Below the pieces are notes generated by a model that ran no database searches, was not told where the DNA came from, and worked only from the letters and a program-made list of their open reading frames with translations. Made by a program: the position numbers and the translations under genes. A stretch of 42,078 bases of DNA from Nautiliaceae bacterium (GTDB lineage Bacteria; Campylobacterota; Campylobacteria; Campylobacterales; Nautiliaceae): positions 1-42,078 of the forward strand of contig JAMOTL010000008.1 of the NCBI GenBank assembly GCA_027062285.1, read 5' to 3'. Shown here one piece after another: positions 1 through 42,078 of the stretch (position 1 is its first letter; each line of letters starts with the position of its first letter).

Positions 1-102
1 AGGGGAAACACCCTGAACCATTTCGAACCAGGAAGTTAAGCCCTACAGCGCTGATGATACTGCTTCCTTACGGAAGTGGGAAAGTAGGTCCCTGCTACGC
101 TT
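1..102 (+). rRNA. rrf: 5S ribosomal RNA, 5' end outside the window
   Basis: The stretch carries the conserved 5S core: a C-rich arm, the CGAAC loop followed by the GAAGTTAAGCC block at about 26-42, then a hairpin (CTTCC/GGAAG at about 63-76) and the AAAGTAGG segment at about 81-88. Compared with a typical 5S of about 117-120 bases, some 18-20 bases are missing at the 5' end, so the window opens inside the gene. The 3' end is set where helix I should finish; it may be off by a few bases. It is probably the last gene of an rRNA operon whose 16S and 23S lie upstream. Confidence 0.93.
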
Positions 103-508
103 ATCAGTGAATATCTTTTAAAGCCACATTTACAATGTGTCTGGCGCTAAGCGTTTATCCTTCTTGATTGTTTCTGTTCTTTATCTTGCTTCAAATCTTA
201 ATTATCTACTCATCTATATCTAAAATAATTCTTTTTATCTTAAATCTTATTCGTTCTTATATTGTCTTTTTATTCTCGGCTTATTGTATGTTTTTATCTT
301 CTCTTATATATTCCGTTTATTTGTATTAATTATATGTGATAAGTGATTTGTAGGGACTTTATTTTTATTATTAATCTTTATTTTTATTTTCGTATTTGAT
401 AATAATCTTTCTATTCTTTTCTAATTATTAAATTTATAAACTAATAGTGATTTTTATTATTTTCCACATGATGCTTATCTTCGATTAAATAAATAGTTCA
501 AAAATGAA
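103..508. other. gene-free AT-rich stretch after the rRNA operon
   Basis: I see no credible open reading frame on either strand. A 6-bp hairpin (CACATT 125-130 / AATGTG 134-139) and a GC-richer knot at about 143-153 lie just after 5S and could take part in rRNA 3' processing or termination, but no canonical terminator is visible. The rest is T/pyrimidine-rich on the plus strand, with the heptamer TTATCTT recurring (about 181, 234, 294, 475). It may simply be degenerate spacer DNA. Confidence 0.5.
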
Positions 509-973
509 TTAATTATAAATATTATTGTTATCTTTTAGTTCTTTTAATTTTATTTCCTTATATTTATCTTCATAATATTTCTTTAAGTTCTCATCCATAC
601 TTTTTCTTGCTGAACTAAATCCTATTATCATTCCGTTGTCATGATATATAGGTGTTATAAACGCCTCTACCCAATAATATCTGCCGTCTTTTATTAAATT
701 CTTAATAACTCCGTTCCAAGCTTTTCCATTTAATGCTGTATCCCACATTTCTTTAAATATTATTTTCGGCATATCAGGGTGTCTTATGATATTATGCGGT
801 TTACCTAACATTTCTCCTTTTTTATAACCTGAAAGTTTTCTAAAGACAGAATTTGTGTAGGTAATAATTCCTCTTATGTCTGTTTGTGATATTACTGGCC
901 TATTTGATGGATTTACCTCTTCGAAGTTTACTTCTTCATTAATTAATTTTTTATTAAACGATTTGTTTGACAT
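509..973 (-). CDS. CetB/Aer-type PAS domain protein (energy-taxis sensor)
   Basis: A 154-residue soluble protein that is essentially one PAS domain (about residues 25-130). It carries the Aer/CetB-class signature: an NIIRHPDMP motif near residues 61-69 and a KDGRYYWVEAF strand near 96-106. In Aer this region surrounds the FAD. In Campylobacter, CetB is a stand-alone PAS protein of similar size that senses redox state and signals through the separate membrane receptor CetA. There is no membrane segment and no output domain, so it must act through a partner; none is adjacent. The start is an ATG with an AAGG about 7 bases upstream. The gene stands alone between the rRNA and tRNA clusters. The PAS/flavin family is well supported; the CetB role is inferred from length and motif. 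Confidence 0.8.
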   Translation of the reverse strand: MSNKSFNKKLINEEVNFEEVNPSNRPVISQTDIRGIITYTNSVFRKLSGYKKGEMLGKPHNIIRHPDMPKIIFKEMWDTALNGKAWNGVIKNLIKDGRYYWVEAFITPIYHDNGMIIGFSSARKSMDENLKKYYEDKYKEIKLKELKDNNNIYN

Positions 974-1062
974 TTAAAGCCTTTTTTATAAATTTATTTA
1001 TTTTAGATTATTAATATGACATATAAATTACATAAAATATAAAAAATTTATATAAATATTTC

Positions 1063-1091
1063 TTGACATTGTGTTATATTTTTCCTATAAT
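1063..1091 (+). promoter_or_regulatory. consensus sigma-70 promoter of the tRNA cluster
   Basis: TTGACA at 1063-1068 and TATAAT at 1086-1091 are separated by exactly 17 bases: a perfect consensus. A very AT-rich stretch just upstream (about 1015-1060) could act as an UP element. The start site should fall near 1098, giving a short leader with a 6-bp hairpin (CACAAC 1100-1105 / GTTGTG 1111-1116) before the first tRNA at 1124. Confidence 0.9.
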
Positions 1092-1123
1092 TTCACCCAC
1101 ACAACGACAAGTTGTGAGAAAAA

Positions 1124-1199
1124 GACCCGTTAGCTCAGTCGGTAGAGCATCTGCCTTTTAAGCAGAGGGCCGCTGGTTCGAATCCAGCACGGGTCACCA
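1124..1199 (+). tRNA. tRNA-Lys (UUU)
   Basis: Full cloverleaf. The acceptor stem GACCCGT pairs with ACGGGTC, the anticodon loop CTTTTAA sits on stem TCTGC/GCAGA, and the T-arm holds GTTCGAATC. The 3' CCA is encoded. The anticodon is TTT. It is first of four tRNAs behind the consensus promoter. Confidence 0.97.
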
Positions 1200-1202
1200 T
1201 TT

Positions 1203-1278
1203 GTCCCCATCGTCTAGTGGTCTAGGATACCGCCCTTTCACGGCGGCGACACGGGTTCGAATCCCGTTGGGGACGCCA
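1203..1278 (+). tRNA. tRNA-Glu (UUC)
   Basis: Acceptor stem GTCCCCA pairs with TGGGGAC, anticodon stem CCGCC/GGCGG holds loop CTTTCAC (anticodon TTC), and CCA is encoded. It starts three bases after tRNA-Lys, so the two are processed from one transcript. Confidence 0.97.
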
Positions 1279-1299
1279 ATTAAAAATCCTAGACAAAAA

Positions 1300-1375
1300 G
1301 GTCGCTTAGCTCAGTTGGGAGAGCACCAGCCTTACAAGCTGGGGGTCGCAGGTTCGAGCCCTGCAGCGACCACCA
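1300..1375 (+). tRNA. tRNA-Val (UAC)
   Basis: Acceptor stem GGTCGCT pairs with AGCGACC, anticodon stem CCAGC/GCTGG holds loop CTTACAA (anticodon TAC), and CCA is encoded. It lies 21 bases after tRNA-Glu. Confidence 0.97.
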
Positions 1376-1391
1376 TCTACAATGCCAATTT

Positions 1392-1468
<77 letters not shown>

Positions 1469-1564
1469 TTTAAATTTTCAATAAAAGCTCTCTGACCCCC
1501 TAATATTAAAAACAAAATCATTTATTTTTTTGTTATTATTTTAAAAACAATTAAGGCTTAATAT

Positions 1565-2170
1565 TTGAACGATTTAGATAAAATAATTATTTGTAACAGA
1601 TGTCAAACACCTCATATAAAAAAGAATATAACAAACGATGAAATAGCTATATGTAATATTTGTGGAAATGTTTTATATAAAAAATATAATAACCTGCTGT
1701 TAAAATTATTTTCTTTTTCTTTAAGTGCTTTCATATTTTTTTTTATAGCTAATTTGTTTCCTGTTATTGGTATAGATATAGCAGGATACAATGGAGAACT
1801 CAGAATAATAGAAACTATATTTTTTTTATTTAATAACGGATATGTATTTTTGTCTTTTTTTACTTTAATGACTATTGTAATTTTTCCATTGATGTTAATT
1901 TCTGCAACTTTTATGTTTTCTCTTCTTAGAATTTTTAAAATAAAGTCTAAATTTTCAAAAGAGCTGCTTGTTTTAATTACTATTCTTAGAGAATTTGTAT
2001 ATATTGATATATTTTTTGTAGCTATATTAGTTTCTTTGGTGAAAATATTTGAATATGGTTATATCTTATTAGGTGTAGGTTTTGTAAGTTTGGCAATTTT
2101 GTTTGTTTTAATGATCTATATGTACAGATACATAAACATTTCGGCTTACTGGGAGCTATTGGATGTATAA
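1565..2170 (+). CDS. PqiA-type membrane protein, N-terminal half (split PqiA)
   Basis: A 201-residue protein equal to one PqiA domain. A cytosolic zinc ribbon comes first (CNRC near residues 10-13, CNIC near 30-33). About four membrane helices follow, with the family's ANLFPVIGI turn around residues 62-70. PqiA is the inner-membrane partner of the MCE protein PqiB in a trans-envelope lipid-transport system. In E. coli one ~417-residue PqiA holds two such domains; here each domain is its own gene and the next frame overlaps by 8 bases. The start is TTG, preceded by TTAAGG about 10 bases upstream; no ATG is suitably placed. The gene appears to open the pqi operon. Family confident; lipid transport is by analogy. 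Confidence 0.87.
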   Translation: MNDLDKIIICNRCQTPHIKKNITNDEIAICNICGNVLYKKYNNLLLKLFSFSLSAFIFFFIANLFPVIGIDIAGYNGELRIIETIFFLFNNGYVFLSFFTLMTIVIFPLMLISATFMFSLLRIFKIKSKFSKELLVLITILREFVYIDIFFVAILVSLVKIFEYGYILLGVGFVSLAILFVLMIYMYRYINISAYWELLDV

Positions 2171-2744
2171 AAGATGTCATCATTGTGGTGCTACTAATTT
2201 AAATAATGTTAAAAAATGTAGGAGATGCGGATTAAGCTTGGAAGGCAATAATAATTTGGCTCTTGCTTTTGCTATTTCTGGTTTGATATTTTATATTCCT
2301 GCTAATTTATTCCCAATACTTCAAACAAATAAATTTTTTAAAAGTACGACAAATACGATAATTGATGGAATATTTGTTTTGTGGCAAAAAGGAGATTATC
2401 CGATTGCTATAATAGTATTTTTGGCTTCAGTTCTTATACCGGTGCTTAAATTTATTATTATTTTTTATTTAATATATTCTGTAAAAAAAAGAAATTGTAG
2501 ATTCTTAAGACTAAAAGAAAAATTATATAAATTTATAGAACTTACCGGTCATTGGTCATTGCTGGATGTCTTTGTGGTTGTTGTTTTAAGCGGTCTTATA
2601 CACTCACAAAGTATTTCGGTAATTCCGCGAGAAGGTGCGTTGTATTTCTTGATAATGGTAATTTTTACGGTTTTTAGTGTGATTAGTTTAGATATTACAG
2701 AATTAGGAGAGTATTGTGGACGATATAGTAGAAGTAAAAATTAA
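2163..2744 (+). CDS. PqiA-type membrane protein, C-terminal half (split PqiA)
   Basis: A 193-residue second PqiA domain. The zinc ribbon (CHHC near residues 5-8, CRRC near 19-22) precedes about four membrane helices with a PANLFPILQ turn near residues 46-54. A GHWSLLDVFVVVVLSG segment near 128-143 matches the family's conserved helix start. It starts inside the last codons of the preceding gene and its own end overlaps pqiB by 29 bases, so all three should be translationally coupled. It probably pairs with the upstream half to rebuild the two-domain arrangement. Whether the two-gene state is ancestral or a fission cannot be told from this sequence. Confidence 0.88.
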   Translation: MYKRCHHCGATNLNNVKKCRRCGLSLEGNNNLALAFAISGLIFYIPANLFPILQTNKFFKSTTNTIIDGIFVLWQKGDYPIAIIVFLASVLIPVLKFIIIFYLIYSVKKRNCRFLRLKEKLYKFIELTGHWSLLDVFVVVVLSGLIHSQSISVIPREGALYFLIMVIFTVFSVISLDITELGEYCGRYSRSKN

Positions 2745-4266
2745 GAAAAAAGAGATAAATTTTATTGTTTGGGCTTTGCCTATTATTTCACTTGTGATTG
2801 GAGGATGGCTTTTATATAAATATTATTCTTCTTTAGGTCCTTTAATTGAAATATATTTTAAAAACAGCGGAGGACTTGAGCCAAAAAAATCCTTTGTAAG
2901 ATTTCGTGATGTAAAAGTAGGGGTGGTAGAGGATGTGTTACTTTTAAAAAAAGGTGTTTTGGTAAGAGTAAGAATGCATAAAGATGCTGAACCCTTTTTA
3001 AATGAAACGACTAAATTTTGGATAGTAAAACCAACTGTAGAAATAGGGAAAATAAAAGGACTTGAAGCATTAATTACGGGTCCGTATATACAAATGTATG
3101 CAAAAGAGAATAAATTTACAAAAAGAAAATTTACAGGACTTGACGAACCGCCATTGGATAGCGATATCCTTAATGGAAAAATCATTAAATTAATTGCCGA
3201 AAAATCTTACGGTTTAAAAGATAAGATGCCTGTTTATTTCAAAGAGATTAAAGTCGGAAGCATAAGGAAGGTGGAGTTAAATTCTTCAAAGGTAAATATT
3301 TATATTTCAATAAAAAAAGAATATGCTAAATATATAAATGATTCGACAAGATTTTGGAATATAAGAGGACTAGATATAAATTTTGATAAAGATAATTTAA
3401 GAATGGAAATTCCCGGTATTTCTCAGCTGTTAATCGGAGGAATTGAGTTTGATACACTTGAGACGGGATCTTCTCTAACTAAAAAATATTTTATATTGTA
3501 TCCTAGCAGAAATGATGCTTTTGATAATAAATTAGGAGGAGATACAAAATATATAGATGTAATTATAAAAATAAAAGATAATAAAAACGGTCTTTTGAGA
3601 GTTGGAAATCCTTTAATATATAGAAAATTTAAAGTAGGATATATTAATTATCTAAATTCTAAATTAGATTTGAATAGTCTAAGTATATTAACGGAATGTA
3701 ATGCAAAACTTGATGTTTCTGCTTTTGGAGGTGAAGAAGGTTTCAAATATGCTTTAAAAAGAGGTTTAAAAGCAATAATTGTAAAAAACAATCCTATTTT
3801 TGATAATGTAAAAATTAAACTTGTCTTTAAAGGAAAAGGCAATGTCGAAATAATTAACGGTAAGTATTTAATTCCGGTAATAAAAGTAAAAGAAGAAAGT
3901 ATTGTTGAAAAACTTAATAAGATATTGGATAAACTTTCAAAAATAGATTATGAAAATAATATAAACAGTATAGGTAAATTTTTTAATGATACCAATAATA
4001 AATTAGGCACCCTTTTAAATACTGCGTCTAAAACACTAACTTCGTTAAACACGATACTTGAAAATAACGAAACAAAAGAGATTCCAAAAAATTTGAATAA
4101 TGCTTTAAAAAATATAAATAATCTCACAAAAGGGTATTCAAAAGACTCTATTTTTTATATTAAATTAAATAAACTTTTAAATGATACACATAAAAGTATT
4201 AAACTGTTTCAAAAAATAGAAAAGAAAATAGATAATAAGCCAAATGCGCTGATTTTTGGAGAATAA
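2716..4266 (+). CDS. pqiB: PqiB, MCE-domain lipid transport protein
   Basis: A 516-residue protein with one N-terminal membrane helix (about 14-36) and a periplasmic part holding three MCE domains, starting near residues 42, 153 and 279. Each has the repeated pattern of a strand followed by VRFRDVKVGVV, VYFKEIKVGSI or IYRKFKVGYI. The C-terminal 120 residues are predicted helical, as in PqiB, where they form a needle-like coiled coil reaching the outer membrane. E. coli PqiB has 546 residues. The start is GTG with TAGGAG seven bases upstream, inside the end of the second pqiA gene. MCE proteins form hexameric rings that carry lipids between membranes; the substrate here is unknown. Confidence 0.92.
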   Translation: MDDIVEVKIKKKEINFIVWALPIISLVIGGWLLYKYYSSLGPLIEIYFKNSGGLEPKKSFVRFRDVKVGVVEDVLLLKKGVLVRVRMHKDAEPFLNETTKFWIVKPTVEIGKIKGLEALITGPYIQMYAKENKFTKRKFTGLDEPPLDSDILNGKIIKLIAEKSYGLKDKMPVYFKEIKVGSIRKVELNSSKVNIYISIKKEYAKYINDSTRFWNIRGLDINFDKDNLRMEIPGISQLLIGGIEFDTLETGSSLTKKYFILYPSRNDAFDNKLGGDTKYIDVIIKIKDNKNGLLRVGNPLIYRKFKVGYINYLNSKLDLNSLSILTECNAKLDVSAFGGEEGFKYALKRGLKAIIVKNNPIFDNVKIKLVFKGKGNVEIINGKYLIPVIKVKEESIVEKLNKILDKLSKIDYENNINSIGKFFNDTNNKLGTLLNTASKTLTSLNTILENNETKEIPKNLNNALKNINNLTKGYSKDSIFYIKLNKLLNDTHKSIKLFQKIEKKIDNKPNALIFGE

Positions 4267-4268
4267 AA

Positions 4269-4778
4269 ATGAAAAAGTTATTTATTGTATCTTGTTTGCT
4301 TATTTTTTGGGGTTGTTCACAAAAAAGTTATTTATATTGGAAGAATGATTTTAAAAATAAATACAAAACCGATAAGAAAATAGGTATTAATGTCGAGGTA
4401 CCTGAATATTTATATTCAGGTAAGCTTGTAGCTAAGAAAAATAATAAATTGATACTGCTTAAAACTGAAATAAACCAAATTCCCGATGATTTTTTTACTG
4501 GTTATTTAGTTGATTCTTTGAGTGTTTTAGCAGGAGATTATAATATAAAATCATATCCTTGGGAATTTCAAAATAATAAACCTCAAAAAATTTATATTGT
4601 AAAAATAAAAGATTATTTTATAGATTTTGATAATAAAAAAGTGGTTTTAATAGGTAAAATTAATAATAAAAATTTTAATATTATAAAACGATATAAAAAA
4701 GATTATTTAGGAGCTTATAAAAAAGTATATGATGAATTAGTGTTAAAAATTTTTAAAGATATTAAGGAGGAAGAATGA
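4269..4778 (+). CDS. pqiC: PqiC-like outer-membrane lipoprotein
   Basis: A 169-residue lipoprotein with a type II signal and lipobox near residues 12-16 (IFWGC, lipidated Cys16), followed by a PqiC/ABC-transport auxiliary (DUF330-type) fold: a short strand with GKLVAKKNNKLILLKT, then PDDFF. In E. coli PqiC anchors the PqiB needle at the outer membrane. It follows pqiB after two bases and its stop overlaps the next start by 4 bases (ATGA). Sequence similarity in this family is low, so the call leans on position, length and lipobox as well as the fold pattern. Confidence 0.8.
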   Translation: MKKLFIVSCLLIFWGCSQKSYLYWKNDFKNKYKTDKKIGINVEVPEYLYSGKLVAKKNNKLILLKTEINQIPDDFFTGYLVDSLSVLAGDYNIKSYPWEFQNNKPQKIYIVKIKDYFIDFDNKKVVLIGKINNKNFNIIKRYKKDYLGAYKKVYDELVLKIFKDIKEEE

Positions 4779-5206
4779 AAAAAATATTAATAATTTTAGT
4801 TTCGTTTTTTATTTTTACCGGCTGTACCCAGTTGTATAACTCAAATGAAGTGGCTTTAAGTGATGTTAATACAGAGCTAACGTATCAAGAAGGCATTGTT
4901 GAAGATGTTAAAAATATTGTTTTAAAAGATGACGGTAGCGGAACAGTTATAGGGGCTTATACAGGTACAGTGCTTGGGAGTATGTTTGGTGAAGGAAAGG
5001 GAAATACAATTTCTACTCTTCTTGGAGGACTGGCCGGAGCATTTGTGGGTTATGAAGCAGATAAGGCAAATGCACAGGAATTGTTTATAAGATTGGATGA
5101 CGGTAGAAAACTTGTAGTAGTGGTAAAGGGAATAAATATTCAAAAAGGGGATAAAATTAGACTTGTTAAAAGAGGAAATAAAATAGTAAGAGTAGAAAAA
5201 ATTTAA
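4775..5206 (+). CDS. glycine-zipper (SlyB/17-kDa antigen-like) lipoprotein
   Basis: A 143-residue protein. The lipobox FTGC ends at Cys17. A glycine-zipper hairpin spans roughly residues 53-93, with G spaced every three to four residues (GTVIGAYTGTVLGSMFGEG...GGLAGAFVGYEAD). A small beta domain near 100-143 ends in KIRLVKRGNKIVRVEKI. This is the Rick_17kDa_Anti/SlyB architecture, an outer-membrane lipoprotein whose zipper packs in or against the membrane. The 4-base overlap with pqiC and a preceding AAGGAGGAAG make it a member of the pqi operon, suggesting a role in the same envelope system; that link is inference. Confidence 0.82.
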   Translation: MKKILIILVSFFIFTGCTQLYNSNEVALSDVNTELTYQEGIVEDVKNIVLKDDGSGTVIGAYTGTVLGSMFGEGKGNTISTLLGGLAGAFVGYEADKANAQELFIRLDDGRKLVVVVKGINIQKGDKIRLVKRGNKIVRVEKI

Positions 5207-5238
5207 TAAAATTTAAAAAAATGTCGATTTAAAATTAA

Positions 5239-5259
5239 ATAAAACTTTTTTAGTTTTAT
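5239..5259 (+). terminator. AT-only hairpin after the pqi operon
   Basis: ATAAAACT (5239-5246) and AGTTTTAT (5252-5259) form an 8-bp stem with a five-T loop, 33 bases after the last pqi gene. It has one GC pair and no long T tail, so it would be a weak terminator at best. Confidence 0.35.
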
Positions 5260-5328
5260 CTTTACAATCTATGTAAAATTTGTGTAAAATTTTAGTATCA
5301 AGTATTTTGAAGTGTCAGAGGAGGTAAA

Positions 5329-6072
5329 ATGGCAAGAAAACCTAGAGTAAACGATCCCGGATTTTATCATATAGTAAACAGAGGTGTAAATGAAAGTGTT
5401 GTTTTTAATGAAAAAGAAGATTATTTTAAATTTATGGAATTGATGCTTAAAACTAAATTTGATTATAAAATAACTTTTCATGCTTTTACGATATTACCTA
5501 CACATTATCATATTCTTATTGAAACACATCTTCCTAATATTTCTGAAGCTATGAGATTTCTAAATAGTGCTTATGCGGCGTGGTATAACTATAAAACCGG
5601 AAGAATCGGGCATTTATGGAAAGGCAGATTTGAGAGTTATATGCTTTTTGATGAAGATCATTTTTGGAAAGTTGTTAAATATATAGAAAGAAATGCGGTT
5701 GCTTTAGGACTTGTAGATGATGTAACAAAATGGGAATATCAGTCACTTGCTCTCAGACTTAAAAAAACGAAATTTTTTGAAATTATTGACGACAGTAAAA
5801 TATTAACCAAACCGCTTGATGAATATATTGAATGGCTTAGAAAACCTCTTGAAAAATTTGAACTTGAAGAAATTTATAAAGAACCGAAAATTATCAAAGA
5901 TGAAGACGGAAATATAAAAGTTATTAGAAAAAAATTAAGTGACTTTTTTGCTGAATACGAAGATAAAAAAGAGGCTATCAAAGCGGCTAAAGCAAACGGA
6001 TATAAATATTCAGAAATTGCGAGATATTTAGGAGTGTCTAACGCTTATGTAAGTAAGCTTGCTAAAAGTTAA
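5329..6072 (+). CDS. REP-associated tyrosine transposase (Y1/HUH, IS200-like)
   Basis: A 247-residue RAYT. Residues 14-130 form the Y1_Tnp fold: an YHIVNRGVN strand near 13-21, the HUH metal motif THYHILI near 63-69 (PTHYH rather than the commoner PNHYH), and the catalytic tyrosine in VVKYIERNAV near 116-125. A C-terminal helix-turn-helix ends the protein (GYKYSEIARYLGVSNAYVSK, about 224-243). Such enzymes act on single-stranded DNA and are usually domesticated, one copy per genome, linked to REP palindromes. The reading frame is intact with an AGAGGAGG ribosome site eight bases before ATG. I see no flanking terminal repeats or target duplication, so this is a resident gene rather than an obvious insertion sequence. 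Confidence 0.88.
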   Translation: MARKPRVNDPGFYHIVNRGVNESVVFNEKEDYFKFMELMLKTKFDYKITFHAFTILPTHYHILIETHLPNISEAMRFLNSAYAAWYNYKTGRIGHLWKGRFESYMLFDEDHFWKVVKYIERNAVALGLVDDVTKWEYQSLALRLKKTKFFEIIDDSKILTKPLDEYIEWLRKPLEKFELEEIYKEPKIIKDEDGNIKVIRKKLSDFFAEYEDKKEAIKAAKANGYKYSEIARYLGVSNAYVSKLAKS

Positions 6073-6098
6073 TCTCTCCAAAAAAGGAGAGATTTTTT
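6071..6098 (+). terminator. rho-independent terminator between RAYT and gap
   Basis: AATCTCTCC (6071-6079) pairs with GGAGAGATT (6086-6094), loop of six A, followed by a T run to 6098. It starts over the RAYT stop codon and runs into the stop codon of the convergent gap gene. On the minus strand the tail is only weakly T-rich, so it mainly serves plus-strand transcription. Confidence 0.85.
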
Positions 6099-7116
6099 AC
6101 ATTTTTGAAGCGATAAGCTCCGCTAATTCTAAAACTCTTCCGGCATATCCGAATTCATTATCATACCAAGCAAGAATTTTAGCTTTATTACCGTCGATTA
6201 CATTTGTAGTAAGTCCGTCGATGATACTTGAGTGAGGATTTCCTATTAAGTCGGTAGAAACAACTTCATCATAAGTAATTTCTAAAATTCCTTTTAATTG
6301 ATTATTCGCATAATCTTCAAAAGCTTTATTAATTTCTTCAGCTGTTGTGTTTTTCTTTAAAGTAACACTGATATCAGTAACGGCAACATCAGGTACAGGT
6401 ACTCTTAGAGCCATTGCGTGCATTTTACCGGCTAAATTAGGTATTACTTCAATAGTTGCTTTAGCAGCTCCGGTTGTTGTAGGAATAATATTAACCGCAG
6501 CGGCTCTTCCTCTTCTGTGTTTTCCAGGTTTTTTCTTATCTATTGTAACCTGACTTGAAGTATAAGCGTGAACGGTAGTAACTAAAGCACTCTCAACGCC
6601 AAATACTTCGTCTAAAACTTTCATGGCAGGTGCTAGTGAGTTTGTTGTACATGATGCGTTTGATACTACGTGGTGATTCTCAGGATCGTATTCTTCGTGG
6701 TTAACTCCAAGAACGAATGTTTTATCAACATTTTTTCCAGGTGCTGTGATAATTACTTTTTTTGCTCCGGCTTCTAAATGTTTTGCCGCATCGTCTCTTT
6801 GAGTAAATTTTCCAGTAGCTTCTATTACAATATCTACTCCCATTTCTTTCCAAGGAAGTTTGGCAGGGTCTCTTTCACTAACTATCTTTATTTCTTTTCC
6901 GTCGACTATTAAACTTTCATCGGTATATTTTACATCTACAGGAAATTTTCCATGTACAGAATCAAATTTAAGCATATAGGCCAAATCTTCAGGAGTTCCG
7001 CTTCCGCCGTTTGCTACAGTTATTTCAATGTTATCCGGTTTTTTTGTTACATAATGCCATAATACCATTTTCCCTATTCTACCAAGTCCGTTTATAGCCA
7101 CTTTAATTTTTGACAT
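6097..7116 (-). CDS. gap: glyceraldehyde-3-phosphate dehydrogenase, type I
   Basis: 339 residues, the usual length. The N-terminal NAD-binding Rossmann motif is INGLGRIGK (about 8-16). The active-site motif SNASCTTN has the catalytic Cys near residue 156, and the conserved catalytic His lies in TTVHAYTSSQ near residue 183. The closing WYDNEFGYAGRV is present. It interconverts glyceraldehyde-3-phosphate and 1,3-bisphosphoglycerate; in an autotroph the gluconeogenic direction is expected. The ATG start has AAAGGAG seven bases upstream. The gene is monocistronic here, divergent from rpsF and convergent with the RAYT gene. Confidence 0.97.
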   Translation of the reverse strand: MSKIKVAINGLGRIGKMVLWHYVTKKPDNIEITVANGGSGTPEDLAYMLKFDSVHGKFPVDVKYTDESLIVDGKEIKIVSERDPAKLPWKEMGVDIVIEATGKFTQRDDAAKHLEAGAKKVIITAPGKNVDKTFVLGVNHEEYDPENHHVVSNASCTTNSLAPAMKVLDEVFGVESALVTTVHAYTSSQVTIDKKKPGKHRRGRAAAVNIIPTTTGAAKATIEVIPNLAGKMHAMALRVPVPDVAVTDISVTLKKNTTAEEINKAFEDYANNQLKGILEITYDEVVSTDLIGNPHSSIIDGLTTNVIDGNKAKILAWYDNEFGYAGRVLELAELIASKM

Positions 7117-7136
7117 AATCTCTCCTTTTTTTAAGA

Positions 7137-7165
7137 ATTATACTACTTTTGGGGTTTTAAGACAA
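7137..7165 (-). promoter_or_regulatory. sigma-70 promoter of gap
   Basis: On the minus strand TTGTCT (7165-7160) and TATAAT (7142-7137) are 17 bases apart, about 20 bases upstream of the gap start codon. It lies back to back with the rpsF promoter: the two -35 boxes are only two bases apart, so polymerases could interfere with each other. Confidence 0.75.
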
Positions 7166-7167
7166 AT

Positions 7168-7196
7168 TTGTAAAAAAAAATAAATTATAGTATAAT
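7168..7196 (+). promoter_or_regulatory. sigma-70 promoter of rpsF-ssb-rpsR
   Basis: TTGTAA (7168-7173), 17 bases, then TATAAT (7191-7196). Transcription should start near 7203, leaving a leader of about 73 bases before rpsF. Confidence 0.82.
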
Positions 7197-7220
7197 AACG
7201 CCTCAAAAATTAAAAAAAAC

Positions 7221-7270
7221 GCCTCCTTGCTCCAAGCAAATGGACACTGGGGCTAAAAAGCCAAAAGGAG
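7221..7270 (+). promoter_or_regulatory. structured rpsF leader, possible S6:S18 autoregulatory element
   Basis: GCCTC (7221-7225) can pair with GGGGC (7249-7253), enclosing a hairpin TTGCT/AGCAA (7227-7231 and 7235-7239). Part of the 3' arm can instead form GGCT/AGCC (7251-7254 and 7259-7262), directly before the AAAAGGAG ribosome site. The two pairings are mutually exclusive. Ribosomal protein operons with rpsF and rpsR often carry a leader bound by the S6:S18 complex; membership of that family is inferred, not shown. Confidence 0.4.
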
Positions 7271-7275
7271 ATTTA

Positions 7276-7611
7276 ATGAGCTTAAGACATTATGAAACGA
7301 TGATTATCGTTAAGCCGACTCTTACAGATGAAGAAAAAGCGGCGATTATTGAAAACGTAAAAAAAATTATTAACGATTTCGGTGGAGAAGTAGTAGCGGT
7401 AGACAATATCGGTGTTAGAGAATTAGCATATCCTATCGAAAAATTCGAAAGAGGACATTATTATATAGTTTATTATAAAGCACCTGCTGAAGCTGTATTG
7501 GAACTTGAAAGACAATTAAGATACAACGAAGAAGTATTAAGATTTATGACAGTTAAATACGAAACTAAAAGAGATATTAAACGCTGGGAAGAGATGGCGA
7601 AAAATGTTTAA
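7276..7611 (+). CDS. rpsF: 30S ribosomal protein S6
   Basis: 111 residues opening MSLRHYETMIIVKPT, with a compact ferredoxin-like fold and the family's conserved IGVRELAYPI segment and RFMTVKYE strand. S6 binds 16S rRNA as a dimer with S18. An upstream in-frame ATG at 7240 lies inside the leader and has no ribosome site; the chosen ATG has AAAAGGAG five bases before it and matches the family N-terminus. It heads the conserved rpsF-ssb-rpsR operon and overlaps ssb by 8 bases. Confidence 0.96.
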   Translation: MSLRHYETMIIVKPTLTDEEKAAIIENVKKIINDFGGEVVAVDNIGVRELAYPIEKFERGHYYIVYYKAPAEAVLELERQLRYNEEVLRFMTVKYETKRDIKRWEEMAKNV

Positions 7612-8074
7612 TAAAGTTATTCTCATCGGTAATTTAACTCGTGACGTAGAACTTAGATATACTCCTAACGGAACTGCTATTGCTAAGTTCGGGCTTGCTA
7701 CAAACAGAACTTATAAAGATACTTTAACCGGTGAGAATAAACAAGAAGTTATGTTTATAGACATTACTGTATTTGGTAGAAGTGCAGAAATCGCTAACCA
7801 GTATTTAAGCAAAGGAAGAAGAGTTTTAATCGAAGGAAGACTCGTTTTAGATCAATGGGTTGATCAAAGCGGACAAAAACGCTCAAAACATTCAATCGTA
7901 GCTGAGAGAGTTCAATTTATGGATTCTAAATCAAGTGGAGAAGAAGGTGGATACAGTGCCGGCGGATATACCAAGCCTTCTCAGCCGGCTTCTAAGCCTC
8001 AGATGCAACAACCAACACAACAAAACAATGAAATACCTTCAATCGATATCGATGAAGACGAAATACCATTTTAA
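7604..8074 (+). CDS. ssb: single-stranded DNA-binding protein
   Basis: 156 residues. An N-terminal OB fold covers about 1-108 (starting MFNKVILIGNLTRDVELRYT). A Gly/Pro/Gln-rich linker follows, and the acidic C-terminal tip DEDEIPF is the docking site for replication and repair partners. It coats single-stranded DNA as a tetramer. The start overlaps the rpsF end by 8 bases, consistent with coupled translation. Confidence 0.97.
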   Translation: MFNKVILIGNLTRDVELRYTPNGTAIAKFGLATNRTYKDTLTGENKQEVMFIDITVFGRSAEIANQYLSKGRRVLIEGRLVLDQWVDQSGQKRSKHSIVAERVQFMDSKSSGEEGGYSAGGYTKPSQPASKPQMQQPTQQNNEIPSIDIDEDEIPF

Positions 8075-8084
8075 AGGATAAATA

Positions 8085-8366
8085 ATGGCAGCAGATCCAA
8101 AGAAAAAATACGGAAAAAAAAGATGTAAATACTGTGAAATGAAAGTTGATTACATCGGATATAAAGATTTAGATTTAATTAAATATTCACTATCTGAGAG
8201 ATATAAAATTATGCCAAGAAGATTAACAGGTACTTGTAAAAAGCACCAAGATATGGTTCAAAAAGCTATTAAAAGAGCAAGACAAGTGGCACTTATTCCT
8301 TATGTTGTAGACAGAAAAAGAGTTATCGAAAATCCGTTTGAACTTATTAAGCCACTTAAAGGGTAA
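8085..8366 (+). CDS. rpsR: 30S ribosomal protein S18
   Basis: 93 residues, basic. An N-terminal [10 protein letters not shown] segment gives a CxxC zinc-knuckle pair, with further Cys in GTCKKH near residue 46. The conserved [15 protein letters not shown]-like region and the [12 protein letters not shown] core are present. It is the last gene of the S6-SSB-S18 unit, with AAAGGATAA before ATG. The two extra Cys/His positions suggest a zinc-binding S18 variant. Confidence 0.96.
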
Positions 8367-8372
8367 TCCCTT

Positions 8373-9389
8373 GTGGCTACTATTTATCTGAATAAACAAA
8401 ACTTCTTTTCAAACCTCGATAAAATTTCCAAAATAAATCCCAATATATTAGCGGTTATTAAAGATAATGCATACGGTCATGGTATATTTAGTATTTCTAA
8501 ACTTTTAAGAGAATATGGCATAAGAAAAGTTTGTGTAAGAAATATAGATGAAGCTAATTTAGTCAGGGAATTTGAAGAAATTTTAATTTTTAATCCACCG
8601 ACGAATAGAGGGGCCATAAATTTTTCTTATGCTATAAATTCTCTTACTCAACTTAAAAAAAACAGGCATCCTTATATTCATTTAAAAATCGATACCGGAT
8701 TTAGAAGAAACGGAATTTTAGAAGAAGAGTTGGATGAAGCGCTTGAAATTATAAAAGAAAAAGAGTTTGAACTTAGAGGAGTGTTTTCTCATTTTTGCTG
8801 TGCCGATGAGTTTGGTTGCGATACGTTTATACAGTATGATAAATTTTTACAAATTAAAGAAAAAATAGAAAAATTTTGTAAAGAATACAATATAAAATGT
8901 CCGTATTTTCATATAGCAAATTCCGCTGCCTTATCCAAGCTGCCTGATACATTAGATTTTGTGCGACCGGGGATAGCCATGTACGGGGGAATAGAAGGAT
9001 ACAAACCTGTAATGAGTTTGGTTGCGGATGTTGTAAGTACCAGAGAACTTGATAGTAAAGAGGGTTGCGGATATAATAAAACATTTATGAGTGAAAAGAA
9101 AATAAAAATATCCACAATTGATGTAGGATACGCAGACGGAATACCATATTTTACTCACGGATGTAAGTTAAAAGAAACTGAAGCGCTCGGAAAAATTTCT
9201 ATGGATTATATGATTGTAAAGGGAGAGCATAAAAAAGTAGTAGTATTTGATGATATAAAAGAGTTTGTAAAAAACTTTAATACAATAACATACGATATTT
9301 TGGTAAAAATGTCTCCCAGAATCAAAAGGAAAATAGTTGAAAGCAATAACGGTTACTCAATTAAACAACCAGATAAAATCAATACTTGA
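8373..9389 (+). CDS. alr: alanine racemase
   Basis: 338 residues. The PLP lysine lies in AVIKDNAYGHG near residue 29 (family AVKANAYGHG). FVRPGIAMYGG is the second signature, and the catalytic tyrosine of the other face is in GCGYNKTF near residue 233. It converts L-Ala to D-Ala for peptidoglycan. The GTG start, six bases after rpsR, has AAGGG about 6 bases upstream. At 338 residues it is a compact Alr, as in other Campylobacterota. Its end overlaps the xseA start by 53 bases, a long overlap, so the two genes are probably translated from one message. Confidence 0.93.
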   Translation: MATIYLNKQNFFSNLDKISKINPNILAVIKDNAYGHGIFSISKLLREYGIRKVCVRNIDEANLVREFEEILIFNPPTNRGAINFSYAINSLTQLKKNRHPYIHLKIDTGFRRNGILEEELDEALEIIKEKEFELRGVFSHFCCADEFGCDTFIQYDKFLQIKEKIEKFCKEYNIKCPYFHIANSAALSKLPDTLDFVRPGIAMYGGIEGYKPVMSLVADVVSTRELDSKEGCGYNKTFMSEKKIKISTIDVGYADGIPYFTHGCKLKETEALGKISMDYMIVKGEHKKVVVFDDIKEFVKNFNTITYDILVKMSPRIKRKIVESNNGYSIKQPDKINT

Positions 9390-10713
9390 ATCTCATTTTG
9401 AAATCGTTTTAGTAGAAGGAGAAGTAAGTAAAGTCGTATATCACAGCTCGGGACACCTTTATTTTACTATTAAAGACGATAAATCTTCAATAAATTGCGC
9501 AATGTGGAGAAGTAATCTCTCACGTATGAAATTTAAGCTTAAAGAAGGTGATAAGGTATTGGTGTATGGGGCTGTTAATCTTTACGTTCCAAGAGGCGAA
9601 TATAAATTAATAGCTCAGGAAATTACACCAAGTGGCATAGGTGCGCTTCAGCTTGCGTTTGAGAGGTTAAAAGAAGAATTAAGCGCTCTTGGATATTTTG
9701 ATGAAGATAAAAAAAAGCCTCTTCCAAAATTTCCAAAAAGAATAGCGATTGTCACTTCTTCTACTGCCGCCGCTTTACAGGATATGTTAAGAATTGCTAA
9801 AAAAAGATGGCTTTTAAGTGAATTTTATCTTTTTAATACATTAGTCCAGGGTGAAGAAGCGGCTGAAGATATAGCAAAAAATATAAAAAAAGCTGATGAA
9901 TACAGATTTGAAGATGGGGATGGGTTTGATTTAATTATTGTAGGAAGAGGGGGAGGTAGTAAAGAAGATTTGTGGGCTTTTAATGAAAGAGTGGTGGCTG
10001 ATGCTATATTTGAGGCAAAAACCCCTATAATTTCAGCAGTTGGACATGAAATTGATTATTTGATAAGCGATTTTGTGGCTGATAAAAGAGCGGCTACTCC
10101 AAGTAACGCTATGGAAATTGCCCTGCCTGATAAAAACGAAATTTTAATGATGATAGATGAAATGATAAACACATTTGAATATAAAGCTTTTCATATAGTT
10201 CAAAAAAAAGAAAAAGCGCTTCATCATTTAAAAGAACTTTTTGAAGCAAATTCGATAGAAAAAAGATTACAGAATATTGAACATGAAATAGAATTTGTAA
10301 AAGAAAAATTTTTTAACTCGATTAATGTGGTTATTTCTAAAAAAGAAACTGAAATTAAAAATTTAAATGAGAGTTTTAAAATTTTTTCGCCTGTAAATAG
10401 AATAAAAAAATATGAAGAAGAAATAAGTTTTCTTTCTAAAAATTTAAGAGCTTTAACAAATGAAATTATTTATACAAAACAAAACGCTTTAAATTCTCTA
10501 AAAAGCGTATATGAGACCATGAATCCTCAAAAAAGAGAAAAAGAAGGCTTTGGAGAAATTATAAAAAACGGTAAAAGAACCTCTTTAAATAAAATCGAAA
10601 TTGACGATATATTTTTTATAGAAAACACAACAACCAGTGTAAAAGTAAAAGCGCTGGATAAAAGGGAAAATCCATGTTCTGTAAAAAATATATCGAGCAA
10701 ATTGAAGAGCTAA
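9337..10713 (+). CDS. xseA: exodeoxyribonuclease VII large subunit
   Basis: 458 residues. An OB-fold nucleic-acid domain spans about residues 5-105 ([15 protein letters not shown]...VEGEVS). The catalytic XseA domain includes [16 protein letters not shown] near 132-147, the [19 protein letters not shown] block near 199-217, and a long coiled-coil region. The enzyme degrades single-stranded DNA to oligonucleotides together with XseB, not seen here. The TTG start at 9337 sits inside alr with AAAAGGA six bases upstream and gives the expected N-terminus. Its 3' end overlaps the next gene by 40 bases. Confidence 0.94.
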
Positions 10714-11468
10714 AAAGTCAGATTGAACAACTTGAAAACGAAAATTTAGAATTAAGAAGAGAAAACGAAAACTTAAAAGATATTAATTTAAAACTTCAAA
10801 CAGAGCTTGATTCTTTAAAACATCAAATGACTACGCAACAAGAAAAACATGAAGAAGAATGTAAATTAGAAGATATAGCAAAAGAGAGTGAAGAGAGAAT
10901 ATACGAGCTTAAAAAGCATGAAGATATGAAAAATTTCGTTTTAGAACTTATTAAAGAATTAAAATCGACATTCAGTCTTTTAAACCATGAAATAGATAAA
11001 ATTGTTAATTTTACCGATAAGACGAATGAAAGTTTTTCACAATTGGAAAATTCAATTGAAGAAATAAATAATGTTATTCAACTGATAAAAGATATCTCTG
11101 AACAGACAAATCTTTTAGCGTTAAATGCTGCTATTGAAGCGGCAAGGGCAGGTGAACACGGGAGAGGATTCGCAGTAGTTGCGGATGAGGTGAGAAACCT
11201 GGCTGAGAGAACACAAGAAGCTACAAAAGAAGTGGAAATTACTATAAATTCTTTAAAACAAAGCAGCGGAACTATTACAAATGAGAGTAAAACTTTAGTA
11301 ACTATTACAAATACAATGTACGGGCTTATGAAACAATTCAAAGAGGTGTTTGATAAACTATATCAGGCGGATATAGAGTCAATTGAAGAATTTGAAGAAA
11401 TTCTTAAAAAAATAGAAGAATTGAATGCCAAACTTCAAAAAGCGGTTGCGGAGATAAAAAGAAGATAG
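10674..11468 (+). CDS. soluble methyl-accepting chemotaxis (signalling-domain) protein
   Basis: 264 residues with no membrane segment and no sensor domain. Residues 5-65 are a Glu/Lys-rich coiled coil with heptad Leu/Ile. Residues about 80-240 are a short MCP signalling hairpin whose tip is intact ([32 protein letters not shown] as two adjoining blocks, about 149-180). That tip binds CheA and CheW, so the protein could join cytoplasmic receptor arrays. There is no CZB domain and no C-terminal CheR pentapeptide. The ATG start has AAAGGGA six bases upstream, inside xseA. A partner that supplies the input, for example a PAS protein, is plausible but not shown. Confidence 0.87.
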
Positions 11469-11481
11469 GAACACTTTTTGC
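11468..11481 (+). promoter_or_regulatory. sigma-54 promoter of flgL
   Basis: AGGAAC-N5-TTGCTT: the invariant GG (11468-11469) and GC (11480-11481) are exactly ten bases apart, matching the -24/-12 pattern used for middle and late flagellar genes in Campylobacterota. The start site would be about 11493, 20 bases before flgL. It begins on the stop codon of the chemoreceptor gene. Confidence 0.8.
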
Positions 11482-11512
11482 TTTCTTTTTTTAAATCCTT
11501 CAAAGGAAAATG

Positions 11513-14116
11513 ATGAGAGTTACTCAATTTACTTTTTATAACAATTTTTTAGTAAACCATCAAAAAGAGCTTAATGAGCTTACTAAAACTCAGACACAAA
11601 TAGCAACCGGCAAAAAAATACAAAACATGTACGATAATCCCACTGTTTTTACCAAATATTTGAAACTAAACGAAGAGATAAATTCTTTTACGCAGATAAA
11701 AGATTCGGCAAATTTCGCTCTTAATTTTGCCAGGGAAACGGATACTACGATAAATGATATCGTTACAACACTAACAAGTTTTAAAACAAAACTTTTAAAC
11801 GCGGCAAATGACACAAATGACATTACCAGCCGCAAAGCGATAGTAAGCGAACTAAAAAGCGAGCTTGAGCATTTAAAAGATTTGGCTAATACTTCGATTG
11901 ATGGAAAATATATCTTCAGCGGAAGCGCTTTTGATAAAAAACCTATAAGCGATGATTTTAAATATGTTGGCAATGATAAATACGTTAAAGCTTTTTTAGG
12001 TGCCGGTGTTGAGAGAGAATATAATATTCCGGGAAGTGAAATATTTTTAGGAAGAGATAACGACTATAAAAAACATCTAACGACAAACATTCCTCAGTTT
12101 GATAAAATGAAAGCAAATCCGGAATTTGTAGTTAGAGGAGCAGACGGGAAGTTGTATATAGATAAAAATAATCCAAATCCGGCAGAACCAGGTGGTGTGG
12201 GAGTTAATGAGCCTATAAATATAAATAGTGAAATCAGAATGTTAACCGGAGTTGAAGATATTGATAACGGGGATGGGAGTTATAGTGATGGCACAAGTTA
12301 TTTTTATATTAAAGGTAGAAAGCCAAACGGAGAGAGTTTTGAGAGTGTATTAGAACTCAATAACTCTAAAAGAGTAGGGGATTTGCTTGAGGATATTGGT
12401 AAACTTTATGGAAATACGACAAATGATAAAGTGGTAGATGTCAGTTTAAACGATATGGGTGAAATTCAAATAAAAGATTTGCGCTCAGGTAAAATGGATA
12501 CTGATTTTTATATGGTGGCAAGTGATAGTTATGATAAAAATTTATCTTTTGAAGATAATTTAAAAAGTATTGTAAGTGATGGAAAATATTTTATTGAATT
12601 TCAAAAAAGTAATTTTAATACTATAAGGGATATAAGCAGTATTAAAGCTGCTAATAGTTTTATGGATAATAGAGTATTTAGATTTGGAGCCGTATTTAAA
12701 GCTGATGGTAGAGATGCTATAGCTCAGGACAGCCTGAAATCTGTATTTGGAGATAAAGCTCTTGATGAGAACGGGAATATTCAGGATGTCGGATTTGTTG
12801 TGGTACAGGGAACTGATATCGATGGAAATTCGGTAGGACCGATAGGACTTGATTTAAATAAAAACATGAATGATTTATTAAAAACCATTACAGATAATTT
12901 TAAAGTAAATGTAAATCTCATAAATGGCGAAATAGTAATTGAAGACCCAAGTATCGAAAAAAACGGAAATTCTAAATTTTCACTTAATTTAAGCGTGGTA
13001 AAAGATGATGATAATGACAATGTATATCATTCACTTCATGATACGACTAAATTACAGGCAATCAGAAGAAAAGATTCTTTAAATTTAGATGAGATTTATT
13101 TTGAAAAGAGAGGGAATTTAATCAATTCTAATATTTCGCAAATAACAAAAGAGAGCGGTTTTTATATAAAAAACGGTGAAAAGATAACTAAACTTATGGA
13201 TGAGGTGTATGCTACGGAAGATACGTTAGTTACTGATGTGTTAGGCAGTAATGATTTGCCTCAGACGTTGGAGATTAGATATAAAGATATAAACGGAAAA
13301 TTTAATAAAGCTTCCATCACAATAGATGAAGATGAGATTACGTTTAATGTAAACGGAAATAGTTATAAGGTTTATGATTCTGAAGGTAATGTAACACCGG
13401 CTTTTGATAATATAACAACTACCAGTGAAATTGACCCGGTAACATGTAAACTTTGTCAAAAAGAAAAAGTTACTAAAGGCTTTACTTATAAACAGTTAGG
13501 TGATGTCGTGTCTATGATAGTATCGGATACTCTGCCAAGCAGCGATACGCCTGAGAGTTATAATGAAGCGGTAAACGAAGCTAAAAACAAAATACAAACC
13601 GGGCTGGATGACAAAGGAAGATTTTATTTAAAAGATTTGTCTTCGCAAAATTCTAAAGTAGAATTTGCAATGTTTAACTTAAACAGTAATAAGCCAAGCA
13701 GCAATATTATGTTTATGGCAAATGACGCAATTACAATAGATTCTCCTCAGAACGATTTTTTTGAAACATTACAAAATGCTATAACTGCCGTGGAAAATGG
13801 TAAAAATTTTGCCGATGCTTCTTCGAATGACCCAAGAAATTTTGGAATTCAAGGAGCAATTGAAGCGATAGAGCACGTAATAGACAGAGTAAGACGTTCA
13901 CATGCTAAAATCGGGGCTGTCAGTAATGAATTCGATACTACCATTCAAAGAGTGGATATGTTGAAAATAAACGTAGAAACTTTACAATCGGAAAATATCG
14001 ATACCGATTTAGGTGAAGCTTCTATGAAACTAAATTCACTTCAAGTCTCATATCAAGCACTATTAGCTTCAATCGCAAAAGTAAATAATTTGACGCTTCT
14101 TAATTATTTAAGATAA
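11513..14116 (+). CDS. flgL: flagellar hook-associated protein 3 (hook-filament junction)
   Basis: 867 residues. The N-terminal flagellin-like D0/D1 helices (MRVTQFTFYNNFL, then SGKKIQN-like ATGKKIQN near 28-35 and ISGKYIFSGS-like DGKYIFSGSAF near 138-148) pair with the C-terminal helix bundle ending SIAKVNNLTLLNYLR. In between lies a large variable domain, making it much longer than E. coli FlgL (317) but in line with Campylobacterota FlgL. It joins the hook to the filament. ATG at 11513 is preferred over ATG 11510 because AGGA is then five bases away. Odd point: a CxxC pair (CKLC, about residues 645-648) in a protein class that is normally nearly Cys-free. Confidence 0.9.
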   Translation: MRVTQFTFYNNFLVNHQKELNELTKTQTQIATGKKIQNMYDNPTVFTKYLKLNEEINSFTQIKDSANFALNFARETDTTINDIVTTLTSFKTKLLNAANDTNDITSRKAIVSELKSELEHLKDLANTSIDGKYIFSGSAFDKKPISDDFKYVGNDKYVKAFLGAGVEREYNIPGSEIFLGRDNDYKKHLTTNIPQFDKMKANPEFVVRGADGKLYIDKNNPNPAEPGGVGVNEPININSEIRMLTGVEDIDNGDGSYSDGTSYFYIKGRKPNGESFESVLELNNSKRVGDLLEDIGKLYGNTTNDKVVDVSLNDMGEIQIKDLRSGKMDTDFYMVASDSYDKNLSFEDNLKSIVSDGKYFIEFQKSNFNTIRDISSIKAANSFMDNRVFRFGAVFKADGRDAIAQDSLKSVFGDKALDENGNIQDVGFVVVQGTDIDGNSVGPIGLDLNKNMNDLLKTITDNFKVNVNLINGEIVIEDPSIEKNGNSKFSLNLSVVKDDDNDNVYHSLHDTTKLQAIRRKDSLNLDEIYFEKRGNLINSNISQITKESGFYIKNGEKITKLMDEVYATEDTLVTDVLGSNDLPQTLEIRYKDINGKFNKASITIDEDEITFNVNGNSYKVYDSEGNVTPAFDNITTTSEIDPVTCKLCQKEKVTKGFTYKQLGDVVSMIVSDTLPSSDTPESYNEAVNEAKNKIQTGLDDKGRFYLKDLSSQNSKVEFAMFNLNSNKPSSNIMFMANDAITIDSPQNDFFETLQNAITAVENGKNFADASSNDPRNFGIQGAIEAIEHVIDRVRRSHAKIGAVSNEFDTTIQRVDMLKINVETLQSENIDTDLGEASMKLNSLQVSYQALLASIAKVNNLTLLNYLR

Positions 14117-14139
14117 AATTCCATAAAAAAGGATATGGG

Positions 14140-16305
14140 ATTTTAAGAAAAGCTTTTTTTGTCTTTCTTCTCGGGGTTGTTTTATATATATTTGTATCGA
14201 ATATTTTTCCTAACGCGTCTTATGTGGGTGTATTTGGAAAATTTTTAGGTGATTTGAATATTAAACTTTTCGGATATCTTTCATATCTGTTTGATATTTT
14301 TCTATTTGTACTGCTTTTTATGTTCTTTTTTAAAAAATTTGATACAAAAAGTTCTATAAAAACTCTTGGAGTGATTATTCTTTTTTTCGATTTACTCTTT
14401 TTACAGGCTCTTATTTTAAAAAAAGGTGTAATCGGGGAACTTTTTGTAAATACGCTTAAAAATTATATAGGGATATTCGGAGTAAGTATTTTAATTGCCG
14501 TGCTTGGGTTTTGGGGGCTGTTTTTGGTGTTTGAGGATAAAATTTTTGAATATTTAAAAATAAAACAGTCTTTAAAATCACAAAAAGTTATTAAAGAGCA
14601 AAATAACGATGAGTATAAAGATGAGAGATTAGAAAGCGATCAAACACCTGAAGAAATAATAAAAATAGAAGAAACTCAAGAAGTAAATGAAGTTGAAGAA
14701 AAGATTGAAAAAAATGAAGAAGAGTTTCCGTTACTTGATAATGAAGAAATAAAAACGCCTCAACCTGAAATAAAAAAAGAAGAGAAAAAAGAAATAACAC
14801 TAGAAAAAAAAGAGACAGAAAATAAAAAAGAAATTTCAAAAGTGACTCACGTAGAGGAGTTGGAAGATACTAAAAAACTTTTATCTCAAATTGAGGTTGG
14901 TGAGAGAGAAAAACCAAAAGACTGGAAATTTCCTTCACTTGATATTTTACAAAAGCCTCCTAAGAAAAAACGTGAAGTAAATGAAGCCGAAATTGATAAA
15001 AAAATAAAAGTACTGCTTGAGAAATTAAAGCAGTTTAAAATAGAAGGTGACGTAGTAAGATATTACATAGGTCCTGTTGTTACAACGTTTGAATTCAAGC
15101 CTCTTCCTCATATTAAAGTCAGTAAAATTTTATCTCTTCAGGATGATTTGGCAATGGCTTTAAAAGCCAAATCTATCCGTATCCAGGCTCCGATTCCCGG
15201 AAAAGATGTTGTAGGAATAGAAATTCCAAACGATGAGATGGAAACTATTTATTTAAGAGAGATACTTGAGAGCGATATTTTTAAAAAGGCAAAATCACCT
15301 CTTACTTTAGCTCTTGGTAAAGATATAGTAGGTGCTCCTTTTGTAACGGATTTAAAAAAACTGCCTCATCTTTTAATAGCTGGGACTACGGGAAGCGGTA
15401 AGAGTGTAGGGATAAACGCTATGATTTTATCGCTTTTATATAGAAATTCTCCGGATGAGCTTAAATTTGTAATGATTGACCCTAAGATGCTTGAATTTTC
15501 CATTTATAATGATATTCCTCATCTTCTGACACCTGTAATTACGGAATCCAAAAAAGCCATAACGGCACTTAACGCTATGGTAAAAGAGATGGAGAGACGT
15601 TATAAGCTTATGGCAAAAACAAGAGTAAAAAACATAGAAAGCTATAATAAAAAAGTTCCGAAAGAAGAGAGACTGCCTTATATTGTGATTATAATCGATG
15701 AGCTTGCGGACTTAATGATGACCAGCGGAAAAGACGTCGAATACGCAATAGCCAGACTTGCTCAGATGGCAAGAGCCAGCGGTATTCACCTGATAGTCGC
15801 CACTCAAAGACCTAGTGTTGATGTAGTAACCGGGCTTATTAAAGCAAATCTTCCAAGCAGAATTTCTTTTAAAGTGGGGCAGAAGATTGATTCTAAAGTA
15901 ATTTTAGATCAATTCGGAGCGGAGAGTCTTTTAGGAAGAGGTGATATGCTCTTTACTCCTCCGGGAATAACAGGGCTTATAAGACTTCATGCTCCATTTG
16001 CTAGTGAAGAAGAGATAGAAAAAGTGGTGGAATTTTTGAAATCTCAAAGAGAACCGAATTATGATAATAGTTTTATTTCTCAACTTGAAAGCGAAGCGGA
16101 AGAGCTAGAAAAAATAGAAGATGTGGATGAACTTTTTGAAGAGGCAAAAGAGATTATCCTTAAAGAAAGAAGAACAAGTATCAGTTATCTTCAAAGAAGA
16201 CTTCAAATTGGATATAATAGAGCAGCGAATATTATTGAGCAGATGGAAAGGGCGGGAATACTTTCTCCTCCTAACGCAAAAGGTCAAAGAGAAATTTTAA
16301 TATAG
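14140..16305 (+). CDS. ftsK: DNA translocase FtsK (probable ATT start)
   Basis: Four membrane helices form the N-terminus, an acidic Glu/Lys-rich linker covers roughly residues 150-250, and the FtsK motor follows: Walker A GTTGSGKS near 415, Walker B IVIIIDELADLMM near 517. A C-terminal gamma winged helix comes last (TSISYLQRRLQIGYNRAANIIE). It pumps DNA at the septum for chromosome resolution. The first GTG (14224) would cut off helix 1: the frame stays open upstream and encodes AFFVFLLGVVLYIFVSNIFP. The only well-placed start is ATT at 14140, six bases after AAAAAAGGA, giving 721 residues. The ATG at 14135 is out of frame and stops after three codons. Confidence 0.93.
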   Translation: MLRKAFFVFLLGVVLYIFVSNIFPNASYVGVFGKFLGDLNIKLFGYLSYLFDIFLFVLLFMFFFKKFDTKSSIKTLGVIILFFDLLFLQALILKKGVIGELFVNTLKNYIGIFGVSILIAVLGFWGLFLVFEDKIFEYLKIKQSLKSQKVIKEQNNDEYKDERLESDQTPEEIIKIEETQEVNEVEEKIEKNEEEFPLLDNEEIKTPQPEIKKEEKKEITLEKKETENKKEISKVTHVEELEDTKKLLSQIEVGEREKPKDWKFPSLDILQKPPKKKREVNEAEIDKKIKVLLEKLKQFKIEGDVVRYYIGPVVTTFEFKPLPHIKVSKILSLQDDLAMALKAKSIRIQAPIPGKDVVGIEIPNDEMETIYLREILESDIFKKAKSPLTLALGKDIVGAPFVTDLKKLPHLLIAGTTGSGKSVGINAMILSLLYRNSPDELKFVMIDPKMLEFSIYNDIPHLLTPVITESKKAITALNAMVKEMERRYKLMAKTRVKNIESYNKKVPKEERLPYIVIIIDELADLMMTSGKDVEYAIARLAQMARASGIHLIVATQRPSVDVVTGLIKANLPSRISFKVGQKIDSKVILDQFGAESLLGRGDMLFTPPGITGLIRLHAPFASEEEIEKVVEFLKSQREPNYDNSFISQLESEAEELEKIEDVDELFEEAKEIILKERRTSISYLQRRLQIGYNRAANIIEQMERAGILSPPNAKGQREILI

Positions 16306-16313
16306 GAGAAAAA

Positions 16314-16934
16314 ATGAAAAAGTTTGTATTTTTAGGAATTGCTTCAGTGTTTTTGTTTATAGGCTGTGCTGAAAAACCTATGGCAAATAGTGTGTTGGAT
16401 TTGGCTGGAAATCAGAAAGTTTCCGGATGGGACGATAATGAAAGCGAATGTAAACCGAAAGTAATAGTAAAAGAGGTAATAAAATATAAAATACCTAAAG
16501 ATAGTGATGGAGACGGAGTTCCCGATATTAAAGATAAATGTCCAAATACCCCAAAAAATTTAGCGGTTGACCATAATGGATGCCCCATTATAACTACTTT
16601 AAGAATTAATTTTGATTTTAATAAGTGGGAGGTTAAAAAAATTTATTATCCCGATATACAAAGAGTAGCTGAAGTTTTAAAATCAAACCCACATTTAAAA
16701 ATTGAAGTTGCCGGGCATACAGATAATGTCGGAAGTGAGAAATATAATCTGTGGCTTTCTCAAAAAAGGGCTCAAGCCGTTAAAGATATTTTAGTTAAAG
16801 TTTATAAAGTAAATCCAAAAAGAATAGTAGCAAAAGGTTACGGTGAAAAATATCCGCTTGTACCTAATACCACTTCTACAAACAGAGCTCTGAATAGAAG
16901 AGTGGAAATAGTAGATATAACAAATAAAAAATAA
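16314..16934 (+). CDS. OmpA-family peptidoglycan-binding lipoprotein
   Basis: 206 residues. A lipoprotein signal ends with a FIGC lipobox (Cys18). Then come a short linker, a calcium-type TSP3 repeat DSDGDGVPDIKDKCPNTP (about 63-80), and an OmpA C-terminal domain (about 95-200). The latter carries the diaminopimelate-binding pattern GHTDNVGSEKYNLWLSQKRA near 138-157 and NRALNRRVEI near 190-199. It likely tethers the outer membrane to peptidoglycan, resembling Pal or the C-terminal part of OprF. AGGAGAAAA precedes ATG. It follows ftsK by 8 bases and ends at a bidirectional terminator. Confidence 0.9.
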   Translation: MKKFVFLGIASVFLFIGCAEKPMANSVLDLAGNQKVSGWDDNESECKPKVIVKEVIKYKIPKDSDGDGVPDIKDKCPNTPKNLAVDHNGCPIITTLRINFDFNKWEVKKIYYPDIQRVAEVLKSNPHLKIEVAGHTDNVGSEKYNLWLSQKRAQAVKDILVKVYKVNPKRIVAKGYGEKYPLVPNTTSTNRALNRRVEIVDITNKK

Positions 16935-16951
16935 GAGGTTAGACCTCTTTT
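16933..16951. terminator. bidirectional terminator between ompA-like gene and amidohydrolase
   Basis: AAGAGGT (16933-16939) pairs with ACCTCTT (16943-16949) with a three-base loop. T residues follow on the plus strand, and a longer T-rich tail (complement of the AAATAAAAAAT at about 16922-16932) on the minus strand. It overlaps the ends of both converging genes. Confidence 0.75.
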
Positions 16952-18150
16952 CCGTTTATATAAAGTTTTTCCACTTCGTTTGTATGAAGAATAATCTGAA
17001 GAGGAAGCAGTTCTAAATTTTCTACACTGTTTGGTAATTTGAAAGTTATTAAATCTGCATCTTTTCCTTTTTTTATTTCTCCGTTATTTAATCCTAACGA
17101 TTTTGCCGCATTTTTTGTAACGGCTTTTAATAAATCTTTTGCTAAATATTTCGGATGAAGAGATACGTGCATGAGAAGAGCGGCTCTTATTTCTTTAAAA
17201 AGATTTAAAGAGTAATTTGAACTGAGTCCGTCCGTTGCCACGGAATAATCTATCGAATAATTTTTTACTTTTTCCAAATCCAAAAGTCCCACATTTAGGA
17301 GTCTGTTTGAAACGGGACAGTGGGCTATTGAAGCGTTTATCTCTTTTATTTTTTCAAATTCTTCCTCGTTTGCGTGTACGCAATGAATAAAGGTGGCTTT
17401 TAAGCCTCTGAATTTTTCTATAAATTCAATTGGTTTTATAAGTGGTTTTGCGTTTTTAAAATGTTTTTCAAAAAACAGTTTAAATTCTCCCTCACCTTCA
17501 TCAAGCCATCTTCTCTCAGCTTTACTTTCCATAAAATGTGTCTGTACCGGCAGATTTTCACTTCTTGCTATATTTAAGACTTTATCCATTAAAAAAGGGT
17601 GAACAGAATACGGTGAATGAATTGAAATACCTATTTTGAATTTTTCATTTTGAAGTTCCATCGATTCATTTAGTCTTGCCTGAAAATCTTGATAAAGCAT
17701 ATCAACGGCTGCCGGAGTTGTTCCAATAATTTCATTGAAATAAACCACTTTTAACGGTGAATGTTTTAAATATCGTAAATCATCTCCAGTAGAGCTTATT
17801 TCTCCAAAAGCACATACGCCGCTTTTTTTCATTTCATCAACAGCTTTTTTAAAACAATCCCCCTTACAGTTAATAAATAAATTTTCTCTGTGTTCGATTA
17901 CAGAATTTAACCACAAAATAAAATCACCGTATTCAAGCAGTGTTTTATTGGAACTAAATTCGAGGTGGGTATGTGAATTAATAAGAGCCGGCATTAATAT
18001 GGAATTTTCTCCAAGATATATTTCTTGTTCGCATTTTTCCAAGTCGTATCCAACATCAATTATTTTTTTATCAAATATAACTTCGGCATTTTTTAATATG
18101 GTATTTTTATTATCCATTAGTAAAACGTAATCGGCTTTAAGTTTAATCAA
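16939..18150 (-). CDS. aminofutalosine deaminase-family amidohydrolase
   Basis: 403 residues of the ATZ/TRZ/SsnA amidohydrolase class. Metal ligands are visible: NSHTHLEF near 59-66 (HxH), QTHFMES near 204-210, and FIHCVH with ATDGLSSN further on (Asp ligand). In Campylobacterota this subgroup deaminates 6-amino-6-deoxyfutalosine in the futalosine route to menaquinone, whose quinol would feed the Nap system. The start is TTG with AAGGAG five bases upstream; the nearby ATG is out of frame. It is divergent from aroQ, an order also known in Campylobacter. Other purine or guanine deaminations are possible; the substrate is inferred from lineage. Confidence 0.82.
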   Translation of the reverse strand: MIKLKADYVLLMDNKNTILKNAEVIFDKKIIDVGYDLEKCEQEIYLGENSILMPALINSHTHLEFSSNKTLLEYGDFILWLNSVIEHRENLFINCKGDCFKKAVDEMKKSGVCAFGEISSTGDDLRYLKHSPLKVVYFNEIIGTTPAAVDMLYQDFQARLNESMELQNEKFKIGISIHSPYSVHPFLMDKVLNIARSENLPVQTHFMESKAERRWLDEGEGEFKLFFEKHFKNAKPLIKPIEFIEKFRGLKATFIHCVHANEEEFEKIKEINASIAHCPVSNRLLNVGLLDLEKVKNYSIDYSVATDGLSSNYSLNLFKEIRAALLMHVSLHPKYLAKDLLKAVTKNAAKSLGLNNGEIKKGKDADLITFKLPNSVENLELLPLQIILHTNEVEKLYINGKEV

Positions 18151-18173
18151 ACCATCTCCTTAAGTTTTTCTAA

Positions 18174-18186
18174 ATTATAGTAAAAT
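18174..18186. promoter_or_regulatory. overlapping divergent -10 elements, amidohydrolase/aroQ
   Basis: TATAAT is read on the minus strand (18179-18174) towards the amidohydrolase and TAAAAT on the plus strand (18181-18186) towards aroQ, within a 57-base gap. No convincing -35 boxes are seen. The two genes probably share and compete for this site. Confidence 0.5.
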
Positions 18187-18207
18187 TACACAAAAAAAGG
18201 AGAATAA

Positions 18208-18681
18208 ATGAAAATAAAAGTAATTCACGGACCAAATCTTAATATGTTGGGAATTAGAGAAGTAAATATTTACGGGCCTATGAAACTGGAAGATATCAAT
18301 AAAAATATGGAAGTTGTGGCTAAACAAAACGGATTTGAAATTGAATTTTATCAATCAAATCATGAAGGCGATATAGTTGACGCTATTCAGGAATGTTTAA
18401 ATGAAGGGGTTGATGGAATTATTATAAATCCGGCTGCTTTAACTCATACTTCTATTTCAATAAGAGATGCCTTAAGAGCCGTAAAACTTCCAGCTGTTGA
18501 GGTTCATCTAAGTAATATTGCGGCAAGAGAAGAATTTAGACACAAATCAATGATTAGTGATGTGGTAGCCGGAACTATTACAGGATTTGGACCGTTTAGT
18601 TATCATTTGGGACTTCTTGCTATGATGCAAATTCTAAATGAAATTAAAATGGCAAAAGAGGCTCAAAAGGCAGGAAATTAA
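18208..18681 (+). CDS. aroQ: 3-dehydroquinate dehydratase, type II
   Basis: 157 residues, standard size. [11 protein letters not shown] near 8-18 and NIYG near 20-23 (catalytic Tyr) are followed by the YQSNHEGDI motif near 50-58, NPAALTHTS near 78-86, and [18 protein letters not shown] near 100-117 with the catalytic His. It dehydrates 3-dehydroquinate to 3-dehydroshikimate in the shikimate pathway. AAAAGGAG lies 7 bases before ATG. The gene opens a compact run of overlapping genes leading to the flagellar block. Confidence 0.96.
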
Positions 18682-19694
18682 TGAATTACATTCTAAATAA
18701 AGAGAATGAAATTTATTACGAGTGTGGCTGGAGCAGCGATAACGCTCTTTTTTTGGCACTCGGTGATAAAAGATACGTAATTACTGACGGAAGATATACT
18801 CTTGATGCCAAAGAAAATGCCGATGCTGAAGTAGTGGAAGCTAGGGATTTAGTAAAAAAAGCAAGAGAACTTATTTTAAAACACAGACCTAAAAAACTTA
18901 AAATCGATCCTACAAATTGGCAAAAAGAGAATTATGAAAAATTAGCGAAGGTAGTAAAATTACAAAATGTACCTTTTATGTCCCATAAAAAAAGAATGAT
19001 AAAAAGCGATAAAGAGCTTGAAATAATAAAAGAAGCGGTAAGACTCGGGGCGGAGGCGTTTGAAGAATTCAAAAAAGAGATTACTGTCGGAATTGATGAG
19101 TATGAACTTTCTTACAGATTTAAAGAAAAATTAACAAATCGAGGAAGAAGAGAACTTAGTTTCGAGCCGATAGTGGCTATAAACGAAAATGCTGCAAAAC
19201 CTCATGCCATGGTTACCGATAAAATTTTAAAAAAAGGCGATTTACTGCTTCTTGATGCCGGATTAAAACATAAAAGATACTGCTCGGACAGGACAAGAAC
19301 GATATTTATAGGTGATAATATTTCAATGTCTAAAAGGCAGAAATTTAAAAATAAAGAGATACAAAAAGCATATGACACGGTACTAAAAGCCCAAGAAGCA
19401 GCTATAAAAGCCGTAAAAGTAGGGATGCCGATAAACGAACTTGATAAAATCGCAAGAGAAATTATCGAAAAAGCCGGATATGGCAAATATTTCGTTCACT
19501 CTTTAGGGCATGGTGTAGGGCTTGATATTCATGAGTGGCCTTATGTAAATTCTAAAAACACTACGCCAATTCAAAACGGAATGGTATTTACCATTGAACC
19601 AGGAATTTATATCCCGGGGGAATTCGGTATAAGAATTGAAGATATGGTAATGATAAAAGATGATAAATGTCACGTATTAAGTGAGGAAATATGA
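18681..19694 (+). CDS. M24-family aminopeptidase (Xaa-Pro type)
   Basis: 337 residues. A small N-terminal creatinase-like domain (about 1-105) precedes a pita-bread M24 domain. Its five metal ligands are recognisable: the two Asp in LLDAGLKHKRYCSDRTRT (near 187-205), His in SLGHGVGLDIHEWP (near 274-287), Glu in FTIEPGIY (near 301-308), and Glu in IRIEDMV (near 315-321). It should remove N-terminal residues ahead of proline. It overlaps aroQ by one base and the next gene by four (ATGA). PepP or PepQ cannot be separated from sequence alone. Confidence 0.9.
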   Translation: MNYILNKENEIYYECGWSSDNALFLALGDKRYVITDGRYTLDAKENADAEVVEARDLVKKARELILKHRPKKLKIDPTNWQKENYEKLAKVVKLQNVPFMSHKKRMIKSDKELEIIKEAVRLGAEAFEEFKKEITVGIDEYELSYRFKEKLTNRGRRELSFEPIVAINENAAKPHAMVTDKILKKGDLLLLDAGLKHKRYCSDRTRTIFIGDNISMSKRQKFKNKEIQKAYDTVLKAQEAAIKAVKVGMPINELDKIAREIIEKAGYGKYFVHSLGHGVGLDIHEWPYVNSKNTTPIQNGMVFTIEPGIYIPGEFGIRIEDMVMIKDDKCHVLSEEI

Positions 19695-19855
19695 GTATAA
19701 GTAAAATAAGAACGATTCTTTATAAAACGGCTAAATATCTGGGAGATTTTAGCGCAATAAAAAGAGCAATAGAAAAAAAAGACATAACTCCTGTCGTAAA
19801 AAGAATAATGAGAAGAATTTACGGATACATTACCGGCAGAGGAATGCCCAAATAA
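19691..19855 (+). CDS. small basic protein of unknown function (54 residues)
   Basis: This short frame starts with an ATG overlapping the preceding stop (ATGA) and a GAGG in reach. Its TAA shares a base with the folK ATG, so it is fully embedded in the operon. It reads MSISKIRTILYKTAKYLGDF at the start and ends in a very basic segment (KRIMRRIYGYITGRGMPK). It has no signal peptide, no membrane segment and no Cys. Codon use matches the neighbours. The tight coupling on both sides argues it is a real gene. The basic tail would suit nucleic-acid or ribosome contact, but I do not recognise a named family. Confidence 0.8.
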   Translation: MSISKIRTILYKTAKYLGDFSAIKRAIEKKDITPVVKRIMRRIYGYITGRGMPK

Positions 19856-20310
19856 TGAAAAAGATAATAAAAACTACTTTTTTCCCCGCACCGGTAAAAA
19901 AAAGTCTTAAAAAAAACAGGGCTTTGATCGGCGTGGGGTGTAATGTGGGTAACTGTATAAGAAGATTTAAAAAGCTTTATAATTTTTTTAATTCACATTC
20001 CAAAGTGGATGTTTTACAGACTTCTATAATTTATAAAAATCCGCCGTTTGGATATCTGAATCAGCCTTGGTTTTATAATACCGTTATGGTAATTGCCACT
20101 GATTTTTCTCCGAATGAACTTTTACATTTTTTACTTTATACCGAAAAAAAATTCGGAAGAAAAAGAAGTTTTAAAAATGCACCAAGGACTCTGGATTTAG
20201 ATATAATTTTGTATAATAATATAAAAGTAAACACAAAAAAACTGAAAATACCTCATCCATACTTTAAACAAAGAGATTCGGTATTGGTACCTTTGGCATT
20301 AAAGGATTGA
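19855..20310 (+). CDS. folK: HPPK, 2-amino-4-hydroxy-6-hydroxymethyldihydropteridine pyrophosphokinase
   Basis: 151 residues. A basic N-terminal extension of about 20 residues leads into LIGVGCNVGN (GxNxG near 24-34). Then come the substrate loop IYKNPPFGYLNQPWFYN near 59-75, and the signature GRKRSFKNAPRTLDLDIILYNN near 100-121 (RxLDLDIL, metal-binding Asp pair), and IPHPYFKQRDSVLVPL near the end. It transfers pyrophosphate from ATP to the pterin in folate synthesis. The folK-flhF pairing is also found in Campylobacter. Confidence 0.94.
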   Translation: MKKIIKTTFFPAPVKKSLKKNRALIGVGCNVGNCIRRFKKLYNFFNSHSKVDVLQTSIIYKNPPFGYLNQPWFYNTVMVIATDFSPNELLHFLLYTEKKFGRKRSFKNAPRTLDLDIILYNNIKVNTKKLKIPHPYFKQRDSVLVPLALKD

Positions 20311-20311
20311 A

Positions 20312-21532
20312 TTGAAACTAAAAACTTACACGGCACCTACTTATACGGAAGCGTTAAATAAAATAAAAGCTGAATTAGGAGATGATGTAGTAATAGTTTC
20401 AAGTAAAGAAATAAAAAGAAAAACACTAACTTCTCCCGGGCTTTATGAAATTGTTGTAGCTATTGAAGAAGATTTTCAAATGCCTGAAAAAAGAGATTCG
20501 GTAGATGAGGTTATGCTTAAATTATCAAATGTTGCTAAAGAAATTAACAAAACGGTTAATTATTCGGAATCCGGGAATGAAAAAATAAATAAACCCAAAA
20601 AAAATAATTTTGTAACTAATGACGATGAAATAAAAGAGCTAAAAAAAGAATTTTCAAAACTTGCCGATACACTTAAATTTCTTCAAGCTACCGTCTGGGA
20701 TATCATTCATAAGGACGATTTGGATTTGCCGCCTGAATTTAGTGAAATATATGCTCTCTCTCGTGCCAGCGGAATGAGTCCGAAGCATCTTGATGAGATT
20801 ATGAAACTTACAATAAAATATATGCCTGTAAAAATGAGAAAAAATAGAGATACTATAAAAAGATATTTTCACACGCTTCTTAAAAAGATGATTCCTATAA
20901 GACTTGAGAGAGAGATAAAACCTCCTCATAAAAAAATAATGATGTTCGTAGGTCCTACCGGAGTCGGTAAAACGACTACCATAGCAAAACTGGCAGCTAG
21001 ATATGCTTATAAACTTTCCCAACGTCATAAAGTAGGAATTATTACTCTTGATACATATAGAATTGGAGCGGTTGAACAACTTATGACATATGCCAAAATG
21101 ATGAAACTTCCGATAGAAACGGTAGTGGATCCAAGTGATTTCGAAGAGGCTCTTAATGCCTTAAGACACAACGATTATATTCTTATAGATACCGTGGGAA
21201 GTTCTCAACATGACAAAGAGAAAATCGAAAAATTAAAATCATTCCTTAAAGTTGATTCTTTTGCTGAAATTAATGTAAATTTAGTGCTTTCGGCAGTTAC
21301 GAAATATGATGACTTAACGGATATATATAAAAATTTTTCACTTCTTCCTATCGATACATTGATTTTTACCAAACTTGATGAAACAAAAACATATGGCAAT
21401 ATCTTTTCACTTTTGCTCGATACGAAAAAACCTGTCAGTTATTTTTCCATAGGACAAGAGGTGCCGGATGATTTAATAGTGGCGGATGCGGATTATATAC
21501 TAAAAGGCATCCTCAATAAGGAGCTTAGTTGA
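20312..21532 (+). CDS. flhF: flagellar biosynthesis GTPase FlhF
   Basis: 406 residues. The N-terminal B domain (MKLKTYTAPTYTEALNKIKA) is followed by an N domain and an SRP-type G domain. The G domain has P-loop GPTGVGKTTTIAKLAARYA near 214-232, DTYRIGAVEQL near 247-257, DTVGSS near 294-299 (usually DTAGRS; the G is kept, the R is not), and TKLDE near 353-357. FlhF places and numbers polar flagella and in Campylobacter also supports FlgSR/sigma-54 gene expression. The start is TTG with AAAGGA five bases upstream. It overlaps flhG by 4 bases. Confidence 0.95.
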   Translation: MKLKTYTAPTYTEALNKIKAELGDDVVIVSSKEIKRKTLTSPGLYEIVVAIEEDFQMPEKRDSVDEVMLKLSNVAKEINKTVNYSESGNEKINKPKKNNFVTNDDEIKELKKEFSKLADTLKFLQATVWDIIHKDDLDLPPEFSEIYALSRASGMSPKHLDEIMKLTIKYMPVKMRKNRDTIKRYFHTLLKKMIPIRLEREIKPPHKKIMMFVGPTGVGKTTTIAKLAARYAYKLSQRHKVGIITLDTYRIGAVEQLMTYAKMMKLPIETVVDPSDFEEALNALRHNDYILIDTVGSSQHDKEKIEKLKSFLKVDSFAEINVNLVLSAVTKYDDLTDIYKNFSLLPIDTLIFTKLDETKTYGNIFSLLLDTKKPVSYFSIGQEVPDDLIVADADYILKGILNKELS

Positions 21533-22392
21533 AAACGCAAGCGGATAAATTAAAAGATTTGGTTAAAACCCAAAAACCCAAAAAATTAAAAACCCGCGTA
21601 ATTGCCGTTACGAGTGGAAAGGGAGGAGTTGGAAAAACGACTTTAACTGCCAATTTAGGATATGCTTTACATTCATTGGGGTTTAAAGTCGCTTTATTTG
21701 ATGCTGATATAGGACTGGCTAATCTTGATGTGATTTTAAAAATAAATGCTAAGAAAAATATTTTAGATGTATTAAAAAACGAAGCTTCTTTAAAGGATAT
21801 AATTGTAGAAATAGAAAAGGATTTTGTATTAATACCCGGGGAAAGCGGAGAAGAAATAATAAATTTTGCTGATGAAATGGTACTTAGTAATTTTTTAACT
21901 CAACTTGATGTTTTTGAAGACTATGATTTTTTCTTGATTGATACGAGTGCCGGAATTGATAAAAGAGTTCAGTTGTTTTTAGACGCGGCTGATGATGTTA
22001 TAGTGGTTACGGTCCCGGAACCTGCGGCGATTACGGATGCGTATGCGATGATAAAGGTAATCAGTGAAAAAAGGGAAATTGCTTATATGATTTTAAATGA
22101 GGTGAATTCGGAAAAAGAAGCGAATAATATTTTTAGTAAAATATTAAAAGTCGCTAAACAGAATCTTAGAGATGAATTTAGACTTTTAATGCTGGGGCAT
22201 ATAAAAAATGACAAAGCCATATTTTTAGCTTCGGCTAAAAGGCAGCTTTTTGTAAAAGAGCATCCGAATTTGCAAGTCTCTCAGCAAGTGATTTCCATAG
22301 CAAAAAAAATTGCCAGAATTTCGGAACGAAAAGTGCTTGAAAAAGACAGCGGTCTTACGAAATTCTTTAAAAAAATTTTTTCAGGGTTTTAA
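21529..22392 (+). CDS. flhG: FlhG, MinD-like flagellar number ATPase
   Basis: 287 residues. The deviant Walker A GKGGVGKTTLTANL near 31-44 carries the signature lysine of MinD/ParA ATPases, and the DADIGLANLDV block is near 60-70. DTSAGID follows near 142-148. It acts on FlhF to limit flagellar number. The start is TTG in an ATAAGGAG context. It overlaps flhF by 4 bases. Confidence 0.95.
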   Translation: MKTQADKLKDLVKTQKPKKLKTRVIAVTSGKGGVGKTTLTANLGYALHSLGFKVALFDADIGLANLDVILKINAKKNILDVLKNEASLKDIIVEIEKDFVLIPGESGEEIINFADEMVLSNFLTQLDVFEDYDFFLIDTSAGIDKRVQLFLDAADDVIVVTVPEPAAITDAYAMIKVISEKREIAYMILNEVNSEKEANNIFSKILKVAKQNLRDEFRLLMLGHIKNDKAIFLASAKRQLFVKEHPNLQVSQQVISIAKKIARISERKVLEKDSGLTKFFKKIFSGF

Positions 22393-22409
22393 TAGGAAAA
22401 GGATGAAAT

Positions 22410-22748
22410 ATGAGAGGAGAAAATTTTATATATTTTGCTACAGTCAGCGGATTTTTTATAGGAATTATTTTTTCTATAATAAAAGGGCTTGACGCAATTG
22501 AATTTATTTTTGCTACAATAATAACAACGTTAATTTTTTATATTATTGCTCTTGGCAGTGTGGCATTTTATATAAAATTTTTGGATGTTAAAAAAATCGT
22601 CTTTTTTAATAAACATGAAGTTGATTCTATATTGGATGTTCAGATTAAAGAACTTGAAAAAAAAGAGGATTTTATCCTTGATAGCTACGAGTTTATTAAA
22701 GAGATCGAACAAGAAGAGTTGGAAATCATCAGAAAGAATAAAAAATGA
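22410..22748 (+). CDS. small two-helix membrane protein of the flh-fli operon
   Basis: 112 residues. Two membrane helices (about 6-24 and 31-56) are followed by a charged cytosolic tail, strongly acidic near the end (EIEQEELEIIRKNKK). I do not recognise a domain. A similar small membrane protein sits between flhG and fliA in Campylobacter, so its position is conserved in the phylum. Its stop overlaps the fliA start by 4 bases. A second frame at 22310 in another phase is a shadow. Function unknown; a role near the flagellar regulators is inferred from position only. Confidence 0.82.
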   Translation: MRGENFIYFATVSGFFIGIIFSIIKGLDAIEFIFATIITTLIFYIIALGSVAFYIKFLDVKKIVFFNKHEVDSILDVQIKELEKKEDFILDSYEFIKEIEQEELEIIRKNKK

Positions 22749-23428
22749 GTTCTAAAAATCCATATACAGACAATCTGAAAGCTTACAGAGATTCATTGGC
22801 GATTGATTATATGCCGGCAGTTAAGGCAATGGCTGCCAGACTTAAAGAGAGATTGCCAAGTAATGTGGATTTTAACGATTTGGTTTCTATAGGGTTTGAA
22901 GAGCTTGTCAAGCTTGCTAAAAGATATGATGCTTCCATAAACGATAATTTTTGGGGCTATGCACAAAAAAGAATTTACGGTGCTATGCTTGATTTTTTAA
23001 GAAGTCTTGATACAGTTAGCAGGGGTGATAGAAAACTTATTAAAGATATTGATAAAGTAATTGAAAGATATATGGCAAATCACGGATATGAGCCAAGCGA
23101 TGAAGAAATTGCCGCAGTTTTGGATGTCGATGTAGATAAAGTTAGAAAAGCCAGACATGCTAACGATATCTATTCGGTAATGCCTATTGAAGATCAGCTG
23201 AATTATTATGAAGATGTATCCAAAAAAGTAGAAGAAGAAGAGCTTATAGAGGTTATAAAGGAGATTTTAAAAGAATTCGGCGAAAAAGAACAGTTAATAA
23301 TTCAACTTTACTATTTTGAAGAGCTTTCTTTAAAAGAAATTAGCGATATTTTGGGTGTAACTGAGAGCAGAGTATCTCAAATTCATAAAAAAATTATTAA
23401 AAAAATAAGGGAAAGATTAAATGGCTGA
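22745..23428 (+). CDS. fliA: flagellar sigma factor sigma-28
   Basis: 227 residues with the sigma-70-family regions 2, 3 and 4. Region 2 includes DFNDLVSIGFEELVKLAKRYD near 39-59 and WGYAQKRIYGAMLDFLRSLD near 65-84. Region 4 has LIIQLYYFEELSLKEISDILGVTESRVSQIHKK near 188-220. It directs late flagellar genes, normally held by FlgM (not in this window). It is coupled by overlaps to the membrane protein (4 bases) and fliM (8 bases). Confidence 0.96.
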   Translation: MSSKNPYTDNLKAYRDSLAIDYMPAVKAMAARLKERLPSNVDFNDLVSIGFEELVKLAKRYDASINDNFWGYAQKRIYGAMLDFLRSLDTVSRGDRKLIKDIDKVIERYMANHGYEPSDEEIAAVLDVDVDKVRKARHANDIYSVMPIEDQLNYYEDVSKKVEEEELIEVIKEILKEFGEKEQLIIQLYYFEELSLKEISDILGVTESRVSQIHKKIIKKIRERLNG

Positions 23429-24500
23429 AATCCTCTCTCAAGAAGAAATTGACGCACTGCTTGAAGTTGTTGAAGAAGAGGATATTGCTCCTGATGAGCT
23501 TGATAAAATTCCTGATATACTTGAGCAAAGACAAGTTACTTTATATGATTTTAAAAGACCCAACAGAGTAAGTAAAGAACAGCTCCGCTCAATAAGAGCT
23601 ATTCATGATAAAATGGCAAGAAATTTAGCAAGTGACATATCTTCTCTTATGAGGAGTATCGTGGAAATTCATCTACATTCTGTGGATCAGATGACATATG
23701 GTGAATTTCTTATGAGTTTGCCAAGTCCTACTTCTTTTAACGTTTTTTCCCTAAAACCACTTGATGGAAAGGGAGTAGTGGAGTTAAATCCGAGTATTGT
23801 TTTTCCGATGATAGATAGATTACTTGGGGGACCGGGGCTTCCTTTTGAAAATACAAGAGAGTTTACTGATATTGAATTAAATCTTCTTGACCAGATTTTA
23901 AGGGTAATTACTCAAAATATGAGAGAAGTTTGGTCTCCTATTATGGAAATGTTTCCTGTTATCGAAGCCAAAGAATCTTCGCCGAACGTAGTTCAAATCG
24001 TAGCTCAAAACGAAATTGTAGTAATGGTCGTTATGGAAATTGTAATCGGTCAGACAAGCGGGATGATGAATATTTGTTATCCTGTTATTACCATAGAAAG
24101 TCTTTTACCCAAACTTGCAAGCAGAGATTTGATGCTAAGTGAAACCAGCAGCAGAAAAAGTAGAAATAAAGAATTAAGAGCTCTTTTAAGAGGAGCAAAA
24201 GTGGATTTGGAAGCAGTGCTCGGATATGCGGAACTTACTATGAAAGAGATTTTTGAATTACAAAAAGGCGATATCATAAAACTTGACAGACCTGCTGATG
24301 ATACGGTGGTGGTAAAAGTGGACGGTCGTGAAAAATTCGTAGCGGATTTCGGAGTTCAAAGATATAGAAGGGCAATAAAAATAAGAGAAATTTTAAGAAC
24401 AGAGCATGATGAAATTAAAGAAATTTTAGAAAAACTTGAGGAGAAAAGAAAACAAAGACTTGAACAAATAACCGGTGAATCAGGAGAAGAAAGTGAATGA
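23421..24500 (+). CDS. fliM: flagellar motor switch protein FliM
   Basis: 359 residues. The N-terminal CheY-binding peptide LSQEEIDALL (about 5-14) is intact. The central CheC-like domain contains DQMTYGEFLMSLPSPT near 93-108 and the GGxG signature LLGGPGLPFENTREFTDIE near 137-155. The C-terminal SpoA domain is near 260-335 (GDIIKLDRPADDTVVVKVDGREKF). It forms the cytoplasmic C-ring and sets rotation direction. The C-terminal tail is charged. Confidence 0.97.
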   Translation: MAEILSQEEIDALLEVVEEEDIAPDELDKIPDILEQRQVTLYDFKRPNRVSKEQLRSIRAIHDKMARNLASDISSLMRSIVEIHLHSVDQMTYGEFLMSLPSPTSFNVFSLKPLDGKGVVELNPSIVFPMIDRLLGGPGLPFENTREFTDIELNLLDQILRVITQNMREVWSPIMEMFPVIEAKESSPNVVQIVAQNEIVVMVVMEIVIGQTSGMMNICYPVITIESLLPKLASRDLMLSETSSRKSRNKELRALLRGAKVDLEAVLGYAELTMKEIFELQKGDIIKLDRPADDTVVVKVDGREKFVADFGVQRYRRAIKIREILRTEHDEIKEILEKLEEKRKQRLEQITGESGEESE

Positions 24501-25296
24501 ATTATTTGAAATAATAGTTAATGAAATAAAATCTGTAATAGAAGGTTTAACAGGTGTTGCGCCTGAAGTTAATTTAAAGGAATCGACAGAAAAAATCCCT
24601 GATATTTCTACACCCTATGTAAAAGTAAATGCCGAAGTATCTCCAAAAGGTGAAATTGTTTTTATTTTATATCCTGAACTGGCAACTGCTATAGCCGATA
24701 TGATGCTTGGAGGTGAAGGAGAAGCTAAAAGCGAAATCGACGAAGACGATTTAGATGCTACAAAAGAGATAGTTTCTAATATTTTAGGGTCTTTAACATC
24801 AACCCTTGAAGCTCAGAATGATATTGAAAGTTTAAAATTTGATGTAAAAGAAGCGTCATTTATCGAAACTGAAGAAGATTTCTCTTCCTATGCTAAAGCT
24901 TTGGTATTGGATTGTAAAATAGCAAACGTAAATAAAGAGTGTTATATTTTATTTGACAAAGATTTCGTATCTATTTTTGAAAGTGTAAGTGAATCCGACA
25001 AATCAGAAAGTAAAGTGGAAATAAGTGAAGAAGTAAAGCAACTTGAAATGCTTATGGATGTTAAACTTCAGTTAAGAGTAAGAATCGGTAAAAAAACTAT
25101 GCTTTTAAAAGATGTTATTTCCATGGATATCGGAAGCATAATAGAACTTGATCAATTAGCAAACGAACCTCTTGATATCTTGATAGAAGATAAAAAAATA
25201 GGTGAAGGAGAGGTAGTAATTGTAGATGGAAACTTCGGTATACAAATTACTTCCATAGGTTCTAAAGCTGACAGACTCAACTCCATGAAAGGTTGA
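24493..25296 (+). CDS. fliY: flagellar motor switch protein FliY (FliN/FliY type)
   Basis: 267 residues. The first 170 form a CheC/FliM-like domain without a CheY-binding peptide, and about 185-262 form a SpoA/FliN domain (MDVKLQLRVRIGKKTMLLKDVISMDIGSIIELDQLANEP as consecutive elements). This length and order match Campylobacterota FliY, a C-ring component with FliM. GTG 24493 is chosen because AGGAG lies six bases before it; the in-frame GTG at 24475 lacks a ribosome site. It overlaps fliM by 8 bases and appears to close the operon. Confidence 0.92.
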   Translation: MNELFEIIVNEIKSVIEGLTGVAPEVNLKESTEKIPDISTPYVKVNAEVSPKGEIVFILYPELATAIADMMLGGEGEAKSEIDEDDLDATKEIVSNILGSLTSTLEAQNDIESLKFDVKEASFIETEEDFSSYAKALVLDCKIANVNKECYILFDKDFVSIFESVSESDKSESKVEISEEVKQLEMLMDVKLQLRVRIGKKTMLLKDVISMDIGSIIELDQLANEPLDILIEDKKIGEGEVVIVDGNFGIQITSIGSKADRLNSMKG

Positions 25297-25341
25297 CAAT
25301 TATTAAGCGATTTGATAAATTGCGATTCAAAAAGGCAGGGC

Positions 25342-26607
25342 GTGTTTAAATTCAGCGAAATTAGCGATTTATGTATTAAATGCGGTAAATGTATCCCCGG
25401 ATGTACAATTCACAGAATAAATCCGGATGAAGCTACATCTCCCAGAGGTTTTTTGGATATTTTAAAAGGTGTGGAAGAAGGAGAAATAGAAATTGATAAA
25501 ACTTTTAAAGATACTGTTGAGAGTTGTTTTTTGTGTAATCAGTGTGTTGAAGTATGTCCAAACTCTTTACCTACGGATTTTATGATTGAAAACGCCAGAA
25601 AAAAAGTTGCCGATAAATATGGAATAGCCTGGTTTAAAAGAGCTTTCTTCTTTTTACTCAGACATAGATGGGCGTATGATTTGATAAGCAAGCTGGGATT
25701 TTATTTTCAAACATGCGGTTTTAAAATAGAAGAAGAAAAAAAATCTATAAGAAGCCGTTTTAGTCTGCCTATGCTTCATAAAGGAAGACTTCTTCCGGCT
25801 TTTAGAAAGACTACTTTTTTAAAAAAATATCCTGAAAAAATCGAAGCAAAAAATTCTCAAAAAAAGGTTGCTATTTTTATAGGATGTCTTGCTAATTATA
25901 ATTATACGGAAGTGGGAGATGCTCTTGTAAAAATATTAAAATTTTTAAATATTGATATATTAATTCCTAAAAAACAGGCATGTTGCGGTGCTCCTGCTTA
26001 TTTTACCGGAGATTTTGATACTACGGAATATTTAATTAAAAAAAATATAGAGTATTTTGAAACATTTATAGATGAGGTAGATGCTATTTTGATTCCGGAA
26101 GCTACTTGTACTGCAATGATTAAAAAAGACTGGGAAGAGTATATCAGACATTATATGAGTGAAGATTGGCTAAAAAGATATAAAAAAATTCAAGATAAAG
26201 TATTCGGAACTACCGAGTGGCTATATAAATATACAGACCTTGAAGAGAGACTAAAAGACAAACAAAAAGATATGAAAGTCACGTATCATGATGCTTGTCA
26301 TTTTGGAAAAGTATTTAATATAAGAAAAGAACCTCGCGCTCTTGTAAGTAAAGTCGCTACGATAAAAGAAATGGAAGACCCGGATGTCTGCTGTGGTTTT
26401 GGCGGAATAACGATCCAAAGTGAAAAATTCGATTTAGCCAGAAAAGAAGGGCTTATAAAAGCTGAAATGATAAAAAAAGTAGATGCTGATGTAGTAAGTG
26501 CTGAGTGTAGCGCTTGTAGGATGCAAATTACAGAACATCTTGATAAAGTAGGGGATAATAAAAAATTTCTTCATCCTCTTGAAATAATCGCTCAAAAAAT
26601 CGATTAA
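25342..26607 (+). CDS. iron-sulfur oxidoreductase with two CCG domains (GlcF/HdrD-like)
   Basis: 421 residues. Two [4Fe-4S] ferredoxin motifs come first (CIKCGKCIPGC near 11-21 and CFLCNQCVEVC near 61-71). Two cysteine-rich CCG domains follow: CLANYNYTE...CCGAPAY and HDACHFGK...CCGFGG...CSAC. The layout matches glycolate or lactate oxidase Fe-S subunits and HdrD-type proteins, which pass electrons between a dehydrogenase and the quinone pool. No flavin partner is adjacent, so the substrate is open. GTG 25342 has AAAAAGG six bases upstream and brings the first cluster near the N-terminus; TTG 25312 is the alternative and lacks a good site. Confidence 0.85.
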   Translation: MFKFSEISDLCIKCGKCIPGCTIHRINPDEATSPRGFLDILKGVEEGEIEIDKTFKDTVESCFLCNQCVEVCPNSLPTDFMIENARKKVADKYGIAWFKRAFFFLLRHRWAYDLISKLGFYFQTCGFKIEEEKKSIRSRFSLPMLHKGRLLPAFRKTTFLKKYPEKIEAKNSQKKVAIFIGCLANYNYTEVGDALVKILKFLNIDILIPKKQACCGAPAYFTGDFDTTEYLIKKNIEYFETFIDEVDAILIPEATCTAMIKKDWEEYIRHYMSEDWLKRYKKIQDKVFGTTEWLYKYTDLEERLKDKQKDMKVTYHDACHFGKVFNIRKEPRALVSKVATIKEMEDPDVCCGFGGITIQSEKFDLARKEGLIKAEMIKKVDADVVSAECSACRMQITEHLDKVGDNKKFLHPLEIIAQKID

Positions 26608-26632
26608 TTCTTCTTTTTTCTTTCTTTAATGA

Positions 26633-26638
26633 TATAAT
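26633..26638 (+). promoter_or_regulatory. -10 element of the lgt-hemY-ccdA unit
   Basis: TATAAT 24 bases before the lgt ATG, in the only notable gap of this stretch. No recognisable -35 box; the upstream region is a pyrimidine tract (about 26607-26627). Confidence 0.55.
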
Positions 26639-26661
26639 TTTCCAAAAAAGGCTTTTTGGTG

Positions 26662-27471
26662 ATGGAATATTGGCAGCATATTTATGAGCATTTTAATCCT
26701 ATAGCTTTTACGATTTTCGGCTTCAAAGTACATTGGTATGCACTTATGTATATTACCGCTCTTGTAGTCGGTTATTTTGCGGCGGTCAAATTCGGAGAAA
26801 AATTCGGATTTGATAGGAAAACTATAGATGAATACTTCGTATGGGCTGAGATAGGAATAATTTTAGGAGCGAGAATAGGGTATTTTATTTTTTATGTTCC
26901 TGATAATGGTTATTATCTTACTCATCCGTGGGAGATGTTTAATCCTTTTGTAAACGGGAAACTGGTTGGGATTAGAGGTATGAGTTATCATGGGGCGGTT
27001 ATCGGATTCATAATTGCTACGCTTTTATATTGGAAAATAAAAAAAATTGATTTATGGAAACTTATGGATGTAGTCGCTCTTTCGGTGCCTCTTGGGTATT
27101 TTTTCGGGCGTATCGGAAACTTTTTAAATCAAGAACTTTACGGAAGGGCAACGGATGTGGCGTGGGGTATATATGTCAACGGAATTTTAAGACATCCAAG
27201 CCAACTTTATGAAGCTTTCTTTGAAGGAGTATTCAGTTTTGTTATAATATATTTGTGGTATAAAAAGATTTATAAATGTAAAGGGGAACTTATAGGACTT
27301 TATCTTTTAACTTATGGTTTTTTTAGAACATTATGCGAGCGTTGGAGAGAACCAGATCCTCAGTTAGGATTCATAATAGATCATTTAACTATGGGACAGA
27401 TTTTAAGCTTTTTTATGATTATCGGAGGAATATCGATTATTTATTTTAGGAGGAAATTATGCAAAAACTAG
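26662..27471 (+). CDS. lgt: prolipoprotein diacylglyceryl transferase
   Basis: 269 residues with about seven membrane helices. Motifs: HWYALMYI near 21-28, GARIGYFIFY near 70-79, the Lgt signature GRIGNFLNQELYGR near 149-162 and RHPSQLYEAFFEG near 174-186. It moves diacylglyceryl from phosphatidylglycerol to lipobox cysteines, so it modifies the lipoproteins predicted in this window. Start choice: TTG 26656, GTG 26659 and ATG 26662 are adjacent and in frame after AAAAGG; the ATG is taken. It overlaps the next gene by 13 bases. Confidence 0.95.
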   Translation: MEYWQHIYEHFNPIAFTIFGFKVHWYALMYITALVVGYFAAVKFGEKFGFDRKTIDEYFVWAEIGIILGARIGYFIFYVPDNGYYLTHPWEMFNPFVNGKLVGIRGMSYHGAVIGFIIATLLYWKIKKIDLWKLMDVVALSVPLGYFFGRIGNFLNQELYGRATDVAWGIYVNGILRHPSQLYEAFFEGVFSFVIIYLWYKKIYKCKGELIGLYLLTYGFFRTLCERWREPDPQLGFIIDHLTMGQILSFFMIIGGISIIYFRRKLCKN

Positions 27472-28694
27472 CGATTGTAGGCGGAGGAATTAGCGGGCTC
27501 AGTCTTGCTTATTATCTTCAAAATGATTACGATATTACCGTTTTTGAAAAAGAAAAATGGGGAGGTAAAGCTTATACACAAAAAGTTGATAAATATCTTT
27601 TAGAAGAGGGAGTGAATGGTTTTTTGAGTAATTCTCCCGCTACTATGGAACTGTGTGAAGAGATTGGCATAACACCGATTAAAGCAAATGAAAATAGCAA
27701 GATCAGATATATTTATGATGATAAACTTATTGAAATTCCTTTAAAACCCCTTGATTTTTTAAAAAGCGATATTTTGAGTTTTTGGGGTAAATTAAGAGTG
27801 GCAATGGAGTTTTTTGTAGAGCCGATTTGTGATAGAGAAGAGACTGTAGCACAATTTGCCACCAGAAGACTTGGTAAAGAATTTACAAGAAGAATGATGA
27901 CCCCGATGTTAGCGGGAATATATGCTTCGACTCCTGAGAAAACTTCTATGAACGCGGCATTTCCAAAACTAAAAAAAATAGAGTGTGAATACGGAAGTTT
28001 ATTTAAAGGAATGATAAAATTAAAAAGAGGAGGGCAGCCAAGCGGGGAACTTCATTCGTTTGAGTATGGAATGAGTCAGTTTATAGAAAAATTAAAAGAA
28101 AAAACTAAAGCAAAATTTATTGAAAAAGAGATTAAAAATATTGATGAGCTTAAAGATTTTGATAAGGTAGTAATTGCTACACCTTCTTTTGAAGCTGCGA
28201 AAATTTTAAGAAAATATGAAAAACTTTCAAATCTTTTAGAAAAAATTGAATATAATCCGGTAGCAATTGTAGGATTTGATTATGAAAAAATTGAACCTGT
28301 AAGTTTTGGGATTTTGAGCGTAAAAGAAAAAACTCTTGGAATTTTAATGGATAAATATATTTTCCCAAATAGAAACGCAATTAGGGTAATGCTCGGAGGT
28401 GCAAGGTATCCTGATATAAAAGATTTGAGTGAAGAAGAAATTATAGAAATTGCTAAAAATGACGTAGAAAAAATAACCGGAGCTAAAAATCCGAAATTTA
28501 AGTGGATAAAAATTCATAAAGAAGCAATTCCTAACTATTCTTTGGGCCATCAAAAACTTGTTAAAGAAATATTTGATGAAACTCAAAAAAAAGGTATATT
28601 TTTACATGGAAATGCTTACAAAGGTGTTAGCTTTAACGATTGCATAAAAAATTCACTGTCATTAGCAGAGGAGCTTAAAAACTTGGTAAAATAA
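27459..28694 (+). CDS. hemY: HemY-type protoporphyrinogen/coproporphyrinogen oxidase
   Basis: 411 residues. An N-terminal FAD Rossmann motif IVGGGISGLSLAYYL (about 5-19) is followed by EKEKWGGKAYT. The family's middle region MLAGIYASTPEKTSMNAAFPKL lies near 149-170 and EYGSLFKGMI near 176-185. The C-terminal FAD strand is GIFLHGNAYKGVSFNDC near 383-399. It oxidises the porphyrinogen in late heme synthesis, in line with the cytochrome genes that follow. The ATG has AGGAGG eight bases upstream, inside lgt. The exact substrate (proto or copro form) cannot be read from sequence. Confidence 0.85.
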   Translation: MQKLAIVGGGISGLSLAYYLQNDYDITVFEKEKWGGKAYTQKVDKYLLEEGVNGFLSNSPATMELCEEIGITPIKANENSKIRYIYDDKLIEIPLKPLDFLKSDILSFWGKLRVAMEFFVEPICDREETVAQFATRRLGKEFTRRMMTPMLAGIYASTPEKTSMNAAFPKLKKIECEYGSLFKGMIKLKRGGQPSGELHSFEYGMSQFIEKLKEKTKAKFIEKEIKNIDELKDFDKVVIATPSFEAAKILRKYEKLSNLLEKIEYNPVAIVGFDYEKIEPVSFGILSVKEKTLGILMDKYIFPNRNAIRVMLGGARYPDIKDLSEEEIIEIAKNDVEKITGAKNPKFKWIKIHKEAIPNYSLGHQKLVKEIFDETQKKGIFLHGNAYKGVSFNDCIKNSLSLAEELKNLVK

Positions 28695-28709
28695 GCAAAA
28701 AGGGAATAG

Positions 28710-29402
28710 ATGTTTGAGAATCTGACTTACTCGTTATTTGATTATTTTGACAAGATGCCTTATATTGTGAGCTATATTGCAGGACTTCTTAGTTTTTTGT
28801 CCCCTTGCGTTTTACCTCTTGTACCGATTTATTTTTTCTATATTACCGGTATCAGTGCTAAGGAGTTAAAAGAAAAATCATTAACAAAAGAAGAAAAATT
28901 AAAAATTTTTTTTAATTCTTTAATGTTTATAGCAGGATTTTCTGTAGTATTTATTTTAATAGGTGCTGCTACTGCCAACTTGATAGGAAATATTTTTGCT
29001 AATAAATGGTTTAATATAATTGCCGGAATAATTATAATTCTTTTTGGTATTCATCTTGGTGGTTTTTATAGGTTTAAGTTTTTGAATTTTGAAAAAAGAC
29101 TTCAACTTCAAAATACCGGAGCGTTTTTGCTTGGATTTTCTTTTGCTTTCGGATGGACACCTTGTATCGGACCTATTTTTGGAACAATTGTTGGTATGGC
29201 CGCTACCGAACCGGCAAAAAGTATTTTTATGATGATTTTGTATACTCTTGGACTTGCGACACCATTTGTTTTAATGGCGTTATTTACTGTATGGAGTCTT
29301 AATTTAATAGAAAAACTTAAAAAATATATTGGAATTATTGAAAAAATTAGCGGTGTGTTACTAATTGCTGTAGGAATTTATATGATTTTTAAAGTTATTT
29401 AA
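28710..29402 (+). CDS. ccdA: CcdA-type thiol transporter for cytochrome c maturation
   Basis: 230 residues with six membrane helices. The two conserved redox Cys motifs are SPCVLPLVP near 30-38 and TPCIGPIFG near 149-157. CcdA moves reducing power across the membrane to thioredoxin-like proteins that keep apocytochrome CxxCH cysteines reduced. Its position beside a monoheme cytochrome and an octaheme protein supports that role. It lies 15 bases after hemY with AAAGGGA before ATG. A DsbD-like role in general thiol reduction is the alternative. Confidence 0.93.
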   Translation: MFENLTYSLFDYFDKMPYIVSYIAGLLSFLSPCVLPLVPIYFFYITGISAKELKEKSLTKEEKLKIFFNSLMFIAGFSVVFILIGAATANLIGNIFANKWFNIIAGIIIILFGIHLGGFYRFKFLNFEKRLQLQNTGAFLLGFSFAFGWTPCIGPIFGTIVGMAATEPAKSIFMMILYTLGLATPFVLMALFTVWSLNLIEKLKKYIGIIEKISGVLLIAVGIYMIFKVI

Positions 29403-29408
29403 ATTAAA

Positions 29409-29437
29409 TTGCTTTTAGCTTAAATTGTTGATATAAT
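29409..29437 (+). promoter_or_regulatory. sigma-70 promoter of the small cytochrome c gene
   Basis: TTGCTT (29409-29414), 17 bases, TATAAT (29432-29437), 31 bases before the ATG. It starts just after the ccdA stop, so the cytochrome can be made independently of the upstream operon. Confidence 0.72.
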
Positions 29438-29468
29438 AGTTGCCAAATTTTTATAAAAGGAGATAATT

Positions 29469-29705
29469 ATGAAAAAATTATTAGTATTAAGTGCTTTCGC
29501 TTTAGCAGCATTTGCATATCAAGATTGTGCTATGTGTCATAACGGTGGAATGGCAAAAAAGCTTGACACAATGACACCAGCTCAAATTGTTAAAGATATG
29601 AAAGAATTTAAAGCCGGAAAAGGTAACCCTATGATGGTAAATATAGCTAAAGCTATGAGCGATAAAGAAATTGAAGAAGCTGCTAAAAAATACGGGAAAA
29701 AATAG
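29469..29705 (+). CDS. small periplasmic monoheme cytochrome c
   Basis: 78 residues. A clear Sec signal peptide ends at about AFA (residue 16). The single heme site CAMCH comes directly after the mature N-terminus (about 20-24). Candidate sixth ligands are the Met pair in GNPMMVN near 53-59. The mature protein has only about 60 residues, small even for class I c553-type cytochromes. It could carry electrons between periplasmic partners such as the adjacent Hao or NapB. AAAAGGAG precedes ATG. It has its own promoter and terminator and ends convergent with hao. Confidence 0.88.
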   Translation: MKKLLVLSAFALAAFAYQDCAMCHNGGMAKKLDTMTPAQIVKDMKEFKAGKGNPMMVNIAKAMSDKEIEEAAKKYGKK

Positions 29706-29717
29706 TTTCCCTTTTTT
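29694..29717 (+). terminator. terminator of the small cytochrome c gene
   Basis: GGGAAA (29694-29699) pairs with TTTCCC (29706-29711), followed by a run of T (29712-29717). It spans the last codons and the TAG stop of the gene. Confidence 0.8.
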
Positions 29718-29760
29718 CTTTTTATTACACGAAAAAGTGACTGACACTGAATATAGATGC

Positions 29761-29779
29761 AAAAAAAGCCCAAAAGGGC
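29761..29779 (-). terminator. terminator of hao
   Basis: On the minus strand GCCC-TTTT-GGGC (29779-29768) is followed by seven T (29767-29761), 8 bases after the hao stop. A short stem but a full GC-plus-T-run layout. Confidence 0.8.
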
Positions 29780-29786
29780 AAGGAGA

Positions 29787-31319
29787 TTATTCGTGAGTAA
29801 CAACTGGCATTGGAACTTCGTTTGCCAATGCTTTTTTAGGATCTCCGTATTTTTTAAGCATTTTCATTCTGTAATCATAAATATCTTTCATTTCTCTGAT
29901 ATCTTGCATTACTTGGAATACACCATGCCAGTGAGCATAATCTGGTGATCCCATAGCAGCACCATGTCTAAATCTTCTACCTTCATGATGCCATAGATAG
30001 TAGTAAAGTTTGAAGAATGGATCGCTCCATACGTCTGATTTGATTAGACCTTTTGATTTTAAGTCTTTCATCATTTTGTTTGCGAAAGATTTATATTGAT
30101 TGTAAATTTTTACTGCTGCGTCAACTCTTTGGAAATAGTTGTTTGTGAATGTTGCTTGGTGACAAGTCATACAAACTTTTTTCATGTCAGCTCTAGCAGC
30201 TTCTGGTCCGTTAGGGTTACCTGCTTTAGGATTTCCTCTAGTTACAGTGTTGGCGTTGATTTTTCCTCCACCTTTCCAGAATGCCCATCCAGCTGTTTCA
30301 TTTCCACCAGTTCTTAAGAAACTGTCTGGTGCCCATAGGTTCCATTTAAGTCTAAGTGAAACGTTGTGAGTAGATTTTAATCCGTTGATTGCTGCTTGGT
30401 GACATGTGAAACATGTACCTGCTCTTACAGTTTTACCAGGGATTTGTTCACCTGATTCAAAGCTGTAATCTTCTTCATTTGTTTCGAAGATATGTCCGTG
30501 TACTGAAGATTCGAATACTTCTTTCATCGGATGGTCTGGACCTAAGTGACAGTTTGTACATGCACCTGGATGTCTTGCTTCAGCAGCGCTGAATTTATGT
30601 CTGCTGTGACATGATAGACAGTTAGATACCCCACCGTCAGGATATAAGGCAGCAATACCGTCATTTGGCCATGTTGTTGCGTCAGGTCTACCTTGAGAGT
30701 CTAATTTAATAGTAGTTCCGTGACATTGAATACAAATGTTAGCTACGTTTAAATCAGCTGTTCTTGGATTTTTTTCATTTGCTTGGAATACAGGACCGTC
30801 AGTTCTGATTCCTTTTTCCATAGTTTTACCATCAACTAGGTAAGACTTGTTAGCACCTTTTAAGCTTTCATAATGGTATGAAAGTTTTGTCATTAGGTAA
30901 CCGTGTTTGTTTTTAGGAGTTGCTAGCCATTGAGCCGCACCTCTACTATGTCCAGAATTCATGTATTCTGTTACTTCTTTTGCGTGACATTTAGCACAAG
31001 TTACAGAAGATACTGCGATTTGAACTGTCCAGTTGCTTCCTTGCATTGGGTGAGCTTTGAAAGCAGTTGGATAATCTTTTGGTACAACGTGACATTCCAC
31101 ACAACCTACACCTGCTTTTGCGTGTTTAGAATGTTGCCAATCAGCAACAATTCCAGGATCTGTTGTTTTATGACACATTAAACATTGGTCGTTACTTACA
31201 CCTTTTGGGTGAAAGTTTTTTAATTTTTTAAAGTTTGGGTTTGAATCTAAGCTGTTTGCTGCGAATGCTAAGCTTCCGATAGCAGCAACGCTTAATCCTG
31301 CTGTAAGGATTTTTTTCAT
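29787..31319 (-). CDS. hao: octaheme Hao-type cytochrome c (hydroxylamine oxidoreductase family)
   Basis: 510 residues. A Sec signal peptide (MKKILTAGLSVAAIGSLAFA) and eight CxxCH sites are present (CLMCH, CVECH, CAKCH, CIQCH, CLSCH, CTNCH, CFTCH, CMTCH). The Hao-specific C-terminal block YYYLWHHEGRRFRHG...PDYAHWHG follows. It is a periplasmic multiheme enzyme. In Nautiliales and Campylobacter such enzymes are proposed to reduce nitrite or handle hydroxylamine rather than oxidise ammonia-derived hydroxylamine. An in-frame upstream start (31352) is rejected: the chosen ATG has AAAAGGAG six bases upstream and starts the signal peptide. It has its own promoter region with paired repeats and its own terminator, downstream of napD. 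Confidence 0.92.
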   Translation of the reverse strand: MKKILTAGLSVAAIGSLAFAANSLDSNPNFKKLKNFHPKGVSNDQCLMCHKTTDPGIVADWQHSKHAKAGVGCVECHVVPKDYPTAFKAHPMQGSNWTVQIAVSSVTCAKCHAKEVTEYMNSGHSRGAAQWLATPKNKHGYLMTKLSYHYESLKGANKSYLVDGKTMEKGIRTDGPVFQANEKNPRTADLNVANICIQCHGTTIKLDSQGRPDATTWPNDGIAALYPDGGVSNCLSCHSRHKFSAAEARHPGACTNCHLGPDHPMKEVFESSVHGHIFETNEEDYSFESGEQIPGKTVRAGTCFTCHQAAINGLKSTHNVSLRLKWNLWAPDSFLRTGGNETAGWAFWKGGGKINANTVTRGNPKAGNPNGPEAARADMKKVCMTCHQATFTNNYFQRVDAAVKIYNQYKSFANKMMKDLKSKGLIKSDVWSDPFFKLYYYLWHHEGRRFRHGAAMGSPDYAHWHGVFQVMQDIREMKDIYDYRMKMLKKYGDPKKALANEVPMPVVTHE

Positions 31320-31353
31320 TTTTACTCCTTTTTTGAGACTTATTCTCTTCATT

Positions 31354-31385
31354 ATTGTATTAAAAGAAAGTGTCTAAAAAGTGCC
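31354..31385 (-). promoter_or_regulatory. hao promoter with 11-bp direct repeat
   Basis: On the minus strand GGCACTTT (31385-31378) and GACACTTT (31374-31367) are in direct orientation with an 11-bp period. They are followed after seven bases by a -10 like TACAAT (31359-31354), about 34 bases before the hao ATG. No good -35 box is seen, so the repeats would occupy that place, as expected for an activator site. The napA/modA gap has a matching pair. Confidence 0.5.
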
Positions 31386-31438
31386 CTTTGTTGTGTATTT
31401 TGAATAAATTTGAAAAATTCGGAGAAAAAGAGGAGAGA

Positions 31439-31783
31439 TTAGTATTTTCCTTTTAAAGAACCGAAATATTCGATTTCTTCAGCTTTTTTTTCAGTATTTA
31501 ATTCTTCGACAGTTTTATTTATATCGATATTTTCTTTCATTTTTTCAAGTTCTTCTTCACAGTAACTCATATGCATATCGGCACTTATAATATAAGGCAT
31601 CTGTTCGATTTGAGTTAATTTTTCTATTTCTTCTTCTACATTTTCACCTTCAATTGTGATAATAATTACACCTTTTTGTTTATCTCCGAAATGTACTTCG
31701 CATAGGGGAGATTCTTGTAAATTTAACCATACCGCGTCATAGTGTTCAGGTCTTGTTCTTACTATTATACTTGAAATGTTCAT
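31439..31783 (-). CDS. napD: NapD, NapA maturation chaperone
   Basis: 114 residues. The N-terminal NISSIIVRTRPEH and the ferredoxin-like fold around GVIIITIEGENVEEEIEKL match NapD, which binds the twin-arginine signal of NapA in the cytoplasm and delays export until the cofactor is in place. A charged 30-residue C-terminal tail (ending SLKGKY) is longer than in E. coli NapD (87 residues). It is the last gene of the nap operon, 10 bases after napL, with AAAAGGAG before ATG. Confidence 0.9.
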   Translation of the reverse strand: MNISSIIVRTRPEHYDAVWLNLQESPLCEVHFGDKQKGVIIITIEGENVEEEIEKLTQIEQMPYIISADMHMSYCEEELEKMKENIDINKTVEELNTEKKAEEIEYFGSLKGKY

Positions 31784-31793
31784 GTGACTCCTT

Positions 31794-32741
31794 TTATTTT
31801 AATTTCCAAATTATTATTTCCGCAGGTGAAAAACTTATAATTTTTTTATCATTTAGATATTTCATACCGTTTAATGCCATTGTATGTCCTTTTAGCATAA
31901 AAAGAGGCTTTTTGTATATTGAATAAACCATTATATCGTTAGCTTCATCGTATTGAATGGCAAATGTATCTATTTTGGGAGAAAGTGCTGTTGCGTAAGG
32001 TAAAAATTTTGCTTTTAATTCTGTTTTTGTAGATCCTTTTTCAGTATAAATTGCAACTCTCATATCACTGCTGCCGTTGATTATAAAAGTTTTTTTATAA
32101 TCAAGACTTAATGTTTTATCTTTATTAAAGCCTTTAATTTCATTGATTTTTTTTCCGTTTATAACATCAATTATTTTAACAGCCCCGCTTTCATCGCCAA
32201 TCGCTGCTTTCGTTTTTGTTTCGTTCAGGGCAAAAGTAGAAAATACATAACTACCTGCTTGTATTTTGTATAGCCATTTTTTATTTTTTAAATCAAATAC
32301 ACCGATTTCATCGCTTAATAATCCGAAAAAAACTTGGTTATTATTAATAAATTCGGCTTTCATTAACGTTTGTTTTGTCGTAAAAATATGGTGTAGTTTT
32401 TTGTTTTTTAAATCGAATAAAAAAAATTCTCTTACAGCATTTTCCCCTTCTGCTAAAATTAAAAGAGTTTCGTTATTCGGGGATATATCGATAGAATAAA
32501 TTGGCATCGCAATTAAATCACCCATAAAGTCATGAATTTTAGGCAGGGAAAATTTATAAAAATTATTTAATGTATTAAAATCTTTGATAATTATTTCTCC
32601 GTTTTCAAGTCCGGCTATTAAAAATTTTTGATTATAAGTAATTTTAGAAATATAGTAATTGAATTTTATTATTTTGTTAGGTTTTAGTGTTTGATAAGAG
32701 TAAGCAAGCAGTGCGAATAATATTAATATAACTTTTTTCAT
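31794..32741 (-). CDS. napL: NapL, WD40-like periplasmic Nap accessory protein
   Basis: 315 residues. A Sec signal peptide (MKKVILILFALLAYSYQ) is followed by repeated beta-propeller units, for example LIAGLENGEIIIKDF, KAAIGDESGAVKIIDV and GHTMALNGMKYLNDKKIISF. It has no heme site and no cysteines suited to clusters. NapL is found in the Campylobacterota nap order napAGHBFLD; its role is unclear, with proposals of an accessory or assembly function. The call rests on position plus the propeller pattern, since the family diverges quickly. Confidence 0.85.
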   Translation of the reverse strand: MKKVILILFALLAYSYQTLKPNKIIKFNYYISKITYNQKFLIAGLENGEIIIKDFNTLNNFYKFSLPKIHDFMGDLIAMPIYSIDISPNNETLLILAEGENAVREFFLFDLKNKKLHHIFTTKQTLMKAEFINNNQVFFGLLSDEIGVFDLKNKKWLYKIQAGSYVFSTFALNETKTKAAIGDESGAVKIIDVINGKKINEIKGFNKDKTLSLDYKKTFIINGSSDMRVAIYTEKGSTKTELKAKFLPYATALSPKIDTFAIQYDEANDIMVYSIYKKPLFMLKGHTMALNGMKYLNDKKIISFSPAEIIIWKLK

Positions 32742-32749
32742 ATTGTCTC

Positions 32750-33226
32750 CTATAATATTTTTGTTTCAATTGCGTTTGTAGGACAGACGCTTATACAAAA
32801 TCCGCAACCGGTACATTTTTCTAAATCTATTGCCGGATTAAACATTCCGTGATATATTATAGCAGATTCTTCGCATATGTCTTGACATGAAAAACAGATT
32901 GTTTGGTTCCATGCGATACATTTGGAAGGATTTATAATAATTTCTGCATTTAATTTATTTTTTTTATTTTCTGTTTTTAAAACACCGTTTTGACATGCTG
33001 TAGCACATTCGTCACAGAAAGTACATCCGTTTTTGTCAAATTTGATTATTGGGAATTCATTTTCAATATGAATTATTTTTTCTTCGCATGCAACTAAACA
33101 ATCTTTCGTTTCACAATTTATACAGTTGATGAAATCTTCTTTTTTTTCGTAATAAGGAGGAAAGATGTAAGATTTAAAAGGAGAGGAGACTCTCCTGAAA
33201 AAATTTCTTTTCGATTTGTCTATCAT
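32750..33226 (-). CDS. napF: NapF, cytoplasmic polyferredoxin of the Nap system
   Basis: 158 residues. It holds cysteine groups typical of NapF: CINCETKDCLVAC near 35-47, CTFCDECATAC near 68-78, CIAWNQTICFSCQDIC near 103-118 and CTGCGFCISVC near 138-148. There is no export signal. NapF is thought to act in the cytoplasm on NapA, possibly in supplying its Fe-S cluster. The start overlaps the napB stop by 4 bases (ATGA). The N-terminal KSKRNFFRR contains an RR pair but no hydrophobic stretch follows, so it is not a Tat signal. Confidence 0.93.
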   Translation of the reverse strand: MIDKSKRNFFRRVSSPFKSYIFPPYYEKKEDFINCINCETKDCLVACEEKIIHIENEFPIIKFDKNGCTFCDECATACQNGVLKTENKKNKLNAEIIINPSKCIAWNQTICFSCQDICEESAIIYHGMFNPAIDLEKCTGCGFCISVCPTNAIETKIL

Positions 33227-33726
33227 TGAATTCCGGCTTTGTTTTTTAAACTTTCAAATTTATTTTCTACTGCTACCGGGAGTTTTGCCTGAGGAGTATG
33301 ACAAGTAGTACAGAAATATCTGCTTCCGGCTACTCTTCTTACTTTTTTACCGTTTTTAAAATTATCAACAAAATGATCTTCAGGCATTGGTGTTACACCA
33401 AGTGCTTTAGCATTTTGAGGCATATGACAGTTTAGACACATATTTTTTCCAACTTTGATAGGAACCATTCCTTCAACGCTGTGAGGGATCATAGGAGGTG
33501 CATCAGAAAAAGATCTTTTAAATGGTTTAACTTTTCCAGGAATCGGAGCCGGAGCATGATATTCAACAACCGGTAAATTTTCGCTTCCGTCGTTTGGATT
33601 AGTTTTTCTTATTCCTGTAACTTCAACAGTTTTGTTTGATACTTTATTTGTACTGTTTGCTTGTTGAGAACAACCAGTAAGAGCAATTAATGCCGCAGCA
33701 GCACTAATTAATATTGCTTTTTTCAT
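33223..33726 (-). CDS. napB: NapB, diheme cytochrome c subunit with lipobox
   Basis: 167 residues. Two CxxCH sites (CLNCH near 97-101, CTTCH near 139-143) and the NapB pattern MIPHSVEGM near 79-87 identify the small electron-entry subunit that feeds NapA in the periplasm. Odd: the signal peptide runs ILISAAAALIALTGC-SQQ, with LTGC a standard lipobox (Cys19, then Ser). NapB is usually a soluble secreted protein, so this version may be lipid-anchored. AAAAGGAG before ATG. It overlaps napH by 23 bases. Confidence 0.94.
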   Translation of the reverse strand: MKKAILISAAAALIALTGCSQQANSTNKVSNKTVEVTGIRKTNPNDGSENLPVVEYHAPAPIPGKVKPFKRSFSDAPPMIPHSVEGMVPIKVGKNMCLNCHMPQNAKALGVTPMPEDHFVDNFKNGKKVRRVAGSRYFCTTCHTPQAKLPVAVENKFESLKNKAGIQ

Positions 33727-34552
33727 TTTCTTCTCCTTTTTGTTTTATTATATATCTGAGTGTGAATTTTAAAGCATTATCGTTACAAACTTCTACGCAT
33801 CTACCGCAGTTTGTACATTCGATACCGCTTATATAGTCGCTTTTTTTGTTTATTATAGGTGAAAGTACCTGATTTTCAGGACAAATCATTAAACATTCAC
33901 CACAATTCGTACATTTGTCTTTGTCGTGATATACTCTGATAATACTTTTTGCCCCGATTAAACTATAAGTAGCTCCTACAGGACAAATATGACCGCACCA
34001 TCCGTTTTTCAAGACAAAAGTGTCAAAAATGAAAATCACTAAAAGCCAAACCCATCCGAATCCTATACCAAAGGCTACACCTCTTGTGAAGAAACCTATG
34101 GGATTTATGAATTCAAAAGCCGCAGCTCCTACTGCTGCAGAGACTAATAGTAATACAACCATAAAAAAATAACGGAATTTTTTAACTTTTTGTACATTAA
34201 TTAAATTATCTTTTTCATGGTGCGTTTTTCTTCTGACCCATGCCGCTAAATCAGTAATAAGATTAACCGGGCATACCCAGCTACAATAAGCCCTTCCTCC
34301 GATTAGTCCGTAAATTAAAAGGACTATTAATACTCCTATTATGACATCGGTTGCTATAACAGCACCTGCAAATATCATTTGGAGTACCGCATATGGGTCT
34401 GCTAACGGAATAATGTCAAAAAATTTTGAAAAACTTAAATTTCCTTCTAATATTTTCCAACCCCAATATTGAGCTGCAAAATACAAAAATAAAATAGTGA
34501 ATTGTGTAATACGTCTAAGGATGAGATATTTATTTTTTATTATTGATCCCAT
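33704..34552 (-). CDS. napH: NapH, membrane quinol dehydrogenase subunit
   Basis: 282 residues. About four membrane helices are followed by a C-terminal pair of [4Fe-4S] motifs (CTNCGECLMICPEN near 217-230 and CTNCGRCVEVCNDN near 248-261). Two conserved CxxxCP motifs are present: YCSWVCPVN near 92-100 and WCGHICPVG near 184-192. With NapG it takes electrons from menaquinol and can replace NapC, which is absent here. It overlaps napG by 13 bases and napB by 23. Confidence 0.95.
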   Translation of the reverse strand: MGSIIKNKYLILRRITQFTILFLYFAAQYWGWKILEGNLSFSKFFDIIPLADPYAVLQMIFAGAVIATDVIIGVLIVLLIYGLIGGRAYCSWVCPVNLITDLAAWVRRKTHHEKDNLINVQKVKKFRYFFMVVLLLVSAAVGAAAFEFINPIGFFTRGVAFGIGFGWVWLLVIFIFDTFVLKNGWCGHICPVGATYSLIGAKSIIRVYHDKDKCTNCGECLMICPENQVLSPIINKKSDYISGIECTNCGRCVEVCNDNALKFTLRYIIKQKGEENEKSNIN

Positions 34553-35361
34553 TTTATGCCTTCATTTAAATTTTCAATGGCACTTTTTCTACTTCTGCCT
34601 GTTTTTGTTGTAGTTTGAGTACTCGCTTTTCTTACTCTTTGTTGATCTTTTTCATCCCATCCTTTTACGTATCTGTCTCCCGCTTTACCTAAGAAAACTT
34701 CTCTTGGAAAAATCTTTATAGCGGCTATTTCGGTTACACAAGCATTTTCACACATTCCGCATCCCGTACAAGCATCTTCATATACGACAGGAATTCTATA
34801 TGCGTGTTTTCCTGTTCTTTCATTTTTTTTCCATTCGATTTTAATAGCTTTATCCATTTCAGGACAAGCTCTATAACAAGCCGTACACTGTAATCCCCAA
34901 AAAGCGATACAACTGCTAGGGTCAATTACGGCTACCCCCATTTTTGCGTAGTCTATTGCCACTTCACCTTTCTCATTTTTACACATATCAGGTGTTAAAG
35001 CACCTGTAGGACACGCATACATACAAGGTATGTCATCACACATAAAACATGGTCCCGTTCTTGGTATAAAATAAGGTGTCCCAATTGGTTTTTTATCTCC
35101 CGGTGCAGCTAAAAATAAAGTAACAATTTCTTTTCCATCAATTATTACTTTATTATCTCTGTTTTTACAAGCTTCGACGCATAACCCGCATCTAATGCAT
35201 GTTTTTAAAAAATCTTCTTCTTTTAATGCCCCGGGAGGGCGAAGTGTTAAAGGTTTGTCTTTGTTTTCTTCGACAAACCCGCCTACAATACTTCCGGCAG
35301 CCACAGCAGCAGCTGAGGCTTGAACCATAGAAGTTAAAAATGAGCGTCTTTTATTATCCAT
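34540..35361 (-). CDS. napG: NapG, Tat-exported ferredoxin subunit
   Basis: 273 residues. A twin-arginine signal (NKRRSFLTSMVQASAAAVAAG) precedes four [4Fe-4S] motifs: CIRCGLCVEACKN near 55-67, CFMCDDIPCMYACPTG near 105-120, CIAFWGLQCTACYRACPE near 151-168 and CTGCGMCENACVT near 198-210. It sits on the periplasmic face with NapH and passes electrons from quinol to NapB. It lies 8 bases after napA. Confidence 0.95.
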   Translation of the reverse strand: MDNKRRSFLTSMVQASAAAVAAGSIVGGFVEENKDKPLTLRPPGALKEEDFLKTCIRCGLCVEACKNRDNKVIIDGKEIVTLFLAAPGDKKPIGTPYFIPRTGPCFMCDDIPCMYACPTGALTPDMCKNEKGEVAIDYAKMGVAVIDPSSCIAFWGLQCTACYRACPEMDKAIKIEWKKNERTGKHAYRIPVVYEDACTGCGMCENACVTEIAAIKIFPREVFLGKAGDRYVKGWDEKDQQRVRKASTQTTTKTGRSRKSAIENLNEGIKWDQ

Positions 35362-35369
35362 TAAAATCC

Positions 35370-38195
35370 TTACGCTTTATAAATTTTTACTGCTGCTTTT
35401 TTATAGTCAGTTTCTTTACTTAAAGGACATGTTGCGTCTAGACATACTTTGTTAATAAGTACTTTTTCATCAAACCATGGAACAAATACTAATCCTCTTG
35501 GAGGTTTGTTTCTACCTCTAGTTTCCACTCTTGCTTTTACTTTACCTCTTCTTGATTCGATTACTACCAAGTCAAATCTTTTTAATCCAAGTGCTTTAGC
35601 GTCTTTAGGGTTCATATAACATAATGCTTCAGGCATTGCTCTGTAAAGTTCAGGTACCCTCATTGTCATAGTACCACTATGCCAATGTTCTAACACCCTA
35701 CCTGTACATAGCCATAGGTTGTAACCTTTTGTATCGTATTTAGGATCTTCAGGGTGTACCATAAACGGTCTCCAGAAAATTTTCGCTTTGTTTTTGAGGT
35801 TGATTTTACCTTTGCTTGCGATTGGCCCTTGTAGGTTACCTCTTTTAATTGTTTTTAATAACGGTCCGTAGAATGCGAATTTTTCACCAGGTTTAGCGAA
35901 TTTTCTTGCGTATGGATCGTATTCTACGTTGAATCTCCATTTTGTTTCTTTTCCGTTAACTACAGGCCATCTTAGACCTCTAACTTTATGATATGTATCA
36001 AAGTCTGCCAAGTCGTGAGCATGTCCTAGACCGAATTTTCTATATTCTTCCCAAAGTGCTTTATGTACGAAGAATCCGTATCCTTTGAACGGTTTACCGT
36101 CTTCACCCATAATTTCTCTACCGTCACCTGCAGCTTCAGTATTTTTATGCATTTTTCCAGTTTGAGGGTTTTTAGCTATCGGATCTGGCCATGGGAAATT
36201 TTTGTGATATTCAGGTCTGTTGTAAAGAACATCAAATAGTGTCATTTCAGGATCATATCCCATTTCTTTTGCTTTATCAAGTACATTTGGAAGTACTGTT
36301 CCGTCAGGAAGTTTATGTTCTTTCCAAACTTCTTTTAATTTAAATCTTTTTGAAAATTCCATCATTGTCCAAATATCTGGCATTGCTTGCCCCGGAGGTG
36401 TTACTTGTTGTCTCCAATGCTGAGTTCTTCTTTCAGCATTTCCGTAAGCTCCCCATTTTTCATAAATCATAGCTACTGGTAAAATTAAGTCTGCTACTCT
36501 TGCTGAAATTCCAGGATAAGCTTCATTAACAACAATGAAATTATCCATAGTTCTAGCAGCTTTTACCCAGTGGTTTGCATTAGCGGTATTTTGCCATGGG
36601 TTATTTACATGTACCCAAGCCCATTTAATTTTACCGTCTTCAATATCTCTCATAATTTTTAAGAAGTGGCTACCAACTTTCGGATTTAACGTACCTTCAG
36701 GTAATTTCCATAGTTTTTCAGTAATTTTTCTATGTTTTGGATTAGCTACAAGCATATCTGCCGGAAGTCTGTGTGCGAATGTACCAACTTCTCTTGCCGT
36801 ACCACACGCACTTGGCTGACCTGTAAGTGAGAATGCTCCGCTTCCAGGAAGTGATTGTTTTCCAAGTAGTAGGTGAATCATATAAATTTGTTCGTTAACC
36901 CAACTTCCTCTTACGTGTTGGTTGAATCCCATTGTCCAGAAAGATACTACTTTTCTGTTCGGATCACAGTAAAGATCAGCTAGTTTTTGAAGTTTTCTTT
37001 TGAAACTGTCAAGTGATTCATCAGGATCACCTTTTGCTACTTTCGCTACGTAATCAAGAGTATAAGGTTCAACTCCTTTTTTAAAATCTTCAAAGCTGAT
37101 TTCCCAATGCCAGAATGGTTTTTTACCGGCTGCGTGTTTCATTTCCATTTCATCACCGGCTTTCCATTTACCGATTGGACTAAGAGCTACAGCTTCTTCA
37201 TCAGTTACTTTTTTAACTACTTGTTTAACAACAGTATCTTTTTCTTTTTCCGTTACGTTAGGGTTATTAGGATTTCTCATACCGTAACCGATATCCGCAT
37301 GTCCTGTTGCAAAAATAGTATGTTTTTTTACGAAATCCCAATTTACAGCATTTCTTTTAATAATTTCTCTTGCTATGTAGTTCATTATAGCAAGGTCAGT
37401 ATTTGGTCTGAATATGATTTCCATATCAGCAAGGTTTGAACATCTATTTCTATATGTTGATAAGTTTACTACATAATATTTATCAGGATTGTTAAGTTTC
37501 GCATCCGATACTCTTGACCATAAAATAGGATGCATTTCCGCCATATTGGCACCCCAAGTAATTACCGTATCAGTAATTTCAATATCGTCATAACATCCTG
37601 CCGGTTCGTCTATACCGAATGTTTGATAGAAACCTACAACCGCACTAGCCATACAGTGTCTAGCATTAGGGTCGATGTTGTTACTTCTCCATCCACCTTT
37701 TACTAATTTTACAGCTGCGTAACCTTCTTGGATTGTATATTGTCCTGAACCGAATACCGCAACTCCTGTAGGTCCTAATTCATTATAATATTTTTTAAAT
37801 TGTTTTTCCATTTCATCAAATGCTCTTTTCCAAGAAACAGGTCTGAATTTTCCGTTTTTGTCAAATTCACCTTTATCGTTCATTCTTAGAAGTGGTTGAG
37901 TAAGTCTGTCAGCACCGTACATAATTTTAGCGTTGAAGTAACCTTTAATACAGTTGATACCTCTGTTTACAGGACTTTCAGGGTCCCCTTTAACCGCTAC
38001 GATTTTATCGTCTTTAACCGCTACCATAATACCGCATCCGGTACCACAGAAACGACATACGGCTTTATCCCATTGCCATCCTTCTTGAGATTCTTTTGCT
38101 GCTGCTTCAGCATCTTGTGGTATGCTTAAGCCCGCTGCACTTGCTGCTGCTACAGCTGCTGTTGTTTTTAAAAATTCTCTTCTGTCCATTGACAT
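35370..38195 (-). CDS. napA: NapA, periplasmic nitrate reductase catalytic subunit
   Basis: 941 residues. A Tat signal (DRREFLKTT near 4-12, then an Ala-rich stretch to about 33) precedes a [4Fe-4S] site formed by Cys47, Cys50, Cys54 and Cys82. Cys181 in NARHCMASA ligates Mo in the bis-MGD cofactor. The molybdopterin-binding C-terminal region ends with [16 protein letters not shown] and [17 protein letters not shown]. It reduces nitrate to nitrite. The longer frame opening at 38297 is rejected: ATG 38195 has AAGGAG six bases upstream and starts the Tat signal. It is first in the operon napAGHBFLD. Confidence 0.97.
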
Positions 38196-38346
38196 ATGCT
38201 CTCCTTTTTGAGATAGTTGCAAGATTTTACGTAATAATGATACAACTTTTATGGGCATTTGTGGTAAAATTTGTACAAAAATTAATTTTGAAGGCACTTT
38301 ATTGGCACTTTTTTAACATTATTTTAAGATTTCAAGGAGTTTAAAT
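38196..38346. promoter_or_regulatory. divergent control region of nap and mod operons
   Basis: This 151-base gap separates the starts of napA (-) and modA (+). It holds the direct repeats at 38293-38311 (listed separately) and a 10-bp palindrome TTTGTACAAA at 38270-38279. A possible napA -10 is TATCAT (38242-38237, minus strand). For modA, TAACAT (38314-38319) is the best -10 that still leaves its AAGGAG ribosome site in the message. No strong -35 boxes are seen on either side, as expected for activated promoters. Confidence 0.5.
38293..38311 (+). repeat. 11-bp direct repeat, candidate response-regulator site
   Basis: GGCACTTT at 38293-38300 and again at 38304-38311, an exact copy with an 11-bp period. 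It lies where a -35 box for modA would be and about 100 bases upstream of napA. The hao promoter has the same arrangement with one substitution. One helical turn between half-sites is typical for OmpR-family dimers. Confidence 0.6.
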
Positions 38347-39066
38347 ATGATAAGAAAAGTCTTGTTTTCAATTTTATTAGTAAAATTTTTAATGGCTGGA
38401 AATATTTTTTTGGCTACGTCCACAAATGTAAGTTATGCTTTAGATGAGCTTATAAAAGAATTCAAAAAAGATAATCCTAACATTAATATAAAAACCACAC
38501 TTGCCAGCAGCGGAAAACTTACAGCTCAAATTATGCATGGGGCTCCTTATGATATATTTATGTCTGCGAATATGAAATATCCCGATTTACTTTATAAAAG
38601 AGGAATCGCTATAACAAAACCTAAAGTATACGCAAAGGGTGCCATTAGTTTTTTCAGTGTAAAATATGAAAATCCGGATTTTGATACTTTAGAAAAAGTA
38701 AGACAAATAGCAATAGCTAATCCTAAATTTGCTCCTTATGGAAAAGCAGCCATAGAGGCGTTTAAAAATAGAGGCATATATGATCGTATAAAAAATAAAT
38801 TAATATATTCAGAAACAGTTACGGGAGTAATTCCGTATACGATACATTCGGCAGATGTAGGGATTGTGGCAAAATCCAGTTTATTTTCACCGAATATAAA
38901 AAAGATAGGTAAATTTTATTCCAAAGATGTCAATCCTAAATATTATACCCCTATTAAACAGGGAGTCGTTTTATTGAAACATAATGAAGATGCTAAAAAA
39001 TTTTATGATTTTTTATTTACTAAAAAAGCGAAAAAAATTTTTAAAAAATACGGATATATAGAATAA
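38347..39066 (+). CDS. modA: ModA, molybdate-binding periplasmic protein
   Basis: 239 residues. A Sec signal peptide (to about residue 17, FLMAG) is followed by the ModA fold: ATSTNVSYALDEL near 23-35, TLASSGKLTAQIMHGAPYDIFMSAN near 51-75 (Ser contacts for the oxyanion), NPKFAPYGKAAIEAF near 125-139 and DVGIVAKSS near 171-179. It captures molybdate (or tungstate) for the ABC importer, supplying the Mo that NapA needs. AAGGAG lies seven bases before ATG. It overlaps the next gene by one base. Confidence 0.93.
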   Translation: MIRKVLFSILLVKFLMAGNIFLATSTNVSYALDELIKEFKKDNPNINIKTTLASSGKLTAQIMHGAPYDIFMSANMKYPDLLYKRGIAITKPKVYAKGAISFFSVKYENPDFDTLEKVRQIAIANPKFAPYGKAAIEAFKNRGIYDRIKNKLIYSETVTGVIPYTIHSADVGIVAKSSLFSPNIKKIGKFYSKDVNPKYYTPIKQGVVLLKHNEDAKKFYDFLFTKKAKKIFKKYGYIE

Positions 39067-39443
39067 TGAATATTATAAAAGCTCAATTAATTGATAAACA
39101 TTCTCTAAAAAACATTAATCTGCTTACTTTTAAAAGCGGAGATTTTTTAATAAAAGTTTTGATTTTACAAATGAATGTCTCTTTAAATATCGGAGATATA
39201 GCGGATTTAAGTATAAAACCTACAAAACTTTTTTTAACGAAAGAAAAATGTAATTTTGAAAATGTGTTAAAAGTAAAAATAAAAGATATTCAAAAAGGTG
39301 AAATAGTGTCATCCGTGATAATCGAGTTCGATCATAATACTCTTGAAGTTATAATGTTAAGCGAGATGGTGGATTTTGATAAAGAAGCATATCTTTTATT
39401 TAAATCAAGCGATATTTCAATATTGGGGAAAAGTGATGGATGA
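39066..39443 (+). CDS. TOBE/Mop-like molybdate-binding protein
   Basis: 125 residues. Two short beta-rich halves resemble the TOBE (molybdopterin/molybdate-binding) domain: VLILQMNVSLNIGDIADLSIKPTKLFLTKE-type pattern split over residues 32-61, and VLKVKIKDIQKGEIVSSVIIEFDHNTLEVIML near 67-98. It has no DNA-binding helix-turn-helix, so it is not a full ModE. A similar protein lies between modA and modB in Campylobacter. It probably binds molybdate in the cytoplasm, for storage or control. It overlaps modA by one base and modB by eight. The family call is moderate. Confidence 0.75.
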   Translation: MNIIKAQLIDKHSLKNINLLTFKSGDFLIKVLILQMNVSLNIGDIADLSIKPTKLFLTKEKCNFENVLKVKIKDIQKGEIVSSVIIEFDHNTLEVIMLSEMVDFDKEAYLLFKSSDISILGKSDG

Positions 39444-40122
39444 GTTGAATTTTACGCCTTTTTTACTTTCTTTTAAGCTTGCTTTTACCGTTACGATAAT
39501 ATTGTTGGTAATAGGGATACCTTTTGCGTGGTATTTATCAAGAACAAAGTCTAAAATAAAACCTGTAATTGAAGCTTTGACGGCATTGCCTATAGTTTTG
39601 CCTCCTTCGGTATTAGGTTTTTATTTATTGGTTATTCTTTCGACGTCCTCACCTATAGGAAAATTTTTTTGGGAATATTTCAATATGAAACTCGTATTTA
39701 GTTTCGAAGGTTTGGTAGTGGCTAGTTGTATATATTCTTTTCCTTTTATGATTCAACCTTTACAAAACGGCTTTGAAAATATTGACAAAAATATAATAGA
39801 AGCCTCCTATTTAAGTGGAAAAGGTCCTATAATGACACTTTTTAAAGTAATTTTGCCAAATATGAAAGATTCGCTTTTAACGGCGATCATTATAACTTTT
39901 GCCCATACGGTCGGTGAATTCGGAGTGGTTTTGATGGTTGGAGGTTCGATTCCCGGAAAAACGGAAGTGGCAAGTGTAGCAATATATGATTTTGTGGAAA
40001 TGATGGATTATGAAAAAGCTCATATTTACAGTGCCATAATGCTTGTTATCAGTTTTTTAGTTCTTTTTGCCGTATATTTCATTAATCATAAAAATAAAAG
40101 AAAATTCAATGATGTATATTAA
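39436..40122 (+). CDS. modB: ModB, molybdate ABC transporter permease
   Basis: 228 residues with five to six membrane helices. The ABC permease motif EAA--G-- appears as IIEASYLSGKGPIMTLFKVILP near 125-146. Early conserved elements include LALKLAFTVT-like SFKLAFTVTI near 11-20 and the ALPIVLPPSVLGFYLL block near 51-66. A longer frame opening at 39376 is rejected: ATG 39436 has GGGGAAAAG upstream and gives the family N-terminus. It overlaps the TOBE gene by 8 bases and modC by 14. Confidence 0.94.
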   Translation: MDELNFTPFLLSFKLAFTVTIILLVIGIPFAWYLSRTKSKIKPVIEALTALPIVLPPSVLGFYLLVILSTSSPIGKFFWEYFNMKLVFSFEGLVVASCIYSFPFMIQPLQNGFENIDKNIIEASYLSGKGPIMTLFKVILPNMKDSLLTAIIITFAHTVGEFGVVLMVGGSIPGKTEVASVAIYDFVEMMDYEKAHIYSAIMLVISFLVLFAVYFINHKNKRKFNDVY

Positions 40123-40972
40123 TGTAAGAAAGACGCTTCACGGAAGTGAAGGTGGAATAAATCTTGAATGTGAATTCGAATTAAAACATAAAGAATTTTT
40201 AGCGATATCAGGACCCAGCGGAAGTGGGAAAACTACACTTTTAAGAATAATTGCCGGGCTTGAAAAAGCCGAAGGAATAATAAAAGTAGACAATGAAATA
40301 TGGCTTGAAAATAAAAAGTTTCTTTCCCCTCAAAAAAGGAGTATAGGATTTGTTTTTCAAGATTATGCTCTTTTTCCTAATATGAATGTTTTAGAGAATT
40401 TATTATTTGTAAATAAAGATCAAAAACTTGCTAAGAGGTTACTTGAAATGACTGACATTTTCCAGCTTAAAAACAGATATCCGAATATGTTAAGCGGTGG
40501 TCAAAAACAAAGAGTCGCTATTTGCAGGGCGCTGATGAGAAAACCGAAAATACTTTTATTGGATGAGCCTTTTTCCGCTCTTGATCCTGATATGAGGGAA
40601 AAACTTCAAGACGACATAGCTTTACTTCATAAAGAGTTCGGACTTACAACTATAATGATTTCTCATTCTCCAAGCGAAATATATAAACTTTCTGATAAAA
40701 TGATACAGTTAAATAAAGGTAAAATTGAAAAAATCGATACACCTTCTCAGGTTTTGTTGAAAACCGACACAAGTGAAAAATTTTCTTTGGAAGGTATGAT
40801 TATTGATATAATAAGAGCCGATATATTGAATGTGGCTATTGTCAGTATTGGTAATAGAATCGTTGAAATAGTTATTTCAAGAAATGAAAACAAAAATTTA
40901 AAAATCGGAGATAAAATTATAATATCTACAAAAGCATTTCATCCAAATATAAGAAAAAAGGAACAAAAGTGA
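40109..40972 (+). CDS. modC: ModC, molybdate ABC transporter ATPase
   Basis: 287 residues. Walker A GPSGSGKTTLLR near 33-44, the Q-loop FQDYALFPN, the ABC signature LSGGQKQRVAICRAL near 125-139 and Walker B ILLLDEPFSALDPDM near 147-161 with the H-loop ISHSPSE. The C-terminal 65 residues resemble a Mop/TOBE domain (EGMIIDIIRADILNVAIVSIG), which often binds the oxyanion and throttles transport. The ATG at 40109 is taken (40112 is equally possible; no strong ribosome site, so likely coupled to modB). The end overlaps the response regulator by 4 bases. Confidence 0.95.
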   Translation: MMYINVRKTLHGSEGGINLECEFELKHKEFLAISGPSGSGKTTLLRIIAGLEKAEGIIKVDNEIWLENKKFLSPQKRSIGFVFQDYALFPNMNVLENLLFVNKDQKLAKRLLEMTDIFQLKNRYPNMLSGGQKQRVAICRALMRKPKILLLDEPFSALDPDMREKLQDDIALLHKEFGLTTIMISHSPSEIYKLSDKMIQLNKGKIEKIDTPSQVLLKTDTSEKFSLEGMIIDIIRADILNVAIVSIGNRIVEIVISRNENKNLKIGDKIIISTKAFHPNIRKKEQK

Positions 40973-41619
40973 AAATATTATTGGTAGAAGATGATGTGTT
41001 TATCGGAGAATCAATAAAAGATTATTTTGAACTTCAAGGTAACAGAGTCGATTATTATTCTTCTCCTATAAAAGCTCTTGAGGAGATTTATCCGAATAAT
41101 TACGATATTTTTTTAATAGATATCAATATGCCGGGAATGAACGGTTATGAATTTTATAAAGAACTAAAAAATTACGCAAGTGACGTGCCGGTAATTTTTA
41201 TAACCGCTTATTCTGATATCGATCATGTCGAGCAGGCTTTTGATTTAGGGGCAGCCGATTATATTAAAAAGCCGTTTGATTTAAAAGAACTTGAGCTCAG
41301 AGTAAAAAGGCTTGTATTTAAAAAAACAAATGAAGTGAAAATAACCGAAAATTATAGATTTGATTTGAATAAACTGAAGCTTTTTTATAAAGATGAAGAA
41401 GTTGAACTAACTCAAAATGAAAAATATTTCTTAGAAATTTTGGTAAAAAACATAGGGCAAGTTGTTGATAGTGAAACTCTTAAAGATTATGTATGGGATG
41501 GAAAAGATATCTGCTCAAATACAATAAGAACGCACGTGAAAAAACTTAGAAACAAATTAAAAGAAAATTTTATTAAAAATGTAAGAGGGAGCGGTTATAA
41601 AATTGAAAAACAGCAATGA
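40969..41619 (+). CDS. OmpR/PhoB-family response regulator
   Basis: 216 residues. The receiver domain (about 1-115) has the acidic pair VEDD near 6-9, the phospho-acceptor Asp51 in IFLIDINMPGMNG, the conserved Thr in FITAYS near 77-82 and Lys in IKKPFD near 99-104. The C-terminal winged helix (about 125-214) shows LTQNEKYFLEILVKN, SNTIRTHVKKLRNKL and VRGSGYKIEK. The GTG start overlaps modC by 4 bases (GTGA), so it is made together with the molybdate importer. The kinase gene follows with a 17-base overlap. Targets are not proven; the paired repeats before hao and modA are natural candidates. Confidence 0.93.
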   Translation: MKILLVEDDVFIGESIKDYFELQGNRVDYYSSPIKALEEIYPNNYDIFLIDINMPGMNGYEFYKELKNYASDVPVIFITAYSDIDHVEQAFDLGAADYIKKPFDLKELELRVKRLVFKKTNEVKITENYRFDLNKLKLFYKDEEVELTQNEKYFLEILVKNIGQVVDSETLKDYVWDGKDICSNTIRTHVKKLRNKLKENFIKNVRGSGYKIEKQQ

Positions 41620-42078
41620 TTTTAAATTTGATATAACCATAGCATTTGTTATATTCGCTTTTTTAATCGTAGTTAGTGTAACATATACGGCTATTTATAT
41701 TTTTACGAATTTGACTACCGAAGAATTCAAAGATAAAGTAAAATTGGCCGCTAATAATATGTTTTATATTTATAAACAAAAAGAATCTACTATAAAAGAT
41801 ACGACTATCGCTCTTTCAAAAAACGATATATTTAATACCGATTTTCACATTAATCCTCTTATAATTAAATCGGTATTTAAAACTATGCTTTTTGCCAATG
41901 ATGAAATTAAAGAAATAAATTTTTATAATTTATACGGAAAATTAAACATCGGATGTGAAAAAGTAAATAAAGAAATCATATGTTATGAAAAAAATAGAAA
42001 CTTAAACGTAGTTAATTTTAATAAAAAAAATATATTTTTTAAAGAAAAACTCACTTCTCAAGGTGTTAATTACGTAGC
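41603..42078 (+). CDS. sensor histidine kinase, N-terminal part (runs off the window)
   Basis: The frame is open from TTG 41603 to the window edge, 158 residues so far. An N-terminal membrane helix near 11-34 (ITIAFVIFAFLIVVSVTYTAIYIF) leads into a periplasmic region of at least 120 residues with a Cache-like look (EINFYNLYGKLNIG near 106-119). The catalytic domains must lie beyond the edge. The start overlaps the response regulator by 17 bases, the usual arrangement for a two-component pair. Kinase identity is inferred from this context. Confidence 0.75.
   Translation, partial: MKNSNDFKFDITIAFVIFAFLIVVSVTYTAIYIFTNLTTEEFKDKVKLAANNMFYIYKQKESTIKDTTIALSKNDIFNTDFHINPLIIKSVFKTMLFANDEIKEINFYNLYGKLNIGCEKVNKEIICYEKNRNLNVVNFNKKNIFFKEKLTSQGVNYV

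Follow-up and report, generated by a model that had tools for sequence, protein, structure and literature searches.

The NapB subunit of the periplasmic nitrate reductase from this Nautiliaceae bacterium ends its signal peptide in a type II lipobox and, to judge from its sequence, is very probably lipidated at Cys19. We consider it fairly likely that a lipid anchor holds NapB on the inner membrane next to NapGH and so tethers the NapAB pair. NapB is usually regarded as free between the two membranes. A lipid-anchored NapB would change the geometry of the step from the quinol pool to NapAB and would bear on the purification of NapAB (with detergent or without). The window is the whole stretch of DNA analysed, 42,078 nucleotides of contig JAMOTL010000008.1 (assembly GCA_027062285.1).

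The nap cluster and the napB gene

The nap cluster of the window is complete and lies on the minus strand. The cluster and its neighbours are as follows, from napA to napD and outwards.

35370..38198, minus strand: napA, catalytic subunit (NF010055 NapA, 1437 bits, cut-off 904; Tat signal model)
34540..35361, minus strand: napG, periplasmic 4Fe-4S protein (NF007012 NapG, 313 bits, cut-off 269)
33704..34552, minus strand: napH, inner-membrane ferredoxin-type quinol dehydrogenase subunit (NF007013 NapH, 359 bits, cut-off 234)
33226..33726, minus strand: napB, dihaem cytochrome c subunit, precursor of 167 residues (PF03892, open reading frame; stop codon 33223-33225)
32750..33226, minus strand: napF-like ferredoxin (TIGR00402, 76 bits, below the cut-off of 102; named by position and similarity)
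31794..32741, minus strand: WD40/beta-propeller protein in the napL position, signal peptide present, lipobox absent (beta-propeller Pfam matches)
31439..31783, minus strand: napD, chaperone (PF03927, 80.5 bits, cut-off 28)
29787-31352, minus strand: Hao-like cytochrome with eight haem motifs, adjoining napD (Multi-haem_cyto, 69 bits)
38347-41619, plus strand: putative molybdate ABC transporter (ModA, ModB, ModC) and response regulator reading frames, divergent from napA (named by eye)

The napL-position protein had no NCBIfam match, and gene order is the ground for calling it NapL. The Hao-like cytochrome scored far below the NCBIfam cut-off for hydrazine dehydrogenase; we take it to be probably the hydroxylamine-type enzyme of Nautiliaceae nitrate ammonification. 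Gene order and parts are the same as in the napAGHBFLD clusters of other Campylobacterota (Wolinella, Campylobacter; order from the cited part of PMC13223375), and in E. coli too nap is an operon with napA, napG and napH.

The napB reading frame (33223-33726) runs along the minus strand; the plus-strand frame at the same coordinates is full of stops. Its product matched PF03892 with 107.2 bits (cut-off 25.1) and NCBIfam PRK11586 with 65.4 bits, below the cut-off of 230. The nearest solved relatives are 1jni (Haemophilus), 1ogy_B (Cereibacter) and 3ml1_B (Cupriavidus); with these and with E. coli NapB (b2203), all dihaem subunits of NapAB, it shares PF03892, two CxxCH sites and a PPxIPH motif. 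Both haem c sites expected of the family are present (CLNCH and CTTCH), and napA, napG and napH are encoded alongside. The features of the gene are listed below.

33733..33738, minus strand: Shine-Dalgarno sequence AAGGAG before the napB ATG (19/19 family members)
33673..33726, minus strand: signal peptide, residues 1-18, with a positively charged n-region (MKK) and a hydrophobic h-region (sequence; alignment of 19 family members)
33670..33681, minus strand: lipobox L16-T17-G18-C19 (Gly-Cys in 18/19 family members; silent TGT/TGC variation)
33628..33669, minus strand: variable polar linker, residues 20-33, rich in Ser, Gln, Asn, Thr and Lys, proposed tether (family alignment)
33424..33438, minus strand: haem c site 1, CLNCH, residues 97-101 (C97, L98, C100 and H101 invariant in alignment A1, 7 rows)
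33298..33312, minus strand: haem c site 2, CTTCH, residues 139-143 (C139, C142 and H143 invariant in alignment A1)

AAGGAG lies upstream of the ATG in all 19 family members, which makes the start codon secure. The end of napH overlaps the start of napB by 23 bases and stops short of the lipobox codons. An AlphaFold2 model of NapB, built on a seven-row alignment, reached a mean pLDDT of 37 and was set aside; the tether was judged from the alignment alone.

A lipobox in place of a signal peptidase I site

NapB is usually, though not by definition, a soluble periplasmic protein cut by signal peptidase I. In the window NapB an LTGC lipobox takes the place of that cleavage site, as the sequence-only reading had noticed: the precursor begins MKKAILISAAAALIALTG-C19-SQQ (N-terminus MKKAILISAAAALIALTGC-SQQ), with the n-region, the h-region and the terminal [GA]-C that define a lipoprotein signal. 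The codon of the predicted lipidated Cys19 is 33672-33670 on the minus strand, and no good A-x-A site was seen by eye near it. A TssJ lipoprotein model also matched residues 7-54, with a score below its cut-off. The stretch that follows the Cys varies strongly, with a mean pairwise identity of 0.48 in alignment columns 27-48 vs 0.72 in the remaining protein (19 family members).

The genome encodes the enzymes that a lipoprotein needs. Lgt, which would lipidate Cys19, is encoded in the window itself, LspA is present, and Lnt is just over its cut-off (133.4 vs 132.9). Together with the conserved Gly-Cys, these enzymes make lipid anchoring, which had been proposed from the signal peptide, the natural reading. 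We then surveyed a 261 kb sample of the genome, window included, with 282 reading frames and a home-made signal rule. In this sample, 65 of the 282 reading frames looked as if they carried a signal and no further membrane span, and 10 of these 65 had a lipobox. The NapB signal is similar to those of the nine other lipobox reading frames. Among the six signal-bearing, CxxCH-containing reading frames, some of which are probably not cytochromes, NapB is the sole lipobox protein. The relevant genes of the window are the following.

26656..27471, plus strand: lgt (PF01790, 225.9 bits, cut-off 24.9)
16275-16931, plus strand: OmpA-family (Pal-like) lipobox protein
4766-5203, plus strand: glycine-zipper lipobox protein

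In the mechanism that we propose, Lgt would diacylate Cys19 of the Sec-exported precursor, LspA would cut before Cys19, and Lnt would probably N-acylate it. Once the haems were added, the dihaem domain would hang from the membrane by its short, variable polar linker. Since NapA binds NapB, the NapAB pair would be tethered instead of diffusing freely. The membrane concerned would most likely be the inner one, in its outer leaflet, next to NapGH.

Conservation within the Nautiliaceae

From 21 Nautiliaceae genomes we obtained 19 NapBs; the two genomes without NapB are incomplete assemblies (57 and 70%). The Gly-Cys of the lipobox was found at the same position in 18 of the 19 proteins, while conservation is poor in the residues right behind it. 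Just 14 of the first 70 columns in the alignment are the same in at least 18 rows, the lipobox Gly and Cys among them. The Cys codon itself varies silently (TGT in 15 genes, TGC in 3). When the 19 family N-termini were shuffled, each with its own Cys included, a correctly placed lipobox appeared in 1.55% of the shuffles. Judged on these sequences, the lipobox in Nautiliaceae NapB is more than chance. A genome-contig search with the window NapB found six loci, of which four belong to named Nautiliaceae MAGs (67-78% identity), and no relative was found in viral contigs.

A single Nautiliaceae NapB among those read lacks the Cys (L004, with GLLFGNTDG; genome G020); it comes from the sole member read of its genus. 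Its signal may stay uncleaved.

Distribution across the Campylobacterota

A PF03892 profile search of the class gave matches in 251 of 298 genomes. We read 95 NapBs from 94 genomes and 51 genera, a non-random sample made of the 19 Nautiliaceae proteins, the 30 best-scoring PF03892 matches, 26 proteins from further loci and 20 chosen for extra genera. By pattern and inspection, 65 of the 95 have a lipobox and 30 are without. Every member read has it in 31 genera, part of the members in 2, and no member in 18. By family code, the counts are 18/19 in f1, 9/19 in f2, 16/23 in f3, 0/5 in f4, 6/10 in f6, 5/7 in f7, 3/3 in f8, 0/1 in f9, 5/5 in f10, 2/2 in f11 and 1/1 in f13. Genus g13, with a lipobox in 11 of the 13 NapBs read, holds anchored-type and unanchored-type NapB inside one genus. 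L096 (LAFLSGC-TSN), which also has a lipobox, is presumably the NapB of Wolinella succinogenes DSM 1740, a Nap model.

A stricter first pattern likewise gave 65 of 95, but with L063 and L076 and without L022 (LNAC) and L084 (ISAC), which we counted as lipobox proteins although they miss that pattern. The candidate Cys of L063 and L069 belongs to the haem site of a fused domain, and that of L076 lies inside the h-region with the cleavage site later; all three were rejected. Four rows were left out, one with no open NapB frame (L075) and three that are second pieces of proteins already counted (L077-L079). The fused domain is an N-terminal monohaem cytochrome c domain, found in three NapBs (L056, L063, L069; three genera, families f4 and f9) that thus have three haems and no lipobox.

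A lipobox was found in none of 13 NapBs from outside the phylum (E. coli, Citrobacter, Vibrio, Cupriavidus, eight alphaproteobacteria and one Nitrospirae MAG), a small sample that leans on plasmid records. The precursors of E. coli, Cereibacter and Cupriavidus, all among these 13, differ in this from the window NapB. Within the Campylobacterota, the NapB on a Sulfuricurvum kujiense plasmid has no lipobox.

The absence outside the phylum, together with the lack of the Cys in about one third of the Campylobacterota NapBs read, is what could be expected if the Cys were incidental, with signal peptidase I cutting nearby and NapB soluble as in E. coli. We find this improbable. It does not account for a Gly-Cys kept in 18 of 19 family members through silent codon change, nor for the residues around the Cys in the 65 lipobox NapBs, where -1 is always Gly (43) or Ala (22) and -3 is mostly Phe or Leu (45/65), and the window NapB offers no good A-x-A alternative by eye.

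On a NapB tree (96 ingroup rows, 119 columns), the lipobox trait needs at least 18 changes, compared with a mean of 26.3 in shuffled data, and 0 of 200 shuffles were as low. This is a poorly resolved gene tree, and the parsimony count of 18 cannot separate gain from loss. Orthologues lacking the Cys, which the sequence-only reading had named as contrary evidence, are limited to 1/19 in the family (L004) and 30/95 in the class. They fall in separate lineages, a pattern that looks like switching and not like noise. The lipobox was confirmed for the Nautiliaceae, but it is not confined to the Nautiliales: the trait belongs to much of the phylum (65/95), and one Nautiliaceae genus, that of L004, is without it. 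As read from these sequences, the lipobox is no Nautiliales oddity: it is widespread among Campylobacterota NapBs and has been switched repeatedly.

Since 30 of the 95 NapBs, L004 included, have no Cys, the anchor appears unneeded for Nap in general; being repeatedly lost or regained, it would tune the enzyme and not be essential to it. The same pattern bears on the idea that lipidation serves NapB assembly or stability instead of electron transfer, which is compatible with either membrane. Such a role has a parallel in H. pylori CagT, reported to be destabilised when its lipidation is lost (PMC7240156, in part), but the lipobox is repeatedly absent without loss of NapB, against a strict need, and we hold this explanation to be unlikely.

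Which membrane, and by which electron route

The Ser at +2 had led the sequence-only reading to expect outer-membrane sorting by default, and to call that location odd for a protein fed by NapGH. The +2 sorting rule is, however, the rule of the E. coli LolCDE system and is not established for Campylobacterota. In the 65 lipobox NapBs the +2 residue is G, A, N, S, T, Q, V or K, and Asp was found in 0/65. Because the other lipobox proteins of this genome carry the same kinds of +2 residue, this residue does not discriminate between membranes, so that the default is not supported here and the supposed oddity involves no contradiction. By the E. coli Lol rule NapB does not qualify as an outer-membrane lipoprotein: there is no +2 Asp and LolA was found (a weak match, but over its cut-off), but a search of this genome turned up no LolB, the E. 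coli control being positive. H. pylori, another member of the Campylobacterota, uses LolF and has no LolB, according to the cited part of PMC7240156.

NapB could be a lipoprotein that LolA carries to the outer membrane and that receives its electrons through a soluble carrier, which we regard as possible but rather unlikely. LolA is available, the Ser-Gln at +2/+3 is no E. coli-type retention signal, and the Pal-like protein of the window also has an ordinary +2 residue. The carrier could be a small monohaem cytochrome encoded at 29469-29705 of the window, weakly like the domain fused to the non-lipobox NapBs L056, L063 and L069; this likeness suggests that a cytochrome of this kind may donate electrons to NapB. 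The similarity is weak, however (best E 8e-7 when only three sequences were searched), the genome yielded no LolB, the NapB linker is short, and the likely donors sit elsewhere, NapH and the NrfH-like protein belonging to membrane-bound families and NapG working with NapH.

The electron donor of NapAB in Campylobacterota is disputed, being either NapGH or Qcr, and the nitrate respiration of C. jejuni and W. succinogenes depends on Qcr (both from the cited part of PMC6195509). A published qcr primer, used to look for C. jejuni, matched 0 of the 49 genomes of that genus. The Nautiliaceae differ from these species: bc1 cytochrome b (PF00032) was not found in the genome of the window (G000), nor in 5 of 5 other Nautiliaceae (G001, G013, G015, G017, G020), and it is present in each of the 56 Campylobacterota genomes tested from outside the family. 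A NapC/NrfH-type tetrahaem protein is encoded elsewhere in this genome (L127:661-1224). With no bc1, quinol electrons must reach NapB via NapGH or a NapC/NrfH-type cytochrome, and since both candidate donors are membrane-bound, an inner-membrane tether makes sense: it would keep NapB near its quinol-side donor. Given lipidation, and on this indirect evidence together with the operon partners NapG and NapH, NapB is probably retained at the inner membrane. Faster electron transfer may be the benefit of the anchor, although we put this forward weakly. The absence of bc1 was rejected as the cause of the anchor, as anchored and unanchored NapBs both occur with bc1 in the class, the anchored ones in genomes outside the Nautiliaceae.

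On balance, we lean towards a general picture in which the 'periplasmic' nitrate reductase would be lipid-tethered in most Campylobacterota. The NapB tether would be an evolutionary switch that has turned from signal peptidase II to I, and perhaps in the other direction too, on many independent occasions, with tethered and free chains in sister lineages. In the deep-sea Nautiliaceae, the absence of bc1 would go together with a direct route from NapGH to tethered NapB. In this family, which has Nap and no bc1 cytochrome b, NapGH-dependent electron flow could not be confused with Qcr.

Comparison with known systems

Published models present NapB as a periplasmic subunit, with no mention of a lipid in the cited parts of PMC6195509 and PMC13223375. 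NapA and NapB also go unmentioned in the main text of a blue-native study that surveyed the membrane complexes of C. jejuni (PMC7717971). More generally, no report of a lipoprotein NapB was found in the open-licence literature, within the parts considered (including PMC3475470, PMC6195509, PMC13223375, PMC9816155, PMC4585668 and PMC7717971), and an earlier remark may exist.

Gram-positive denitrifiers offer a likeness in their lipoprotein cytochromes c: NosC, cytochrome c551 and the predicted lipoprotein NrfA of Bacillus serve nitrogen-oxide respiration as electron carriers or as reductase subunits, on a membrane to which an N-terminal lipid holds them. These proteins belong to other families than NapB, in hosts without an outer membrane, and for B. 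azotoformans NapB the description goes no further than an N-terminal signal sequence (all from the cited part of PMC3475470).

A NapB glycopeptide has been reported from Campylobacter hepaticus, the protein being listed as periplasmic (PMC9816155, in part); the NapB of L028, which is without the Cys, contains exactly this peptide.

Sister lineages with and without the NapB anchor are natural pairs. One genome (G147) holds two NapB types (L050 and L076). The L050-type NapB groups closely with the NapB L109, which is encoded alongside a nap cluster on the Sulfuricurvum kujiense plasmid pSULKU01.
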